Part shown: positions 1 to 64,000 of the stretch, one piece after another | How positions within the stretch are numbered: the first letter of the stretch is position 1 | Layout of the letters: each line of letters starts with the position of its first letter | Source: Mycolicibacterium litorale | GTDB lineage: Bacteria; Actinomycetota; Actinomycetes; Mycobacteriales; Mycobacteriaceae | Assembly (NCBI RefSeq): GCF_014218295.1 | Contig: NZ_AP023287.1 | Coordinates: 2,232,001-2,296,000, forward strand | Direction: 5' to 3' | DNA length: 64,000 nucleotides | Made by a program: the position numbers and the translations under genes | Notes under the pieces: model-generated | What the model was told of the DNA's origin: nothing | Database searches by the model: none | Seen by the model: only the letters and a program-made list of their open reading frames with translations

Positions 1-44
1 CGTCAACGCGATACCGAGACGTGATCGTTGCGCGCTGCCAGTGA

Positions 45-356
45 GTGGAGCGCCTCGGCGTCGCTCGACCACAAGCCGGTCGCGGCGCGGTGCGAAGCGG
101 AACCGCCTCGTGCCGCGTCCTGACGGGAGGTCTGCGCGACTTTCTGCCGATGCCCACGCAGATGGTGCTCGACAGGTTCCCGTCGATTGCACAGGCATAT
201 ATGAGCTTGCTCGAGCTATCGCACCGAACTCGCTATGACGTTAACAAGCTGGGACCGATGACGGTCCCCGGCGCGCAGATGCAATGGAAGTCGATCAAGA
301 CCTTCTGCGAGGGGCTCAATTCGACACGGGAGACGATCCCGACGCAGCAGCCGTAG
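45..356 (+). CDS. hypothetical protein, possibly only its C-terminal two thirds coding
   Basis: An open frame of 103 codons starts with GTG and ends in TAG. Its first third is rich in Arg, Gly and Ala and looks like non-coding translation. From about residue 32 it becomes protein-like, with aromatic and helical stretches such as DRFPSIAQAY and MQWKSIKTFCEG. The real start may be the ATG at 150 or another codon between. A different frame entering from the window edge stops at 44, directly before this GTG, so a truncated upstream gene may end there. Base composition is lower in GC than most of the window. The alpha-helical look could suit a small HEPN-like domain, but that is a guess and no catalytic motif is visible. 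It sits 19 bases before the next small gene on the same strand and could share its transcript. Confidence 0.4.
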   Translation: MERLGVARPQAGRGAVRSGTASCRVLTGGLRDFLPMPTQMVLDRFPSIAQAYMSLLELSHRTRYDVNKLGPMTVPGAQMQWKSIKTFCEGLNSTRETIPTQQP

Positions 357-375
357 CTCAGAATGGGAGAGAAGC

Positions 376-630
376 ATGGCGGAAGCCGATCAGGCTGATC
401 TTCAAGCATGGTGGAACAAACTCGCTGAGGATCAGCGACAGCGATTGCAGGATGCCGTGCTGACGTACCCGGCAGATCCGTCGATTTTGGAATTACTGAC
501 GTCGACCGGCTGCCCGATCAAAGACTCATGGGCGATGACGTCATGGACGTCGGCGCCGGAGAATCCGCCGGCAATCACCCTTCACGGCCCGCTGGCGGAG
601 TTCATCGAGGACCAGCTCGACGCCGAGTAG
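376..630 (+). CDS. hypothetical protein, 84 aa
   Basis: This is a short acidic protein starting at ATG, with a good ribosome binding site (GGGAGAG) ending five bases upstream. The N-terminal half is predicted helical, with Trp, Gln and Arg alternation (QAWWNKLAEDQRQRLQ). The C-terminus is acidic (FIEDQLDAE). No family is recognised. It follows the preceding small open frame by 19 bases, suggesting a two-gene operon, and converges with the minus-strand frame ending at 632, with only one base between. Its acidic, small character would fit an antidote or accessory protein of an accessory-region module, but nothing in the sequence proves this. Confidence 0.6.
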   Translation: MAEADQADLQAWWNKLAEDQRQRLQDAVLTYPADPSILELLTSTGCPIKDSWAMTSWTSAPENPPAITLHGPLAEFIEDQLDAE

Positions 631-631
631 C

Positions 632-1009
632 TCAGTCCTGCGGCGGTCGCGGTCGCTGCGTCTCTAGCTGCTTGACCGCCTCGTAGAGCGCCTTGATCAC
701 GAAGGTGGAGTTTACGACCTGGGGAGGTTTCGCCGCGTCCCACACGGCAGCAGAGAGGGGGAGATCGTCTCGACGTTCACCCCACGGATGCGGGCGTTCG
801 TGGGAGCCGTACTCGGTCTTCTGCACCATGTTCACGACGCTGAACGTACAGCCCATGGGGTTGGCGGTACTCGAACTGTCGTCTCGCCTCGTAGATGTGG
901 GTATCGGCACATGTTCGGCAAGAGTGCCCGTCTGAAAACTCTGATACAGCCCACCGACATCCTCCTCCTGATGAAATGGCCCCGTGGAGATGCTGACTGG
1001 GTTCGGCAT
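632..1009 (-). CDS. hypothetical protein, 125 aa, start uncertain
   Basis: The minus-strand frame encodes a protein with a convincing C-terminal half, including residues VVNSTFVIKALYEAVKQLE followed by a basic proline-rich tail. The first ATG at 1009 has no Shine-Dalgarno sequence and overlaps the divergently transcribed ATPase start by 26 bases. A strong purine-rich AGGAGGAGG lies inside the frame about 50 bases later, but the ATG beside it is out of frame, so the true start or an ancestral frameshift remains open. No domain is recognised. It is tail to tail with the 84-aa gene and head to head with the OLD-type nuclease gene, so it could be a small partner or regulator of that gene. That is context only. 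Confidence 0.42.
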   Translation of the reverse strand: MPNPVSISTGPFHQEEDVGGLYQSFQTGTLAEHVPIPTSTRRDDSSSTANPMGCTFSVVNMVQKTEYGSHERPHPWGERRDDLPLSAAVWDAAKPPQVVNSTFVIKALYEAVKQLETQRPRPPQD

Positions 1010-2720
1010 CAGGGGGTTCCGGAGCTTTCACGGACAAACGCAGTACGTGAGTCCGCTCTCGGATATCAACCTCATTGCGGGGCAGAACAACAGTGGGAAG
1101 TCAAACGTCCTACGTGTCGTGAAGGAACTGGCGGACCTCCGGAGAGCGGAACCGCAAGGGCTGGATGCTCCGCGCACTCCGAACCCACCGCCATTCGAGT
1201 TGGCGATCCGGCTAGGCCGACGCGACGACGTACTGGCAGACATGTGCGAGAAGCACCGCGTCACGTCGTCAGACATCATCGAGGCAGCCCGACGCGCTCT
1301 GGCGGCTCCTGCGGTCGACATCTTCCGAGACGGCGGAGTCTGGCTCCTATACACGGTCGCCGGCAGCATGGGCGGGCAGGGGCAGCTCAACCATTACCAA
1401 CAGGCCGACCAGTTGGCGCGTGACGCTGACGGAGCCCTATTCGCGAATCGCTATATACAGCAACGGATGTCAACATGGTCGAGCGACAGTCGGGAAAATG
1501 CGAGCGAGTTCCTGCGCCAGGTAGAGGCGGTTCTGCGAATCCCAACAGTTCGTTTCGTCGAGGCGTCAAGGCGGATCGGTGACCAACTTGACGGGGTCGC
1601 CATCATCGAGAAGCTCGCCGCTCTACGTGCGCCCCAATGGGAGGATGACGAGGACCGGGCCGGATTCGATGCGATCAACGAGTTTGTGCGTTCGGTGACC
1701 GACGATCCCTCCGCCACTTTGGAGATCCCCCACACGAGGGACCAACTAAACGTCCGTCGGGGGAACCTGCTACTGCCGTTGGATAACCTGGGCTCGGGTA
1801 TCGCACAGGTGATCATGCTCGCTGCGTATGCATCAATCGAGCAAAACACGCTCGTATGCATGGAAGAGCCTGAAGTGCATCTCCACCCGCTCCTACAGCG
1901 GAAACTGCTTCGCTACCTCAAGGAGCAGACCGACAACCAGTACATCATCGCCACGCATTCAGCACACATGCTCGATTCCGAAATCGCATCCGTCTTCCAC
2001 GCAACCTATACGGACGAAGGCACGCAAATTGAATTCGCAGGCAACCCATCGAAACTGAGCGCCATCTGCTACGACTTGGGGTATCGGCCCAGTGACCTAC
2101 TCCAGACCAACTGTGTTATCTGGGTCGAAGGACCCTCGGACAGAATTTACATCGCGCATTGGCTGAAACTTGCCAATCCCAATCTGCGCGAGGGGATTGA
2201 CTACTCGATCATGTTCTATGGCGGACGTCTGTTGAACCACCTGACGCCCAATGATCCGGACGTCGACGAGTTCATCAGCCTGCGGCGCCTGAACCGGCAC
2301 CTCGCTGTCGTGATGGACAGCGACAGGTCGACCAGGAACGGAGCGCTAAACCCCACTAAGCGGCGCATCAACAGGGAGATGGATGACCCAGGACTCGTCT
2401 GGGTGACCCAGGGCAGGACAATCGAGAACTACATCCCCATTGAAGTGCTAGGCCGCGTACTGCAGGGTCTGTACACCAAACCGCTTCTACCGAACCTCGA
2501 TAGATACTCAGACGCGCTACGCCCCAAAGCCCCCAGTGTGAAGGGGCCAGACAAGGTGAAGGTCGCCAGAGAGGTCGTTCGACGCTGGGAGTCGGGACTC
2601 GATTACCTAGACCTTCACCGAAGAATTGCCGAGTTGGCGTCTCTCATCGAATCCGCGAACGGGCATCAACCATCTATGTCCGCGACGAGGCTCAAGGCGA
2701 CGCCCGCCTTCAATGCGTGA
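984..2720 (+). CDS. OLD-family endonuclease: AAA/ABC-type ATPase fused to TOPRIM domain
   Basis: The 578-residue protein has an N-terminal RecF/SMC-like ATPase: Walker A GQNNSGKS at residues 33-40, a Walker B and ABC-type stretch MEEPEVHLHP from residue 293, and the switch IIATHS. It is followed by a TOPRIM domain: VIWVEGPSD with Glu near residue 382, and MDSD with Asp 445 and Asp 447. This order is that of OLD (overcoming lysogenization defect) nucleases, several of which act in phage defence, sometimes with a helicase partner as in Gabija. All TOPRIM acidic residues are present, so metal-dependent nuclease activity is plausible. The GTG start at 984 has no clear ribosome binding site; the ATG six bases later is an alternative. 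No UvrD-like helicase gene is adjacent, so this looks like a stand-alone class 1 OLD protein. GC is lower than in the backbone, suggesting horizontal transfer. Confidence 0.85.
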   Translation: MEMLTGFGIRGFRSFHGQTQYVSPLSDINLIAGQNNSGKSNVLRVVKELADLRRAEPQGLDAPRTPNPPPFELAIRLGRRDDVLADMCEKHRVTSSDIIEAARRALAAPAVDIFRDGGVWLLYTVAGSMGGQGQLNHYQQADQLARDADGALFANRYIQQRMSTWSSDSRENASEFLRQVEAVLRIPTVRFVEASRRIGDQLDGVAIIEKLAALRAPQWEDDEDRAGFDAINEFVRSVTDDPSATLEIPHTRDQLNVRRGNLLLPLDNLGSGIAQVIMLAAYASIEQNTLVCMEEPEVHLHPLLQRKLLRYLKEQTDNQYIIATHSAHMLDSEIASVFHATYTDEGTQIEFAGNPSKLSAICYDLGYRPSDLLQTNCVIWVEGPSDRIYIAHWLKLANPNLREGIDYSIMFYGGRLLNHLTPNDPDVDEFISLRRLNRHLAVVMDSDRSTRNGALNPTKRRINREMDDPGLVWVTQGRTIENYIPIEVLGRVLQGLYTKPLLPNLDRYSDALRPKAPSVKGPDKVKVAREVVRRWESGLDYLDLHRRIAELASLIESANGHQPSMSATRLKATPAFNA

Positions 2721-2766
2721 TCTCCCAGGCGGCCAATAGCTCGGGTTAAGCCACGGCACCCGCCAC

Positions 2767-3417
2767 TCAGCGCGTAGGGGTGGTTGGTGGCACTATGGGT
2801 GGTTCGGGCGGAAGCTGCCCTGCCGGCAGGTCGAGAACCGACTGCATCAGGAAGCAGTCGCCGGTGATGTCCAGTATCGCGGCCTTGCTTTGCATCAGCT
2901 CGAATTCGTAGCCGTTGCCTTGGATGTTGAAGTCCCGTTTGGAGTCCTCGTTGAACAGACACGATTCCTCAGTAGCCCCGTACTGCGCCGCTTCTTGGCG
3001 CACGATGTCGGCGGCTTTGGAGAACTCGTCTGCCGCGAATGGCCGGCCGAAATCAACGCTGTCACTGATGGGCCGCCCGGCGATGTCTCCGGTGAGCTGC
3101 TCGCAGGGAAGTCCGTTTGCGTTGACGTTCTGGACATTTGGGTCCTGCGTGAATTGCCACGTCTGCCCGGGGACGGCGGCAACGATGCGGTCGGCAATGA
3201 CTCTCGCAGTATTGGTGAGGCGTTGCCGCGCGTCTTCATAGGAGCCCTTGTTGCGCATGCTGTCGATGAGTTGCACCTGCTCGTCCCCCTTCACGGTCTT
3301 CGACTCGTACGGATTCTCATTCAAAGAGCACCCGCCGATCAGCAACGAGGAACTCAGCAGGGCAGTCAGTGCGATGCGCTGGCCGCGCTTTGCCCAAACG
3401 CGCTGTGCAGTCACCAT
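2767..3417 (-). CDS. LppA-like lipoprotein
   Basis: This is a 216-aa exported lipoprotein. The N-terminus has a basic region (RVWAKRGQR), a hydrophobic core and a lipobox ending LIGGC with the modified Cys at residue 30. The mature part has the character of the mycobacterial LppA/LppB family, with Cys pairs and a C-terminal proline-rich tail. Its ATG overlaps the stop of the upstream frame (3411) by seven bases, so translation is probably coupled. In M. tuberculosis, as I recall, lppA and lppB follow Rv2542, and the arrangement here is similar. Its role is unknown; it should sit on the outer face of the plasma membrane. It converges with the OLD nuclease gene, 46 bases apart. Confidence 0.75.
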   Translation of the reverse strand: MVTAQRVWAKRGQRIALTALLSSSLLIGGCSLNENPYESKTVKGDEQVQLIDSMRNKGSYEDARQRLTNTARVIADRIVAAVPGQTWQFTQDPNVQNVNANGLPCEQLTGDIAGRPISDSVDFGRPFAADEFSKAADIVRQEAAQYGATEESCLFNEDSKRDFNIQGNGYEFELMQSKAAILDITGDCFLMQSVLDLPAGQLPPEPPIVPPTTPTR

Positions 3418-3819
3418 GTCAGGGGAGTCTCCTTGACGGCGAGATCCGACCGGTTCAGCAGAATTGTCGCCAAGTTGTAGCCGGTCATACGTTCTTGCGC
3501 GTCACGCCCATACTCTGCGTGGCCCGAAGCCCCAATCTTGGGACCGTCTCCTGGAATGGGGGTGTCGCCTCCGTCGGCCTCCAGATGCGGGAAGCGGAAG
3601 CGGAGGTCGCCGTTTTCGTTGATCACGTCGTTGGGGTTTGATCCCCATCCGCTGGAGCACCACCACGCAGTTGGGGTCCTGGCGGTCGTCGTTGTAGAAC
3701 ACGCCGTCGATCCACTGGGACCACACTGTCTGGGCCCATTCTCCGCGATCCTGCTCGGGCAGATCGGGGAGCTTGGCCAGGTCGTTGAGGAAGTCTTGGG
3801 TGCTGTCGTAGCCGCTCAT
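3411..3819 (-). pseudogene. Rv2542-like conserved protein, interrupted by a frameshift
   Basis: Reading starts at ATG 3819 (MSGYDSTQDFLNDLAKLPDL) and continues in good protein-like sequence to residue about 62 (QRMGIKP). The same frame then turns into Arg/Pro-rich nonsense. One frame away, a protein-like sequence starts at the same place (NDVINENGDLRFRFPH) and runs to a stop at 3411 (ASGHAEYGRDAQERMTGYN). The switch falls at a run of four C (AAACCCCAACG on the minus strand, around 3632-3636). Removing one C would join both halves into one protein of about 135 aa. It is therefore a recent frameshift, a sequencing error or a +1 recoding site. The C-terminal half resembles proteins that precede LppA genes in mycobacteria. 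The start overlaps the preceding gene's ancestral stop in an ATGA. Confidence 0.6.
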
Positions 3820-4135
3820 CGAACACCCCCACTGGGTACGCGAGTTGCGTACCCCATGATTCAGCGAGGTCCGCTGCGGCATTCAGCGCAGCAGCCACCG
3901 CTCGTGCCGCTTCCGTGCTGATTGGTTCCAGATCTAGGTACACGGCGGGCGCATCACCGTCATCGAGGCACATCGAACCATCTGCGAGTTGGATACCCAC
4001 AACCCGGATTGAAGGGCTGGCGTAGAGCAGGTTCGACCACAGGCACCGATAAGTGGGGTACTCCCCGGTCGGGTCGACCTCCCACTTGTCGACCATGTCA
4101 GGGTCGGAATTCGGCGGAAGTGCAATGGCGCTCAT
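3623..4135 (-). CDS. small conserved mycobacterial protein, 3' end probably frameshifted
   Basis: From ATG 4135 the product is protein-like for about 105 residues (YRCLWSNLLYASPSIRVVGI, then QLADGSMCLDDG, then a helical LNAAADLAESW). It is a clear paralogue of the next gene upstream, which shares the pattern YR-I/L-QLADG-DD/SDEL-AAALL-AAEL. That paralogue stops a few residues after its terminal helix. Here the frame instead runs on for about 64 Arg/Pro-rich residues into the following gene. The expected stop is present one frame away, as CGATGA overlapping the next ATG at 3819, exactly as at the 4132-4135 junction. A one-base loss in a G run near 3833-3853 would explain it. The start overlaps the upstream stop in ATGA. 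Function unknown; probably cytoplasmic. Confidence 0.55.
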   Translation of the reverse strand: MSAIALPPNSDPDMVDKWEVDPTGEYPTYRCLWSNLLYASPSIRVVGIQLADGSMCLDDGDAPAVYLDLEPISTEAARAVAAALNAAADLAESWGTQLAYPVGVFDERLRQHPRLPQRPGQAPRSARAGSRRMGPDSVVPVDRRRVLQRRPPGPQLRGGAPADGDQTPTT

Positions 4136-4464
4136 CGCTGCACCCACCCGTCCAGCTCGGCGGCGCATTCCAACAAGGCGGCTGCGAGTTCGCGGGCCTG
4201 GTCGCTGTTCAGCTTGCTTAGGCAGTCGCGGTCACCTTGGCAGACGTAGATCCCGGGGGACAACTCGTCGCTGTCCTCGAGGGTGCCGTCCGCGAGTTGG
4301 GTGACTGCGGAGTAGACCGTGGCGTCGTGATCGGTGATGTGGCGGTCGGCCCCGTAGATCGCACGGTAGGGCTGCTGGCCCTCGATGTGGTCCTCCCATT
4401 GGCAGACAAGATCTGCGCCGGCTGGGGGAGTGATGGACGGAAGTGTTGCGCTGTTTTCGCGCAT
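4132..4464 (-). CDS. small conserved mycobacterial protein (paralogue of the downstream gene)
   Basis: The 110-aa protein starts at ATG 4464, chosen because GAGGAG lies nine bases upstream. The longer frame to 4599 lacks such support. The sequence holds a predicted beta region (QQPYRAIYGADRHIT, VTQLADGTLEDSDEL) and a C-terminal helix (ARELAAALLECAAELDGW). It is the first gene of a minus-strand cassette: this gene, its paralogue, the Rv2542-like frame and the LppA-like lipoprotein, all linked by ATGA-type overlaps. The function is not known. The tight coupling implies that the products act together, perhaps with the lipoprotein at the membrane. Confidence 0.65.
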   Translation of the reverse strand: MRENSATLPSITPPAGADLVCQWEDHIEGQQPYRAIYGADRHITDHDATVYSAVTQLADGTLEDSDELSPGIYVCQGDRDCLSKLNSDQARELAAALLECAAELDGWVQR

Positions 4465-4967
4465 GGAGGTACTCTCCTCTTGGTTATACGCTTCAGCCCC
4501 TGGCAGGGGGCTCAATGGGTGTGAGAAGTTCCGAAGGCGGTTCCCTGGCAGGGGAGCCGCCTTCAGTCTTTTGGGCGTCCAGCTGGCAGGCTGCGGCACT
4601 CAAAAATGCGTAGACGACAGAAAGCCGTGGACAGGTCGTCCACGACTCTTCTGGGGGGGTTCTGGTGGGCCGCGCGGCCCGAATGGTGGCGTCATGGCAG
4701 CGACGCCTTGATGAGCGGCAGGTGGCCGAACTCGGTGCAATGGGCGTACACGTCGAGAACTGCGGAACCGCGGAACCAGCGGCGCGCTCCGCGCCATCCG
4801 CAAGTGCAGATTCCACGGCGATTGAGGGCAGACCCCGAGACGAGGGCCTGGGGAGAGGACATGTGCGTAGCGACCCCCTCATTGGGTGGGTTGCTAGCTC
4901 ACGACTGAGACCAGTTCACAGGTAGTTCACACGACCTGCGTTTCGCGAGGTTATCGCTGGTAAAACG
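4465..4967. other. gene-free stretch between the accessory cassette and the tRNA cluster
   Basis: About 500 bases hold no convincing gene. The plus frame 4665-4925 begins in a mildly protein-like way but has no ribosome binding site and turns Arg/Ala-rich. Two hairpins are visible: 4533-4564 with arms GAAGGCGG/CCGCCTTC followed by CTTTT on the plus strand, and 4626-4644 with arms CGTGGAC/GTCCACG. A 14-base palindrome lies at 4667-4680. The promoter of the minus-strand cassette should lie in its left part. The right edge is the 3' end of tRNA-Val, a usual integration point for mobile elements. No integrase or obvious repeat of the tRNA end was found. Confidence 0.5.
4533..4564 (+). terminator. 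hairpin followed by CTTTT, terminator-like
   Basis: An eight-base perfect stem, GAAGGCGG with CCGCCTTC, is extended inside by CCC/GGG around TGGCAG. It is followed on the plus strand by AGTCTTTT. There is no plus-strand gene immediately before it, so it may end antisense transcription or read-through, or belong to a lost gene. Confidence 0.4.
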
Positions 4968-5042
4968 TGGTGCGCGATACTGGGATTGAACCAGTGACCT
5001 CTTCCGTGTCAGGGAAGCGCTCTCCCGCTGAGCTAATCGCGC
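4968..5042 (-). tRNA. tRNA-Val (anticodon GAC)
   Basis: The minus strand folds as a tRNA. The acceptor stem is GCGCGAU/AUCGCGC with discriminator A. The D arm is UAGCUCAGCGGGAGAGC, the anticodon loop has GAC, and the T arm contains GGUUCAAUC. CCA is encoded (4968-4970), unlike in the three neighbouring tRNA genes. The 3' end faces the accessory block 1-4967, making it a candidate attachment site. Confidence 0.95.
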
Positions 5043-5058
5043 CGGGGTCCTACATCGG

Positions 5059-5129
5059 AGGTGGAGACGGGAATCGAACCCGTGTGCACGGCTTTGCAGG
5101 CCGTTGCCTCACCACTCGGCCACTCCACC
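5059..5129 (-). tRNA. tRNA-Cys (anticodon GCA)
   Basis: The acceptor stem is GGUGGAG/CUCCACC with discriminator U, as usual for tRNA-Cys. The anticodon loop is CUGCAAA and the T arm contains GGUUCGAUUCC. CCA is not encoded. It lies between tRNA-Gly and tRNA-Val on the same strand, so all three are probably one transcript. Confidence 0.95.
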
Positions 5130-5155
5130 GCTGGGGTTGATGCCTTTGCACCTCG

Positions 5156-5228
5156 AGCGGATGACGGGATTCGAACCCGCGACCCTCACCTTGGCAAGGT
5201 GATGCGCTACCAACTGCGCTACATCCGC
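5156..5228 (-). tRNA. tRNA-Gly (anticodon GCC)
   Basis: The acceptor stem is GCGGAUG/CAUCCGC, the D arm is UAGCGCAGUUGGUAGCGC, the anticodon loop is UUGCCAA and the T arm contains GGUUCGAAUCC. It is the first gene of the minus-strand Gly-Cys-Val tRNA cluster, an order known from other mycobacteria. Confidence 0.95.
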
Positions 5229-5491
5229 GTGCTTCGAGCGAGATCGTCGCCCGTTGCGATGCAGAACGATAGTGCACGCATGCCTGACCACACAAATCCC
5301 TTCGGCCGCACTGGTCCCGCGGCCGGTCAGCGCGCCGATTCCGGCACCCGGGTCGTCGCCGTGGCGCGGCCGCGACCGTGGTGCACAAGTCGACGGCAGC
5401 GACGGAAGTGAGCAGCGGATTCCAGCCTGGCGGCTCGCGCGTGCTAGTCTTCGACGTCGTTCGGCCCGCTCGTTGGGGTCGATCCCACCAG

Positions 5492-5563
5492 GTCTCGTAG
5501 CTCAGTGGGAGAGCGTCCGCCTCACACGCGGAAGGTCGCTGGTTCGAACCCAGCCGGGACCAC
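5492..5563 (+). tRNA. tRNA-Val (anticodon CAC)
   Basis: The acceptor stem is GGUCUCG/CGGGACC with one U-G pair. The D arm is UAGCUCAGUGGGAGAGC, the anticodon loop reads CUCACAC with anticodon CAC, and the T arm contains GGUUCGAACCC. CCA is not encoded. It is transcribed divergently from the other three tRNA genes. The 263 bases between hold only promoter material. Confidence 0.95.
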
Positions 5564-5607
5564 CCTCGGTCGCCGTGCGGCTCGTGACGTCGCACTACCA
5601 TTTCCCG

Positions 5608-6141
5608 ATGCGAGATCCTGCCGCTGACGTTTCCGTCGACGAATCGCCGGACGTCCCGATCACCCACGTCGTGTCCGTGCTGCGTGAGCGGCTGTACGGC
5701 GCCATCTCCTGCCTCGCCACGCTCGCGGTACTGGCTCGGTACACCGCAGAGGACACCAGCGGATGGGTGCGCGTCCTGGACGTCGGCATATCCGCCGGAG
5801 GGTTGTGGGCGGCGAGCCTGCTCGCCGAGTACATCGCGCACCTCGGTGCTCAGGGACATGCGCCGCGGGGCAGGGACGCGCTGCGGATGCTGCAGTCCTC
5901 GGGTCAGATCCTGCAGGCGGCCGCCATCCCGGTTCTCATCCTGGGCGTGGGCGCGGTCGGGTGGCTGGCCACGTCGACTGCGTTGTGGATCGCCTCGTGG
6001 TTCCTGGTCATCGAACTCGGTTTCATCACCTGGCTGGCGGTGCGGCGGGCCGATATGCGTTGGTGGCAGCGCATCATCGCCGTGACGGTGCTGGCCGCAG
6101 CGGGCGCTGCCGTCGTGATCGTGAAGATGGTGGCGCACTAG
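5608..6141 (+). CDS. hypothetical membrane protein, 177 aa
   Basis: ATG 5608 follows tRNA-Val(CAC) by 44 bases. An acidic N-terminal segment (about 20 residues) is followed by about five hydrophobic spans: SCLATLAVLARYTA, VGISAGGLWAASLLAEYI, AAIPVLILGVGAVGWLA, WIASWFLVIELGFITWLA and VTVLAAAGAAVVIV. Basic loops (RRADMRWWQR) suggest a cytoplasmic side. No family is recognised; small conserved membrane proteins of this kind are common in mycobacteria. No ribosome binding site stands out, so a leaderless or alternative start is possible. It is not obviously in an operon with the next gene, which starts 93 bases on. Confidence 0.75.
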   Translation: MRDPAADVSVDESPDVPITHVVSVLRERLYGAISCLATLAVLARYTAEDTSGWVRVLDVGISAGGLWAASLLAEYIAHLGAQGHAPRGRDALRMLQSSGQILQAAAIPVLILGVGAVGWLATSTALWIASWFLVIELGFITWLAVRRADMRWWQRIIAVTVLAAAGAAVVIVKMVAH

Positions 6142-6234
6142 CGAAAGCGAAACAGCTATTTGTGAATGCAATTTGTTGGCAACGCTTCTGCAACCGAACA
6201 CCGCTTGGGGATTGCCGGCAGTTACGATGCGGAC

Positions 6235-6825
6235 ATGCCCGAATCGACCGCCGATGATGCGGCCTCAACATCTGACACACCCACGTCCCGCTCGGGATCG
6301 ACGACCACGCGGCACGGTAATCCCGCGCCGCGGCAACGACATTCGATCCTCTCGATCGCCGCGCTGGTGCTGTCCGTGATCGCGGTCTGCCTCGCCGCAT
6401 ATGCGGCGCTGAAGCCGGCGGAACCCGCACCGAGCGAAGAGGGAAATTCCGCTCAGTCCGCCGATTCCGCGCAGCAACCCGAAGACGCAAAGGCGACGAT
6501 CTGCTCTGCCGTCGAAACCGTCCGCAAAGGCGTGACGATGAATACGAATCTCACCGTGCCCGGCGGGCCGGCCGATGTTGCGGGCAACCTGGCCGTCGCC
6601 GCAAACGCGCGGCTCTCGTTGTCGGAGGGTGGGCAGTATCTGCTCGCTCGTCTCAGCCCGTCCACGCCGTCCGAATTGCACGATGCGGTCGAGCGTTTCG
6701 CGAACGTGCTGATGGATATCGGCGCGAATGCCACTGCGGGCCTGCCGATTTCGGACCCGGCCCAGGCGGCCCGATTGCGTGATGCTGACGCGATGAGCCA
6801 GTCGATCACCGGTCTGTGCGCCTGA
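6235..6825 (+). CDS. membrane-anchored hypothetical protein, 196 aa
   Basis: The start is taken at ATG 6235 (MPESTADDAAS), where protein-like sequence begins; the frame is open upstream to 6166. A hydrophilic Ser/Thr-rich cytoplasmic N-terminus of about 40 residues is followed by one membrane span (ILSIAALVLSVIAVCLAAYA) and an extracytoplasmic domain of about 125 residues with two Cys (ICSAVETV near the start and LCA at the end), which could form a disulphide. The domain is Ala-rich and helical (NLAVAANARLSLSEGGQYLL). It resembles the single-pass, Mce-associated or conserved hypothetical proteins common in mycobacteria. Function unknown. It converges with the PGRS-like gene, with a strong hairpin between them. 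Confidence 0.75.
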   Translation: MPESTADDAASTSDTPTSRSGSTTTRHGNPAPRQRHSILSIAALVLSVIAVCLAAYAALKPAEPAPSEEGNSAQSADSAQQPEDAKATICSAVETVRKGVTMNTNLTVPGGPADVAGNLAVAANARLSLSEGGQYLLARLSPSTPSELHDAVERFANVLMDIGANATAGLPISDPAQAARLRDADAMSQSITGLCA

Positions 6826-6924
6826 CGGTGTTCGCCGCCACGCCCCGGGCCACCGCGGTTCGCCGAACGTGCGTCCACGGCGAAAGTCCGGCGGCCAATT
6901 TTTCGCAACACCCGATAGACGAAA

Positions 6925-6951
6925 GTCCCCGGGGCTCGGCGCCCCGGGGAC
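6925..6951. terminator. bidirectional hairpin terminator between convergent genes
   Basis: An 11-base perfect stem (GTCCCCGGGGC / GCCCCGGGGAC) closes a five-base loop between the stops at 6825 (plus) and 6977 (minus). On the minus strand it is followed by TTTC. Its position and stability make it the likely terminator for both genes. Confidence 0.75.
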
Positions 6952-6976
6952 CGTCGTGTCGCCTCAGCGACGGGGG

Positions 6977-8377
6977 TCAGGCGGCCGGCGTTCCGGTGCC
7001 GCTGTCACCGCTCGCGCCGCTGGCACCGCCGAATCCGCCGGCGCCACCGGCACCGCCGTCACCCGGGTTGGCTTCGGCCTCGTCGGTGCTGGTGGCATCG
7101 CCACCGTCGCCACCATCACCACCCTCGCTGCCGAGCCAGCCGCCCATGCCGCCGTCGCCGCCGGCACCACCGTTCGCGGAATCCTCGTCGTCGTCGCTGT
7201 TGCTGGTGGCATCGCCGCCGTCGGCGCCGTTACCGCCGGGACCGCTGATGATGGTCCGGCCACCCGCGCCGCCATCGCCGGCCGTGGCGGTGCCGCCTGT
7301 CGACGTGGCGTCGCCGCCGGCGCCACCATTGCCAGCATTGCCGATATCGGAGGTGGCCGCATCACCACCGGCACCGCCGGTCGCATCGCCGGCGTTGGCG
7401 ACTGCCTCTCCACCGGCCCCGCCGTCGCCGCTGTCGCCGACGATCGCCTGACCGCTGTTCCCGCCATTGCCTGCGATCGCGTCGTCGTCGGCGCCGGTGC
7501 CGCCAGTGCTGGCATTCCCGCCGGCGCCACCGTTCGCACCGTTGCCGACGAGTGCGGCGTCTCCGCCGACACCACCGTTACCTCCCGTGGCTACTCCGTC
7601 GATCGAGATCGCCGAGCCGCCGTTGCCACCCAGACCGCCGTTGCCGGAGAACAATCCGCCACGTCCGCCGTTGCCGCCGTCCTCACCGGTTGCGTCGCCC
7701 TCGAGATTCGTCCGACCCGGTCCCACACCGCGAAGATCGGAACCACCTACGCCGCCGGCGCCGCCGTTGCCGATGAAGAAGCCGCCGTCGCCGCCGTCAG
7801 CACCGGCGGTCGCGTCCAGGAAGTCGTCCTCCGCGTCGATGTCGCCGTCGCCGTCGGTGTCGTAATAGCCGGCCTGGAGGCCGTCTCCGCCAGCGCCGCC
7901 GTTGCCGAAGAGCAGGCCGCCGTTACCACCCGGCGTGGCCGGGTGGTACACGCCGTCCTCGTCGACGTAGGCGTCGCGGCCGGGGACTCCGTCGCCGATC
8001 AGGAGGCCGCCGGGGCCGATGAGGCCGAGGAAGGCGCCGCCGCCGAAGTTGGGGGTGAGCGCGGCCGCGCTGAACGTGGCCCCGGAGCTCGAGTCCGAGT
8101 CGGTTCCGGTGCAGAACAGGCCGCCATCGATGCAGGGGAGCGGACCCTGGGGTAGGACGCTGCCGGTCGAGGTCAGGGTGTATTCGATGGTCTTGGTCTC
8201 GATCGTCGCGTCGGAATCGAGAGCGGTGAGCGGCGACGGCCCGCCCGGCTGTGTCAGCAGGACCGCCGCACCACCCGCGAGCGCGACACCCCCCATCATG
8301 AACGGCATGACCGGCCAGCGCCGACCTCGTCCGTTGGATGCGCCCCCGCGCGGCGCGTCTTTCCGATGCTTGGACAT
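6977..8377 (-). CDS. PGRS-like glycine-rich membrane-anchored protein without PE domain
   Basis: The 466-residue product starts at ATG 8377 with AAGGGGG eight bases upstream. A basic N-terminus (SKHRKDAPRGGASNGRGRR) precedes one hydrophobic span at about residues 24-42, so it is an export signal or anchor. A spacer with two Cys (CIDGGLFC) follows, then about 330 residues of GGxGGx-type repeats (NGGAGGDG, GNGGLGGNGG, GGAGGDAT) like the PGRS domain of PE_PGRS proteins. There is no PE domain with its Pro-Glu helical hairpin. Residues 173-184 (DTDGDGDIDAED) match the EF-hand loop pattern D-x-D-x-D-G-x-I-x-x-x-D/E, so calcium binding is likely. The long open frame on the opposite strand is a shadow of the repeat. 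Likely a cell-surface structural or calcium-responsive protein. Confidence 0.85.
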   Translation of the reverse strand: MSKHRKDAPRGGASNGRGRRWPVMPFMMGGVALAGGAAVLLTQPGGPSPLTALDSDATIETKTIEYTLTSTGSVLPQGPLPCIDGGLFCTGTDSDSSSGATFSAAALTPNFGGGAFLGLIGPGGLLIGDGVPGRDAYVDEDGVYHPATPGGNGGLLFGNGGAGGDGLQAGYYDTDGDGDIDAEDDFLDATAGADGGDGGFFIGNGGAGGVGGSDLRGVGPGRTNLEGDATGEDGGNGGRGGLFSGNGGLGGNGGSAISIDGVATGGNGGVGGDAALVGNGANGGAGGNASTGGTGADDDAIAGNGGNSGQAIVGDSGDGGAGGEAVANAGDATGGAGGDAATSDIGNAGNGGAGGDATSTGGTATAGDGGAGGRTIISGPGGNGADGGDATSNSDDDEDSANGGAGGDGGMGGWLGSEGGDGGDGGDATSTDEAEANPGDGGAGGAGGFGGASGASGDSGTGTPAA

Positions 8378-8425
8378 GTGTGAATCCCCCTTGAATGAGC
8401 GGCGAAAGCCATAGGCTCCAGCAAC

Positions 8426-8441
8426 GTAACACTGCTGTTAC
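8426..8441. promoter_or_regulatory. perfect palindrome GTAACA-N4-TGTTAC upstream of the PGRS-like gene
   Basis: GTAACACTGCTGTTAC lies 49 bases before the start codon of the PGRS-like gene. Six-base arms with a four-base spacer suit a dimeric repressor or activator. The half site GTAACA resembles reported MtrA-type half sites, which are direct rather than inverted repeats, so the match is only suggestive. Confidence 0.45.
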
Positions 8442-8832
8442 CAAAAAGGGATGGGTCAAACGGATTTACCCTCGCGGAAGTTTGCAAGCGGAATCATCTC
8501 GGTCCGCCATCAGTTTGCAGACGCACGAAGTCTCACAGTCCGGGCGGCGAAACAGCGAAGCGTAGACGGATCGGGCCACTGCTCAACAGCCCACATGGGG
8601 GCGGCGATTGGGGGCTCTGCCGGTATGCTCGGTCAAACAAAGCTGTGTGCCGGCGAAGCGTCTCTCAGCTGCGCCACAGGTCACCGATTAGCTGGTAAAA
8701 ATACTCCGCGCTTGCTTTCGACGCCGGCGGCACCGCCTGATGACTGCCTTCTATCCGACTGTTTCGCAAACTGTATAGAGCCCGCTTCCGGGGCTGGGTT
8801 CGTGCCTACGTCGAACCGCGATCGAGGGCGGT

Positions 8833-8861
8833 GCCGGGGGCACACCGCGTGTGCCCCCGGC
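8833..8861 (-). terminator. GC-rich hairpin terminator after the acidic secreted protein gene
   Basis: A 13-base perfect stem (GCCGGGGGCACAC / GTGTGCCCCCGGC) with a three-base loop starts eight bases after the stop at 8870 on the minus strand. No U tract follows, as is common for mycobacterial hairpin terminators. Confidence 0.7.
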
Positions 8862-8869
8862 CGCCACTG

Positions 8870-10753
8870 TCACTCGGCCGGGGAGTCGTTCCCGCCGTCG
8901 CCTCCGGTGTCGCCACCGGTGTCGCCACCGGTGTCTGTACCGCCGTCAGCTGCCTCGGCGCCCTCGTCGGCGCCGCCTTCTTCGGGGCTTTCCGCGCCGG
9001 CCTCCGGATCGTCCACCTCGTCGCCGGTGTCACCGACCTCCGAGACGTCGTCGGCCTCCTCGTCGTCGCTGACCTCGTCGCTGACCTCCTCGAGGTCATC
9101 GGTCCCGTCGACGTCCTCGAGATCCGTGCCGTCGGCGACCACGTCGTCGTCTGCGACGGGCGCCTCGTCCTCGTCGGCGACCGGCACGTCGTCCGGCGTG
9201 GGCTCCACCTCGTCGAGCGCGACGGCCGAGCGCTGCGCGTCCGCGCTCAGCAACTCGACCTCGACCTCGTCATCCACGCCGAGCTCACCTTCGAGATCGC
9301 CTTCACCATCGGGATCGGCGTCGACGTCCACATCGACATCGAGGTCGATCCCCAGCGCCACCGCGAAGTGGTTGATCAGCGCCCGCACCGATGCGGCGAA
9401 GTCGACGTCCGGCAGATCGGGCACCGGCAGGCCGGCCCCGCCGAACAGGGCGGCGGTCAGCCCGTTGACCAACGAGACCCCACCCGCGACCCCGACGTCG
9501 ACCAGCACGTCGTCGAGCGTGAACTTCCACGCGATCGCCTCACCGATGCCGCGGATCCCGGCGTCGATCCCCGCGGAGATGTCGCCGACCAGCTCGACGA
9601 CGGCCTCGGGCGCCCCCACCGCGCCCAGCAGCGCACCGGTGATGTCCGCCCGCAGGCCCACGCCGGCCTCGGCGAGCGCCGTCGCCAGGTCGCCGATCAC
9701 CGTCACGCCCAGTTCCACCGCCTCGCCGGCGGTGAGGAGCCCACCGTTGATGCCGTCGGCGAAGAGCTCCGCCAGCTCGCCGAGCGCCAGCACCACGTCA
9801 CCGCCGTCGATGTCCGGCAGGTCGGGCGTGCCGCCCAGCAGGGCGACCAGGCTTCCGGTCACACCATTGGTCAGCGCGATACCGCCCGTCGCCACGAGGT
9901 CGACCAGCAGGTCGTCCAGCGTGGCCTTCCAGGTGACCGCCGCTCCCGCGCTGAGGAACCCGGTCGAGATCAGGTCGCCGATGTCTTCGATGGCCACACC
10001 GATGGCGGCCGACAAGTCGGCGGCCACGTCGCCTTCCGGCGTGATCGCGGCCAGCAGGCTCACCAGCGCGCCGGTGACCGCGTCCACCCCGTCCACCGCG
10101 GCGGTTGCGGCAGCCATCGCGATGTCGGACACCAGTGCGGCGCCCAGGTCGACCGCACCGTTGACGGCGCCGATCGCACCGTTGACGTCATAGGCGATCG
10201 CGTTGATCAGATTCGCGAAGGACGCGGCGATCTCCTCGGCGTCGAGGTCGAGGTCGAGGTCGACACGCAGGCTGGCGCCCAGCCGTGCCAGCAGATTCAC
10301 CAACTCGCTGTTGAACCGGAACACCGCGTCGAAATCGATGTCGATGACCGCCCTCGCCGCGGCTTCGAGCTCCAGCGGGTCGATCGGCAGCGCCAGGGCC
10401 GCCAGGAGCGGCGTCGGGGTCGGCGCGCTCACCGCATAGGTGGGCGTGCGGGCTTCGGCGGGGGCCGGGGTGACGAACGTCCCGACCAGCGCGGTGGCGC
10501 CGAGAACGGCGAGGCCGCCCGTGATGGCGGGGCGCAACGATCCCCGACGGCGACGCACCCGCCGCGGCGCGGAGTTTGCTGGTGTGCTCGCGGCGTGCGA
10601 GATGTGCACGCCGGGTGTCATGTCGACGGCAGCGGTGTTCGTTGCAGCTTTCGCACGCCGATGGCGACCGCCGAGCCGGCCCGACCGCCCGTGACCCACT
10701 CCGTGGCGCGCAAACTCAAATTCACATGATTCAGCGTTGTTGCCCGACATCAT
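8870..10753 (-). CDS. secreted acidic protein with duplicated module
   Basis: The 627-aa product has a long basic N-terminus (about 70 residues, RRVRRRRGSLR), then a signal-like hydrophobic stretch (GGLAVLGATALVGTFV) ending PAPAEA near residue 100, a likely cleavage site. The mature part is Ala/Leu/Val/Asp-rich. It contains two similar units about 135 residues apart: WKATLDDLLVDLVATGGIAL near 270 and WKFTLDDVLVDVGVAGGVSL near 406, each followed by LPD-containing linkers. The last 150 residues are extremely acidic (runs of Asp/Glu and Val) and end in a Gly/Thr/Asp repeat (GGDTGGDTGGDGG). ATG 10753 and 10750 are both possible, and ATG 10621 would shorten the N-terminus to a normal signal. No family is recognised. 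It is probably envelope-associated and possibly calcium-binding through the acidic tail. Confidence 0.75.
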   Translation of the reverse strand: MMSGNNAESCEFEFARHGVGHGRSGRLGGRHRRAKAATNTAAVDMTPGVHISHAASTPANSAPRRVRRRRGSLRPAITGGLAVLGATALVGTFVTPAPAEARTPTYAVSAPTPTPLLAALALPIDPLELEAAARAVIDIDFDAVFRFNSELVNLLARLGASLRVDLDLDLDAEEIAASFANLINAIAYDVNGAIGAVNGAVDLGAALVSDIAMAAATAAVDGVDAVTGALVSLLAAITPEGDVAADLSAAIGVAIEDIGDLISTGFLSAGAAVTWKATLDDLLVDLVATGGIALTNGVTGSLVALLGGTPDLPDIDGGDVVLALGELAELFADGINGGLLTAGEAVELGVTVIGDLATALAEAGVGLRADITGALLGAVGAPEAVVELVGDISAGIDAGIRGIGEAIAWKFTLDDVLVDVGVAGGVSLVNGLTAALFGGAGLPVPDLPDVDFAASVRALINHFAVALGIDLDVDVDVDADPDGEGDLEGELGVDDEVEVELLSADAQRSAVALDEVEPTPDDVPVADEDEAPVADDDVVADGTDLEDVDGTDDLEEVSDEVSDDEEADDVSEVGDTGDEVDDPEAGAESPEEGGADEGAEAADGGTDTGGDTGGDTGGDGGNDSPAE

Positions 10754-10827
10754 GGCCCCCTCATCAATTAGGTTTTGTCCCCCCGACCACGTCGGATCAG
10801 GAGAAATGTACCTTAAAGGAACCTGAT

Positions 10828-10843
10828 AAAGAAGCAGTTCTTT
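10828..10843. promoter_or_regulatory. inverted repeat AAAGAA-N4-TTCTTT upstream of the acidic protein gene
   Basis: A perfect six-base inverted repeat with a four-base spacer lies in the AT-rich 158-base gap that holds the promoter of the acidic-protein gene and the end of the upstream operon. It could be an operator or a weak stem; nothing else discriminates. Confidence 0.3.
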
Positions 10844-10911
10844 GAAAGTCGAGCAAATTTATTTCGGGCCCTGTCAGAACCCGCCGCGGTGCAGTGTCAG
10901 CCTGTCCGCGC

Positions 10912-11241
10912 TCAGTGGCGGCGGCGCCACACGACGACGCCCAGCACGACCACCACGGCGACGACGACCGCGGCGACCGGGACCGATTTCTGCGGATTGT
11001 CGGTAACGACGTGTTGCGCTGTACGGGCCTTGTCGGCCACGACCTGCTGTGCCGTATGCGCGGTGTCGGTGACACGCTGTTTGGTCTCGTCGACCTTGTC
11101 TCTGGCCTGCTGTTTGACGTCGAGCTTGGCCGAGAGCGCCTCGACCGTCTCGCCGAGCTCCTGACGCGTGGCTTCGATATCGGCCTCGATGTCCTCGACG
11201 CCGGCCTCCGGGCCGGGTTCGGGGCGGTCGGGTGCGGTCAT
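10912..11241 (-). CDS. DUF3618-type membrane-anchored protein
   Basis: The 109-aa protein starts at ATG 11241, whose first bases overlap the preceding stop as ATGA. The N-terminal half is a helical, charged segment (DIEATRQELGETVEALSAKL), the hallmark of DUF3618 proteins, followed by an amphipathic coiled region (KVDETKQRVTDTAHTAQQVV). Near the C-terminus is one membrane span (VPVAAVVVAVVVVLGVVVW) with a basic tail RRRH. Such proteins usually sit beside a holin-like membrane protein, as here, and are thought to bind the membrane surface. Role unknown. Last gene of a minus-strand pair, downstream of the GAF-ANTAR regulator. Confidence 0.85.
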   Translation of the reverse strand: MTAPDRPEPGPEAGVEDIEADIEATRQELGETVEALSAKLDVKQQARDKVDETKQRVTDTAHTAQQVVADKARTAQHVVTDNPQKSVPVAAVVVAVVVVLGVVVWRRRH

Positions 11242-11639
11242 GACGCTCGGTCCTTTACCTCTTGGATGTCGGCCTTGACGGTTTCCACCGTCCGGGGTGC
11301 GGCCGGGGTGACTTCCTCGGCCTGCTTCTTGCTCACCAGCGCCGCGATGCCCGCGATGACGAACAGCACCAGCGCGACGATCAGCGCCGCCGCCCACACG
11401 GGCAGCACCAGGGACAGGGCGGCCACCGCCGCGGCGATAACCGTCGCCAATCCCAGGAACGCGAAAAGCCCTGCGACGCTGAGCAACCCGGCACCGATGC
11501 CGGCGTGTTTGGCGGATTCCTGGAATTCCTTCTGCGCCAACCGCAACTCGTCGCGCACCAGCCGCGACGTCTGGGCGGACAGTTGGCTGAGCAGTTCTCC
11601 GAGCGACGCATCGGCGCCCGGCTTCGATTCGAGACTCAT
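11238..11639 (-). CDS. phage-holin-like (Holin-X family) membrane protein
   Basis: The 133-aa protein begins at ATG 11639. An N-terminal amphipathic helix (LGELLSQLSAQTSRLVRDEL, then RLAQKEFQE) is followed by two long membrane spans, LLSVAGLFAFLGLATVIAAA and WAAALIVALVLFVIAGIAAL, and a charged cytoplasmic tail. This is the pattern of the actinobacterial Holin-X / Phage_holin_3_6 family, which are chromosomal proteins and not true lysis holins. It overlaps the DUF3618 gene by four bases, so the two are translationally coupled and likely act together at the membrane, perhaps in the stress response. Confidence 0.85.
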   Translation of the reverse strand: MSLESKPGADASLGELLSQLSAQTSRLVRDELRLAQKEFQESAKHAGIGAGLLSVAGLFAFLGLATVIAAAVAALSLVLPVWAAALIVALVLFVIAGIAALVSKKQAEEVTPAAPRTVETVKADIQEVKDRAS

Positions 11640-11710
11640 CACGCACCAACCCTCTGTGTTGCCTGTGTGAGGATGTGGTGCCCCGCCTCCGGCGGGCGCA
11701 AACCCCGCCG

Positions 11711-12427
11711 TCAGATCCCGGAGGAAGTCGCCTTCTCGGTGAGGTCGGTCGCGACCTGGATCAGCGGAACGTTCGAGTCCTGCGACAGTTTGCGCAGCAA
11801 CGCGAACGCCTGCACGGCATCGACGCTGTAGCGCTCCATGATCATGCCCTTGGCCTGACCGATGGTGTCGCGGCTGGCCAGCGCGTGTTTGAACTGCTCG
11901 TCGCGACGCGCCGAATTCCAGGCCACCGAGGAGTGTGCGGCGAAGATCAACCCGATCTCGCGCGTGCCCTGACCGAGTGCGTGCGGCTTCTCGGCGTAGA
12001 CGTTGAGCGCACCCATGGTCTCGTCGGCGATGAAGAGCTGGAACGCCATGACCGACCGGATCGGCGTCTGCTCGAGCACGTCGCGCCGGTACAGCGGGAA
12101 GCGGTCGTCCTGCTCGAGATCGTCGACGTGGACGGTGCGCTCCTCCCAGGCCGCGGTCAGGCAGGGGCCTTCGTGGTGGCGCTGCTGGATCTCGTCGAGC
12201 AGCACCGGCCACCGGTGCGTCGCCGCGGGGGTGTCGATCTTCCTGGCGTTGCGGGTGACCGTCACGCCGGCGTAGTCGGCGCCAGGGATCTCGGCCGCCG
12301 CATGCTCGACCAGTTCGGCGAGCACCGCGTCGGAGTCGCCGTCGCCCCGACCGTGCAGCTCCTGCACGAGGTCGGCGATTCGCCGGTGAACTCCATCGAG
12401 GCCGGCAGGTTCGTTCACCAGCACCAT
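11711..12427 (-). CDS. GAF-ANTAR transcription antitermination regulator
   Basis: The 238-aa protein has an N-terminal GAF sensor (about residues 25-170, with GADYAGVTVT and IRSVMAFQLFIADETMGALN) and a C-terminal ANTAR RNA-binding domain (ALASRDTIGQAKGMIMERYS through LLRKLSQDSN). ANTAR proteins bind paired hexaloop hairpins in leader RNA and prevent termination. I prefer ATG 12427 because GGAGGA lies ten bases upstream inside the longer frame; the alternative is TTG 12457. It lies 71 bases before the holin-like gene on the same strand and may regulate that operon. It is divergent from the 368-aa membrane protein, with about 60 bases between starts. Confidence 0.88.
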   Translation of the reverse strand: MVLVNEPAGLDGVHRRIADLVQELHGRGDGDSDAVLAELVEHAAAEIPGADYAGVTVTRNARKIDTPAATHRWPVLLDEIQQRHHEGPCLTAAWEERTVHVDDLEQDDRFPLYRRDVLEQTPIRSVMAFQLFIADETMGALNVYAEKPHALGQGTREIGLIFAAHSSVAWNSARRDEQFKHALASRDTIGQAKGMIMERYSVDAVQAFALLRKLSQDSNVPLIQVATDLTEKATSSGI

Positions 12428-12486
12428 CCGATCATCTTCCTCCGTTAAGTTGCTCAAGATTACGCGCTCGACCGGCCGGAGGACGC

Positions 12487-13593
12487 ATGAACGAGACCCG
12501 TCGTCACCGTCGGGGCGTGCTGACCCGTGATGCGACGGGCTCCTCGTCGGCGGAAGCGTTCGTGCTGATCGCGATCGCCACCATCCTCCTCACCCGCCTC
12601 TACCTGGAATTGACCGGATATCCGCAGGTCGGGGGAGGGAACCTGCACATCGCCCACGCGCTGTGGGGCGGCGCGCTGATGATGCTCGCCCTGTTGGTGA
12701 GCTGGCTGCTCCTGGGTGCGGGGCCGCGGGTGGCCACGGTCGTCATGGGCGGGGTGGGATTCGGGCTCTTCCTCGACGAGGTCGGCAAGTTCGTCACCAA
12801 GAACAACGACTACTTCTACGGACCGGCCGCCGAGATCATGTACATCCTCGTCGTCGTGCTCCTCGTGGGCGCCCGGGTGGTCCGGGACTTCCGGCCGCTG
12901 ACGGCGCGGGAGTGCCTGGCCTCGGCGACGGTGATCGCCGCGGACGGTGTGGCGCGCGGTCTGGCCGACCACCGCCGCGAGATCGGGCTGGCACTGCTGG
13001 CGCAGGCCGGGCAGTCGGGTGCCGATCCGCACGCGGTGGCGCACGTCCGCGCCCTGATCCGCGCGGCGGAGAGCTCAGGCGACCGGCTCTACCGGCTGCA
13101 GCGGTGGGCACCGCGGTTGATCCCCGGGTTCTTCCGCAGTCCGCGCTGGGTGCCGGTGGTCGGGTGGCTACTGGTGGTCGGCGCGGTCAGCGGCGTGTTC
13201 TTCGGACTGCTCGGGATCGTGCTGGGCGGCTACTTCTACCAGGACGAGGACGTCAGCGTGCGGTTGGACGGGATGACCCCGGCGTCGGTCATCCTGCTCG
13301 TCAACGCCGCGGTGACGTCCGTGATCGCGGTCCCGGCGATGATCGCGCGCCGCCGCACCACCGCGATGTGGCCGCTGCTCTGGCTGCGCAACGCCGCGCT
13401 GCTGTACACGTTCCTCAACGCCTTCGTCGACTTCGCGACCGAGGGCTTCGCCGCGCTGATCAGTCTGTCGATCGGACTCTTCACGCTGGCGGTGCTGACC
13501 TACCAGATCGACGTCGCGGTCCGGCGTCCGGTCAGCACGGAGGCGTCACAGCGCGCGCAGATACCGCCGGGTGACCACGCGCTGCAGCACTGA
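12487..13593 (+). CDS. multi-pass hypothetical membrane protein
   Basis: The 368-aa protein starts at ATG 12487 with GGAGG five bases upstream. About eight membrane spans are visible: residues 22-40 (FVLIAIATILLTRLYLEL), a second LMMLALLVSWLLL, then FGLFLDEVGKFVT, IMYILVVVLLVGARVV, a long VVGWLLVVGAVSGVFFGLL, and three more toward the C-terminus. A soluble helical loop of about 70 residues lies between spans 4 and 5. The motif GFGLFLDEVGKFVTKNNDYF recurs, as I recall, in uncharacterised actinobacterial membrane proteins. No transport or enzyme motif is seen. The last 48 bases overlap the convergent DUF1990 gene. Confidence 0.8.
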   Translation: MNETRRHRRGVLTRDATGSSSAEAFVLIAIATILLTRLYLELTGYPQVGGGNLHIAHALWGGALMMLALLVSWLLLGAGPRVATVVMGGVGFGLFLDEVGKFVTKNNDYFYGPAAEIMYILVVVLLVGARVVRDFRPLTARECLASATVIAADGVARGLADHRREIGLALLAQAGQSGADPHAVAHVRALIRAAESSGDRLYRLQRWAPRLIPGFFRSPRWVPVVGWLLVVGAVSGVFFGLLGIVLGGYFYQDEDVSVRLDGMTPASVILLVNAAVTSVIAVPAMIARRRTTAMWPLLWLRNAALLYTFLNAFVDFATEGFAALISLSIGLFTLAVLTYQIDVAVRRPVSTEASQRAQIPPGDHALQH

Positions 13594-14043
13594 CGTCACC
13601 GGCCCGGCGAGCCGGCTCCACCAGGTGCCGTGCCGGGAGAACGCCGCCACCTCCGCGTACACCCGCTCGGTCGCGGGGTCGTAGCGCACGGCGAACAACT
13701 CCTCGCCGGTCTCGGCGTGACCGGGCAGGGTGCCGTAGGCGAATCCGCGGCGGTCGGGCTCGTCGACGACGTAGACGACGCGGCACGGCGCACGGACCGG
13801 ACCCAGCCCCACGATCACCTCCGACCCCACTTCGGCGACCTCGGTGGTCGCCTGGACGCGCACCCCGGCACCGCGCAGCATGCCCCAGCGCATCACGGCC
13901 GCGGCCGCCTCCTCGAAACGGGCACGGCCTGACCCGATCGGGGCCGACTCCCGCACGTGGTGGTAGCCGGGCGGCATCGCACCGGCGGTCGCGCCGACCT
14001 CCGGATAGGTGAGGGCCAGGGTGGCCAGATCGCTGAGTTTCAC
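13546..14043 (-). CDS. DUF1990 family protein
   Basis: The 165-aa protein starts at ATG 14043 and has the DUF1990 pattern: an N-terminal LTYPEVGAT, the GYHHVRESAPIGSG motif, a central helix RFEEAAAAVMRWGML, and a beta-rich C-terminal half (FAYGTLPGHAETGEELFAV, EVAAFSRHGTWWSRL). Many such proteins are small cytoplasmic actinobacterial or plant proteins with no proven role; structural relatives suggest a lipid- or ligand-binding fold. It is convergent with and overlaps the upstream membrane protein gene by 48 bases. It is divergent from the thioesterase gene with about 40 bases between, so the two probably share a regulatory region. Confidence 0.88.
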   Translation of the reverse strand: MKLSDLATLALTYPEVGATAGAMPPGYHHVRESAPIGSGRARFEEAAAAVMRWGMLRGAGVRVQATTEVAEVGSEVIVGLGPVRAPCRVVYVVDEPDRRGFAYGTLPGHAETGEELFAVRYDPATERVYAEVAAFSRHGTWWSRLAGPVTSVLQRVVTRRYLRAL

Positions 14044-14084
14044 CCCGCCACCCTCTCACCGCGACAGCCGAATACGGTGGCGGT

Positions 14085-14711
14085 GTGGCCAGTGAATCGA
14101 CCGAGACGCACCGCGGTGGCGGGTTCAACCCTCCCGAACCCACCACCCGCGGCGGGCCGGACTACGGCCGGTTCATCGAGGCGGTCCGCGAGCTGCAGGA
14201 CCTCGCCAGGGCGGCCGACGCGCCCGACGAGGTCGTCACCGAGGCGGCCGGGCTGATCGAGAAGGTCACCGATCTGCTCGCGCCGTACCGTGCCGACGAA
14301 TGGCATTCGCCTTCCGGCCGGCGGATGGACCTGCCCAACCGGGGCAACATCCTGCAGGTGCCGATGTTTCTGGCGAAGACCGACGACGGGCGGATCGCCG
14401 GCGAGGCCACGTTCCGCCGGTTCTACCTCGGCCGCAACGGCGCCGCGCACGGCGGCGCGGTGGCCCTGCTGTTCGACTCGGTTCTCGGCTACACCACCTA
14501 CAAACTGACCCAGAGCCGGTTTCAGCGCACCGCCTTCCTGCACGTCAACTACCGCAGCATCACGCCGGTCGAGAAGCCGTTGCGCGTCGAGGCGGGTATC
14601 GACCGCATCGAGGGCCGCAAGATCTTCGTCGAGGGCCGGCTGCTCGACGGCGATACTGTGGTCGCCGACGCCGAGGCGTTGTTCGTCCGACTCAAACCGG
14701 GGCAGCCGTGA
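14085..14711 (+). CDS. PaaI-type hotdog-fold thioesterase
   Basis: The 208-aa product begins at GTG 14085. After about 80 helical residues comes a hotdog domain with the PaaI/4HBT signature GRNGAAHGGAVALLFDSVLG, in which the Asp/Asn and HGG motif bind the acyl-CoA thioester, followed by TAFLHVNYRSITPVEKPL. It likely hydrolyses acyl-CoA or a related thioester in the cytoplasm. Its stop overlaps the start of the next gene (GTGA), indicating one operon. The exact acyl substrate cannot be read from sequence. Confidence 0.85.
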   Translation: MASESTETHRGGGFNPPEPTTRGGPDYGRFIEAVRELQDLARAADAPDEVVTEAAGLIEKVTDLLAPYRADEWHSPSGRRMDLPNRGNILQVPMFLAKTDDGRIAGEATFRRFYLGRNGAAHGGAVALLFDSVLGYTTYKLTQSRFQRTAFLHVNYRSITPVEKPLRVEAGIDRIEGRKIFVEGRLLDGDTVVADAEALFVRLKPGQP

Positions 14712-15157
14712 CCGAGAACGAAACCGAGCAGCCGTCGCGCTGGACGCGGATCAAGGAGCGCTGGAAGCAGTGGCGCGAGGGTCTGCGCCGCCGCCCGAGG
14801 GTGGACTTCTTCTACCGGATCGCGGTCGGCGTGATCGGGCTCGTGGTGTTGGCGCTCGGCGTGCTCGCGATTCCCTATCCGGGTCCCGGCTGGGCGATCG
14901 TGTTCATCGGCCTCGGCATCCTGGCCACGGAGTTCGACTGGGCCAAACGCCTTCTCGCCTATGCCAGGGAACGCTACGACCGGGTGATGGACTGGTTCCA
15001 CGGTCAGGGTCCGCTCGTGCAGGTCCTGGGCGGTCTGCTCACCGCGGTCGTGGTGTTCACGACGCTGTGGCTGCTGGGCGCGGTCGGCTGGGCCGGGGAA
15101 CTGGTCGGGTTCGATCAGCAGTGGCTCGACAGTCCGCTCGGGTTCGGCTCTTCCTGA
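14708..15157 (+). CDS. TIGR02611-type PGPGW membrane protein
   Basis: The 149-aa protein starts with GTG 14708, overlapping the thioesterase stop. A basic N-terminus (RIKERWKQWREGLRRRPR) is followed by a span with the signature IPYPGPGWAIVFIGLGILAT, a cytoplasmic loop (EFDWAKRLLAYARERYDRV) and another span (LGGLLTAVVVFTTLWLLGAV). This is the PGPGW/TIGR02611 family of small actinobacterial membrane proteins of unknown role. A hairpin (15158-15175) begins directly after the stop codon, before thrS. Confidence 0.85.
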   Translation: MTENETEQPSRWTRIKERWKQWREGLRRRPRVDFFYRIAVGVIGLVVLALGVLAIPYPGPGWAIVFIGLGILATEFDWAKRLLAYARERYDRVMDWFHGQGPLVQVLGGLLTAVVVFTTLWLLGAVGWAGELVGFDQQWLDSPLGFGSS

Positions 15158-15175
15158 CCCCGATCACGCTCGGGG
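15158..15175 (+). terminator. stop-proximal hairpin before thrS
   Basis: CCCCGA and TCGGGG pair around a six-base loop directly after the TGA at 15155-15157. There is no U tract. It could attenuate transcription between the PGPGW gene and thrS. The 85-base gap holds no T-box-like leader. Confidence 0.4.
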
Positions 15176-15242
15176 TTCGGCGATGCGCACCGATAGCATG
15201 GTCGCGATCGATCGTTCCCCGACCCGTTAGGGAGAGTCACCG

Positions 15243-17297
15243 ATGAGCGCCGCCGCCAGCCCAGCCCCAGCAGCCCCGATCCGGGTGGCTGCCGGGACCA
15301 CCGCCGGGGCGGCGGTCCGCGAGGCGGGGCTGCCGGGCCGCGGTGCGCCGGACGCCGTCGTCGTGGTGCGCGATTCCGAGGGCCGGTTGCGTGACCTGTC
15401 CTGGGCGCCGGAGGCCGACGTCGAGGTGACGCCGGTGGCCGCCGACACCGAGGACGGCCGCAGCGTCATCCGTCACTCGGCGGCCCACGTGCTGGCCCAG
15501 GCGGTGCAGTCGATGTTCCCGGAAGCCAAGCTCGGCATCGGGCCGCCGATCACCGACGGTTTCTACTACGACTTCGACGTCCCGCAGGCGTTCACGCCCG
15601 AGGACCTCGAGGCGCTCGAGAAGAAGATGCGCCAGATCATCAAGGACGGCCAGCTGTTCTCGCGGCGCGTCTACGAGTCCAAGGACGCCGCCAGGGCCGA
15701 ACTCGCCGGCGAGCCGTACAAACTCGAACTCGTCGACGACAAATCCGGCGACCCGGAGGTGATGGAGGTCGGGGGCGACGAACTGACGGCCTACGACAAC
15801 CTCAACCCGCGCACCCGTGAGCGCGTCTGGGGCGACCTGTGCCGTGGTCCGCACATCCCGACGACCAGATACATCCCGGCGTTCAAGCTGACCCGCAGTT
15901 CGGCCGCGTACTGGCGCGGCGATCAAGCCAACGCCAGCCTGCAGCGCATCTACGGCACGGCCTGGGAGTCGCAGGAGGCGCTCGACCGCCACCTCGAGCT
16001 CATCGAGGAGGCGCAGCGCCGCGACCACCGCAAGCTCGGGGTGGAACTCGACCTGTTCAGCTTCCCCGACGAACTCGGTTCGGGTCTTCCGGTGTTCCAC
16101 CCGAAGGGCGGCATCGTCCGCAAGGAACTCGAGGACTACTCGCGGGCCAAACACCTCGAGGCCGGCTACGAGTTCGTCAACACCCCGCACATCACCAAAG
16201 AGCACCTGTACGTGACGTCCGGGCATCTCGAGTGGTACGCCGACGGCATGTTCCCCGCGATGCACATCGACGCCGAGTACGACGTGGACGGCACGGTGCG
16301 CAAACCCGGGCAGAACTACTACCTCAAACCGATGAACTGCCCCATGCACCATCTGATCTACCGCTCGCGCGGCCGGTCGTACCGCGAACTGCCGCTGCGG
16401 CTTTTCGAATTCGGTTCGGTGTACCGCTACGAGAAGTCCGGTGTGGTGCACGGCCTGACCCGCGTGCGCGGCATGACGCAGGACGACGCGCACATCTACA
16501 CCACGCGTGAGCAGATGCGCGACGAGTTGGCGTCGCTGCTGCAGTTCGTGCTCGACCTGCTGTCCGACTACGGCCTCGACGAGTACTACCTGGAGCTGTC
16601 CACCAAGGATCCGGACAAGTACGTCGGCTCCGACGAGATCTGGGAGGAGGCCACCGAGACGCTGCGCGAGGTGGCCGAGGCCTCCGGGCTCGACCTGGTA
16701 CCCGACCCGGGCGGCGCCGCGTTCTACGGGCCGAAGATCTCCGTCCAGGTCAAGGACGCACTGGGCCGCAACTGGCAGATGTCGACGATCCAGCTGGACT
16801 TCAACATGCCCGAGCGGTTCGAGTTGGAATACACCGCCGCCGACGGCAGCAGACAGCGGCCGGTGCTCATCCACCGGGCGCTGTTCGGGTCGATCGAACG
16901 CTTCTTCGGCGTGCTCACCGAGCATTACGCCGGTGCTTTCCCCGCCTGGCTGGCGCCGGTGCAGGTGGTCGGCATCCCGGTGGCCGACGGGCACATCCCG
17001 TACCTGAAAGACGTTGCCGCGCAGCTGCGCTCGCGCGGCGTGCGGGTCGAGGTGGACGGCAGCGACGACCGGATGGCCAAGAAGATCGTCAACCACACAA
17101 ATCAGAAGGTGCCGTTCATGTTGCTGGCGGGGGACAAAGATGTCGACGCAGGCGCCGTGTCCTTCCGCTTCGGTGACCGGACCCAGATCAACGGCGTGCC
17201 GCGGGACGAGGCCGTGGAGGCGATCGTGCGCTGGATCGCCGACCGCCGCAACGCCGCCCCCACGGCAGATCTGGTCACGGTGGGCGCCGGAACGTGA
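15243..17297 (+). CDS. thrS: threonyl-tRNA synthetase
   Basis: The 684-aa enzyme charges tRNA-Thr. After a divergent TGS-like N-terminus it has the editing domain with the zinc-type HxxxH motif ([11 protein letters not shown]) and the CRGPH motif. The class II catalytic core follows: MNCPMHHL with the zinc-binding Cys, motif 2 [20 protein letters not shown] and motif 3 [17 protein letters not shown]-terminal anticodon-binding domain comes last ([16 protein letters not shown] to the end). ATG 15243 is preceded by GGGAGAG. Length and order match full-length bacterial ThrRS, with editing intact. The stop overlaps the next GTG, starting a tightly coupled run with the PIM genes, as in M. tuberculosis. 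Confidence 0.97.
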
Positions 17298-17902
17298 GCG
17301 GGGACGTGACCGAACCGGACGACCGCACGATCGGCGACGAGCGCACGATAGTCGACCACGGCGTCGGCGACCCGGACAACCTGCAGCGGCTGTGGACCCC
17401 GCACCGCATGAGCTACATCGCCGAGTCGCCGATGAAGAAGGGCGCCGGCTCGTCGCAGTCCTCCGAGCCGTTCACCGACATCCCCAACATGGCCGACGAG
17501 GACGGCCTGGTGGTGGCGCGCGGTGAGCAGGTGTACGCGGTGCTCAACCTGTACCCGTACAACCCCGGTCATCTCATGGTGGTGCCGTACCGGCGGGTGT
17601 CCGAACTCGAGGACCTCACCGAGGCCGAGAGCGTCGAGCTGATGTCGTTCACGCAGAAGGCCATTCGCGTCATCAAGGCGGTGTCGCGGCCGCACGGTTT
17701 CAACGTCGGACTGAACCTGGGCCACTCGGCGGGCGGCTCGCTCGCCGAGCACCTGCACATGCACGTCGTGCCGCGCTGGGGCGGGGACGCCAACTTCATC
17801 ACGATCATCGGCGGGTCCAAGGTCATCCCGCAGTTGTTGCGCGAGACCCGTGAGCTGTTGGCCACCGAGTGGGCGAAGCAGAACGGGAGGCAGGACCCGT
17901 GA
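17294..17902 (+). CDS. HIT-family AP4A phosphorylase
   Basis: The 202-aa protein carries the HIT triad [11 protein letters not shown] near residue 155. It also has the downstream [21 protein letters not shown] found in the mycobacterial diadenosine tetraphosphate phosphorylase (Rv2613c as I recall). The enzyme splits AP4A with phosphate to ADP and ATP, limiting alarmone-like dinucleotides made by aminoacyl-tRNA synthetases, which fits its place next to thrS. GTG 17294 overlaps the thrS stop, and its own stop overlaps the pgsA1 start (GTGA), so it is translated within one operon. Confidence 0.9.
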
Positions 17903-18561
17903 GCAACATCTACCTGATGACCCGGGCCGCCTACACCAAACTGTCTCGGCCCGTGGCGAGGGCGGCCCTGCGGGTGGGCTTCACCCCGGACAGCATCACG
18001 ATCCTCGGTACGGCGGGCACGGTGCTGGCGTCGTTGACGCTGTTCCCGATCGGGCAGCTGTGGTGGGGCGCCTTCGCGGTGGCCGTGTTCGTGCTGGCCG
18101 ACATGCTCGACGGCACCATGGCGCGCGAGCGCGGCGGCGGGACCCGGTTCGGCGCGGTGCTCGACGCGGCGTGCGACCGGATCGCCGACGGTGCGATCTT
18201 CGCGGGTCTGCTGTGGTGGGCGGCGTTCGGCATGGACAGCCCGGCGCTGGTGGTCGCCACCTTGATCTGCCTCATCACCTCGCAGGTCATCTCCTACATC
18301 AAGGCGCGTGCCGAGGCCAGCGGGTTGCGGGGCGACGGCGGCTTCATCGAGCGTCCGGAACGGCTGGTGATCGTGCTGACGGGCACCGGTCTGTCGGGGG
18401 TGTGGTTCCTGCACATCCCGTGGCTGATCCACGTGGCGATGTGGGTGCTCGCGGTGGCCAGCGTGGTCACCGTGTTGCAGCGCCTGCACACGGTGCGCAC
18501 CTCACCCGGCGCGATGGACCGGCTCCCGGGGGAAGAGAAGCCGGCGGCGGACGACCAGTGA
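17899..18561 (+). CDS. pgsA1: phosphatidylinositol phosphate synthase
   Basis: The 220-aa integral membrane enzyme transfers inositol-1-phosphate from myo-inositol phosphate to CDP-diacylglycerol, the first committed step to PI, PIMs, LM and LAM. The CDP-alcohol phosphotransferase signature D-G-x2-A-R-x8-G-x3-D-x3-D is complete (DMLDGTMARERGGGTRFGAV, then LDAACDR). About six spans are visible. GTG 17899 overlaps the preceding stop and fits the known N-terminus ([17 protein letters not shown]). It is followed with overlap by the PIM acyltransferase and then pimA, so the operon makes the early mannosylated glycolipids. Confidence 0.93.
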   Translation: MSNIYLMTRAAYTKLSRPVARAALRVGFTPDSITILGTAGTVLASLTLFPIGQLWWGAFAVAVFVLADMLDGTMARERGGGTRFGAVLDAACDRIADGAIFAGLLWWAAFGMDSPALVVATLICLITSQVISYIKARAEASGLRGDGGFIERPERLVIVLTGTGLSGVWFLHIPWLIHVAMWVLAVASVVTVLQRLHTVRTSPGAMDRLPGEEKPAADDQ

Positions 18562-19481
18562 CCGCACTCGGCGGCTGGCTGCCCGGTACCGAACACCTGA
18601 CGGACTGGGGGTACGCAGCCGGCTGGCGCGTCGTGCGCGCCCTTCCGGAGTCGTTGGCGCGCAACGCTTTCGACGCCGGTGCCCGCTACTCGGCCCGCAA
18701 CGGCGGACCCGAGCAGCTGCGCAGGAACCTGGCCCGTGTCCTCGGTGTCGCACCGGCCGAGGTGCCCGACGCGCTGATGCGGGCCTCGCTGGCGTCGTAC
18801 GCCCGGTACTGGCGCGAGGCGTTCCGGCTTCCGGCGATGGATCACCGCAAGCTGGGGCGCGAACTCACCGTCGACGGCATCCAGCACGTCTGGGATGCGA
18901 TCGAGGCGGGCCGCGGCGCGCTGGTCGCGCTTCCCCACAGCGGCAACTGGGACATGGCCGGGGTGTGGCTGGTCCAGAACCACGGCACCTTCACCACGGT
19001 GGCCGAACGGCTGCGGCCCGAATCGCTGTTCAACCGGTTCGTCGCCTACCGCGAGAGCCTCGGTTTCGAGGTGATCCCGCTCTCCGGAGGTGAGCGCCCG
19101 CCGTATCAGCTGTTGCGGGACCGGTTGCGCGGCAACGGGGTGGTGTGCCTGATGGCCGAACGCGATCTCACCCGTCACGGCGTGCAGGTCGACTTCTTCG
19201 GTGAGCCGACCCGCATGCCCGCCGGCCCGGCGAAGCTCGCGTGCGAGACCGGTGCGGCGCTGCTGCCGGTGCACTGCTGGTTCGAGGGCGACGGCTGGGG
19301 CATGCAGGTCTTCGAACCGCTCGACACCTCCAGCGGGGACGTCGTCGGGATCACCCAGGCGCTGGCGGACCGGTTCGCCGTCAACATCGCCGCCCACCCC
19401 GAGGACTGGCACATGATGCAGCCGCAGTGGCTGGCCGACCTGTCCGACGCGCGGCGCGCCAGACTCGCCGGAGCCGGTTGA
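18558..19481 (+). CDS. patA: phosphatidylinositol mannoside acyltransferase
   Basis: The 307-aa protein is of the LpxL/HtrB-like acyltransferase family. The catalytic H-x4-D/E motif appears as PHSGNWDMAGVW, followed by the conserved AERLRPESLFNRFVAYRESL stretch and FFGEPTRMPAGPAKLA. In mycobacteria this enzyme acylates the 6-position of the first mannose of PIM1/PIM2 with palmitoyl-CoA at the cytoplasmic face. GTG 18558 overlaps the pgsA1 stop (GTGA) and is the natural start. It is followed two bases later by pimA. Name assigned by family and position. Confidence 0.92.
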   Translation: MTALGGWLPGTEHLTDWGYAAGWRVVRALPESLARNAFDAGARYSARNGGPEQLRRNLARVLGVAPAEVPDALMRASLASYARYWREAFRLPAMDHRKLGRELTVDGIQHVWDAIEAGRGALVALPHSGNWDMAGVWLVQNHGTFTTVAERLRPESLFNRFVAYRESLGFEVIPLSGGERPPYQLLRDRLRGNGVVCLMAERDLTRHGVQVDFFGEPTRMPAGPAKLACETGAALLPVHCWFEGDGWGMQVFEPLDTSSGDVVGITQALADRFAVNIAAHPEDWHMMQPQWLADLSDARRARLAGAG

Positions 19482-19483
19482 GG

Positions 19484-20608
19484 ATGCGGATCGGGATGGT
19501 GTGCCCCTACTCGTTCGACGTCCCGGGCGGGGTGCAGTCCCACGTCCTGCAGCTGGCGGAGGTCATGCGCGGACGTGGACACGAGGTCAGCGTGCTGGCG
19601 CCGGCCTCGCCGCACGTCGACCTTCCGGACTATGTGGTGTCCGGCGGGCGCGCGGTGCCGATTCCCTACAACGGCTCGGTGGCGCGGCTGCGGTTCGGTC
19701 CCGTCACCCACCGCCTGGTGAAGCGGTGGCTTCAGCAGGGTCAGTTCGATGTGCTGCACCTGCACGAGCCGAACGCCCCGAGCCTGTCGATGCTGGCGCT
19801 GCAGGCCGCCGAGGGGCCGATCGTCGCGACGTTCCACACGTCGACCACCAAATCGCTGACGCTGTCGGTCTTCCAGGGCATCCTGCGGCCGTACCACGAG
19901 AAGATCGTCGGCCGCATCGCCGTGTCCGATCTGGCTCGGCGCTGGCAGATGGAGGCGCTGGGCTCCGATGCGGTCGAGATCCCCAACGGCGTCGACGTCG
20001 CCTTCTTCGCCGACGCGCCGCGGCTCGACGGCTACCCGAGGCCGGGCCGTACCGTGCTGTTCCTGGGCCGCTACGACGAACCCCGCAAGGGGATGGCGGT
20101 GCTGCTGGGCGCGCTGCCCGCCCTGGTGGCGCGCTACCCGGACGTGCAGATCCTCATCGTCGGGCGCGGTGACGAGGCGGAGCTGCGGGAGCAGGCGGGT
20201 CCGCTGGCACCGCACCTGCGGTTCCTGGGGCAGGCCGACGACGCCACCAAGGCGTCGGCGATGCGCAGCGCCGACGTGTACTGCGCACCCAACACCGGCG
20301 GCGAGAGTTTCGGCATCGTGCTGGTCGAGGCGATGGCGGCCGGGACCGCCGTGGTCGCCAGCGACCTCGACGCGTTCCGCCGTGTCCTGCGCGACGGTGC
20401 GGCCGGCCGCCTGGTCACCGTCGACGACGCCGATGCGCTGGCCACCGGGCTGATCGAGGTGCTCGACGACGACGCGGCGCGGGAGCGCTACATCGCCGCG
20501 GCCTCCGATACGGTCGGTCGTTACGACTGGTCGGTGGTGGCCGCCCAGATCATGCGCGTCTACGAGACCGTCGCGGGCGCGGGTGTGAAGGTTCAGGTCG
20601 CGCCGTGA
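19484..20608 (+). CDS. pimA: phosphatidylinositol alpha-mannosyltransferase
   Basis: The 374-aa GT4 glycosyltransferase moves the first mannose from GDP-mannose to the 2-position of PI inositol. The N-terminal Rossmann half has MRIGMVCPYSFDVPGGVQSH with the acceptor-side glycine loop. The C-terminal half has LFLGRYDEPRKGMAVLL and the E-x7-E nucleotide-sugar motif ESFGIVLVEAMAAGTAVVAS. ATG 19484 lies two bases after the patA stop. The essential PIM operon order pgsA1-patA-pimA followed by a Nudix gene is preserved as in M. tuberculosis. It acts at the inner membrane face through a basic cleft. Confidence 0.96.
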   Translation: MRIGMVCPYSFDVPGGVQSHVLQLAEVMRGRGHEVSVLAPASPHVDLPDYVVSGGRAVPIPYNGSVARLRFGPVTHRLVKRWLQQGQFDVLHLHEPNAPSLSMLALQAAEGPIVATFHTSTTKSLTLSVFQGILRPYHEKIVGRIAVSDLARRWQMEALGSDAVEIPNGVDVAFFADAPRLDGYPRPGRTVLFLGRYDEPRKGMAVLLGALPALVARYPDVQILIVGRGDEAELREQAGPLAPHLRFLGQADDATKASAMRSADVYCAPNTGGESFGIVLVEAMAAGTAVVASDLDAFRRVLRDGAAGRLVTVDDADALATGLIEVLDDDAARERYIAAASDTVGRYDWSVVAAQIMRVYETVAGAGVKVQVAP

Positions 20609-21624
20609 CGTGGGTCGTGATCACCGCGCTGGTGGTGCTGCTGGTCGTCGTGCTGCTGATCAGCGTGTGGGCATACCAGACCGCGCACCGGCTGGACCGG
20701 TTGCACGTGCGCTACGACCTGAGCTGGCAGGCGCTCGACGGGGCGCTGGCCCGGCGTGCGGTCGTGGCGCGGGCGGTCGCGGTGGACGCCTACGCCGGCG
20801 GACCGCAGGGCAGACGGCTGGCCGCGCTGGCCGACGCCGCCGAACGGGCGCCGCGCAGCGCGCGGGAGGCGGCCGAGAACGAACTGTCGGCGGCCCTGGC
20901 GCTCGTCGACCCGGCCGCCCTACCGGTGGCCCTGGTGGCCGAACTGGCCGACGCCGAGGCGCGGGTCCTGCTGGCCCGCCGGTTCCACAACGACGCGGTG
21001 CGCGACACCCTGGCGCTGCGCGAACGCACGCCCGTGCGGTTGTTGCGCCTCGGCGGGACCGCGGCGCTGCCGAGCTACTTCGAGATCGCCGAGGTGTCCT
21101 CCCGCGACGCCGAACCGCTGAGCCGGCGGGTCTCGGCGCGTGTGGTGCTGCTCGACGAGTCCGGCGCGGTGCTGCTGCTGTGCGGCTCGGACCCGGCCGT
21201 GGACGGCGATGCTCCGCGCTGGTGGTTCACCGTCGGCGGGGCGGTGCAGGCCGGGGAGTCGCTCGCGCAGGCCGCGGTGCGCGAGGTCGACGAGGAGACC
21301 GGTCTGCGCATCGACCCGGGCGAACTGGTCGGGCCGGTGTGGCGCCGCGATGCGGTGTTCGAGTTCAACGGATCGGTGATGCGCAGCCAGGAGATGTTCT
21401 TCGTGCACCGCACCCGGCGGTTCGAACCGTCGACGACGGGCCATTCGGCACTCGAGCGTCACTACATTCACGGGTACCGCTGGTGTGATGCGACAATGAT
21501 CGCCGAACTGGTCGCAGGCGGCGAGACCGTTTACCCGCAGCAACTGGGCGACTTGCTGGCCCGGGCCGGTCGACTGGCCGACGAGCCCGTTGCCGAGCGG
21601 CGACCTGTGGAAACGATCCGCTGA
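20605..21624 (+). CDS. membrane-anchored Nudix hydrolase
   Basis: The 339-aa protein has one N-terminal span (VVITALVVLLVVVLLISVWA), about 140 residues of Ala-rich helix, and a C-terminal Nudix domain. The Nudix box GAVQAGESLAQAAVREVDEE followed by TGL has the full G-x5-E-x7-REVxEExG pattern, so metal binding and pyrophosphohydrolase activity are likely. GTG 20605 overlaps the pimA stop. The substrate is unknown; given the operon, a nucleotide-sugar or CDP-alcohol by-product is a fair guess. The homologue in M. tuberculosis occupies the same position. Confidence 0.88.
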   Translation: MTWVVITALVVLLVVVLLISVWAYQTAHRLDRLHVRYDLSWQALDGALARRAVVARAVAVDAYAGGPQGRRLAALADAAERAPRSAREAAENELSAALALVDPAALPVALVAELADAEARVLLARRFHNDAVRDTLALRERTPVRLLRLGGTAALPSYFEIAEVSSRDAEPLSRRVSARVVLLDESGAVLLLCGSDPAVDGDAPRWWFTVGGAVQAGESLAQAAVREVDEETGLRIDPGELVGPVWRRDAVFEFNGSVMRSQEMFFVHRTRRFEPSTTGHSALERHYIHGYRWCDATMIAELVAGGETVYPQQLGDLLARAGRLADEPVAERRPVETIR

Positions 21625-21690
21625 GTTGCGGAATCAATCGATTTGGTCCCGCTATTACACTGGATCAGTAGCAAATCGGAGGAGATGACC

Positions 21691-22638
21691 GTGGATCTCG
21701 AAGGTCAGCGGCGTGAGGGTCGGAGCAACGGCTCCGCCACGCAGAACGGCTCGACGCACCAGACCGGCACCGCCCGGGTGAAGCGTGGGATGGCAGAGAT
21801 GCTCAAGGGTGGCGTCATCATGGACGTCGTCACCCCGGAGCAGGCGCGTATCGCCGAGGGTGCGGGCGCGGTCGCGGTGATGGCGCTCGAGCGCGTGCCC
21901 GCCGACATCCGCGCCCAGGGCGGGGTGTCGCGGATGAGTGACCCCGACATGATCGAGGGCATCATCGACGCGGTCACCATTCCGGTGATGGCCAAGGCGC
22001 GGATCGGTCACTTCGTCGAGGCGCAGATCCTGCAGAGCCTCGGGGTCGACTATGTCGACGAGTCCGAGGTGCTGACCCCGGCCGACTACACCAACCACAT
22101 CGACAAGTGGAAGTTCACCGTGCCGTTCGTGTGCGGGGCGACCAACCTGGGTGAGGCGCTGCGCCGGATCACCGAGGGCGCGGCGATGATCCGCTCCAAG
22201 GGCGAGGCCGGCACCGGTGACGTCTCCAACGCCACGACTCACATGCGCAAGATCGGCGGCGAGATCCGCCGGCTGACGTCGCTGTCGGAGGACGAGCTGT
22301 ATGTCGCGGCCAAGGAGCTGCAGGCGCCCTACGATCTGGTGGTCGAGGTGGCCCGCGCCGGCAAGCTGCCGGTGACGCTGTTCACCGCGGGAGGGATCGC
22401 CACCCCGGCCGATGCGGCGATGATGATGCAACTCGGTGCGGAGGGGGTTTTCGTCGGGTCGGGAATCTTCAAGTCCGGCAACCCCGCCGAACGTGCCGCC
22501 GCGATCGTCAAGGCCACCACCTTCTACGACGATCCCGACGTGCTGGCCAAGGTCTCACGCGGCCTCGGTGAGGCCATGGTGGGCATCAACGTGGAGGAGA
22601 TCGCCGCACCGCACCGGCTCGCCGAACGCGGCTGGTAG
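21691..22638 (+). CDS. pdxS: pyridoxal 5'-phosphate synthase, synthase subunit
   Basis: PdxS condenses ribulose/ribose 5-phosphate, glyceraldehyde 3-phosphate and ammonia to PLP. The sequence is highly conserved: [19 protein letters not shown], the [17 protein letters not shown] loop, the catalytic lysines in [16 protein letters not shown] and [14 protein letters not shown], and [21 protein letters not shown] chose GTG 21691 because GGAGGAG ends six bases before it, while the in-frame ATG 21685 directly abuts that sequence. The N-terminal 20 residues are variable. It pairs with pdxT, two genes downstream, to form the 24-subunit synthase complex. Confidence 0.95.
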
Positions 22639-22647
22639 TAACACTGC

Positions 22648-23496
22648 ATGGCGATCGAACAGATCCTCGATCTCGAGCAGCTCGAGGTCAACATCTACCG
22701 CGGGGGCGTGTTCAGCCCCGAATCCGGGTTCCTGCAGCGCACTTTCGGCGGTCACGTGGCCGGGCAGTCGCTGGTGTCGGCGGTACGCACCGTCGACCCG
22801 AAATACCTCGTGCATTCGCTGCACGGATATTTCCTGCGGCCCGGTGACGCGCGCGCCCCGTCGATCTACACCGTCGAGCGCATCCGCGACGGCGGCTCGT
22901 TCTGCACCCGACGGGTCAGCGCCATCCAGCACGGCGAGACGATCTTCTCGATGTCGGCGTCGTTCCAGACCGACCAGAGCGGTATCGAACACCAGGACGC
23001 CATGCCCGTGGCGCCGCCACCCGACGACATCCCCGACTTCAAGTCGGCGAGCAAGGTGTTCGACGACGCGAGTTTCCGTCAGTTCGACGAGTGGGATGTG
23101 CGGATCGTGCCGCGCGACCAGTTGCAGCGGCTGCCGGGCAAGGCCTCCCAGCAGCAGGTGTGGTTCCGGCACCGCGACCCGCTGCCGGACGACCACGTCC
23201 TGCACATCTGCGCGCTGGCCTACATGAGCGACCTGACCCTGCTCGGCTCGGCGCAGGTCAACCACCCCGAGGCGCGTAAACACCTGATGGTGGCGTCGCT
23301 CGATCACGCGATGTGGTTCATGCGGCCGTTCCGCGCCGACGAGTGGCTGCTCTACGACCAGTCCTCGCCGTCGGCGTGCGGGGGCCGCTCGCTGACCCAG
23401 GGCAAGATCTTCAACCGCTACGGCGAGATGGTCGCGGCGGTGATGCAGGAGGGGCTGACCCGGTACCCGCGCGACTTCACGCCGGGCCGTCCGTGA
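22648..23496 (+). CDS. tesB: acyl-CoA thioesterase II
   Basis: The 282-aa double-hotdog protein hydrolyses medium- and long-chain acyl-CoA. N-terminal hotdog: [20 protein letters not shown] and [18 protein letters not shown]-terminal hotdog: the motifs LTLLGSA and [20 protein letters not shown], then [20 protein letters not shown], which contains the catalytic-triad Thr/Gln region of TesB. It lies between pdxS and pdxT in an order conserved in mycobacteria. Its stop overlaps the pdxT start by GTGA. A metabolic reason for this linkage is not known. Confidence 0.93.
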
Positions 23497-24080
23497 GCCC
23501 ACGCATCGGTGTCCTCGCACTGCAGGGCGACACCCGCGAACACCTCGCCGCGCTGACCGAAGCCGGTGCCGAGGCGGTGACGGTGCGCCGCCTGTCCGAA
23601 CTCGACACGGTCGACGCGCTGGTGATCCCCGGCGGCGAGTCGACGGCGATGAGCCACCTGCTGCGCGAGTTCGAACTGCTCGAACCGTTGCGGGCCCGGC
23701 TCGCCGACGGGATGCCGGCCTACGGTTCGTGTGCCGGCATGATCCTGCTCGCCAGCGAGATCCTCGACGCCGGAGTCGAAGGCCGCCAGGCCACCCCGCT
23801 CAAGGGAATCGACATGTCGGTGCGGCGCAACGCGTTCGGACGTCAGGTCGACTCGTTCGAAGGCGACATCCCGTTCGAGGGGCTCGACTCCCCGGTGCAC
23901 GCGGTGTTCATCCGGGCGCCGTGGGTGGAGCGGGTGGGACCCGACGTCGAGGTGCTCGGCCGTGCCGGTGAGCACATCGTCGCGGTGCGGCAGGGTCGTA
24001 TGCTCGCCACGTCGTTCCACCCCGAGGTGACCGGCGACCGGCGGGTGCACAAACTGTTCGTCGACATGGTCACCGGGTGA
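23493..24080 (+). CDS. pdxT: pyridoxal 5'-phosphate synthase, glutaminase subunit
   Basis: The 195-aa class I glutaminase releases ammonia from glutamine and channels it to PdxS. The oxyanion region [14 protein letters not shown], the nucleophile Cys in [11 protein letters not shown], and the His/Glu pair in [10 protein letters not shown] are all present. GTG 23493 overlaps the tesB stop and begins the conserved [14 protein letters not shown]. It is the last backbone gene before the inserted hydrolase-monooxygenase block; in M. tuberculosis yebC follows pdxT directly. Confidence 0.95.
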
Positions 24081-24114
24081 TCTCGGTGTAGTGCGTCGCG
24101 CTGGGCGCCACCGA

Positions 24115-25167
24115 TCACACCGAAAACGCCCGGCGCAACCAGCCGATCACCAGCGGGATGACCTCGTCGGCCTTGCTCATCGCGACGTGCCCGGTGCCGG
24201 GGATCAGATGGACCTCGACGTTCGGCCTGCCCTCGAAACAGAGGGTGTCGGACTGCGGCACGAAGTAGTCGTCGGCGCCGTTGACCACCAGCATCGGCGC
24301 GTTGCCCGGGCGGGCGAGCAGCTCCCGTCGGGACAGCCGCTGCAGCCCCTCGGTGAGCTGTTCGACGGTGGGGGAGCGGTCGCAGTGCATCGCGTTGCCC
24401 AGGATGTCGTGCATGCCGAAGGGCAGCCTGTCCGCATGGTCGGCGGTGAAGGAGTCCAGCACGGGGCCGCCGAGATCGACTGCGGCGTCGACGATTCCGC
24501 TCAGCCCGGACATGGCTGCGAAGTTGCCCCCGAACGACGCGCCGAAGTGTGCGACCCGGCCGTCGCCCAGCGATCGGCCGTAGTCGGCGATTCCGGCAAC
24601 GACCTCGTCGGCGTGTTCGTCGAGCGGGATCGTCGACTCGCCGGTGCCCGGATGGTCGAACGCCACCGTCGTCACCCCCGCGTGCCGGGTGAACGCCACC
24701 CACCACGGATGGATGTCCATCTTCCAGGTGTCCACGCCGCCGCTGGCGATCAGCACCGGGCGCCGCGGGTGATCGCCGTCGGTCGAATACAGGTGCACCG
24801 GCACGTCGACGGTGCCGCCCCGGTAGGGCACCGCGATGATGCGGCGGTCGAAACGCACGGGAAAGTCCTTGGCCGCCAATAGGAACTGCGTGAGCTGGTG
24901 GTCCAGGGCGCGTACCCGCGCGGCGTCGGTGAGGCACGGGAACTTGGCGCAGCCGTAGAGCAGTGACGCCATCCGGTGCTCGCCCGCCCCGGCGTAGCGC
25001 TGCGCCAGCCGCGACCATTCGTACACCCAGCCGCCGGGTGCGTCGGTCCACATGTCGGTGATCGCGGCGCGTGCGTCCTCGATGTCGGACGCCGCGATCC
25101 CGAACTTCTCGAACTGGTGGGTGCGGTCGTCGAACATGGCGGCGGCGTCGACGTCGTAGGTGTACAT
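24115..25167 (-). CDS. FrsA/DUF1100-type alpha/beta hydrolase
   Basis: The 350-aa protein has an N-terminal helical cap (residues 1-110) and an alpha/beta hydrolase core. The nucleophile elbow is GASFGGNF (Ser), the oxyanion/HG region is VLIASGGVDTWKMDIHPW, the acid lies near NGADDYFVP, and the His is in IPGTGHVAMSKADEV. This architecture is shared by FrsA-like esterases and by C-C bond hydrolases such as 2,6-dihydroxypseudooxynicotine hydrolase. It is five bases downstream of the FAD monooxygenase stop on the same strand, so both work in one pathway: ring hydroxylation followed by hydrolytic cleavage is plausible. The ATG at 25137 is an alternative start. Substrate unknown. Confidence 0.82.
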   Translation of the reverse strand: MYTYDVDAAAMFDDRTHQFEKFGIAASDIEDARAAITDMWTDAPGGWVYEWSRLAQRYAGAGEHRMASLLYGCAKFPCLTDAARVRALDHQLTQFLLAAKDFPVRFDRRIIAVPYRGGTVDVPVHLYSTDGDHPRRPVLIASGGVDTWKMDIHPWWVAFTRHAGVTTVAFDHPGTGESTIPLDEHADEVVAGIADYGRSLGDGRVAHFGASFGGNFAAMSGLSGIVDAAVDLGGPVLDSFTADHADRLPFGMHDILGNAMHCDRSPTVEQLTEGLQRLSRRELLARPGNAPMLVVNGADDYFVPQSDTLCFEGRPNVEVHLIPGTGHVAMSKADEVIPLVIGWLRRAFSV

Positions 25168-25171
25168 CGGC

Positions 25172-26734
25172 CTACCGCGCGATCAGGGCGAAGTAGTCGG
25201 CGACGGAACGCTGGTCGTCCAGCGCGGTGACGGCGCCGATGTAGCCATCGGGGCGCACGACGATGCGACCACCGTCGCGCAGGCCGAACCGTGTGGCCAC
25301 CCGGGCCCGCGGGTCGGCGATCACCGCGTCGTAGCCGCCGACCGGGGTGTCGTCGGCGGTGACGAGCACCTGCGTCTGGCCGGCGGGACCGGCGGCGGGT
25401 GCGGGGGCGCCCTCCGTCACCGTCAGGATCGTGTGCCCGGTGTCGGCGCCGTGACACCAGCCAGTCAGCTGTTTCTGCAGGCCGGCGTCGGCGACGTGCG
25501 GAAAATGCTGTCCCGCAACCAGATCGGCGTGCCGCGGCCGGCGATCCAGCACCGCGGGGCTGCTCCCGTACCCGATGCCGACCTCTTCGACCACGGCGGC
25601 CATCTTCTGCCCGACGGCCGGGATGCGCCCGATCGTCCGCAGGACCGCGTCGCGCACCACGCGCGCCCCGCCGTGCAACGTGCCCGCCTGGGTCAGCCGG
25701 GCACTGAACGAGATGACCTGCTCGGCGACGGGGTGGCGCTCGGCGTGGTAGCTGTCGAGCAGTGTCTGCCCGCCGTCGCCGCGGATCACCATGGCCAGCT
25801 TCCACGCCAGGTTGAACGCGTCCTGCATGCCGGTGTTCATACCCTGGCCGCCGGCCGGGCTGTGGATGTGCGCGGCGTCGCCCGCCAGGAACACCCGGCC
25901 GTGGCGGTACCGCGGAACCTGCCCATGGTGGATCTCGAAACAGGTCAGCCAGTGGCTGCGGACGATCCGGATGCCGCCCACCCGCTCGTCGATGATGCGC
26001 TGCAGTTCCTCCTGCTGCGGGTGCAGGTTCACCGCAGTGTCCTGCGGATCGTGGATCTGGGCCATCAACCGGTTGCGGCCGTCGCGCATCGGCATCGTGA
26101 TGACCGGGCCCTGGGGCGAGAAGATCGTGTACATCGACTCGGGACCCAGATCGCTGTCGACGTCGCAGTCGCCGAGGATGAACCGCTCACCCCGAAACGA
26201 TCCCTGCAACCGGGTGCCGACGAGGTGGCGAACGGTGCTGTGCGCGCCGTCGGCGCCGACGAGCCAGCGGGCGTCCAGGGTCTCCTCGGTGCCGTCGGCA
26301 TGGCGCAGGGTGGCCCGGGCCGATCGGTCGTCCTGGGTCAGGCCGGTCAGTTCGGTCCCGCGGTCGACGGCGACACCGAGCCCGGCGAGCCGTTGGGTGA
26401 GCACGCGTTCGGTCTCGGTCTGCGGCGTGAGCAATGAATAGGGGTAGGCACTGTCGACGCCGCCGAAGGTGACCTCGCACAGCTCGGTGTCCTTGCTGAG
26501 CAGCTTCATGCCGGTCGACTTCACCCCGGTCGCGACGAGCTCGTCGAGGATGCCCATCCGGGCGAACATGTCCAGGCTGCGCGCGTGGACCGCGATCGCC
26601 CTCGATTGGTCGGTCGGCGCGGCGAGCTTGTCGACGATCCGTACCGCGACACCGCGGCGGGCCAGTTCGCAGGCGGCGACCAGGCCGACCGGTCCGCCGC
26701 CGGCCACCAGGACGTCTGTGGTGGAAGTGATCAT
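25172..26734 (-). CDS. FAD-dependent aromatic monooxygenase (PheA/TfdB type)
   Basis: The 520-aa flavoprotein has the ADP-binding fold VLVAGGGPVGLVAACELARR, the DG motif VGADGAHSTVRHLVG near residue 160, and the GD motif VFLAGDAAHIHSPAGGQGMN near residue 285, plus a C-terminal thioredoxin-like region. It should insert one oxygen atom into an aromatic or polyketide-like substrate with NAD(P)H. The start ATG 26734 has AGGAG five bases upstream; the longer frame to 26752 is less well supported. It is divergent from a TetR gene across two direct repeats, so it is probably repressed by that regulator and induced by a substrate. Confidence 0.88.
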   Translation of the reverse strand: MITSTTDVLVAGGGPVGLVAACELARRGVAVRIVDKLAAPTDQSRAIAVHARSLDMFARMGILDELVATGVKSTGMKLLSKDTELCEVTFGGVDSAYPYSLLTPQTETERVLTQRLAGLGVAVDRGTELTGLTQDDRSARATLRHADGTEETLDARWLVGADGAHSTVRHLVGTRLQGSFRGERFILGDCDVDSDLGPESMYTIFSPQGPVITMPMRDGRNRLMAQIHDPQDTAVNLHPQQEELQRIIDERVGGIRIVRSHWLTCFEIHHGQVPRYRHGRVFLAGDAAHIHSPAGGQGMNTGMQDAFNLAWKLAMVIRGDGGQTLLDSYHAERHPVAEQVISFSARLTQAGTLHGGARVVRDAVLRTIGRIPAVGQKMAAVVEEVGIGYGSSPAVLDRRPRHADLVAGQHFPHVADAGLQKQLTGWCHGADTGHTILTVTEGAPAPAAGPAGQTQVLVTADDTPVGGYDAVIADPRARVATRFGLRDGGRIVVRPDGYIGAVTALDDQRSVADYFALIAR

Positions 26735-26759
26735 GAGGGCTCCTGGATTCACGCTCCGT

Positions 26760-26794
26760 TGAAATTAGTCTCACGCTATGATGAAATTAATCTC
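26760..26794. promoter_or_regulatory. twin operator repeats TGAAATTARTCTC between monooxygenase and tetR
   Basis: TGAAATTAGTCTC (26760-26772) and TGAAATTAATCTC (26782-26794) are direct repeats 22 bases apart, about two helical turns. Each is itself a near palindrome (GA-A/G-ATTAAT-C/T-TC). They sit in the short divergent region of the monooxygenase and TetR genes, and the second overlaps the potential upstream tetR start. They are the likely binding sites of the adjacent TetR protein. Confidence 0.65.
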
Positions 26795-26825
26795 GACGCA
26801 AGAGCATCACGGACGGGTGGCGACA

Positions 26826-27428
26826 ATGGCCAAGAGGACGACCGCACCCGGCCCCCGCGACGAACGGGGTGTGCTGGCCGGCCGGATCCTCGCCGCCGCC
26901 CGCACCGCGTTCGCCGAACACGGCGCGGCCGGAACCACCATCCGGGCCGTCGCCCGGGCCGCCGACGTCGACCCCGCGCTGGTGTACCACTACTTCACGT
27001 CCAAGGAACGCCTGCTCGACGCCGCCACGGACCCACCGCAGCGCTGGCTGGAGAGCGTCGCCCGGACCTGGACCACCCCGCTCGACGACCTGGGCGCCGC
27101 GCTGCTGAGGCTGATGCTGGGAGCGTGGGCCGACGACGAGATCGGCCCGGTGCTGCGCGCGGTGCTGCAGACGGCGGCGCACGAGCCGTCCACGCGGGAG
27201 AAGTTGCGCGCGATCGTCGAGCGCAGCCTCATCGGGGTCTCGCAGCTGGGGACCGACGACCGGGACCGCCAGGTCCGCAGTGGACTGATCTCCTCGCAGA
27301 TCATGGGGCTGGCGATGATGCGCTACATCTGGCGGATCGAACCGGTGGCCTCGATGTCGGAGGACGAACTCGTCGCCGCGGTCGCGCCGAACCTGCAGCG
27401 CTACATCGACGGCGATCTGTCCGGTTAG
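26826..27428 (+). CDS. TetR-family repressor
   Basis: The 200-aa protein has an N-terminal helix-turn-helix (ILAAARTAFAEHGAAGTTIR, then AVARAADVDPALVYHYFTSK), typical of TetR, and a C-terminal ligand domain with helices ending in ALVSEDEL-like sequence. I start at ATG 26826 (MAKRTTAPG). The frame is open to 26778, but that segment contains one of the operator repeats. It likely represses the divergent monooxygenase-hydrolase operon and itself. It converges with the NCS1 transporter gene, whose stop it overlaps by four bases. Confidence 0.88.
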   Translation: MAKRTTAPGPRDERGVLAGRILAAARTAFAEHGAAGTTIRAVARAADVDPALVYHYFTSKERLLDAATDPPQRWLESVARTWTTPLDDLGAALLRLMLGAWADDEIGPVLRAVLQTAAHEPSTREKLRAIVERSLIGVSQLGTDDRDRQVRSGLISSQIMGLAMMRYIWRIEPVASMSEDELVAAVAPNLQRYIDGDLSG

Positions 27429-29092
27429 GCCTGGGCCGGCAGCACGTGGTCGCCGACCCGGTCGGTGGACAGGCACAGCGAGCAGATGAACGCGTCGTGG
27501 GTCGCGCACGCCACCATGTCCGGCCGTTCGTAGTCGTGGCGGCAGACGTGGCAGGCGAGCTGTTCGCCGGACGGGTTGCCGTATTCGTCGTACATCGGCA
27601 GGTCGATACCGTCGTCGGTGCGGCGCAGGTAGTAGCGGCCCTTGGTGGCGAGCGCGAACACCGGCGGCAGCACCAGGGCCAGGCCGATGGCGACCAGCGG
27701 CGAGTACGGGCGGACCGTCTCGCCGAGCAAGCCGAAGAACGCGAGGATCGACACCCCGGCGGCGATCAGCATGGACCCGAAGCCGACCGGGTTGATCGCG
27801 TACAGCATGCCGCGGCGGAACTCCGGCGCCTTGGGGGAGATGCCCAGCAGGTGCTTGTTGACGACGATGTCGGAGGCCACTACGACGACCCAGGCCATCC
27901 CGCAGTTCGCGTAGAACCCGAGGATCGTGTTGAGGAAGTCGAACATGTTGGCTTCCATCAGGATCAGCGCGATCAGCAGGTTGAAGGCCAGGAACACCAG
28001 CCGGCCGGGGTAGCGCTTGGTGACGCGGGTGAACGAGTTCGTCCACGCGAGCGATCCGGAGTAGGCGTTGGTGACGTTGATCTTGATCTGGCTGATGACG
28101 ACGAGCAGGACCGCGAGGGTCATCGCCAGCCAGCCGGGCAGGAAGTTCTCGTAGATCTCCAGGAACTGGTGCACCGGCTGGTTGGCGATCCCCGCACTGT
28201 CGGCGACGTTGGCGATCAGGTACACCGCCAGGAACAGGCCGACGATCTGTTTGACGGCGCCGAAGAACACCCAGCCGGGCCCGGCCAGGATCATCCACGT
28301 CCACCAACTACGGCTGTTCTCCGGTGTCTTCGGCGGCATGAAGCGCAGATAGTCGATCTGCTCGGCGATCTGGGCGATCAACGACAGACACACGCCGGCG
28401 GCCAACAGCGTGGAGCCGAGGTCGAACCCGCCCGCACCCTCCTCACCCGGGTAGGCGAAGAACTGGCCGACCGACTCGGGATGGCTCACCACGAGGTAGA
28501 CGAACGGGGCCACCATCAGCACCAGCCACAGCGGAGTCGTCCAGACCTGCAGCGTGGAGAGCACTTTCATGCCGTAGATCACCAGCGGGAAGATGACGAT
28601 CGTCGAGACCGCGTAGCCCAGCCACAGCGGGACGCCGAGGCCGAGCTCGAGCCCCTGGGCCATGATCGAGCCCTCGAGGGCGAAGAAGATGAACGTGAAG
28701 GTGGCCATGATGACGTTGGTGACCACGGACCCGTAGTAACCGAAGCCGCTGCCACGGGTGATCAGGTCGAGATCCATGTTGTAGCGGGCCGCGTAGTAGG
28801 CGAGCGGGAATCCGGACAGGAAGATCACGACGGCGAAGATCAGGATTCCCCACAGCGCGTTGGTGGTGCCGTAGGCGATGCCGATGTTCGCGCCGATCGC
28901 GAAGTCGGCCAGGTAGGCGATGCCGCCGAGTGCGGAGACACCCACCACGCCGGTCGACCACTTGCGGTAGCTGCGCGGGGCGAACCGCAGCGTGTAGTCC
29001 TCCAGCGTCTCCTTGGTGGCGCTTACCCTGCCCGCGTCGGTGTCCGCGTCGGTTGCCGGGGGCACCTGGTCCCTGCTGACGTCCTGGGTCAT
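27425..29092 (-). CDS. NCS1-type purine/cytosine permease with zinc-finger-like C-terminus
   Basis: The 555-aa protein has about twelve membrane spans with NCS1 features: the N-terminal RFAPRSYRKWSTG, the GANIGIAYGTTNALWGIL region, a central RSWWTWMILAGPGW loop, and INPVGFGSMLIAAGVSI near the end. It probably imports a nucleobase, hydantoin or related compound with a cation. After the last span (about residue 475) is an 80-residue cytoplasmic tail with Cys514, Cys517, Cys529, His532, Cys537 and Cys540 (CHVC, CATH, CSLC), which should bind one or two zinc ions and is not part of the transport fold. Position downstream of and convergent to tetR links it loosely to the monooxygenase block. Substrate uncertain. 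Confidence 0.85.
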   Translation of the reverse strand: MTQDVSRDQVPPATDADTDAGRVSATKETLEDYTLRFAPRSYRKWSTGVVGVSALGGIAYLADFAIGANIGIAYGTTNALWGILIFAVVIFLSGFPLAYYAARYNMDLDLITRGSGFGYYGSVVTNVIMATFTFIFFALEGSIMAQGLELGLGVPLWLGYAVSTIVIFPLVIYGMKVLSTLQVWTTPLWLVLMVAPFVYLVVSHPESVGQFFAYPGEEGAGGFDLGSTLLAAGVCLSLIAQIAEQIDYLRFMPPKTPENSRSWWTWMILAGPGWVFFGAVKQIVGLFLAVYLIANVADSAGIANQPVHQFLEIYENFLPGWLAMTLAVLLVVISQIKINVTNAYSGSLAWTNSFTRVTKRYPGRLVFLAFNLLIALILMEANMFDFLNTILGFYANCGMAWVVVVASDIVVNKHLLGISPKAPEFRRGMLYAINPVGFGSMLIAAGVSILAFFGLLGETVRPYSPLVAIGLALVLPPVFALATKGRYYLRRTDDGIDLPMYDEYGNPSGEQLACHVCRHDYERPDMVACATHDAFICSLCLSTDRVGDHVLPAQA

Positions 29093-29242
29093 CCGGCAAA
29101 GCTAGGGCCGTGCTGTTTCGGCGCCGTGACGAACATGTTGCACCCGGCGGCGGGTTCCCGCAGGTCTGCATACGGCACCGCGATCCGATCCACGTAGACT
29201 CGGCTACCGGACTCGAACTTGAGTGAGAGAGGTAGTTCGCCG

Positions 29243-29995
29243 ATGAGCGGCCATTCCAAGTGGGCGACCACGAAGCACAAGAAGGCGATCATCGACGCCC
29301 GCCGAGGGAAGAACTTCGCCAAGCTGATCAAGAACATCGAGGTGGCGGCCCGCACCGGCGGCGGTGATCCGGGCGGCAACCCGACGCTGTACGACGCCAT
29401 CCAGAAGGCCAAGAAGAACTCGGTGCCCAACGACAACATCGAGCGGGCCCGCAAACGCGGCGCCGGTGAAGAGGCGGGCGGCGCCGACTGGCAGACCATC
29501 ACCTACGAGGGGTACGGCCCCAACGGGGTCGCCGTGCTGATCGAGTGTCTGACCGACAACCGCAACCGCGCGGCCGGCGAGGTGCGTGTCGCGATGACCC
29601 GCAACGGCGGCAACATGGCCGACCCGGGTTCGGTGGCCTACCTCTTCTCGCGCAAGGGCGTGGTGACACTGGAGAAGAACGGTCTGACCGAGGACGACGT
29701 GCTGATGGCCGTGCTGGAGGCCGGCGCCGAGGAGGTCAACGACCTCGGCGACAGCTTCGAGATCATCTCCGAGCCCACCGATCTGGTGGCCGTGCGGACC
29801 GCGCTGCAGGAGGCGGGTATCGACTACGACTCCGCCGATGCCAGCTTCCAGCCGTCGGTCACCGTGCCGCTCGACGCCGAGGGCGCCCGCAAGGTGATGA
29901 AGCTGGTCGACGCCCTCGAGGACAGCGATGACGTCCAGGACGTCTACACCAACGCCGACATCCCCGACGAGATCCTGGCCCAGCTCGAGGCGTAG
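29243..29995 (+). CDS. YebC/PmpR family DNA-binding or translation factor
   Basis: The 250-aa protein starts at ATG 29243 with the invariant [20 protein letters not shown] and continues with [17 protein letters not shown] and the [17 protein letters not shown] core. Full length and all three domains are present. Members act as transcription regulators (PmpR) or, as shown recently for YebC in other bacteria, in relieving ribosome stalling at proline runs. In M. tuberculosis the homologue (Rv2603c) is downstream of pdxT. Here a 5-kb block separates them. It ends 21 bases before the convergent polyprenyl synthase gene. Confidence 0.95.
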
Positions 29996-30016
29996 TCCTC
30001 GCTCCGCGGCGGCCGG

Positions 30017-31117
30017 TCAGGCCGTCGGCAGGAAGGACAGCTCGGTGCACTCGACGAGGATCTCCGACAGTCCCGCGACCGTCGTCGCATCCGTGTTCTC
30101 CGCCAGTTCTGCCACCGCACCGTGCGCGATGTCGACCAGGTCGGCGATGCGCCGTCCGACCCGGTCCGCGGCGCCGCACTGCAGCACGACCGTCTGCACC
30201 TCGGCGATGGCCGCCGCATCCGCAGCGGTGTCGCCGACGATGCTGGCCAGCAGGCTGCGGTCCAGATCGTCGGCCAGCTCGTAGGCCGCGCCGAGCAGTT
30301 CGGTGGGTTTGCCGGCCCGGATGTCGTCACCGGTCTGTTTACCGCTGGTCTTCGTGGTGCCGAACAGGTCGGCCAGATCGTCGCGCAGCTGGAATGCCCG
30401 GCCGACCGCGGCGGCGTATCGGCCCAGCGTGGCCGCGGTGGCGGCCGACGTCGACCCGGCCAGTGTCAGCCCCAGCTCGGCGGGACGTTCGACGGTGTAG
30501 GCGCTGGTCTTGTAGTGCAGGATCTTCTCCGCCGTCGCCGCCTGGTAGTCGCGGCCCGCCTGCGCCTGCAACTCCAGCAGCTGACCGGCCAGCACCTCCA
30601 GTCGCATGGTGCGGAACACTCGCGAGGTGCGGCGCGCGACCTCCTCGGGCAGGCCCGCCACCGCGTCGTCGAACGTGTCGTGCGCCGCCGACCAGAGCAG
30701 ATCGCCGACCAGCAGCGCCATGTTGTCGCCGAACTCCCGTGAGTCGCCCCACCCGGCTCCGGTGCGGTGGTCCGCCGCCAGCGCCGCGCGCACCGACGGT
30801 TGGCCGCGGCGCACGTCGGAACTGTCGATCACGTCGTCGTGGACCAGGATCGCCGCGTGCAGCAACTCGAGCGCGGCGGCCAGGCCCACCAGCGGCCCCG
30901 GCGACGCATCCGCGTCCGCGCCGACCCGCCACCCCCAGTAGGCGAACCGGGGGCGCAGGCGCTTACCCCCGGCCTGCACGGCGGACCGGCACAGCCCGGC
31001 CACGGTCGAGAGGCTTTCGTCGACCGACCGCAGCGGTTCGGTGACACTGTCGGTGACGACGGTCTGCAGGTGATCTTCGAGGGCCGACAGGAAGGCCGTC
31101 TGGTCGGTGTCGGACAC
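30017..31117 (-). CDS. polyprenyl diphosphate synthase (GGPP synthase type)
   Basis: The 366-aa trans-prenyltransferase has the first aspartate-rich motif in ILVHDDVIDSS, the GGKRLRPRFAYWGW substrate motif, the RGQPSVR region and the second motif FQLRDDLADLFGT. Both Asp motifs are intact, so it should condense IPP with allylic diphosphates. Product length (geranylgeranyl or other) cannot be fixed from sequence. GTG 31117 is chosen because GAGG lies shortly upstream and protein similarity begins there; the frame is open much further. It has no isoprenoid partner genes nearby and is divergent from the permease operon. Confidence 0.9.
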   Translation of the reverse strand: MSDTDQTAFLSALEDHLQTVVTDSVTEPLRSVDESLSTVAGLCRSAVQAGGKRLRPRFAYWGWRVGADADASPGPLVGLAAALELLHAAILVHDDVIDSSDVRRGQPSVRAALAADHRTGAGWGDSREFGDNMALLVGDLLWSAAHDTFDDAVAGLPEEVARRTSRVFRTMRLEVLAGQLLELQAQAGRDYQAATAEKILHYKTSAYTVERPAELGLTLAGSTSAATAATLGRYAAAVGRAFQLRDDLADLFGTTKTSGKQTGDDIRAGKPTELLGAAYELADDLDRSLLASIVGDTAADAAAIAEVQTVVLQCGAADRVGRRIADLVDIAHGAVAELAENTDATTVAGLSEILVECTELSFLPTA

Positions 31118-31208
31118 GACATCCTCACTCTCTGATGGGGCGGCGCCGCGAGTGTATGGGGTCGGAGCCGTGGTTCGGCGCACCCGGCGCCGATCCGGAC
31201 TGCGGGCG

Positions 31209-31234
31209 TTGTAGATCCCTTGTAGATCCCTACA
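31209..31234. promoter_or_regulatory. tandem repeat and palindrome upstream of the permease operon
   Basis: Two consecutive copies of TTGTAGATCCC (31209-31219 and 31220-31230) run into TACA. The second copy forms the inverted repeat TGTAG-ATCC-CTACA (31221-31234). It lies about 112 bases before the permease start codon, in the 228-base divergent region. It is a candidate operator for the PucR-type regulator encoded downstream or for another regulator. Confidence 0.5.
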
Positions 31235-31345
31235 GTCGCGTGCCCGGTGACTGTACGCCCAAACCACAGTTCGCCATACGTCGTGCGGGCGCCGCCGTGG
31301 CATGCCCATACTTGCGTGTCCGCAGGGCGGTGAAAGGGAGAACAC

Positions 31346-32812
31346 ATGACGTCGAGTGCGCAAATAGGTTCCGCGCCAACGGAATTGAGGCGCGAGTTTT
31401 CGCTGTGGTCGGCGTTCGCCTTCGCCTTCGCCTTCATCTCGCCGATCGTGGCGATGTACGGCATCTACGGTCTGTCGCTGGCCACCGCGGGACCGGGGTT
31501 CTGGTGGACCTTCGTCGTCGTCGGGGTCGGTCAGTGCATCGTGGCGCTCGCCTTCGCCGAACTCGTCTCCCGCTGGCCCTACGAGGGATCGATCTACCAG
31601 TGGACCAGGCGGCTGGCCGGGGAGGTGGCCGGATGGCTCGCCGGCTGGGTCTACATGTGGGCCCTGGTGATCATCATGGCCACCGTCGCCTACGGCGGGG
31701 CCGGGTTCCTGGCTCAGCTGATCGGGATCGAACGTCCGACCGCGGTGCAGCAGAGCATCGTGGCACTGCTGATCCTGCTCGCCGGCACCGGCGCGAACAT
31801 CCTCGGGCGCGGATTCCTCAAGGCGCTGATGTTCGGCAGCATCATCGCCGAGATCGTCGCCTCCATCGGGCTGGGCACCTACCTGCTGATCTTCCACCGC
31901 CACCACGGATTCGACGCGGTCCTGCACGGCATCGACCTGTCCAGCGGATGGTCGTGGGCCTACATCTCCGGTCCGTTCCTGGCCGCACTGGCCTTCACCG
32001 GGTGGTCGATCCTCGGGTTCGAGAGCGCGGGCGCGATCGCCGAAGAGGTCAAGGAGACGCGGCGCAACGTGCCGAAGGCGATGCTGTTCTCCATCGCGTT
32101 CATCGCGCTCGTCATCGCCTACGCCTCGCTGGCCGTCACCCTGGCGGTGCCCGACTTCGAGATGGTGCGCTCCGGTGAGGAACCCGACCCGGTCTCCTAC
32201 GTGCTGAGCAGCGCACTCGGTGAAGCGGCCGTCAAACCCATCCTGCTGGCCTTCGTGATCGGGTTCCTGGCGAGCTTCCTGGCACTGCAGGCGTCGGGTT
32301 CCCGGGTCATCTGGTCCTTCGCCCGCGACAAGGTGCTGCCCGGGTCGGCGGTGCTGTCCAAGCTGTCGAAGACCGAGGCGCAGCCCATCCCGGCGATCCT
32401 GGTCACCACCGTCATCGGGGCGTTCGTCTACCTGATCTCGGCGACCGACGTCTACTCGATCCTGGTCACCTTCACCGCGGGCGGCTACTATCTGGCCTTC
32501 CTGTTCCCGCTGTTGACCGGCCTGGTGTCGCGGCTGCGCGGCACCTGGGAACCCGGCCCGTGGAACCTCGGCCGCTTCGGCACACCGGTCGCCGTGCTGG
32601 CGGTGCTGTGGGTCGGATTCGAGTTCACCAACATCGTCTGGCCGCGCACGGTGTCCGAGTCCTGGTACATGAACTGGGCCTTCTTCGTAGCAATGGGCGC
32701 GATCCTCGCGCTCGGTGCGGTGATCATCAAGGCGCGCAACGTCGGTGGGCGCCGCCTGGAACCGACGGCCGAAGCCACCGGCGCCGGCGAACCCGTCAGC
32801 GAGTCGGTATGA
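31346..32812 (+). CDS. APC-family amino acid/amine permease
   Basis: The 488-aa protein has about twelve spans in APC superfamily arrangement, with the N-terminal RREFSLWSAFAFAFAFISPI, the first-repeat FAELVSRWPYEGSIYQWTRR, and the sequence ILGFESAGAIAEEVKETRRN after span 6, all typical of amino acid-polyamine-organocation permeases. It probably imports the substrate of the downstream catabolic genes, likely a cationic or zwitterionic nitrogen compound. ATG 31346 is preceded by AAAGGGAG. Its stop overlaps the first SDR gene in ATGA, so it is the first gene of the operon. Confidence 0.88.
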   Translation: MTSSAQIGSAPTELRREFSLWSAFAFAFAFISPIVAMYGIYGLSLATAGPGFWWTFVVVGVGQCIVALAFAELVSRWPYEGSIYQWTRRLAGEVAGWLAGWVYMWALVIIMATVAYGGAGFLAQLIGIERPTAVQQSIVALLILLAGTGANILGRGFLKALMFGSIIAEIVASIGLGTYLLIFHRHHGFDAVLHGIDLSSGWSWAYISGPFLAALAFTGWSILGFESAGAIAEEVKETRRNVPKAMLFSIAFIALVIAYASLAVTLAVPDFEMVRSGEEPDPVSYVLSSALGEAAVKPILLAFVIGFLASFLALQASGSRVIWSFARDKVLPGSAVLSKLSKTEAQPIPAILVTTVIGAFVYLISATDVYSILVTFTAGGYYLAFLFPLLTGLVSRLRGTWEPGPWNLGRFGTPVAVLAVLWVGFEFTNIVWPRTVSESWYMNWAFFVAMGAILALGAVIIKARNVGGRRLEPTAEATGAGEPVSESV

Positions 32813-33504
32813 CCGACCGCACCGCCGTCGTCACCGGTGCCGGCAGCGGCATCGGCGCCGAGATCGCCCACATCCTGCAGGCCGGCGGCTGGCAGGTCGC
32901 CTCGATCTCCCGCGAACCCGCACCCGCCATGGACAAGTGGCTGATCGCAGACGTCGCCGAGGAGCGCGAGGTGAACGACGCCATCGCCGAGATCGAGGAC
33001 GCCTTCGGGCACATCGACGCCGCGGTGATCTGCGCCGGGCACTACGAGGAGAGGCCGGCACTCGACATCTCACAGGCCGCCTGGGAGCGGATGCTGCGGG
33101 TGCACGTCGGTGGTCTGGCCCACGTGTGCCGCGCCGTGTTGCCGCAGATGCGGCGCAGGCGCAGTGGGCGCATCGTCGGCATCGCTTCCGAACGGGCGAT
33201 CGGCGGCGGCAGCAACGACGCGCACTACGCGGCGGCCAAGGCCGCGGCGCTGAGCCTGCTCCGCAGCATCGCGGTCGAGGTGGCTCCCGACGGCGTGGTG
33301 GTCAACGCGGTCGCCCCCGGTCCGTGCGACACCCCGCTGCTGCCGCCCGACTCCTGGGAACGGGCCGACGAGTTCACCGCCGGCCTGCCCGCGCGACGCA
33401 TCGCCCAACCCCGCGAGGTCGCCGCACTGGTGCAGGCGCTGCTGGAGGAGGAACTCTTCCTGTGCGGAGAAGTCCTGTCGGTCAACAGCGGAACGGTGAT
33501 CTGA
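32809..33504 (+). CDS. short-chain dehydrogenase/reductase
   Basis: The 231-aa SDR has the cofactor motif VTGAGSGIGAEIA, the NAG-like ICAGHY, and the catalytic YxxxK in DAHYAAAKAAAL, with VVNAVAPGPCDTPLL after it. It should oxidise an alcohol or reduce a carbonyl with NAD(P). ATG 32809 overlaps the permease stop. It is followed one base after its stop by a second SDR-like gene that lacks the catalytic residues, suggesting a hetero-oligomer. Confidence 0.88.
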   Translation: MTDRTAVVTGAGSGIGAEIAHILQAGGWQVASISREPAPAMDKWLIADVAEEREVNDAIAEIEDAFGHIDAAVICAGHYEERPALDISQAAWERMLRVHVGGLAHVCRAVLPQMRRRRSGRIVGIASERAIGGGSNDAHYAAAKAAALSLLRSIAVEVAPDGVVVNAVAPGPCDTPLLPPDSWERADEFTAGLPARRIAQPREVAALVQALLEEELFLCGEVLSVNSGTVI

Positions 33505-33505
33505 G

Positions 33506-34192
33506 ATGCGCGACGAACCCGCCCGCCTACTCGTCACCGGCGTCGACACCACCCTCGGCGCCGCGGTGCGCGACCACTTCACCGAGCGCGGCGCCGCCAC
33601 CGTCGGCACCCGCGGCGGACCGGACGGCACCGACCCGGCCGACGCTGACGCGGTGCGCTCTGCCGTGGCGCGCGCCGTCGACACCATGGGCGGAATCGAC
33701 GCCCTGGTGGTCGCACACGCTCGGCCCGTCGTCGCCCCGATCGGCGACCAGTCCATGGCCGCGTTCTGGGCGCACGTCGACGACACGCTGACCGGGAGCT
33801 TCCTGTACGCCCAGGCCGCCGCCGCCCACATGCGCGACGCGGGCACGGGCGGCCGGATCGTGCTGACCACCTCGCGCTGGCACATCGGCGGACCGCAGCT
33901 CTCCGCGGTCGCGACGGCCGCCGGCGGGGTGGTCGCGCTGACGAAGACGCTGACCCGCGACTTCGGGCCCTTCGGGGTCGGGGTGAACGCGGTCGCGGTC
34001 GGCGCCGTCGATTCCGAGTGGTCGATATGCGATGCGGCAGGCGGTGTTTCGCCCGATGACCTGCCCGCAGGCCGATGCGGCACCGTCGAGCAGGCCGCCC
34101 GCGTCATCGGACTGCTGTGCCGGCTCGACCTCGGCGCGGCCGTCGGTCAGATCGTCAACCTCGACGGTGGATTGTCCCGGAACCGGGTCTAG
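33506..34192 (+). CDS. SDR-fold protein lacking the catalytic Tyr-x3-Lys
   Basis: The 228-aa protein is recognisably SDR-like (LLVTGVDTTLGAAVRDHF at the N-terminus, VVAHAR, GVNAVAVGAVDSEWSI, QIVNLDGGLSRNRV at the end). The glycine motif is altered: TGVDTTLG instead of TGxxxGxG. Where the active-site YxxxK is expected the sequence is PQLSAVATAAGGVVALTK, with no Tyr. It is therefore probably not an oxidoreductase on its own. It may partner the intact SDR encoded immediately upstream, or bind a ligand. ATG 33506 follows the SDR stop by one base. Confidence 0.82.
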   Translation: MRDEPARLLVTGVDTTLGAAVRDHFTERGAATVGTRGGPDGTDPADADAVRSAVARAVDTMGGIDALVVAHARPVVAPIGDQSMAAFWAHVDDTLTGSFLYAQAAAAHMRDAGTGGRIVLTTSRWHIGGPQLSAVATAAGGVVALTKTLTRDFGPFGVGVNAVAVGAVDSEWSICDAAGGVSPDDLPAGRCGTVEQAARVIGLLCRLDLGAAVGQIVNLDGGLSRNRV

Positions 34193-34204
34193 GAAAGGCA
34201 TGCG

Positions 34205-35179
34205 ATGAACAACGACAACAGTTTGTCGGCTGGCCGCACCCACCTCGTGGGTGTGGCCGACCCTCAGGTGCAGCCCCGCTACGCGGGGTGGACCACCTTC
34301 GCGCGGCTCCCGCGGCTGGAGGACGTGGAGCACGCCGACGTGGTCGTGGTGGGCGTGCCGTTCGACAGCGCGGTCACCTACCGGCCCGGTGCGCGCTTCG
34401 GCCCGAACGCGATCCGGCAGGGCTCCCGGCTCATCCGCGGCTACAACCCGGAGCTGGACATCAAACCGTTCGAGGTGTGCCAGTTCGCCGACGCGGGCGA
34501 CATCGCCTGCAATCCGTTCGACATCGGCGAGGCGGTCGACCAGATCACCGGCCGGTTGACCGAACTGCTGAGCAACGGGACCCGTGCGGTGATCCTCGGC
34601 GGTGACCACTCGGTGGCGCTGCCGTCGCTGCGCGCCGCGCACGCCGTCCACGGCCCGATGGCTTTGGTGCACTTCGACGCCCACCTCGACACCTGGGACC
34701 AGTACTACGGGGCCGACATCACCCACGGCTCACCGTTCCGGCGGGCCTTCGAAGAAGGCCTGCTGCTCGACCGCAACATGCACGTCGGGGTGCGCGGATC
34801 GATCTACGACAAGCAGGATCTCGTCGACGACGCGAACTTCGGGTTCTCCGTCATCACCTGCCGGGAGATGGACGCGCTGGGTGCGGAGGGGATGGTCGAG
34901 CGGATCCGCGACCGGGTCGGCGACGCCCCGGTGTACGTCTCGGTCGACATCGACGTCCTCGATCCCGCCCACGCCCCGGGCACCGGGACGCCCGAGGCCG
35001 GCGGAATGTCGAGCCGCGAACTGCTGGAAGTGGTGCGCGGGCTGGACAGCATGAACCTGGTCGGGGTCGACGTCGTCGAGGTCTCGCCGGCCTACGACCA
35101 TGCCGAGATCACCGCGATCGCCGCGGCGAACGTGACCTGGGAGTTCCTGTCCGTTTTCGGAAGAAAGGCGCAACGATGA
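34205..35179 (+). CDS. agmatinase/arginase-family ureohydrolase
   Basis: The 324-aa enzyme has all binuclear manganese ligands of the ureohydrolase family: GGDHSVALPSL, HFDAHLDTWD and SVDIDVLDPAHAPGTGTPEAG, plus the agmatinase-type ending VVEVSPAYDHAEITAIAAAN. Members hydrolyse C-N bonds of guanidino or formimino compounds (agmatine, guanidinobutyrate, formiminoglutamate). The neighbours (Rieske oxygenase, deacetylase-fold hydrolase, formamidase) make a formimino substrate that yields formamide attractive, but a guanidino substrate giving urea cannot be excluded. Start ATG 34205. It overlaps the next gene by four bases. Confidence 0.9.
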   Translation: MNNDNSLSAGRTHLVGVADPQVQPRYAGWTTFARLPRLEDVEHADVVVVGVPFDSAVTYRPGARFGPNAIRQGSRLIRGYNPELDIKPFEVCQFADAGDIACNPFDIGEAVDQITGRLTELLSNGTRAVILGGDHSVALPSLRAAHAVHGPMALVHFDAHLDTWDQYYGADITHGSPFRRAFEEGLLLDRNMHVGVRGSIYDKQDLVDDANFGFSVITCREMDALGAEGMVERIRDRVGDAPVYVSVDIDVLDPAHAPGTGTPEAGGMSSRELLEVVRGLDSMNLVGVDVVEVSPAYDHAEITAIAAANVTWEFLSVFGRKAQR

Positions 35180-36063
35180 CCCCTCCTATCCCCGCCGGTC
35201 CGGTCGAGTGGCCGAACGGCAAGCGCTGTGCGGTCGCCTTCACCTTCGACGTCGACGCCGAGTCACCGCTGCTGACGACGGACCTGGCGTTCGCCGACCG
35301 CATGGGCGCCATGTCGCATCAGGCGTACGGTCCGCTGGTGGGCGTACCGCGGCTGCTGAACATCCTCGACGAATTCCACGTTCCCGCAACGTTTTTCGTG
35401 CCCGGCTACACCGCTCACCGTCATCCCGACGCGATCCGGTCCATCGCCGACGGTGGCCACGAGATCGCCCACCACGGCTACCTGCACGAATCGCTGGTGG
35501 GTGTCGACGAGGCCACCGAACGGGCGATTCTCGAGCGCGGGCTGGAGGCGCTCGACGAGGTCGCCGGGGTGCGGCCGACCGGCTACCGCGCCCCGATGTG
35601 GGAGATGAACTGGCACACGCCGAAGTTGTTGGCCGAGTTCGGGTTCCTCTACGACTCGACGCTGATGGACTCCGACCACCCCTACGAACTCGCCGTCGGT
35701 GACACCTCGCTGGTCGAGCTGCCCGTGAGCTGGGCGCTCGACGACTGGCAGCAGTATTGCTTCGTGCCCGACTTCTCCGGCACCGGCCTGATCGAGACCC
35801 CGGCCAAGGCGATCGAGCTGTGGCGCAGCGAACTCACCGCCATGTGCGACGTCGGCGGCGCGTGGATCCTGACCAACCATCCGTTCCTGTCCGGCCGTCC
35901 CGGCCGGGCCGCCGCGCTGCGCGACTTCATCGCCGAGGTGTGCGCGATGGACGACGTCTGGGTGGCGGGCATGTCCCAGATAGCCGAGCACGTGCGCGCC
36001 CAGCACCTCACCCCGCGCACCCTCACCCGTCCCGTCCCGACCCCGGTCACAGCCCGACCGTAG
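35176..36063 (+). CDS. NodB/PuuE-like deacetylase-fold hydrolase
   Basis: The 295-aa protein has the polysaccharide-deacetylase fold: motif 1 AFTFDVDAESP, motif 2 HEIAHHGYLHE with the H-x3-H metal ligands, and motif 3 GYRAPMWEMNW. This version, with an FDVD first motif and no signal peptide, is like PuuE allantoinase and cyclic-imide hydrolases, which open cyclic amides in the cytoplasm. It probably hydrolyses an amide or lactam bond in a small N-containing metabolite. ATG 35176 overlaps the ureohydrolase stop, and the Rieske gene starts 13 bases after its end with AGAAGGAG as ribosome binding site. Confidence 0.85.
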   Translation: MTPPIPAGPVEWPNGKRCAVAFTFDVDAESPLLTTDLAFADRMGAMSHQAYGPLVGVPRLLNILDEFHVPATFFVPGYTAHRHPDAIRSIADGGHEIAHHGYLHESLVGVDEATERAILERGLEALDEVAGVRPTGYRAPMWEMNWHTPKLLAEFGFLYDSTLMDSDHPYELAVGDTSLVELPVSWALDDWQQYCFVPDFSGTGLIETPAKAIELWRSELTAMCDVGGAWILTNHPFLSGRPGRAAALRDFIAEVCAMDDVWVAGMSQIAEHVRAQHLTPRTLTRPVPTPVTARP

Positions 36064-36076
36064 AAGGAGAATCACC

Positions 36077-37135
36077 GTGAACCGTGACGCCCTGACCCCC
36101 GAGAAGCTGCGCGAGGCCTACCAGCACGTCTGGTTCGTCGTGGCCCGGTCGCAGGACATCGACACCCCGCAGTCGGCCACGCTGCTCGACACCAACCTCG
36201 TGGTGTTCCGCGATTCGACCGGTGCCGCACGCGTCACCGACCGACGTTGCATCCACCGCGGCGCCAACCTCGCCGACGGCAAAGTCGTGGGCGACAGCAT
36301 CCAGTGCCCGTACCACGGCTGGCAGTTCGACGGCAGCTCCGGAGCGTGCTCGCGGATCCCGTCGCTGTCCGCCGACGGACGCATCCCCCCGAAGGCCGCG
36401 ATCAAGGCCTACCCGGTGATCGAACGGTTCGGGCACGTGTGGACGTGCCTGGGCGATCCGGTGTTCGACCTGCCCAACCCGCCGGAGATCGCCGATCTCG
36501 ATCTGGAATGGCGGTCGGCCGAACCGATCCACGCCGACTGCGGGTTCATGGCGGCCACCGAGAACTTCCGCGACATGGCGCACTTCCCGTTCGTGCACGA
36601 ACCGTCCATGGGCGACGTCAACCCGGTGGTGAGCGATCTCGACGTCAAGCGGGACGGCCGTGAGGTGTGGGCGTCCTACTACTACGAACAGGTCCCCTCC
36701 GCGAAGTTCTCCGCGGTCGGCGACGCGTGGATGCACTACCACTCCTACGCTCCCGGAATCGCCACCATCCTCTACGATTTCGGCCCCGAGACCGGTAAGC
36801 GCTACCTGGTCGACTTCCCCTCGCCGGTGAGCTACGACAAGTGCGTCATCTTCTGGGGTGTGGCCACCGACCGCTATTTCAAGGGCGGCACCGTCGACGA
36901 GATCCTGGCGGTGGAGACGCTGGTGTTCAATGAGGACACCCCGGTGCTGGAAGGCCTTGAGCCCAAAGAGGTTCCGCTGGCCGGTCAGGCATTCGAGGTC
37001 TCCGCGCCCGCGGACATCTACACGCTGAACTACCGCCGCGCGACCCAGTACGCCGTACAGACCATCCAGGAGGCCCGCGGGCTGGTCGAGGTGGCCGCTG
37101 AACCGGCCGGGGCCAACGGCCACGTGCACGCGTGA
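36077..37135 (+). CDS. Rieske non-heme iron oxygenase, alpha subunit
   Basis: The 352-aa oxygenase has the Rieske [2Fe-2S] motif with Cys58, His60, Cys77 and His80 (RRCIHRGANL and IQCPYHGWQFDG). The mononuclear iron site shows N-F-R-D-x2-H-x4-H in ENFRDMAHFPFVHE, including the bridging Asp. The C-terminal part is the usual helix-grip fold. It is a VanA/PobA-like single-component oxygenase that would hydroxylate, demethylate or cleave a ring substrate with electrons from the next gene. The start at GTG 36077 has AGAAGGAG upstream. The stop overlaps the reductase start in GTGA. Confidence 0.92.
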   Translation: MNRDALTPEKLREAYQHVWFVVARSQDIDTPQSATLLDTNLVVFRDSTGAARVTDRRCIHRGANLADGKVVGDSIQCPYHGWQFDGSSGACSRIPSLSADGRIPPKAAIKAYPVIERFGHVWTCLGDPVFDLPNPPEIADLDLEWRSAEPIHADCGFMAATENFRDMAHFPFVHEPSMGDVNPVVSDLDVKRDGREVWASYYYEQVPSAKFSAVGDAWMHYHSYAPGIATILYDFGPETGKRYLVDFPSPVSYDKCVIFWGVATDRYFKGGTVDEILAVETLVFNEDTPVLEGLEPKEVPLAGQAFEVSAPADIYTLNYRRATQYAVQTIQEARGLVEVAAEPAGANGHVHA

Positions 37136-38076
37136 GACTGCGCGTCACCCAGCTGCGGCTGGAAGCCGCCGACGTCGTCAGCGTGGTGCTGCGCAGCACC
37201 ACCGGCGACCCGTTGCCGGCGTGGGAACCGGGCGCCCACGTGGCCGTGACCCTGCCGTCGGGACTGGTGCGACAGTACTCGCTCTGCGGAGCCGCCGACG
37301 ACCGGTACACCTACACGATCGCGGTACTGCTCGTCGGTGACGGGCGCGGCGGCTCCCGGGAGATCCATCAGCGACTGCGGCTCGGCGACGTGCTCGAGGT
37401 CGGTGAACCGCGGAACAACTTCGCGCTCACCGACGCGCCGCGATACCTGTTCCTGGCCGGGGGAGTCGGCATCACCCCGATCCTGGCGATGGTGGAATCG
37501 CTGATGACGCAGCCGGATCCGACGCCCTGGCGGATGATCTACGGCGGCCGCAGCCGGGAGGCGATGGCATTCCGGGACCGTCTGCACACCCTCGCCGGTG
37601 TCGAGCTCGTTCCTCAGGACGAGGCCGGGCTGCCCGACATCGCCGGCGCACTGGCCGGCAGTCCGCCGGGAACCGCGGTGTACTGCTGCGGGCCGCCGAC
37701 GATGCTCGCCGCCGTCGAGGAGGCGTGCCGCCGGCACCCACACGTCGTGCTGCACACCGAGCGCTTCACCGCGGCGGCCGAGCCGCAGACGTCCCACGCC
37801 GACGACGGCGCCTTCGACGTCGAACTCGCCCGCAGCGAGGTCACCGTCACGGTGCCCGCCGACAAGAGCGTGCTCGACGCGGTCCTCGAGGTGAACCCGG
37901 ACGTCGCGTTCTCGTGCGCGGCCGGGTTCTGCGGCACCTGCGAGACCAAGGTGCTCTCCGGTGCGGTCGACCACCGCGACGATCTGCTCAGCGCGGACGA
38001 ACAGCAGACGAACGCGACGATGATGATCTGCGTGTCCCGTTCCGCCGGCGGGGGCAAGCTCACGCTCGACCTGTGA
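37132..38076 (+). CDS. PDR/VanB-type oxygenase reductase
   Basis: The 314-aa electron-transfer protein has a flavin-binding barrel (RQYSLCGAADDRYTYTIAVL), an NAD domain (LFLAGGVGITPILAMVESL and VYCCGPPTMLAAVEEAC) and a C-terminal plant-type [2Fe-2S] ferredoxin domain with FSCAAGFCGTCETKVLSG and a late Cys (MMICVSRS). This is the phthalate dioxygenase reductase arrangement. It passes electrons from NADH to the Rieske oxygenase encoded just before it. GTG 37132 overlaps that gene's stop, so both subunits are made together. Confidence 0.92.
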   Translation: MRLRVTQLRLEAADVVSVVLRSTTGDPLPAWEPGAHVAVTLPSGLVRQYSLCGAADDRYTYTIAVLLVGDGRGGSREIHQRLRLGDVLEVGEPRNNFALTDAPRYLFLAGGVGITPILAMVESLMTQPDPTPWRMIYGGRSREAMAFRDRLHTLAGVELVPQDEAGLPDIAGALAGSPPGTAVYCCGPPTMLAAVEEACRRHPHVVLHTERFTAAAEPQTSHADDGAFDVELARSEVTVTVPADKSVLDAVLEVNPDVAFSCAAGFCGTCETKVLSGAVDHRDDLLSADEQQTNATMMICVSRSAGGGKLTLDL

Positions 38077-38107
38077 GAACACGATCAGCCGCCTAGACTC
38101 CGCAGCC

Positions 38108-39301
38108 ATGACAGTGCAGGCGGAGGCTGCGGCGGCATCACCCCACGACGGCAGCGTCAGCCTCCGCGAACTGCTGGCCGAGCCGAGCCTGCACGTCGAC
38201 ACCCTCACCCCGATCGACGATCTCGACCGGCCGATCCGGTACGTGTACCCCACGGAGCTCGCCGACCCATCGCCCTACCTGGCCGGCGAGGAACTGATCC
38301 TCAGTGTCGGCGTTCCGGTGGCCGACCAGGGTGCCGAGACGATCCGCCGCTACGTCACCACGCTCACCGACCGCGGTGTGGCCGCGCTGCTGATCGGGCT
38401 CGGCGACATGTTCGACGAGCCGCCGCAGGCGTTGGTGCGGGCATGCCACGACAGGGATCTTCCGCTGTTGATCCAGCGCGCCGCCGTACCGTTCCGCCGG
38501 ATCGTCGACTGGGCGGAATCCCGGCGCGCGGCCGACCGCGAGGTCGACGCGCGGGAACGCGAGCTCGGCGCGTTGCTGCGCTGGTTCGTGGCAGGCACGC
38601 TCGGCGCCGGACCGGTCGAGTCGGCGCTGACCCGCTACGGGCTGGCCGGCGCACCGGTCGTCGTCTGCGCCTTCGCCGCCGAGGCCCATACGAAGGTGCA
38701 CGATCTGGTGGACCGTCATTCCGGTGCCGTGGCGATCCTCGACGACCGCATCGTGGCCCTCTGCCCACAGACGGCCGAGTTCACCGCGGATCTGGCCGCG
38801 TCGGAACTGCCGTGCGGGGTGGCCATCGGGGCGGACGCCCAGTCGATGGCGTACGCGATCCCGGAGGCCCTCGAGGCGCTGCGCGAGGCGATCCGCCGGC
38901 GCCGCACCGTGCACATCGACGAGATCGCCACGCTGGACGGGTTGTTGGCGGCCGTGCCGAAGGTGCGTCTGGTGCCGTTCGTCCACCGCCTGCTGGTGCC
39001 GCTGGTCGACCACGACAAGGTCAACAACTCCTACCTGGTGGCGTCGCTGGAGGCGTTCCTGGCGCCGGACAACGACATCTCCACGGCGGCCAACCGGCTG
39101 TACGTCCACGTCAACACGTTGCGGAACCGGTTGGCCAAGATCGCCGAACTCACCGGTGCCAACCCGCTCGACGAGACCGACCGCATCAACTTCCGCATCG
39201 CGCTGTGGGCCGCACACAACATGGGCATGCGGGAGGGTCGCGCGCCCGCACCGCAAAAGGTCGCGCCGCACAACTCATTCGGTTCGCCGGCCGGGATGTA
39301 G
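38108..39301 (+). CDS. PucR-family transcriptional regulator
   Basis: The 397-aa protein has an N-terminal PucR/PurC-like sensor domain (VSLRELLAEPSLHVDTLTPI, then GEELILSVGVPVADQGAETI), a GGDEF-like linker, and a C-terminal PucR helix-turn-helix (NDISTAANRLYVHVNTLRNR, then LAKIAELTG). PucR activators control use of purines, allantoin and other nitrogen compounds. It lies in the same direction as and downstream of the oxygenase genes, and most likely senses the pathway's substrate and activates the operon. ATG 38108 has no strong ribosome binding site. Confidence 0.9.
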   Translation: MTVQAEAAAASPHDGSVSLRELLAEPSLHVDTLTPIDDLDRPIRYVYPTELADPSPYLAGEELILSVGVPVADQGAETIRRYVTTLTDRGVAALLIGLGDMFDEPPQALVRACHDRDLPLLIQRAAVPFRRIVDWAESRRAADREVDARERELGALLRWFVAGTLGAGPVESALTRYGLAGAPVVVCAFAAEAHTKVHDLVDRHSGAVAILDDRIVALCPQTAEFTADLAASELPCGVAIGADAQSMAYAIPEALEALREAIRRRRTVHIDEIATLDGLLAAVPKVRLVPFVHRLLVPLVDHDKVNNSYLVASLEAFLAPDNDISTAANRLYVHVNTLRNRLAKIAELTGANPLDETDRINFRIALWAAHNMGMREGRAPAPQKVAPHNSFGSPAGM

Positions 39302-39409
39302 CGGCCTACACCCCGAGGTCGGATCGGCTGTCGAGTTCTCCAACTGCCGAGCGGGCGGCCTGTGCGGTCGGTAATGTGGCGCTCGCCGAACTCCGCGGAC
39401 AGTGAGGGA

Positions 39410-39700
39410 ATGCCGTTGATCCTCTATGCCTTTCGCTGCGAAGCCGGGTGCGGCACCACGCAGCGGATGTACTCGATGCACAGCCGTCCGGATGTCGTCG
39501 ACTGCCCCGACTGTGCCGGCCCGGCCCGCCGGATGATGGCGGCGCCGAACCTGGGCGGCACCGGCGGCGCCGCCATGGCGCTGCAGGACGCCACGCGGGC
39601 CACCGCCGACCGTCCCGCGGTCGTCACCGCACCGCCGCCGGGGACCGGCCGGCGTCCCGTCAGCGCCAACCCGCTGCACCGAAAGCTCCCGCGACCGTAG
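39410..39700 (+). CDS. FmdB-like zinc-ribbon protein
   Basis: The 96-aa protein starts at ATG 39410 with GAGGG just upstream. It has an FmdB-type zinc ribbon: YAFRCEAGCGTTQ with two Cys and VDCPDCAGPARRM with a CxxC, followed by a Gly/Ala and Pro-rich tail. FmdB proteins are named for a gene linked to formamidase in methylotrophs and may regulate it. Here it is 12 bases before the formamidase gene, which supports a shared function. In-frame extension to 39362 lacks protein character. Confidence 0.85.
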   Translation: MPLILYAFRCEAGCGTTQRMYSMHSRPDVVDCPDCAGPARRMMAAPNLGGTGGAAMALQDATRATADRPAVVTAPPPGTGRRPVSANPLHRKLPRP

Positions 39701-39712
39701 AAGGAGATCCCC

Positions 39713-40966
39713 ATGCCCGACGTAGTCTTTCCGCTCGATTCCACGAAGAAGTTCACCGAACAGGAAAAGGTCGGGCACAACCGCTGGCATCCCGACATCC
39801 CGGCCGCGGTGACGGTGCAGAAGGGTGACTCCTTCCGGGTGCACTGCCGCGAATGGTTCGACGGCGCCATCCACAACGACGACTCGGCCGACGACATCCT
39901 CAACGCACCGCTGACCACCGTGCACACGCTGTCGGGCCCCATCGCCGTCGAAGGCGCCAAACCCGGCGACCTGCTGATCGTCGACATCCTCGACGTCGGC
40001 CCCATCCCGCAGGAGGATTCCGGACCGCTCGCCGGTCAGGGCTGGGGGTACACCGGCATCTTCGCCACCCGCAACGGCGGCGGATTCCTCACCGAGCAGT
40101 TCCCCGACGCCTACAAGGCGATCTGGGACTTCTCCGGACAGAAAGCCACCTCGCGCCACGTGCCCGGCGTCGAGTTCACCGGCATCGTGCACCCGGGCCT
40201 GATGGGGACGGCCCCGTCGGCGGAGCTGCTGTCCACCTGGAACACCCGCGAGGCGGCGCTGATCGCGACCGATCCCGACCGGGTGCCGCCGCTGGCGCTG
40301 CCGCCGGAGCCGCAGGACGCCATTCTCGGCAGCCTCACCGGTGACGCGTTCACCAAGGCCGCCGCGGAGGCCGCGCGCACCGCGCCGCCGCGGGAGAACG
40401 GCGGCAACCAGGACATCAAGAACCTGACCAAGGGCAGCCGGATCTTCTACCCGGTGTTCGTCGACGGTGCGAACCTGTCGGTCGGCGACCTGCACTTCTC
40501 ACAGGGCGACGGAGAGATCACCTTCTGCGGTGCGATCGAGATGGGCGGCTTCATCGATCTGCGCGTCGACGTCATCCCCGGCGGAATGGAGACGTACGGG
40601 GTGAGCGAGAACGCGATCTTCATGCCGGGCAACACCGATCCGCAGTACTCCGAATGGCTGGCGTTCTCCGGCACCTCGGTCACCCTCGACGGCGAACAGC
40701 GTTACCTCGACTCGCATCTGGCGTATCAGCGGGCCTGCCTGCACGCGATCGACTACCTGACGAAGTTCGGATACAGCCCCGAGCAGGCCTACCTGCTGCT
40801 GGGTGCCGCGCCGATCGAGGGCCGGCTCTCAGGCGTGGTGGACATCCCGAATGCCTGTGCGACCGTGTACATTCCGACGGCGATCTTCGACTTCCCGGTG
40901 GCACCGAGCGCGGCGGGGCCGGTGAAGATCGACCCGGGGATCGGGGCGCCGCACTCGGCGTTCTGA
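39713..40966 (+). CDS. fmdA: formamidase (FmdA_AmdA family)
   Basis: The 417-aa enzyme hydrolyses formamide to formate and ammonia. Its whole length fits the acetamidase/formamidase family: KVGHNRWHPDIPAAVTVQKG at the N-terminus, the GPIAVEGAKPGDLLIVDILD stretch, GVEFTGIVHPGLMGTAP, GGNQDIKNLTKGSRIFYPVF, QGDGEITFCGAIEMGGFIDL and the C-terminal YLLLGAAPIEGRLSGVVDIP. ATG 39713 has AGAAGGAG upstream. It is the terminal gene of the catabolic run and would take formamide made by the ureohydrolase-family enzyme, recovering nitrogen. It converges with the alpha/beta hydrolase gene, only seven bases away. Confidence 0.92.
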   Translation: MPDVVFPLDSTKKFTEQEKVGHNRWHPDIPAAVTVQKGDSFRVHCREWFDGAIHNDDSADDILNAPLTTVHTLSGPIAVEGAKPGDLLIVDILDVGPIPQEDSGPLAGQGWGYTGIFATRNGGGFLTEQFPDAYKAIWDFSGQKATSRHVPGVEFTGIVHPGLMGTAPSAELLSTWNTREAALIATDPDRVPPLALPPEPQDAILGSLTGDAFTKAAAEAARTAPPRENGGNQDIKNLTKGSRIFYPVFVDGANLSVGDLHFSQGDGEITFCGAIEMGGFIDLRVDVIPGGMETYGVSENAIFMPGNTDPQYSEWLAFSGTSVTLDGEQRYLDSHLAYQRACLHAIDYLTKFGYSPEQAYLLLGAAPIEGRLSGVVDIPNACATVYIPTAIFDFPVAPSAAGPVKIDPGIGAPHSAF

Positions 40967-40973
40967 CCGGTGC

Positions 40974-41804
40974 TCAGGCCGTGAGGAAGGCGCCGATCTC
41001 GGTGGCGGTCGCCTCGGGCTGGTCCAGCATCACCAGCACGTAGGCGTCGTCGACGTAGCGCAACCGTCCGCCGGTGAGCTCGGCCAGCCGCGTCGCGTGG
41101 TCGTCGGGCATCACCGGGTTGTGGCTCCACAGCACCAGCACGGGGCCGTCGAAGTCGGCGAGCCGGTTGGTCGCGCGGGTGAGCTCGGTCCCGTCGAACC
41201 GGCTGTGGCAGTAGGCCACCAGGTCGCGGCGGACGCGTTCGTCGGCGAGTCCGGCGGTGAGCCACGAGTCGACGATGTCCTGCGGCACGGGTCTGCGGGC
41301 CATCTGCCCGAAGACCAGGTACTGCCGACGCAGCCAACCGATCTTCAACTGGCGCATGGCCATGGCGACCGTGAACGTGTTGCGGCTGGCCAGCCACGCC
41401 ACCTTGCCGGGCCAGCCAGGTGGGAAGTTGTCGAACGCCTCCGACGGGCAGATCACCATTCGGGCGATGCGTTTGTCGCGGCCCTGATCGGTCAGCAGCA
41501 GCGGGCCGCCCCAGTCGGTCACCACCAGCGTGGTGTCGACCAGGTCGAGCGCGTCGAGGAAGTCGGCGACGATGCCGACGATGCCGGTCAGCGACAGGTC
41601 GGCGTCGGCACGCATCGGGATGCGGTGCCCACCCAACGGCAGCACCGGCAGCAGGTACCGGAAGCCGCGGGGCAGCAGCGGCAGCGCGCGGTCCCAGACG
41701 GTGTCGTTCATCAGCAGGCCGTGCAGCAGGACGACGGGCGGCCCGCCCGGGTCGCCCACGTCACGGTATTCGACGGTTCCGGCGGTGAGCTCCACGGTGG
41801 CCAC
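40974..41804 (-). CDS. haloalkane-dehalogenase-like alpha/beta hydrolase, catalytic His replaced
   Basis: The 276-aa protein has the alpha/beta hydrolase fold with VVLLHGLLMNDTVWDRAL and a nucleophile elbow VVTDWGGPLLL. There Asp takes the place of the usual Ser and is followed by Trp, as in haloalkane dehalogenases. At the C-terminus the position of the catalytic His, normally in a GHF-like motif, reads VDDAYVLVMLDQPEATAT, so Tyr seems to stand in for His. The acid may be in VLWSHNPVMPDDHA. Its activity is therefore uncertain: altered hydrolase, trapped covalent intermediate or ligand binding. It is divergent from a TetR gene across two palindromes, so expression is probably ligand-controlled. 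Confidence 0.82.
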   Translation of the reverse strand: MATVELTAGTVEYRDVGDPGGPPVVLLHGLLMNDTVWDRALPLLPRGFRYLLPVLPLGGHRIPMRADADLSLTGIVGIVADFLDALDLVDTTLVVTDWGGPLLLTDQGRDKRIARMVICPSEAFDNFPPGWPGKVAWLASRNTFTVAMAMRQLKIGWLRRQYLVFGQMARRPVPQDIVDSWLTAGLADERVRRDLVAYCHSRFDGTELTRATNRLADFDGPVLVLWSHNPVMPDDHATRLAELTGGRLRYVDDAYVLVMLDQPEATATEIGAFLTA

Positions 41805-41818
41805 GGCGCCTCCTCGAT

Positions 41819-41848
41819 TAGAACGGTCATTCTAGAACGCGTGCTCTA
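41819..41848. promoter_or_regulatory. two overlapping palindromic operators between hydrolase and tetR
   Basis: TAGAACGGTCATTCTA (41819-41834) and TAGAACGCGTGCTCTA (41833-41848) are 16-base sites of the form TAGAA-N6-TTCTA and TAGA-N8-TCTA, sharing two bases. They lie between the start codons of the divergent hydrolase (41804) and TetR (41871) genes and should be bound by that TetR protein as a pair of dimers. Confidence 0.7.
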
Positions 41849-41870
41849 GTATGGGCGGCGGGAGGTGACG

Positions 41871-42464
41871 ATGGCAAGGTCCACGCGGGAATCGATCCTC
41901 ACCGCCGCCGCGGAACTGATGCGGCAGCGCGGCTACGGCGCGGTGGGGATGAAGGACATCGCGGCGGCGTCCGGCGCCCCCATCGGGTCGCTCTACCACC
42001 ACTTTCGCGGCGGCAAGGTGCAGATCGCGCGGGAGGCGCTGGTCAATGCCGGCGCGGCCTACGCGATGCTCATCCCCACGGTCGTCGACGGCTACACCGA
42101 CCTGGGCGCCGCGCTGGAGGGAGTGTTCGAGCAGGCCGCCCAGGACATGGCCGCCACCGGGTTCGCGAACATGTGCCCGATCGCGTCGGTGGCCGCCGAA
42201 GTGGCCGACACCGTCGAGGAACTCCGCGAGACCTCGGCCGGGATCTTCGCCGGTTGGCTCGACGGCGGCACCGCGTACTTCACCGCACGCGGCCTGCCCC
42301 CGGTCACGGCGCGGCAGGTCACGCTCGCACTGGTCTCGGCGCTGGAGGGGGCCTTCATCGTGGCGCGCACCCTGCGCGACACCGAACCGCTGCTGGCCGC
42401 AGGCCGCGTACTGGCACCGCAGTATCGCGGGACGGTGCTCACCGCGCCGGCAGCGGTGACCTAG
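41871..42464 (+). CDS. TetR-family regulator (LmrA/YxaF type)
   Basis: The 197-aa protein has a TetR helix-turn-helix (ILTAAAELMRQRGYGAVGMK, then DIAAASGAPIGSLYHHFRGG) with the GSLYHHF signature of the LmrA/YxaF group, whose C-terminal domain here includes TGFANMCPIASVAAEVADTV. I start at ATG 41871 because GGAGG lies five bases upstream; an in-frame GTG at 41865 overlaps that site. It is divergent from the dehalogenase-like gene and should repress it until an effector binds. It ends four bases into the convergent MscS gene. Confidence 0.9.
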   Translation: MARSTRESILTAAAELMRQRGYGAVGMKDIAAASGAPIGSLYHHFRGGKVQIAREALVNAGAAYAMLIPTVVDGYTDLGAALEGVFEQAAQDMAATGFANMCPIASVAAEVADTVEELRETSAGIFAGWLDGGTAYFTARGLPPVTARQVTLALVSALEGAFIVARTLRDTEPLLAAGRVLAPQYRGTVLTAPAAVT

Positions 42465-43678
42465 CGGTCGTCGTTGCCGCGGCCGTTGGCGCCGACGAAG
42501 TCGTCGTCGAACGCGCGGGCCCGGGCGTCGGCCTCCGGGCTGCCGGAGAACATCGTCGAGGCGACCCGGTCGGTCTCGCCGCCGGTGGTGTCGTGGCGTC
42601 GCGGCGGCGGTCCGGTCTGTTCGACGCGGTGCACCGGCAGCGCGCCCCGGGTCCGCCGGATCCAGTCGACCAGCCCCTCGCGCACCGCGCAGCGCAGGTC
42701 GAACAGCGCGCCGGCGTTGGGTGCGCTGACCAGCATCCGCACCCGGACGAACCCACCGACCGCGTCGGTGACCTGGAGGACGCCGCTGCGGCCGTCCCAC
42801 AGGTCGCTCTCGGCGAGCAGTCGGTCCAGTTCGGCGCGCATGTCGTCGAAGGGCACCGAGTAGTCCACGTCGAGTTCCACGGTGCCCATGAGTTCGGTCG
42901 CGTTACGGGTCCAGTTCTGAAACGGCGTGGCGGTGAAGTACGTACACGGCAGCACCAGCCGTCGTTCATCCCACAACCGGACCACGACGTAGGTCAGCGT
43001 GATCTCCTCGATGCGGCCCCATTCATCTTCCAGCACAACGACATCGCCGACGCGGATGGCGTCGGAGAACGCGATCTGCAGACCGGCGAAGACCGATCCA
43101 AGCGAGGTCTGCGCGGCCAGCCCGGCGACCACCGACAGCACACCGGCCGAGGCGAACAGCGTGGTGCCGATGTCGGAGAACGCCGGGAAGGTCATCAGGA
43201 TCGCGGCGGAGCCCAGGATGACGACGACCGCGATCGCCAACCGGCGCAGCACGGTCACCTGGGTGCGCACCCGCCTGCGGTGCCGGTCGGCGTCGGTCAT
43301 CTCGGCGTCGCCGCCGCCGAAGCGTGAGATGACCTGGCGCTCAGCCACTTTCACCAATCCCGTCATGAGCCACGTCACGGTCGCAATCAGCGCGATGACC
43401 AGAGTGTGGTCCACCCAGCCGCGCCAGGCGGTCGCCGCATCGGCGGTGCGCTGCACGGCGATCGTCGCCGCGACCACCATCAGGGTGGCGCGGATCGGAA
43501 GCCGGGTGCACACCTCGATGTCCTTGACGATGTGACTGCGCCGCGCCACCCGGGACAGCACCCAGGTGAGCACGATTCCCAGCAGATAGGCGGCGACGAC
43601 GGCGCCCGCCACCCAGCTCAGGGTGACGGCGAGATTGGTGGCGGATTCGAGTTCGGCCTCATCGGGCATCGGGGACAT
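42461..43678 (-). CDS. MscS-family mechanosensitive channel
   Basis: The 405-aa protein has about five membrane spans. The last is the pore-lining helix (TLFASAGVLSVVAGLAAQTS, then LGSVFAGLQIAFSDAIRVGD), matching the MscS TM3 and beta-domain junction, followed by VVVLEDEWGRIEEITLTYVV and a soluble vestibule. The C-terminal tail (HDTTGGETDRVASTMFSG and onward) is variable. It would release osmolytes on hypo-osmotic shock. ATG 43678 has TGGAG just upstream; ATG 43669 is also possible. It is divergent from the two small membrane protein genes. Confidence 0.9.
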   Translation of the reverse strand: MSPMPDEAELESATNLAVTLSWVAGAVVAAYLLGIVLTWVLSRVARRSHIVKDIEVCTRLPIRATLMVVAATIAVQRTADAATAWRGWVDHTLVIALIATVTWLMTGLVKVAERQVISRFGGGDAEMTDADRHRRRVRTQVTVLRRLAIAVVVILGSAAILMTFPAFSDIGTTLFASAGVLSVVAGLAAQTSLGSVFAGLQIAFSDAIRVGDVVVLEDEWGRIEEITLTYVVVRLWDERRLVLPCTYFTATPFQNWTRNATELMGTVELDVDYSVPFDDMRAELDRLLAESDLWDGRSGVLQVTDAVGGFVRVRMLVSAPNAGALFDLRCAVREGLVDWIRRTRGALPVHRVEQTGPPPRRHDTTGGETDRVASTMFSGSPEADARARAFDDDFVGANGRGNDDR

Positions 43679-43759
43679 CAGCTCCACGGCTCGGGTGCGG
43701 CGGTCCTCTGCGACGGTAGCGGCATGCGCGCGAGCCGTCACATCGGCGAAGATGAGCCC

Positions 43760-44065
43760 ATGGCAGAGGTTTCGGATCCGAACGGCAGGACATGGTCGGT
43801 GCGCCGACGGTGGTGGCCGTTTCCCGGCGTGTTCGATCTCACCTTCGATCTCGTCGGCGTGCTCGTCGCCCTGCCGTTCCTCGTGCTGTGGCCGTTCTGG
43901 CTGGCGACGAAGTGGCTGGGCGCGCGGTGGACCCTCGTCGTCGAACGTGACGGCACCGAGGTGAGTCGCGAGCAGATCCGCGGCTGGCGCCGGTCGCAGG
44001 AACGGATCGCCCAGGTGGCCCTGGAGATCGCGCAGGGCGCCCGGTCCGGCCGGTTCGTGATCTGA
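43760..44065 (+). CDS. small membrane protein, paralogue of the next gene
   Basis: The 101-aa protein starts at ATG 43760. It reads DPNGRTWSVRRRWWPFPGVF, then a membrane span (LVGVLVALPFLVLWPFWLAT) and a cytoplasmic tail WTLVVERDGTEVSREQIRGW. The next gene repeats the same plan with [11 protein letters not shown], a span and [12 protein letters not shown]. The pair arose by tandem duplication. The function is unknown; the RDG-E-V...GWR tail is the most conserved element and may be an interaction motif. Confidence 0.7.
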   Translation: MAEVSDPNGRTWSVRRRWWPFPGVFDLTFDLVGVLVALPFLVLWPFWLATKWLGARWTLVVERDGTEVSREQIRGWRRSQERIAQVALEIAQGARSGRFVI

Positions 44066-44072
44066 GGGCGCC

Positions 44073-44423
44073 GTGCCGGAGTTCAAGGACGCCGAGGGGG
44101 TGCGGTGGCGGGTGCGCCGCCGCTGGATGCCGCTGCTGGACTATCTGGACATGCTCAACTGGGGCGCCAACTGGTTCGGCCTGGTGATGTTCGTCGTCGC
44201 GCTGCCGTTTCTGGCCGCATGGCCGTTCTGGGCGCTGGGGAAGCTCTGCGGTGTCCCGTGGAAGATCGTGGTGACCCGCGACGGCGAGGACGTGGCCGAG
44301 GAGAAGGTCAAGGGCTGGCGCGCATCGGGCCTGCGTATCGCCGAGATCGTCGACGGTGTCACGGTCTCGGGGGAGATCCCTGCGCCCGGGTCGCCGCCGC
44401 AGGATCTGCGGCCGTACTCCTGA
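44073..44423 (+). CDS. small membrane protein, paralogue of the previous gene
   Basis: The 116-aa protein begins with GTG 44073, seven bases after the preceding stop. It shares the RVRRRW N-terminal motif, the WPFW-containing membrane span ([20 protein letters not shown]) and the [20 protein letters not shown] tail with its neighbour. The C-terminus is proline-rich. The pair is located just upstream of ruvC. No function is known. Confidence 0.7.
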
Positions 44424-44466
44424 GCGGTGTGTCCGCCGCGGCCCGCGCCGATCGCCCGCTATTGTG

Positions 44467-44482
44467 TCGAACAAGTGTTCTC
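44467..44482 (+). promoter_or_regulatory. SOS-box-like LexA site upstream of ruvCAB
   Basis: TCGAACAAGTGTTCTC matches the mycobacterial SOS box TCGAAC-N4-GTTCGA in all of the left arm and in GTTC of the right arm. It lies 17 bases before the ruvC GTG, so LexA binding would repress ruvCAB until DNA damage. Confidence 0.7.
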
Positions 44483-44498
44483 ACGAAGGAGTTGGCGC

Positions 44499-45053
44499 GT
44501 GCGGGTGATGGGAGTCGATCCCGGGTTGACGCGCTGCGGGCTCTCGGTCATCGAGAGCGGACGCGGCCGTCAGGTCATCGCGCTCGACGTCGACGTGGTG
44601 CGCACTCCGGCCGACGAACAGCTGCACCGGCGGCTGCTGACGATCAGCGACACCGTCGAGCACTGGATGGACACCCACCTGCCCGACGTCGTCGCGATCG
44701 AGCGGGTGTTCTCCAACCAGAACGCCTCCACAGCGATGGGTACCGCCCAGGCGGGCGGGGTGATCGCACTCGCGGCGGCCCGCCGCGACATCGACGTGCA
44801 CTTCCACACCCCCAGCGAGGTCAAGGCCGCGGTCACCGGCAACGGCCGCGCCGACAAGGCGCAGGTGACCGAGATGGTGACGAGAATCCTTGCGCTGCAG
44901 GCCAAGCCGACGCCGGCCGACGCCGCCGACGCGCTGGCCCTTGCGATCTGCCACTGCTGGCGCGCACCGATGATCGCGCGCATGGCCGCCGCGGAGGCGA
45001 TGGCCGCCGAACAGCGCCGCAAGTATCAGGCCAAACTGAAGGCGGCCAGGTGA
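44499..45053 (+). CDS. ruvC: Holliday junction resolvase RuvC
   Basis: The 184-aa endonuclease cuts Holliday junctions symmetrically. The catalytic acids are present: Asp7 in [13 protein letters not shown], Glu in [12 protein letters not shown], and the Asp pair in [17 protein letters not shown] 44499 is chosen because AAGGAG lies nine bases upstream and the product then begins VRVMGVDPG as in M. tuberculosis. It overlaps ruvA by GTGA. A LexA-like box lies just upstream, so the operon should be damage-inducible. Confidence 0.95.
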
Positions 45054-45640
45054 TCGCCTCGGTGCGCGGTGAGGTGATCGACATCGCGCTCGACCACGCC
45101 GTCATCGAGGCCGCAGGCGTGGGCTACAAGGTGATGGCCACGCCGGCGACACTGGCCACGCTGCGCCGAGGGGAACAGTCCCGGCTCGTCACCGCGATGA
45201 TCGTGCGCGAGGACTCGATGACGCTGTACGGATTCGCCGACGCCGACGCCCGCGACCTGTTCGGCACCCTGCTCGGGGTGTCGGGCGTCGGGCCGAAGAT
45301 CGCGTTGGCCACGCTCGCCGTCTACGACGCCCCGACCCTTCGTCAGGCGCTCGCCGACGGCGACGTCACCGCTTTGACCAGGGTGCCGGGCATCGGCAAG
45401 CGCGGCGCCGAACGCATGGTGCTCGAACTGCGCGACAAGATCGGGCCCGTCACGGCGGGCGCGGGTGTGACCGCGGCCGGCGGACACGCGGTGCGCGGAC
45501 CCGTGGTGGAAGCCCTTGTCGGCCTGGGGTTTCCGGCCAAGCAGGCCGAGGAGGCGTGCGACAAGGTGCTGGCCGCCGATCCGGACGCCACCACGTCGAG
45601 CGCGCTGCGGGCGGCGCTGTCGATGCTGGGGAAGAAGTAG
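45050..45640 (+). CDS. ruvA: Holliday junction branch migration protein RuvA
   Basis: The 196-aa protein has the RuvA OB-fold N-terminus ([20 protein letters not shown]), two helix-hairpin-helix motifs ([16 protein letters not shown] and [19 protein letters not shown]) and the C-terminal domain III that contacts RuvB ([20 protein letters not shown]). It binds the junction as a tetramer and loads RuvB. GTG 45050 overlaps the ruvC stop, and ruvB follows three bases after its stop. Confidence 0.95.
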
Positions 45641-45643
45641 TCC

Positions 45644-46717
45644 ATGGGACGCTTCGACGACACCGGGGCCGGCGACGCCGAACCCGACGAGCGCGACGTC
45701 TCACCCGCGCTGACCGTCGGCGAGGGCGATATCGACGCCAGCCTGCGGCCCCGGTCGCTGGGGGAGTTCATCGGCCAACCCCGGGTGCGCGAACAGCTGC
45801 AGCTGGTGCTCGAGGGGGCGAAGAACCGCGGGGGCACACCCGACCACATCCTGTTGTCCGGGCCGCCCGGGCTCGGGAAGACCTCGCTGGCGATGATCAT
45901 CGCCGCCGAACTGTCGTCGTCGCTGCGGGTGACGTCGGGTCCCGCGCTGGAACGCGCCGGTGACCTCGCGGCGATGCTGTCGAACCTCGTCGAGGGCGAC
46001 GTGCTGTTCATCGACGAGATCCACCGGATCGCGCGGCCGGCCGAGGAGATGCTCTACCTGGCCATGGAGGACTTCCGAGTCGACGTCGTCGTCGGCAAAG
46101 GCCCTGGCGCGACGTCGATTCCGCTCGAGGTCGCTCCCTTCACGCTGGTGGGCGCCACCACGCGGTCCGGCGCACTGACCGGTCCGCTGCGCGACCGATT
46201 CGGCTTCACCGCCCACATGGACTTCTACGAGCCGGCCGAACTCGAACGGGTGCTGGCCCGTTCGGCCGGGATCCTGGGCATCCACCTCGGCACCGAGGCC
46301 GGTGCGGAGATCGCACGCCGCTCGCGAGGAACGCCGCGGATCGCCAACCGGCTGCTGCGCCGGGTCCGCGACTACGCCGAGGTCCGCGCCGACGGCGTCA
46401 TCACCCGCGACATCGCCAAGGCGGCGCTGGAGGTCTACGACGTCGACGAACTCGGTCTGGACCGCCTCGACCGGGCGGTCCTGTCGGCGCTGACGCGGAG
46501 CTTCGGCGGCGGACCGGTCGGCGTCTCCACGCTCGCCGTCGCGGTCGGGGAGGAGGCCACCACGGTCGAGGAGGTGTGTGAACCGTTCCTGGTGCGGGCC
46601 GGGATGATCGCCCGCACCCCGCGCGGCCGGGTCGCCACCGCACTGGCCTGGACACACCTCGGCCTGACCCCGCCCAGTGGTGTCACCGGGCTGGGTCAGG
46701 CGGGATTGTTCGACTGA
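45644..46717 (+). CDS. ruvB: Holliday junction branch migration helicase RuvB
   Basis: The 357-aa AAA+ motor has Walker [13 protein letters not shown], Walker [17 protein letters not shown], sensor 1 [20 protein letters not shown] and the C-terminal winged-helix DNA-binding domain ([20 protein letters not shown]). It drives branch migration with RuvA. ATG 45644 is three bases after the ruvA stop. It ends ten bases from the convergent car gene; the PE_PGRS gene I recall at this point in M. tuberculosis is absent. Confidence 0.97.
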
Positions 46718-46727
46718 GCCGTCGCGG

Positions 46728-49700
46728 TCAGAGCAGGCCGAGCAGCTCCAGGTCGGTCGCGTACTTGACGATCACGGCCGGCGTGACATGCGGGATGTCC
46801 TTGTCCGGGCCGATCTTGGCGTCCTGCACGGCCGCGCGGAACCGGTCGGTCGGCGCGATCGATCCGCTGATCGGATACGACGGCCGCTGATAGTTGTGCA
46901 GCAGCGGAAGCAGCGAGTACTGCCGCGTCCGCTCCGGCAGCGCCCGCACCGCCGTCTCGAACCGCTGCAGCCAGGCCGCGTAATCGTCGATGCGGTCGAT
47001 GCGGTAACCCGCCTCGATGAGCCAGTCGACGAACTCGTCGAGCCCGATGCCGTCGTCGTAGGGGTTCATCACGTGGAACGTGGCGAAGCCCGCACCCGAC
47101 TCGCTGACGGCCTGGGCCCCCAGCGCCGAGATCGCCTCGGCGACGAACTCGACCGGCAGCCCGTCGTAGTGGGCGCGCTGCCGATTGCCGTCGGCGTCGA
47201 GCTCGTAGAACGACTTCGGCGCGATACCGGTGGCGACGAGGCTCAGCATCATCCGGGTGAACATGTCCGGCAGGTTGAGCTGGCCGGCGTAGGTGGTGTC
47301 GGCGAGGATCATGTCGCAGCGGAACACCGCCACCGGGAGCCCGCACAGGTCGTGGGCCTCGCGCAGCAGCACCTCGCCGGCCCACTTGCTGTTGCCGTAG
47401 CCGTTGGCGTAGCTGTCGTCGACGACCCGGGTGGGGCTGGCGACGCGGATGTCCTCGTCTTCGTTGAAGCGGCCCGGTTCGATTCCGGCGCCGACGCCGA
47501 TGGTCGACACGTAGGTGAACGGTTTGACCCGGCTGGTGAGCGCGAGCCGGATCAACTCGGCGGTGCCGAGGGCGTTGGGCCCGAACAGCTGGCTGTAGGG
47601 CAACACGTGGTTGACCAGGGCCGCGGGGTCGACGATGAGGTCGACGGTGTCGGCCAGCCGCTGCCAGACCTCCTGGGAAAGACCGAGATCCGCTTCACCC
47701 TTGTCGCCGGCCAGCACCTCGAGGTGCTCGGCGGCCAGCTCGCGGTAGTGCGCGAGCAACGCCGCGTCGCCGCTGTCGAAGGTGTCGTCGAGGCGTTTGC
47801 GAGCGGCCGCATCGTCTTTAGCGCGCACCAGGCAGATCACCGTGCCGTCGACCAGCGCCATCCGCTCCAGCCACTCCAGTGCCAGGTAGCGGCCGAGGAA
47901 GCCGGTGGCACCGGTGAGCAACACGGTGCGCACCTCGCGGGCCGGCCTCGGCAATTGGTCTGCTGCCGAGAGTGTTTCGGCATCGATGAACTTGTCGAGC
48001 GTGAGATCGCGGGCGTGCACCTCGGTGGCGTCCCGGCCGTGCACCGACGCATACGTGGGACGTTTGCCCGTCGAGGCGCGTTCGGTCTCGATGTAGGCGG
48101 CGATCGACGCGAGATCCGACGCCGGGCTGACGATCACGCCGACCGGCACCTCGACACCGAAGATCTCGTGCAGCAGGTTCCCGAAGGTCAACGCCGACAA
48201 CGAGTCGCCGCCGAGGTCGGTGAAGTGTGAATCCGGTTGCACGTCGGCGGCAGCGGCGCCCAGCAGGGCGGCGGCGGCGCGGGCGACGGTCTCGGCGACC
48301 GGGCGGTTCTCACCGTCATGGCGCAGGCTGCGCAGTTCGTCGGCCTGTCCGGCCGCGAGGTCGGCGTAGAGCTGCTCGAGGCGGTCGCCGTAGCGCTCCT
48401 TGAGCTTCGGGCGGGCGAGCTTGCGGATGCCGGTCAGCAGTCCGTTCTCGAGAGTGAACGGCTCGGTCTCGACGAGGAAGTCGCGGGGCAGCTCGTAGGA
48501 CTGCAGGCCCGCCGCCTTGGCGGCGTTCTGCAGCGAGGCGCTGATGGCGCGTTTGAGCGATGCGGCGTCGTGGTCGGCGATCGCCTCCTCGGTCGGCACC
48601 ACGACCGCCAGCAGGTAGGAGCGGGCGCTGTTGCCGTACACGTAGATCTGGCGCACCAGCGGGCTGCCGGCGAACACTGCTTCGAGTTTGGAGACGGTGA
48701 CGAACTCGCCCTGGGCGAGTTTGAGCACGTTGTTGCGGCGGTCGAGGTACTCCACCTGGTCCGGGCCGATCTCGGCGACGATGTCGCCGGTGCGGTAGAA
48801 GCCGTCCTCGTCGAAGACCTCGGCGGTGACGTCGGGACGTTTGTAGTAGCCGGGGAACAGGGCGGTGGAACGGACCAGCAGTTCACCGCGCGGATAGGGC
48901 CGGTCGGTGCTGAAGTAACCCAGGTCCGGAACGTCGACGAGTTTGTACTCCAGTACGGGCGGGCGCTGGATGTGGCCGTCGACGAACACCGACCCGGCCT
49001 CGGTCGACCCGTACCCCTCGACGAGGTGCATGTCGAGCAGCCGTTCGACCCACGTCTTCATCTCCGGCGAGATCGGCGCGGAGCCGGTCATCGCGCTGAC
49101 GAACCGGCCGCCGAGGAGTTCCTCACGCTGTTCGGCGAGTACGGCGGCCTCCACGGCATTCCGGTCGGCGCCGGGGTCGCCACTGTCGGCCAGGCGCCGC
49201 TCGACCTCGCCGGCGAACTCCTGGAAGAGCATGTCCCAGATCCTCGGAACGAAGCCGAGCTGGGTGGGGCGCACCAGCCGCAGGTCCTCCAGCAGGGTCG
49301 ACAGATCGCTGCGGGCGGCGAAGTAGACGGTGCCGCCGGTACCCAGCGACGCGCACAGCAGGCCCCGGCCCATGACGTGGCTCATCGGCATGAAGCTGAG
49401 GCTGATCGACGGCAGCGCCGTCGCCTGCTGATCCCAGGCGACCCGCGCCGACGCCCGCCACATACCGGCGACCTTGCTCTCCGGGTACATCGCGCCCTTC
49501 GGCGCCCCGGTGCTGCCCGACGTGTAGATCAGCAGCCGCAGCGGGTCGGCGTCGTCGAAGACGTGCGGCGCCACGGCCGGCCTCTCGGCCCCGCGCCGCA
49601 GCACGTCGGTCAGGGTCTCCACCGGGACGGCGCCCGCCAGCCGCGCCGTCGCGGCCTGCAGTGCCTCGCGCTGGTCGTCGACCTGCTCGTGGACGTCGAA

Positions 49701-50264
49701 CACCACGATGCGGTCGGGACGGTGACCGCTGAGGGCGAGCTCCACCGCATCGTCGAGGTAGGCGATGCTGGTGGCGATCAGGCTGGGTTCGGTCTCGGCG
49801 ACGATCGGGCGCAGGGACTCGACGGCGGCGCTGGTCTGCAGCGGCACCGCGACGGCGCCGAGCCCGATCAGGGCGATGTCGATGGTGGTGTAGTCCACGC
49901 TGGTGAACCCGAGTACGGCGACCCGGTCGCCGGGTGCCACCGGATCGTCGTGCCAGGCGTTGGTGAGCGCCTGGACGCGCTCGTGCAACTGGCCGTAGGT
50001 GATGGTGTCGAACCGGGGGAGCAGCTGCATCGACGTGCGGCCGGTCTGCGGGTCGGTGACGAACTCCGCAGCGCGCTGGCCGAGGGCGGGGCGATCGGCG
50101 TATCCGGTCATGATGGCCGAGATGATGTCGGTCAGGCGCGCGTCGTCCCGGTCGACCTCGGCGCTGACGTCCCGGTCCGGCAGGGCTGCGGCGAACTGCG
50201 GGTCGGTGGCGTACAGCTGCGCGATGCGCTGCTGGAGGCGCGCTTCACGGGTGTCGGTGGACAT
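46728..50264 (-). CDS. car: carboxylic acid reductase (FadD9-type, A-PCP-R)
   Basis: The 1178-aa enzyme reduces carboxylic acids to aldehydes with ATP and NADPH. The adenylation domain has [20 protein letters not shown] and [13 protein letters not shown]. The carrier domain has [15 protein letters not shown], with the phosphopantetheine Ser near residue 684. The reductase domain starts with [18 protein letters not shown] near residue 784 and has [20 protein letters not shown] with the catalytic Tyr and Lys. A phosphopantetheinyl transferase encoded elsewhere must activate it. ATG 50264 has GAGG seven bases upstream. It is the only gene on its transcript. Length and order are those of mycobacterial/Nocardia Car. 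Confidence 0.95.
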
Positions 50265-50337
50265 GGCGAATCCTCACGAGTGGCATTGCAGGAAAATCTC
50301 GACGGCGGCGCCGCGCTGCGCCGTCATCTAAAACTAC

Positions 50338-50352
50338 GTTAGTAAAACTAAC
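50338..50352. promoter_or_regulatory. palindrome GTTAGT-AAA-ACTAAC in the car promoter region
   Basis: The perfect 6-3-6 inverted repeat lies 74 bases upstream of the car start codon and 102 bases before the divergent membrane protein gene, in an AT-rich patch that also contains AACATTATT. This is a typical TetR-type operator length; no TetR gene is adjacent, so the regulator would act in trans. Confidence 0.6.
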
Positions 50353-50453
50353 ATTATTCCACGCTGTCAGGCGGCTGGGGGTTTCCTGGGAACCTCGACG
50401 GATTACGTGAGCCCGCTGTCGGGTACCCGGTGCGCACGACAGAGGAGGCAACA

Positions 50454-51143
50454 ATGATCGGATCCGAGCGTCCGGACCGCCCGCGTGGCGGCCGCATGAG
50501 GATTCCCCGCAGCCGCGGTGCGGCCAGTGGATTCCTGCTCATACTGCTCGGCCTGTGGGGTGCGCTCATTCCGTTCCTCGGGCCGTACTTCGACTTCGCG
50601 TTCACCCCGGACCAGCCGTGGACCTGGACGAACGGCAGAGGCTGGCTGGAAGTCCTGCCCGGCGCCGTCGCCGTCATCGGTGGCCTGGTCATGCTGACGT
50701 CGCGCAACCGGGCGACCGCCATGCTGGGCGGCTGGCTGGCCGTCGCCGCCGGAGCCTGGTTCGTGGTCGGTCGCGCGCTGGCCGGCCCGCTCGGTCTCGG
50801 CAACGCCGGTACGCCGGTCGCCGGAACCGACACCAAGCGCGTGTGGCTCGAGCTCACCTACTTCTACGGGCTCGGCGCCCTGATGGTGTTCCTCGGTGCG
50901 CTCGCCCTCGGCCGGCTCTCGGTCCGCAGCGTGCGCGATGTCGAGTACGCACGGCGGCCGCTGACCACCGACGAGGCCGTCGCCGCCCCGATGACGCACA
51001 CCGGTCCGCAGCCCGTCGGCGGCGCCCCGGTCAGCAACGCGCCGACCGAGGTGATCACCCCGCAGCAGCCGGTCAAACGCCGGCGGGGCCTGCGTGATCT
51101 GTTCCACCGCGGCGGACCGAACCGCACCCTGGCCCACCGCTGA
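50454..51143 (+). CDS. hypothetical membrane protein, 229 aa
   Basis: I start at ATG 50454 because AGAGGAGG lies six bases upstream; GTG 50430 is in frame but less supported. About four spans are seen: SGFLLILLGLWGALIPFLG, LPGAVAVIGGLVMLT, LGGWLAVAAGAWFVVGRAL and YFYGLGALMVFLGALALG. They are followed by a C-terminal cytoplasmic tail with TEVITPQQPVKRRRGLRDLF and a basic end. This kind of protein is common in mycobacteria; its role is unknown. It is divergent from car and shares its promoter region. Confidence 0.78.
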   Translation: MIGSERPDRPRGGRMRIPRSRGAASGFLLILLGLWGALIPFLGPYFDFAFTPDQPWTWTNGRGWLEVLPGAVAVIGGLVMLTSRNRATAMLGGWLAVAAGAWFVVGRALAGPLGLGNAGTPVAGTDTKRVWLELTYFYGLGALMVFLGALALGRLSVRSVRDVEYARRPLTTDEAVAAPMTHTGPQPVGGAPVSNAPTEVITPQQPVKRRRGLRDLFHRGGPNRTLAHR

Positions 51144-51153
51144 CGCGGTCACG

Positions 51154-51201
51154 AGGAATCCCGGTCGTCCAGACACCCGAGGGGTGACGACCGGGATTCC
51201 T
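51154..51201. terminator. 16-base stem hairpin between convergent genes
   Basis: Arms AGGAATCCCGGTCGTC (51154-51169) and GACGACCGGGATTCCT (51186-51201) pair perfectly around a 16-base loop. It lies between the stops at 51143 (plus) and 51213 (minus) and is the likely bidirectional terminator. Confidence 0.75.
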
Positions 51202-51212
51202 GCTGTCCGCCG

Positions 51213-52646
51213 CTAGCCGATGTAGGCCATCACGTGCTTGATGCGGGTGTAGTCCTCCAGCCCGTACATCGACAGATCCTTACCGTGGCCCGACGACTTG
51301 AATCCACCGTGCGGCATCTCGGCGACCAGCGGGATGTGGGTGTTGATCCACACACAGCCGAAGTCCAGCGCGGCGGACACCCGTAACGCCCGCGACACGT
51401 CCCTGGTCCAGACCGACGACGCCAACCCGTACTCCACCCCGTTGGCCCACGCGATCGCCTCCTGCTCGTCGGAGAAGCTCTGCACGGTGATCACCGGGCC
51501 GAAGATCTCCTGCTGGATCATCCGGTCGTCCTGCCGCAGACCGCCCACCACCGTCGGCTCGACGTAGAAACCCTTGTCGCCCTGGCGGTTTCCACCGACC
51601 GCCACCGTGGCGTGCGACGGCACGTCCTCGAAGAAGCCGAGCACCCGGTCGAGCTGATCGGCGTTGTTGACCGGAGGCACCCACGCGTCCTCGTCGTCAG
51701 CGGGCTTGCCGAACGTGGTTGTGGCGGCCTTGGCCTGTTCGGCCAGCGCATCGGTGAGATCGGAGGCGATCCGGGCCGGGGCGAGCACCCGGGTGGCCGC
51801 CGTGCAGTCCTGGCCGGCGTTGAAGTAGCCCGCCGTGGCGATCCCCTCGGCCGCCGCCGCGATGTCGGCGTCGTCGAACACGATCACCGGCGCCTTGCCG
51901 CCGAGTTCGAGGTGGGTGCGCTTGAGGTGGCCCCCCGCGCTGACCGCGACCGCCCGGCCCGCCGCCACCGATCCGGTGATCGCCACCATCTCGGGCGTCG
52001 GATGCGCCACCAGGTTGGCGCCGGTGACGCGGTCACCGGTCACCACGTTGAGCACACCGGGCGGCAGATGCTTGGCCGCGAGTTCGGCCAGCATCACGGT
52101 GGTGACGGGGGTGGTGTCGCTGGGCTTGATGACGACGGTGTTGCCCGCCGCGATGGCCGGGCAGATCTTCCAGATCGCCATCATCATCGGGTAGTTCCAC
52201 GGGGCCACCTGCCCGACGACACCGACCGGCTCCCGGCGGATCCATGAGGTGTGGTTCTCCATGTACTCGCCGGCCGACTTGCCCTCCAGCACCCGCGCCG
52301 CCCCGGCGAAGAACCGGATCTGGTCGACCATCGGCGGAATCTCCTCGGCCGCGGTCACGTGGTTGGGCTTGCCGGTGTTGCGGCCCTCGGCCGCCACCAG
52401 CTCGTCGGCGGCCTTCTCCACCTCGTCGGCGAAGTCGAGCAGCGCTTTCTGCCGCTGGGCCGGCGTCGTGCGCTTCCAGTCCTGGAACGCCTTGGCCGCC
52501 GCGGCGTAGGCGTTGTCGATATCGGCCTCGTTCGACACCGGCGCGGTGCCGTACTGCTCGCCGGTGCTCGGGTCGACCAGCGCCATGGTGGCCCCGCTGA
52601 CGGAATCGACCAGTTCGCCGTTGATGAAGTTCTTGACCGTTGTCAC
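51213..52646 (-). CDS. aminobutyraldehyde dehydrogenase-like aldehyde dehydrogenase
   Basis: The 477-aa NAD(P)-dependent enzyme has the ALDH core: [20 protein letters not shown], the [16 protein letters not shown] motif with the catalytic Glu, [13 protein letters not shown] with the nucleophile Cys, and [12 protein letters not shown]. Its closest resemblance is to gamma-aminobutyraldehyde dehydrogenase (PatD), and it is encoded with GabT, so it likely makes GABA, or uses another amino aldehyde. GTG 52646 has AAGGAG six bases upstream. It follows the gabT stop by 18 bases on the same strand, in an operon. Confidence 0.9.
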
Positions 52647-52664
52647 GCAGGGCTCCTTTGTCTG

Positions 52665-54005
52665 TCAGAGGTCGCGAAGGAGAAGGGCCAGGACGTCGAG
52701 GCCCTCGACGAGCAGTTCGTCGCTGATGGCCAGCGGCGGCAGGAAGCGCAGCACGTTGCCGTAGGTGCCGCAGGTCAGCACGATCACGCCGGCGGCGTGG
52801 GCGCCGGCGGCCAGTGCCTTGGCCAGCGCGCCGTCCGGTTCGGTGGTCCCGGGCTTGACCAGCTCCACCGCGATCATCGCGCCGCGGCCGCGGACGTCGC
52901 CGATGCGGTCGTCCTCGGCCTGCAGCTTGCCCAGGCGGTCCTTCATCAGTCGCCCGATCGCCGCGGCGCGCTCCACCATGTTCTCGGACTCGATGGTCTC
53001 GATGGTGGCCAGCGCCGCCGCGCAGGCGACCGGGTTGCCGCCGTAGGTGCCGCCCAGGCCCGAGACGTGCGGCGCGTCCATGATCTCGGCGCGACCGGTG
53101 ACCGCGGACAGCGGCATGCCGTCGGCGATGCCCTTGGCGGTGACGATGAGGTCCGGCTCGATGCCTTCGTGCTCGCAGGCGAACATCCGGCCGGTGCGGG
53201 CGAACCCGGTCTGCACCTCGTCGGCGATGAACACGACACCGTTGCGGCGGCACCAGTCGAGCAGCGCCGGCAGGAAGCCCTCGGCGGGCACGATGAAACC
53301 GCCCTCTCCTTGGATGGGTTCGATGATCACCGCCGCGAGGTTGTCCGCGCCCACCTGCTTGTCGATCACGTCGATGGCGCGCCGGGCCGCGAGTTCGCCG
53401 TCGGTGGCCAGTTCCTTGCCGAACTCGGCATCACGGAACGGATAGGACAGCGGGGCGCGGTAGATCTCCGGCGCGAACGGCCCGAACCCGTGTTTGTAGG
53501 GCATCACCTTGGCGGTCAGCGCCATCGTCAGGTTCGTGCGCCCGTGGTAGGCGTGGTCGAACGACACCACGGCGGACTTGCCGGTGTAGGAACGAGCGAT
53601 CTTGATCGCGTTCTCGACCGCCTCCGACCCGGAGTTGAACAGCGCCGAGCGTTTCTCGCCGTCTCCGGGGGTGAGCCGGTTGAGGGCTTCGGCGACCGCC
53701 ACGTATCCCTCGTACGGCGTGACCATGAAACACGTGTGGGTGAACTGCTCGGCCTGCGCGCCGACCGCCGCGACGACCCGGGGCGCGGCGTTGCCGATCG
53801 TGGTGACCGCGATACCCGAACCCAGGTCGATCAGCCGGTTGCCGTCGACGTCCTCGACGATGCCGCCCTGGGCGCGTGCCGCGTACACCGGCATCGTGGT
53901 GCCGACACCGCGCGACACGGCGGCCGCCTTGCGGTCGATGAGCTGCTGTGACCGCGGACCGGGGATGGCGGTGGCCAGGTGGCGGCTCTGATCGAGGGGG
54001 GTCAC
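52665..54005 (-). CDS. gabT: 4-aminobutyrate aminotransferase
   Basis: The 446-aa PLP enzyme transfers the amino group of GABA to 2-oxoglutarate, giving succinic semialdehyde. Class III signatures are present: ALFNSGSEAVENAIKIARSY, VIIEPIQGEGGFIVPAEGFL, FIADEVQTGFARTGRMFA and the PLP lysine in IVTAKGIADGMPLSAVTG. GTG 54005 (MTPLDQSRHLATAIPGPRSQ) has AGGAG four bases upstream and is preferred to the longer frame to 54113, whose N-terminus is unlike the family. It is the first gene of the operon with the aldehyde dehydrogenase; both are next to fadD9/car as in M. tuberculosis. Confidence 0.93.
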   Translation of the reverse strand: MTPLDQSRHLATAIPGPRSQQLIDRKAAAVSRGVGTTMPVYAARAQGGIVEDVDGNRLIDLGSGIAVTTIGNAAPRVVAAVGAQAEQFTHTCFMVTPYEGYVAVAEALNRLTPGDGEKRSALFNSGSEAVENAIKIARSYTGKSAVVSFDHAYHGRTNLTMALTAKVMPYKHGFGPFAPEIYRAPLSYPFRDAEFGKELATDGELAARRAIDVIDKQVGADNLAAVIIEPIQGEGGFIVPAEGFLPALLDWCRRNGVVFIADEVQTGFARTGRMFACEHEGIEPDLIVTAKGIADGMPLSAVTGRAEIMDAPHVSGLGGTYGGNPVACAAALATIETIESENMVERAAAIGRLMKDRLGKLQAEDDRIGDVRGRGAMIAVELVKPGTTEPDGALAKALAAGAHAAGVIVLTCGTYGNVLRFLPPLAISDELLVEGLDVLALLLRDL

Positions 54006-54329
54006 GTCTACTCCTGCATCACATAGGTCGTTGGCACTGTGGGCATGCACGAGCCTAGTCGGCACACCCCCGTAGTGCGGTGGGAAACAGTCGTGCGAGA
54101 CGGTCCGCGCCATGGATTGCGTAGCCCGACCGCTTCATTCGTACGATTTTCGTGGCACGGCCGCCCACCTGCTCGACGGTCGGTTAGTTGACCTAAAGAT
54201 TTGCGGGTGACGGGGCATCCGGGCCCGGGGTCGGGCAATGGCACACTGGTCAACTACGAGGCGCCTGTATTCGGGGGGATCAGGGGCGCCGTGACCACGA
54301 ATACCTAGAGATGAAAGACGCCTGCTGTT
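54006..54329. other. divergent promoter region of gabT and yajC
   Basis: The 324 bases hold no gene. Toward gabT there is nothing distinctive. Toward yajC there is a structured leader (54260-54304) and, further up, an AT-richer patch (TTAGTTGACCTAAAGATTTG, about 54184-54203) that may carry promoter elements. The open frames crossing it lack protein character. Confidence 0.5.
54260..54304 (+). promoter_or_regulatory. possible structured 5' leader (interleaved stems) of yajC
   Basis: GTATTCG (54267-54273) pairs with CGAATAC (54298-54304), and GGCGCC (54260-54265) can pair with GGCGCC (54285-54290). The two helices interleave, an H-type pseudoknot arrangement, ending 25 bases before the yajC ATG. 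It could affect translation or transcription of yajC-secDF. GGCGCC is self-complementary, which weakens the second helix. Confidence 0.4.
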
Positions 54330-54683
54330 ATGGATTTGGTCGTATTCCTACCCCTGCTCATCATTCTCGGCGCGTTCATGTTCTTCGCGTCGCGGCGTCA
54401 GCGCAAAGCCATGCAGGCCACCATCGACCTGCACAACTCACTGCAGATCGGTGACCGCATCCACACCACGTCCGGGCTGCAGGGCACCATCACCGGGATC
54501 ACCGACGACTACGTGGACCTGGAGATCGCCCCCGGCGTCGTCACGACCTGGATGAAGCTGGCCGTCCGGGACCGCATCCAGGACACCGACGCCGTCGAAT
54601 CCGACGACTCGACGCCCACCGAGATCTTCGACACGCCGGTCGCCGATCCGGCTTCCGACCCCGACCGGTCCAAGCGAGACTGA
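54330..54683 (+). CDS. yajC: preprotein translocase subunit YajC
   Basis: The 117-aa protein has one N-terminal span (LVVFLPLLIILGAFMFFASR), the YajC RRQRKAM motif, and the conserved LQIGDRIHTTSGLQGTITGI with VDLEIAPGVVTTWMKLAVRD. It associates with SecDF and the SecYEG translocon. The C-terminus is acidic, as in mycobacterial homologues. It is the first gene of the yajC-secD-secF run. Confidence 0.92.
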   Translation: MDLVVFLPLLIILGAFMFFASRRQRKAMQATIDLHNSLQIGDRIHTTSGLQGTITGITDDYVDLEIAPGVVTTWMKLAVRDRIQDTDAVESDDSTPTEIFDTPVADPASDPDRSKRD

Positions 54684-54709
54684 CGACACGACGACTGACA
54701 GCGAAACCC

Positions 54710-54741
54710 TCAGCAGCCGCACGTACCCTTTGCGGTGCTGA
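54710..54741 (+). promoter_or_regulatory. hairpin between yajC and secD
   Basis: TCAGC...GCTGA and CCGCA...TGCGG form two five-base helices separated by a small internal loop, in the 88-base gap. It may tune read-through or protect the secD message; no U tract follows. Confidence 0.35.
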
Positions 54742-54771
54742 CGAACTGAACTCCGAGGGGACCCAAGCAAC

Positions 54772-56580
54772 GTGGCATCGTCTTCGGCGCCGGTACATCC
54801 TGCCCGCTATCTGTCGCTCTTCCTGGTGCTTCTGGTCGGCGCCTTCCTCCTGGTCTTCCTGACCGGTGACAAGAAGGCGGAACCGAAGCTCGGCATCGAC
54901 CTGCAGGGCGGTACCCGCGTCACCCTGACCGCGCGGACCCCGGACGGCTCCCCGCCGACCCGGGAATCGCTGGCGCAGGCCCAGCAGATCATCAGCGCAC
55001 GCGTCGACGGGCTCGGTGTCTCCGGTTCCGAGGTCGTCGTCGACGGCGACAACCTGGTGATCACCGTCCCGGGCAACGACGGCAACGAGGCGCGCAACCT
55101 CGGTCAGACGGCACGGCTGTACATCCGCCCGGTCGTCCACGCCATGCAGGCGCAGCCGGCCGCCCAGCAGGGCGGCCAACAGGGTCAACAGCAGCCGGGG
55201 CAGCCCGTACCCGGCCAGGCGCCCGGGTTGCCGGGAATCCCGGCCGAGCCGGGCATGGTCCCGCAGCCGGGCCAGCCAGGCCAGGCGCCGCCCCCGGCCG
55301 CGCCGCCCGCGGGCACCGAGCCCGCGCCTCAGCCGCGTCCCTACCCGCAGCAGCCGGCCCCGTCGCCGACCGAACCCACCCCGGCGCCGTCGCCCGCACC
55401 CCCGCCGCCCGGTGCACCGGCGCCTCCCGCGCCGACGCCCGCTCCCGGCGCGACCGACGAGCGCGCCGACCTGGCTCAGCGCATCGCCGACGAGAAGCAG
55501 CTGCGGCAGAGCACCGACCCGTCGATCCAGCTGCTGGCGCTGCAGTTCCAGGCCACCCGCTGCGGTGAGGACGACGTGCTGGCCGGCAATGACGATCCCA
55601 ACCTGCCGCTGATCACCTGCTCGACCGACGGGCAGACGGTCTACCTGCTCAACAAGTCGATCATCAACGGTGAGCAGATCGCCAACGCCTCCTCGGGCCT
55701 GGACAACCAGCGCGGTGAGTACATCGTCGATCTGGAGTTCAAGAGCGACGCCGCCCAGACCTGGGCCGACTTCACCGCCGCCAACGTCGGCACGCAGACC
55801 GCGTTCACTCTGGACTCCCGTGTGGTCAGCGCTCCGGAGATCCAGGAGGCGATCCCGGGCGGCCGCACCCAGATCACCGGACGTTTCACCCAGCAGACGG
55901 CGACCGAACTCGCCAACGTCCTCAAATACGGTTCGCTGCCGCTGTCGTTCGAATCCTCGGAGGCCGAGACCGTGTCGGCGACGCTGGGTCTGGCATCGCT
56001 GAAGGCCGGTCTGATCGCCGGTGCGGTCGGCCTCGCGGCGGTGCTGCTGTACTCGCTGCTCTACTACCGGATGCTGGGCGTGCTGATCGCGCTGTCGCTG
56101 GTGGCCTCCGGCGCCATGGTGTTCGCGATCCTGGTGCTGCTGGGCCGCTACATCAACTACACACTCGACCTGGCCGGTATCGCCGGTCTGATCATCGGTA
56201 TCGGCACCACCGCGGACTCGTTCGTGGTGTTCTTCGAACGCATCAAGGACGAGATCCGCGAGGGCCGGTCGTTCCGGTCGGCGGTGCCCCGCGGTTGGGC
56301 GCGGGCCCGCAAGACGATCGTGTCCGGAAACGCGGTGACGTTCCTGGCCGCGGCGGTGCTGTACTTCCTGGCCGTCGGCCAGGTCAAGGGCTTCGCGTTC
56401 ACGCTGGGCCTGACCACGATCCTCGACGTCGTCGTGGTGTTCCTGGTGACGTGGCCGGTGGTCTACCTGGCGTCGAAGACGACATGGGCGGCCAAGCCGG
56501 CGTTCAACGGCCTCGGCGCAGTCCAGCAGATCGCACGCGAACGACGGGCGGCCGCGCACGCGACCGCGGGACGGGGTTAG
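54772..56580 (+). CDS. secD: protein translocase subunit SecD
   Basis: The 602-aa protein is a full-length SecD, which with SecF uses proton motive force to pull secreted proteins across. Features: the first span [18 protein letters not shown], then the [15 protein letters not shown] motif, and C-terminal spans ending with [20 protein letters not shown]. Between residues about 124 and 228 the extracytoplasmic part holds a long Gln/Pro/Ala-rich insert ([33 protein letters not shown]), a low-complexity mycobacterial extension. GTG 54772 is the start. secF follows three bases after the stop. Confidence 0.95.
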
Positions 56581-56583
56581 GCA

Positions 56584-57864
56584 ATGGCGGCGAGAAAGCA
56601 CACTCCCGATGCCGTGACGACCGAGAGGACCGCCGCGGGTACCGAGGCGGCGCCCAAACACGGATTCTTCGTCCGTCTCTACACGGGGACCGGCGCGTTC
56701 GAGGTGATCGGGCGACGCAAGCTGTGGTACGCCGTCAGCGGCGTGATCGTCGCGGTCGCGATCGCCAGCATCCTGATCCGCGGGTTCACCTTCGGCATCG
56801 ACTTCGAAGGCGGCACCAAGGTCTCGATGCCCGTGGCGGGCGCGAACGGCAACGCCGAGGTCACCCAGGTCGAGACCGTCTTCAGCGACACCCTGGGCAA
56901 AGCGCCGGAATCGGTGGTAACCGTCGGCAGCGGTGACTCGGCCACCGTGCAGATCCGTTCGGAGACGCTGTCGAACGAGGAGGCCGCCGAACTGCGCACC
57001 GCGCTGTTCGACCGCTTCCAGCCCCTCGGTGAGAACGGGCAGCCCAGTGAACAGGCCATCAGCGACTCCGCGGTGTCCGAGACGTGGGGCGGCCAGATCA
57101 CCGACAAGGCGCTGATCGCGCTCGGCGTGTTCCTGGTGCTGGCCGCGCTCTACATCGGTGTGCGGTACGAGCTGTGGATGGCGATCGCGGCGATGGCCAC
57201 GCTGTTCTTCGACCTCATCGTCACCGCCGGTGTGTACTCGCTCGTCGGCTTCGAGGTCAGTCCGGCCACCGTGATCGGGTTGCTGACCATCCTGGGCTTC
57301 TCGCTCTACGACACCGTGATCGTGTTCGACAAGGTGGAGGAGAACACCCACGGCTTCGAGCACACGACCCGGCGCACGTTCGCCGAACAGGCCAACCTCG
57401 CGGTGAACCAGACGTTCATGCGCTCGATCAACACCAGTCTGATCTCGGTGCTGCCGATCATCGCGCTGATGGTCATCGCCGTGTGGCTGCTGGGGGTCGG
57501 CACCCTGATGGACCTGGCGCTCGTGCAGCTGGTCGGCGTGATCGTCGGCACGTATTCGTCGATCTTCTTCGCCACTCCGCTGCTGGTGACGCTGCGCGAA
57601 CGCACCCAGCTCGTGCGCGACCACAACCGGCGGGTGCTCAACCGGCGCAAACCCGGCGGCCGGTCGGCGGCCACCACCGCGGCCGTCGAGGCGGACACCG
57701 ACGACGGAGACGACGAGCCGCAGACGGTGTCGGCGTCGTCCACCCCGGCCGTGGCCACCGGAAGCGTCGGCACCACACCGGCACCGGGCGCGAAACCCTC
57801 TCGGCCCACCACCACCGGCAGGCCCGGTCGCCCCACGGGTAAGCGCACACCCCGGGGCCGGTAG
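56584..57864 (+). CDS. secF: protein translocase subunit SecF
   Basis: The 426-aa protein has the SecF pattern: the span LWYAVSGVIVAVAIASILIR, the FGIDFEGGTKVSMPVAGANG motif, LTILGFSLYDTVIVFDKVEE and NTHGFEHTTRRTFAEQANLA, followed by a long cytoplasmic Thr/Ala/Pro-rich basic tail (TGRPGRPTGKRTPRGR). It works with SecD and YajC. ATG 56584 follows the secD stop by three bases, and the next gene begins five bases after the secF stop. Confidence 0.95.
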   Translation: MAARKHTPDAVTTERTAAGTEAAPKHGFFVRLYTGTGAFEVIGRRKLWYAVSGVIVAVAIASILIRGFTFGIDFEGGTKVSMPVAGANGNAEVTQVETVFSDTLGKAPESVVTVGSGDSATVQIRSETLSNEEAAELRTALFDRFQPLGENGQPSEQAISDSAVSETWGGQITDKALIALGVFLVLAALYIGVRYELWMAIAAMATLFFDLIVTAGVYSLVGFEVSPATVIGLLTILGFSLYDTVIVFDKVEENTHGFEHTTRRTFAEQANLAVNQTFMRSINTSLISVLPIIALMVIAVWLLGVGTLMDLALVQLVGVIVGTYSSIFFATPLLVTLRERTQLVRDHNRRVLNRRKPGGRSAATTAAVEADTDDGDDEPQTVSASSTPAVATGSVGTTPAPGAKPSRPTTTGRPGRPTGKRTPRGR

Positions 57865-57869
57865 GCCCG

Positions 57870-59522
57870 ATGGGTGCTCTGATGCGGCGGGCTGCGGCAG
57901 CGGCCGCGGTGGCGGCGCTGACGGCGTCCGTGCTGTCGGCCTGCGGCAGTGGCGCGGCGGAGTCGGTCGACTACGCGGTCGACGGTGCGCTGGTCAGCTA
58001 CAACACCAACACCGTCGCGGGAGCGGCCTCCGGCGGCCCGCAGGCGTTCGCCCGGGTGCTGACCGGTTTCAACTACCACGGTCCCGAGGGGCAGATCGTG
58101 GGCGATCACGACTTCGGCACCATCGCGGTGGTCGGCCGCGCACCGCTCGTGCTCGACTACCAGATCAACGACAAGGCGGTCTACTCCGACGGTAAGCCGG
58201 TCACCTGCGACGACCTGGTGCTGGCGTGGGCGTCGCAGTCCGGCCGCTACCCGCGGTTCGACGCGGCCAACCGCGGCGGCTACAGCGACATCGCCTCGGT
58301 CGACTGCGCACCCGGCCAGAAGCGTGCCCGGGTGTCGTTCCGGCCGGACCGCGGCTTCACCGACTTCGGTCAGTTGTTCAGCGCGACCGCTCTCATGCCG
58401 TCCCATGTCCTCGCCGACGAGCTCGGGGTCGACGTGACCGCGGCACTGCAGAGCGGCGACCTGCCGACCGTCGACCGCATCGCCGACGCCTGGAACACCA
58501 CCTGGGACCTCGAACCCGGCATGGGATCCGAGGACGTCAAGAAGTTCCCGTCGTCAGGCCCCTACAAGCTGGATTCGGTGTCCGACCAGGGCGCCGTCAC
58601 CCTGGTGGCCAACGACAAGTGGTGGGGGACCCCGCCGGTGACGAACCGGATCACGGTGTGGCCGCGCGGCGCCGACATCCAGGACCGGGTCAACGAGGGC
58701 GCCTACGACGTGGTCGACATCGCCGCCGGGTCCTCCGGGATCCTCAACATGCCCGAGGACTACGTCCGCGCCGACAGCGCCTCGGCGGGGATCGAACAGC
58801 TGATCTTCGCTCCGCGCGGCCCGCTGGCCGCCCCGCCCGCCCGCCGGGCACTGGCGTTCTGCACACCGCGCGACGTCATCGCCCGCAACGCCGAGGTGCC
58901 GGTCGCCAACGCGCGGCTCAACCCGGTGGGCGACGACGCGTTCAGCGCGGCCGAAGCCGTGCCGGAGACCGGCCAGTTCGGGGTCGCCAACCCCGACGCC
59001 GCCCGCGATGCCCTGCAGAACCGTCCGCTGACCGTGCGGATCGGCTACCAGAGCCCCAACGCCCGGCTCGCCGCCACAGTGGGGGCGATCGCCAAGTCGT
59101 GCGCGCCGGCCGGCATCAGCGTGGTGGACGCCGCGGGCCCGTCGGTCGGTCCGCTCACCTTGCGCGCCAACGAGATCGACGTCCTGCTCGCCGGCACCGG
59201 CGGTGCGCCGGGCAGCGGGTCCACCGGATCGTCGGCGCTGGACGCCTACGCCCTGCACACCGGCAACGGCAACAACCTGAGCGGCTACTCCAATCCGCGC
59301 ATCGACGGGATCATCGACGGGTTGGCGGTGACGTCGGACCCCAAGGAACTCGCACGGCTGCTCGGCGAGGGCGCCCCGATGCTGTGGGCCGACATGCCGA
59401 CCCTGCCGCTGTACCGTCAGCAGCGCACACTGCTCACCTCGTCGAAGATGTACGCGGTGAGCAGCAATCCGACCCGCTGGGGTGCCGGCTGGAACATGGA
59501 CCGTTGGAGGTTGTCCCAGTGA
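57870..59522 (+). CDS. ABC-type substrate-binding lipoprotein (family 5)
   Basis: The 550-aa exported lipoprotein has a signal ending in LSAC with the lipobox Cys at residue 25. The mature part has the SBP_bac_5 character, with the [15 protein letters not shown] and [20 protein letters not shown] region seen in peptide- and oligopeptide-binding proteins. It lacks adjacent permease or ATPase genes, so it is an orphan binding protein or has another function. Start ATG 57870, with its stop overlapping apt by GTGA. In M. tuberculosis the same orphan (Rv2585c) lies between secF and apt. Confidence 0.85.
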
Positions 59523-60043
59523 CCGATGTCAGTGAGGTCATCGCGTCGCTGATGCGTGAGGTGCCCGACTTCCCCGAACCCGGCATCCAGTTCAAGGATC
59601 TGACACCGCTGCTCGCCGACTCCCGGGGATTGGCCGCGGTCACCGACGCGCTCGCCGAGACGGCCGAGGGGGTCGACCTGGTGGCCGGTATCGACGCCAG
59701 GGGTTTCCTGCTGGGCGCGGCGGTGGCACTGCGGCTGGGCACGGGCGTCCTGGCCGTGCGCAAGGGCGGGAAACTGCCGCCACCGGTGCACTCGCAGACC
59801 TACGACCTCGAATACGGCTCGGCGACGCTGGAGATCCCCGCCGACGGCCTCGACATCTCCGGGCGCACGGTGGTGATCATCGACGACGTGCTGGCGACGG
59901 GCGGCACCGTCGCCGCCACGAACCGGCTGCTCACCAGCGGCGGCGCCACGGTGCGCAACGCCGCGGTGGTGCTGGAGCTGACCGCCCTGCGCGGACGCGA
60001 GGTGGTCCAGCCGCTGCCGGTCACCAGCCTCTACACCGTGTGA
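59519..60043 (+). CDS. apt: adenine phosphoribosyltransferase
   Basis: The 174-aa enzyme makes AMP from adenine and PRPP in purine salvage. The PRPP-binding motif [17 protein letters not shown] is intact and the N-terminal [15 protein letters not shown], the [16 protein letters not shown] region and [19 protein letters not shown] all match APRT. GTG 59519 overlaps the lipoprotein stop. It is upstream of rel, a conserved actinobacterial order, so purine salvage and alarmone synthesis share a transcription unit or lie close. Confidence 0.95.
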
Positions 60044-60088
60044 GGGATATCCTCGAAGTCTGCTGCCCGTGACGCGAAGGAGGTGACG

Positions 60089-62470
60089 GTGGCTCCTCAG
60101 AAGGCGGACGAGACGCACGCCGAGTCCGGCGCCGGGCAGGTGGTGCAGGCGCCGCCCGCCACCGACACCGCGCCGCCCGAGGTCGCCAAGGCCGACGTCC
60201 CGAAAACGTCGTCGAGCGCGTCGCGCCGGGTGCGGGCGCGCCTGGCCCGTCGCATGACCGCGCAGCGCAGTGCGGTCAATCCGGTGCTCGAACCGCTGGT
60301 GGCGGTGCACCGGGAGTTCTATCCCAAGGCCGACCTCACCCTGTTGCAGAAGGCCTACGAGGTCGCCGAGCAGCGGCACGCCGACCAGATGCGCCGCTCC
60401 GGAGACCCGTACATCACCCATCCGCTGGCGGTCGCCAACATCCTGGCCGAACTGGGGATGGACACCACCACGCTGATCGCCGCGCTGCTGCACGACACCG
60501 TCGAGGACACCGGCTACACCCTCGAGGCGCTCACCGCGGAGTTCGGCGCGGAGGTCGGCCACCTCGTCGACGGCGTCACCAAACTCGACAAGGTGGCACT
60601 CGGCACGGCCGCCGAGGGCGAGACCATCCGCAAGATGATCATCGCGATGGCGCGCGATCCCCGCGTGCTGGTCATCAAGGTCGCCGACCGGCTGCACAAC
60701 ATGCGCACCATGCGCTTCCTACCGCCGGAGAAGCAGGCGCGCAAGGCCCGCGAGACGCTGGAAGTCATTGCGCCCCTTGCCCACCGGCTGGGGATGGCGA
60801 CGGTCAAGTGGGAACTCGAGGACCTGTCGTTCGCGATCCTGCATCCGAAGAAGTACGACGAGATCGTGCGCCTGGTCGCCGACCGGGCGCCGTCGCGCGA
60901 CACGTATCTGGCCAAGGTGCGCGCCGAGATCGTCAACACGCTGACGAAGTCCAAGATCAACGCCACCGTCGAGGGGCGGCCGAAGCACTACTGGTCGATC
61001 TACCAGAAGATGATCGTCAAGGGTCGCGATTTCGACGACATCCACGACCTGGTGGGCGTGCGCATCCTGTGCGACGAGATCCGCGACTGCTACGCCGCGG
61101 TCGGCGTCGTGCACTCGCTGTGGCAGCCGATGGCGGGGCGGTTCAAGGACTACATCGCCCAACCGCGCTACGGGGTGTACCAGTCGCTGCACACCACCGT
61201 CGTCGGGCCGGAGGGCAAACCGCTCGAGGTGCAGATCCGCACCCGCGACATGCACCGCACCGCCGAATACGGCATCGCCGCCCACTGGCGCTACAAGGAA
61301 GCCAAGGGCCGCAACGGAACCCCGGCCGGCCACACCGCCGCCGAGATCGACGACATGGCGTGGATGCGTCAGCTCCTCGACTGGCAGCGGGAGGCCGCCG
61401 ATCCCGGCGAGTTCCTCGAGTCGCTGCGCTACGACCTCGCCGTGCAGGAGATCTTCGTGTTCACGCCCAAGGGCGACGTGATCACACTGCCTGCCGGTTC
61501 CACGCCGGTCGACTTCGCCTACGCCGTGCACACCGAGGTCGGGCACCGCTGTATCGGCGCCCGGGTCAACGGCAGGCTGGTGGCGCTGGAACGCAAACTC
61601 GAAAACGGTGAGGTCGTCGAGATCTTCACCTCCAAGGCGCAGGGCGCCGGGCCGTCCCGGGACTGGCAGGGCTTCGTGGTGTCGCCGCGTGCGAAGGCCA
61701 AGATCCGGCAGTGGTTCGCCAAGGAACGCCGCGAGGAGGCGCTCGAAGCCGGTAAGGACGCGATCGGCCGCGAGGTGCGCCGTGGCGGACTTCCGTTGCA
61801 GCGCTTGATGAACGCCGAATCGATGGCGGCGCTGGCCCGGGAGCTGCGCTACGCCGACGTCTCGGCGCTCTACACCGCGGTGGGCGAGGGGCACGTCTCG
61901 GCACGCCATGTCGTGCAGCGGCTGCTCGCGCAGTTCGGTGGCGACGAGGCCGCCGAGGACGAACTCGCCGAGCGGTCCACCCCGGCCACCATGCCGATCC
62001 GTCAGCGCAGTACCGACGACACCGGTGTCTCGGTACCCGGTGCGCCGGGCGTGCTGACCAAGCTCGCCAAGTGCTGCACCCCGGTGCCGGGCGACCAGAT
62101 CATGGGTTTCGTCACCCGCGGCGGCGGGGTCAGCGTGCACCGCACCGACTGCACCAACGCCGAGTCGCTGCAGGAGCAGGCCGAACGCATCATCGACGTG
62201 GAATGGGCGCCGTCGCCGTCGTCGGTGTTCCTGGTCGCGATCCAGGTGGAGGCCCTCGACCGGCACCGGCTGCTCTCCGACGTCACCCGGGTGCTCGCCG
62301 ACGAGAAGGTCAACATCCTGTCGGCGTCGGTCACCACGTCCAACGACCGGGTGGCGATCAGTCGGTTCACCTTCGAGATGGGCGACCCGAAACACCTGGG
62401 TCATCTGCTGCGGGTGGTGCGCAACGTCGAGGGCGTCTACGACGTCTACCGGGTCACGTCGGCGGCCTGA
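60089..62470 (+). CDS. relA: bifunctional (p)ppGpp synthetase/hydrolase Rel
   Basis: The 793-aa protein has the HD hydrolase domain with [17 protein letters not shown] (His near 135) and [20 protein letters not shown], the synthetase domain with [20 protein letters not shown] and [20 protein letters not shown], then TGS ([35 protein letters not shown]) and ACT ([20 protein letters not shown]) domains. Both catalytic sites are intact. I choose GTG 60089 because AGGAGG ends five bases before it; GTG 60083 overlaps that site. The length fits Rel_Mtb. It lies 45 bases after apt and three bases before the next gene. Confidence 0.96.
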
Positions 62471-62473
62471 CCG

Positions 62474-64000
62474 GTGGCCACGGTTGCGCAGCACCTCATC
62501 TCGACACTGCGGGCCAGCGGCGTGCGCCGGGTCTACGGCCTGCCCGGTGACAGCCTCAACGGCTTCACCGACGCGATCCGGCGGTCCGGCGGGATCACGT
62601 GGGAGCATGTGCGCCACGAGGAGGCCGCGGCGTTCGCCGCGACCGCCGACGCGGCGCTGACCGGTCGCCTCGCGGTCTGCGCGGGCAGTTGCGGACCCGG
62701 CAACCTGCACCTGATCAACGGGCTGTACGACGCCCAGCGCACCAGGGTGCCGGTGCTCGCGGTCGCGGCCCACATCCCGATCGGGGAGATCGGGTCGGGA
62801 TACTTCCAGGAGACGCATCCGCAGGAGCTGTTCCGCGAGTGCAGTGTCTACTGCGAACTGGTGAGCAACGCCGAATCGGCGCCCCGCATCTTCGAGATGG
62901 CCATGCGCGCCGCGATCGAGGAGTCCGGGGTGGCGGTCGTGGTGGTGCCCGGCGAGGTGTTCCAGAGCCGGGTGTCGACGGGGCGGTGGACCGATCGGCC
63001 GGTGCTGCCCAGCGGATCGGTGATGCGGCCCGACGACGCGTCGCTGCGGCGGGCGGCCGATCTGCTCAACGCCGCGTCGCGGGTGACGATCCTCGGCGGC
63101 GCGGGCACCGCGGGGGCGCACGCCGAGGTGATGCGGCTGGCGGCGGCGCTGCACTCGCCGATCGTGCACGCCTTCCGCGGTAAGGAACACCTCGAGTACG
63201 ACAACCCGTACGACGTCGGGATGACCGGGCTGCTCGGCTACGCCTCGGGCTACAAGGCCATCAAGGAAGCCGACCTGCTGCTGATGCTGGGCACCGACTT
63301 CCCGTACTCGCAGTTCTATCCCGAGGACGCGACGGTGATCCAGGTCGACATCCGCGGCAGCCACCTGGGCCGTCGCACACCACTCGATCTCGGCCTGGTC
63401 GGCACCGTGAAGGACACCGCCCAGGCGCTGCTGCCGCTGCTGGCCGCGAAAGCGGATCGGACCCATCTGGACCGGTCGCTCGATCACTACCGGCGGACCC
63501 GCCGGTCCCTGGATGCGTTGGCGGTCAACGACCGCGACCGCACACCGATCCGCCCGGAATACGTCGGCGGCGTGGTGAACCGGCTCGCGGCCGACGACGC
63601 GGTGTTCACCTTCGACGTCGGATCACCGACGATCTGGGCGGCGCGGTACCTGACGATGAACGGACGACGGCGGCTGAGCGGTTCGTTCACACACGGGACG
63701 ATGGCGTGCGCGGTGCCGCACGCGATCGGCGCGCAGACCGCCGATCGGAGCAGGCAGGTGATCGCCCTGGCCGGCGACGGCGGGCTGGCGATGCTGTTCG
63801 GTGAACTGATGACGTTGTTGCAGAACGACTTACCGGTCAAGGTGGTGGTCTTCAACAACTCGTCGCTGAACTTCGTCGAGCTCGAGATGAAGGCGGCGGG
63901 TGTGGTCAACTACGCCACCGATCTGAAGAACCCGGATTTCGCCGCGGTCGCCAGGGCGCTCGGCATGTTCGGGCGCCGCGTCGAGCAGCCCGGGGACCTG
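62474..64000 (+). CDS. ThDP-dependent pyruvate oxidase/dehydrogenase-type enzyme, 3' end outside window
   Basis: The frame opens at GTG 62474, three bases after relA, and runs to the window end (509 residues, incomplete). It has the ThDP-enzyme N-terminal domain (QHLISTLRASGVRRVYGLPG, DSLNGFTDAIRR), the catalytic Glu in HVRHEEAAAFAATADAAL, the GSCGPGNLHLINGLYDA loop and the ThDP-magnesium motif from GDGGLAMLFGELMTLLQ to NNSSLN (GDG to NN). It looks like pyruvate:quinone oxidoreductase (PoxB) or a close acetolactate-synthase-like enzyme, acting on 2-oxoacids. Missing C-terminal residues hide the membrane-binding helix that would support PoxB. Near-contact with relA suggests co-transcription. 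Confidence 0.85.
   Translation, partial: MATVAQHLISTLRASGVRRVYGLPGDSLNGFTDAIRRSGGITWEHVRHEEAAAFAATADAALTGRLAVCAGSCGPGNLHLINGLYDAQRTRVPVLAVAAHIPIGEIGSGYFQETHPQELFRECSVYCELVSNAESAPRIFEMAMRAAIEESGVAVVVVPGEVFQSRVSTGRWTDRPVLPSGSVMRPDDASLRRAADLLNAASRVTILGGAGTAGAHAEVMRLAAALHSPIVHAFRGKEHLEYDNPYDVGMTGLLGYASGYKAIKEADLLLMLGTDFPYSQFYPEDATVIQVDIRGSHLGRRTPLDLGLVGTVKDTAQALLPLLAAKADRTHLDRSLDHYRRTRRSLDALAVNDRDRTPIRPEYVGGVVNRLAADDAVFTFDVGSPTIWAARYLTMNGRRRLSGSFTHGTMACAVPHAIGAQTADRSRQVIALAGDGGLAMLFGELMTLLQNDLPVKVVVFNNSSLNFVELEMKAAGVVNYATDLKNPDFAAVARALGMFGRRVEQPGDL

Follow-up and report, generated by a model that had tools for sequence, protein, structure and literature searches.

A conserved mycobacterial operon combining a Rieske oxygenase, an arginase-family enzyme and a degenerate short-chain dehydrogenase: a candidate pathway for a cyclic N-C-N compound

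Several described systems come close to the locus considered here. HutI, HutG and a formamidase operate in histidine utilisation (Hut). Rieske and VanA_C-like architecture is shared with our oxygenase by SxtDIOX and SxtT, the substrate of which is a guanidinium compound, and by NdmA. The heterotetrameric short-chain dehydrogenase (SDR) BbsCD (PDB 7pcs), in which BbsC is the inactive subunit, offers an earlier example of an active SDR paired with an inactive one. In metformin hydrolase MetCaCb an arginase-family enzyme of a catabolic cluster likewise has a pseudoenzyme partner (PMC11271267), although there the dead partner is itself an arginase-family protein and here it would be an SDR. Histamine catabolism (hin) in Pseudomonas resembles the route proposed for our locus in using a permease and in leading through several steps from an imidazole compound to an amino acid, but its described gene content differs, with an aminotransferase and an aldehyde dehydrogenase besides a LysR regulator; according to the same review of histamine catabolism, hin genes were absent from the Gram-positive bacteria sequenced by then (PMC8231116). 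The kpi pathway of 4-hydroxypyridine, which has a formimino intermediate, was considered and rejected, its enzymes belonging to other families in the cited part of PMC7356986. No described pathway with the present gene set turned up in searches of open-licence PMC papers, in line with what the first-pass annotation of this DNA had supposed.

The locus lies in a stretch of 64,000 nucleotides from Mycolicibacterium litorale (the window), where ORF and Pfam profile reading gave ten genes on the same (+) strand at positions 31346-40966 (Table 1). The same-strand run proposed earlier was confirmed, all ten ORFs being present at the stated coordinates. The start of SDR1 is ATG 32809, while the mechanical ORF opens further upstream. 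Junctions are overlaps or gaps of less than 15 nt, except those between RED and PucR (31 nt) and between PucR and FmdB (about 108 nt), and because of the latter fmdBA is the loosest joint of the run. A promoter/terminator scan registered 4 terminator-like sites against 2.6 expected and no promoter-like sites. Likeness to Hut would consist in the opening of a cyclic N-C-N amide followed by an arginase-family enzyme and then possibly by formamide and a formamidase; the difference is that here there is no urocanase, the putative ring opener has a NodB fold, AGM scores under the HutG cut-off, and an oxygenase and SDRs are added.

Table 1. Genes of the operon and its divergent neighbour, with positions in the window.
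Feature	Position	Strand	Profile evidence
Polyprenyl synthase-like gene, divergent, linked to operon	30020..31120	-	PF00348 162 bits
APC-family permease (AA_permease_2)	31346..32812	+	PF13520 164 bits
SDR1, short-chain dehydrogenase with catalytic YAAAK	32809..33504	+	PF13561 144 bits
SDR2, SDR fold lacking both YxxxK and TGxxxGxG, probable pseudoenzyme	33506..34192	+	
AGM, arginase-family (ureohydrolase) enzyme	34205..35179	+	PF00491 323 bits
PUUE, NodB/polysaccharide-deacetylase-fold hydrolase, possible cyclic amide (lactam) hydrolase	35176..36063	+	PF01522 70 bits
RO, Rieske non-haem iron oxygenase (VanA_C type)	36077..37135	+	PF00355, PF19112
RED, NAD-binding and C-terminal 2Fe-2S ferredoxin reductase	37132..38076	+	PF00175, PF00111
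PucR-type regulator	38108..39301	+	PF07905, PF13556
FmdB-like zinc ribbon	39410..39700	+	TIGR02605 31.6 bits over 31.3; Pfam match under cut-off
FmdA formamidase	39713..40966	+	NF045496 703.8 bits over cut-off 500

Genes one to eight (permease, SDR1, SDR2, AGM, PUUE, RO, RED, PucR) keep one order in the window and in a further six genomes (L007, L093, L094, L095, L096, L114), with RO 79-95% identical to that of the window and gene order in relatives read from tblastn placements and Pfam. The gene-neighbourhood conservation suggested as a check by the first-pass annotation was found, with the eight-gene order shared by seven genomes. In all seven operons the APC permease is the first gene, RED directly follows RO and PucR is the eighth; in L007 the reductase match is split over two frames. 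These operons, which are close kin, occupy more than one chromosomal site. Flanks like those of the window were seen in L095 and L096 and unlike ones in L007, L093, L094 and L114, the polyprenyl synthase gene excepted in L093 and L114 and the comparison for L114 covering six context proteins only. This gene adjoins the operon in the window, L093, L095, L096 and L114, and was not found in L007 or L094. Values of dN/dS from 0.02 to 0.32 for nine genes (all but FmdB) point to purifying selection. The operon is thus co-conserved and, as had been proposed, probably catabolic; it combines an oxygenase with an amidino/formimino hydrolase and what may be a hydrolase of cyclic amides.

The part SDR1-SDR2-AGM-PUUE recurs without RO in at least 14 loci (the search gave 47 matches in 26/76 genomes, and 30 were taken as loci). 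A paralogous RO-less module is located at 5.48 Mb of the window's own genome, and two genomes (G000, G1132) have both forms. In the five RO-less modules whose loci reach far enough, the APC permease is again the first gene and a PucR gene is again present beside the module. The two forms differ in SDR2, where YxxxK is kept in 0/7 RO operons versus 14/14 RO-less modules (Fisher p 9e-6, kinship uncorrected). The degenerate SDR noticed at first reading is therefore real and consistent: both YxxxK and TGxxxGxG are absent in 7/7 RO operons, while SDR1 retains TGAGSGIG and HYAAAK in the window and HYAAAK(A/G) in 12/12 module loci (7 RO, 5 RO-less). Despite the lost catalytic residues SDR2 is under selection (dN/dS 0.19-0.31), and its predicted structure (mean pLDDT 75 from 5 sequences) has SDR proteins as fold matches, so that it is a probable pseudoenzyme. 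Both chains of 7pcs are among the sequence matches of SDR2 and 7pcs_B is among its fold matches; in distinction from BbsCD, this likeness is only of a generic SDR kind and pairing of SDR1 with SDR2 is hypothetical. With all seven RO operons so closely related, SDR2 may have lost these residues only once, and the association with RO may be a coincidence.

To judge from these comparisons of sequence, the RO-less module and the loss of YxxxK confined to RO operons appear to be what is new here, and it is somewhat more probable than otherwise that the RO operon arose from a widespread actinobacterial module based on dehydrogenases by gaining an oxygenase. A further tentative suggestion, of less than even probability, is that the Rieske oxygenase replaced a dehydrogenase step and gave rise to a new oxygen-dependent ring-degradation pathway, with SDR2 kept as a structural partner of SDR1, PUUE and the ureohydrolase kept as well, and the two forms acting on related, differently oxidised substrates.

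Based on the gene identities, the conserved order, the RO-less sister module and the loss of SDR2 residues only where RO is present, we incline, if slightly, to see here an inducible operon, derived from the dehydrogenase-based module, for the catabolism of a cyclic N-C-N compound. What the substrate is, in which order the steps run, that SDR1 and SDR2 form a complex and what AGM releases are all inferred. A cyclic amidine, an imidazole-like compound or a cyclic guanidine would be imported by the APC permease, and RO with RED would place a hydroxyl on a nitrogen-adjacent ring carbon or on an N-methyl group. SDR1, which probably forms mixed oligomers with catalytically dead SDR2, would oxidise the carbinol to a lactam, whose opening by PUUE would leave an amidino- or formimino-acid. 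Cleavage of the N-C(=NH) group by AGM would then release urea or formamide and leave an amino acid, and formamide, if formed, would be split by FmdA to formate and ammonia, with PucR sensing the substrate or an intermediate.

The choice between urea and formamide concerns AGM. The label "HutG-like" given to it initially does not hold, as it scores 154.1 bits against the cut-off of 229.15 for hutG (TIGR01227), and it passes the agmatinase group model (NF002564, PRK02190) with 319.3 bits over a cut-off of 302. Models of this type are not known to tell agmatinases apart from hydrolases of guanidino-acids. Close relatives of AGM carry the database name "agmatinase", and some such names may therefore mislead. 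Its nearest solved relatives are proclavaminate amidinohydrolase, guanidinopropionase and guanidinobutyrase, from which AGM differs in belonging to a module group marked by S for P at 199 and N for H at 309 and in sharing its operon with RO and PUUE. In the AGM tree enzymes of RO-type and RO-less modules unite at support 0.997, with the long-branched other AGMs L172 and L175 among them and the AGM of L160 outside this node. Metal motifs of AGM and PUUE are kept in 12/12 module loci. On sequence grounds AGM may release urea.

Such relatives, all working on guanidino-acids, fit a cyclic guanidine as substrate: a creatinine-, 2-aminoimidazoline- or capreomycidine-like ring would be converted by RO and SDR1 to a cyclic acylguanidine, PUUE would yield a guanidino-acid, AGM would release urea, and the formamidase would be a bystander. 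The same direction is indicated by the nearest solved relatives of RO, which are SxtDIOX/SxtT, by an RO relative of 49% identity (P0097) bearing the name capreomycidine hydroxylase, which is however a database name and no test of function, and by the RO-less modules, which among the 61 relatives show no association with FmdA. We regard this version as a serious possibility falling somewhat short of an even chance, and it leaves unexplained the formamidase in 7/7 RO genomes.

Just this formamidase supports the imidazole version, where the ring would give an imidazolone, PUUE a formimino-acid, AGM formamide, and FmdA formate and ammonia; its chemistry mirrors that of HutI-HutG. An FmdA-equivalog gene is present in 7/7 RO genomes, with fmdBA adjoining the operon in 5/7, and in the set of 61 it accompanies 4/4 members with RO versus 10/57 without (p 0.002, kinship uncorrected). 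In the family sample all five genomes where the AGM-PUUE module was observed (G000, G1066, G1102, G1131, G1132) have FmdA versus 119/301 overall. Urocanase gave 0 matches in the window's own genome, while 5/14 control genomes gave matches, and thus AGM does not serve the standard Hut route. Against the imidazole version are the score of AGM under the HutG cut-off, its nearness to guanidino-acid hydrolases and the presence of FmdA in just 1/6 RO-less modules of the set of 61 (5/10 over all scored; the counts leave out G037 and G042, both with RO-less modules). A link of formamidase with all AGM modules, suggested at first by 10/10 cases (7 RO, 3 RO-less), was given up, since RO-less genomes G009, G019, G035, G086 and G088 lack FmdA, and the link was kept for RO genomes only. 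Neither is fmdBA a fixed part of the operon: at the locus in G002 (L128) and G014 (L130) it still adjoins yebC although the operon is missing there, and in G002 sequence matching 39325 onward comes directly after a fragment of the polyprenyl synthase gene. Nitrogen limitation induces MSMEG_4367/4368 (formamidase, FmdB) in M. smegmatis, while none of MSMEG_4369-4378 is mentioned in the main text of that study (PMC4617892). Thus, of the formamide ending claimed by the first-pass annotation, constant presence of the FmdA gene in RO genomes stands, while the score of AGM, the separability of fmdBA and the slight link in RO-less modules speak against it. Perhaps FmdA is a neighbouring nitrogen-scavenging gene, or perhaps it is used by the pathway; the imidazole version as a whole we consider possible but rather doubtful.

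The ring-opening step assigned to PUUE deserves the same caution. Of the initial description "PuuE-like" the NodB/PuuE-type fold stands and PuuE proper does not (96.1 bits against 424.6 for TIGR03212). The PDB matches are 3rxz (594 bits), 3qbu (129) and the PuuE allantoinase 3cl6 (94), and relatives of 56-61% identity sit without AGM in other settings (L118, L119, L121, L122, L123). Because PUUE fails the PuuE model and such relatives occur without AGM, the PUUE step may differ from ring opening.

By its ligands, its VanA_C domain and RED as reductase, RO passes as a VanA-type Rieske oxygenase. Residues C58, H60, C77 and H80, D166, and H169, H174 and D287, which we take to include the Rieske cluster ligands and the His pair and Asp of the non-haem iron site, are invariant in 30 sequences. 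The solved relatives, SxtDIOX/SxtT and then NdmA, reach only 90-119 bits, and the neighbourhood of RO and probably its substrate are unlike theirs. The VanA_C type and the third place of NdmA (92.5 bits) are what one would expect if RO stripped an N-methyl group like NdmA and the old pathway handled the demethylated compound. RO could be an N- or O-demethylase; nevertheless an N-demethylation operon of this kind is unlikely, as the catalytic residues of SDR2 are lost in RO operons, so that the old pathway was not simply kept, and a Pfam search matched none of the ten proteins to a formaldehyde-handling family.

Beyond the seven operons, relatives of RO with 63-66% identity occur in Pseudomonas and Roseovarius. 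A survey of 348 Pseudomonas genomes gave one match (47%), 376 genomes of the class of G124 gave a match in G124 alone, and among 396 genomes of the phylum (up to 5 candidates scored per genome) RO was registered at E<=1e-95 in the window's own genome only. A Sinorhizobium plasmid carries a 47% RO in a stretch without annotated features, and a 4.2 kb contig of a Hyphomicrobiales MAG (L008) carries RO (60% identity) and RED with neither PUUE nor AGM, a setting that weighs against the reading favoured here. Among the 80 loci listed, five with at least 48% identity (L007-L011) and a few others were examined. Sister clusters group RO-like, RED-like, SDR and PUUE-like genes without AGM, which fits RO-SDR-PUUE as a unit.

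If the reading of the locus as a catabolic operon for a cyclic N-C-N compound is right, a nitrogen-heterocycle pathway would be present in several mycobacteria, probably including M. smegmatis (by locus tags), and the RO-less relatives would be pointed out as a further family. The SDR2 of RO operons would then be an example from nature of how an enzyme becomes a pseudoenzyme while an oxygenase joins the operon.

All ten genes listed in the first-pass annotation were found in the order and on the strand it gave: an APC permease, two short-chain dehydrogenases (SDR1 and SDR2), an arginase-family enzyme (AGM), a NodB/PuuE-like hydrolase (PUUE), a Rieske oxygenase (RO), a ferredoxin reductase (RED) and PucR, followed by the zinc-ribbon protein FmdB and the formamidase FmdA (the fmdBA pair). 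Junctions are tight throughout, except for RED–PucR (31 nt) and PucR–FmdB (about 108 nt). The host genome is a single contig of 5.63 Mb. Among named organisms that carry the Rieske protein, Mycolicibacterium species come closest, with identity up to 94%.

Features of the operon and its surroundings (positions in the window)
Feature	Position	Strand	Remark
SDR1	start 32809	+	ORF
FmdB	start 39410	+	ORF
yebC	29219-29995		one flank of the operon; named from our own reading of the ORF
ruvC	44427 on		other flank of the operon; named from our own reading of the ORF
Polyprenyl synthase-like gene	30020-31120		divergent from the operon
Membrane-protein-like ORF	27425-29092		555 aa; by our own reading resembles a cytosine/allantoin-type permease; no Pfam match at 1e-3

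The neighbourhood comparison suggested earlier showed that the first eight genes, from the permease to PucR, are conserved together in identical order in six further genomes (L007 from Mycolicibacterium septicum, L093, L094, L095, L096 and L114). The RED match of L007 is split over two frames (11073-11432 and 11491-12000), which may reflect a frameshift or a sequence error. The polyprenyl synthase-like gene also accompanies the operon in L093, L095, L096 and L114, and was not found in L007 and L094. Since the flanks of L095 and L096 match the yebC/ruvC surroundings and those of L007, L093, L094 and L114 do not (L093 and L114 share only the divergent polyprenyl synthase gene), the operon has stayed together in more than one chromosomal location. 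At E<=1e-100 RO was registered in 6 of 119 genomes, the host included; five have this operon type (RO identity 81–100%), while the RO of the sixth, G041 (49%), is part of a sister cluster. Farther out, a Hyphomicrobiales MAG has a 4.2-kb contig (L008, 1-4234) with an RO 60% identical to ours, RED and an upstream DJ-1/PfpI-family gene; neither PUUE nor AGM was found on this short contig, which counts against tight coupling at such distance. The operon itself is real and conserved.

The expected ligands of RO are invariant in 30 sequences, and the metal motifs of AGM are kept in 12 of 12. AGM passed the agmatinase-group model and failed the HutG model. The designation of PUUE as PuuE-like calls for caution: the protein is distant from PuuE (94 bits) and close to PDB entry 3rxz (594 bits), listed as a polysaccharide deacetylase. 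Sister clusters (L009, L010, L011, L097 and L124) combine a PUUE-like gene, an SDR, RO (48–54%) and RED on the same strand and have no AGM; L125 fits this pattern less closely, and over all six clusters the Rieske identity spans 47–54%. Three of them (L097, L011 and L009) also have, between PUUE and the SDR, genes for an AAT-type Ntn-hydrolase and a glyoxalase-fold protein, with an APC permease nearby.

The module SDR1-SDR2-AGM-PUUE was also registered without RO, at 14 loci. Five long ones (L113, L115, L116, L117 and L120) have in addition APC and a PucR gene; L113 belongs to the host genome. The other nine (L155, L156, L157, L158, L159, L161, L162, L164 and L176) span about 4 kb each and carry the four genes. 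The AGM match of L176 is broken into two overlapping segments (1504-2420), which may reflect a frameshift. Examination of 30 AGM-bearing loci gave 4 RO operons, 9 RO-less modules and 17 AGM genes without an adjoining SDR1, SDR2 or PUUE match. In the AGM tree the enzymes of both module types unite with support of 0.997; two long-branched other AGMs (L172 and L175) are interspersed with the RO-less enzymes, and L160 branches just outside. Five further loci (L118, L119, L121, L122 and L123) have relatives of PUUE with 56–61% identity that are not accompanied by AGM; the one in L121 adjoins genes for a cytosine/allantoin-type permease and a PucR-type regulator.

The two module types differ in SDR2. 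YxxxK and TGxxxGxG are absent from this protein in all seven RO operons, in line with the degenerate SDR noticed at first pass, while in RO-less modules YxxxK is present in 14 of 14 and TGxxxGxG in 13 of 14 (L164 has S for T). Comparison of the window with L094, L095 and L096 gave dN/dS values of 0.20–0.31, and the L094/L007 and L093/L114 pairs both gave 0.19; the dead form is therefore still under selection. The RO operons are close kin, so a single event may account for the loss in all seven. The structure predicted for SDR2 from five sequences (mean pLDDT 75) gave SDR-fold matches, among them the SDR heterotetramer BbsCD, in which BbsC is an inactive subunit; this would suit SDR2 as a putative pseudoenzyme partner of SDR1.

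FmdA passes its equivalog model and adjoins the operon in five of seven RO genomes, lying elsewhere in the other two (G012 and G1132). Among 61 relatives it was found in 4/4 RO genomes versus 10/57 others (p 0.002, uncorrected for kinship), and in the family sample in 119 of 301 genomes, including all five genomes of that sample in which the module was seen; two of these five also have RO. The host has a second formamidase gene (L140, G000:C1 4241035-4242267), 64% identical to that of the window. While the ring-degradation chemistry proposed earlier is plausible, its ending in formamide is unproven: among the 61 relatives only one of six RO-less module genomes (G033) has FmdA, or 5 of 10 once G041, G1066, G1102 and G1131, looked up by hand, are added, and G002 and G014 have fmdBA next to yebC but lack the operon. 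In G002 (L128, 940-1260) the yebC end is followed by a polyprenyl synthase fragment matching 30324-30406, which joins directly to sequence matching 39325 on; this apparent scar suggests that the operon was deleted. Under nitrogen limitation of M. smegmatis MSMEG_4367 (formamidase) rose 3.7-fold and MSMEG_4368 (FmdB) 3.1-fold, and the main text of that paper names none of MSMEG_4369-4378 (PMC4617892). MSMEG_4372, listed as capreomycidine hydroxylase (PMC5445863), is probably RO; judging by tag numbers and names, these genes would form the present operon. We read the fmdBA pair as a nitrogen-scavenging unit, which the pathway might or might not use.

No match to urocanase was found in the host genome. 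Searches of an open-licence paper library, which leaves out most subscription journals, turned up no account of these genes as a set. In the proposed scheme the substrate, about equally likely of imidazole or of cyclic-guanidine type, would be imported, oxygenated by RO and oxidised by SDR1 with SDR2 as partner; PUUE would then open the ring and AGM would release urea or formamide. The new point is the exchange between RO and the active site of SDR2.
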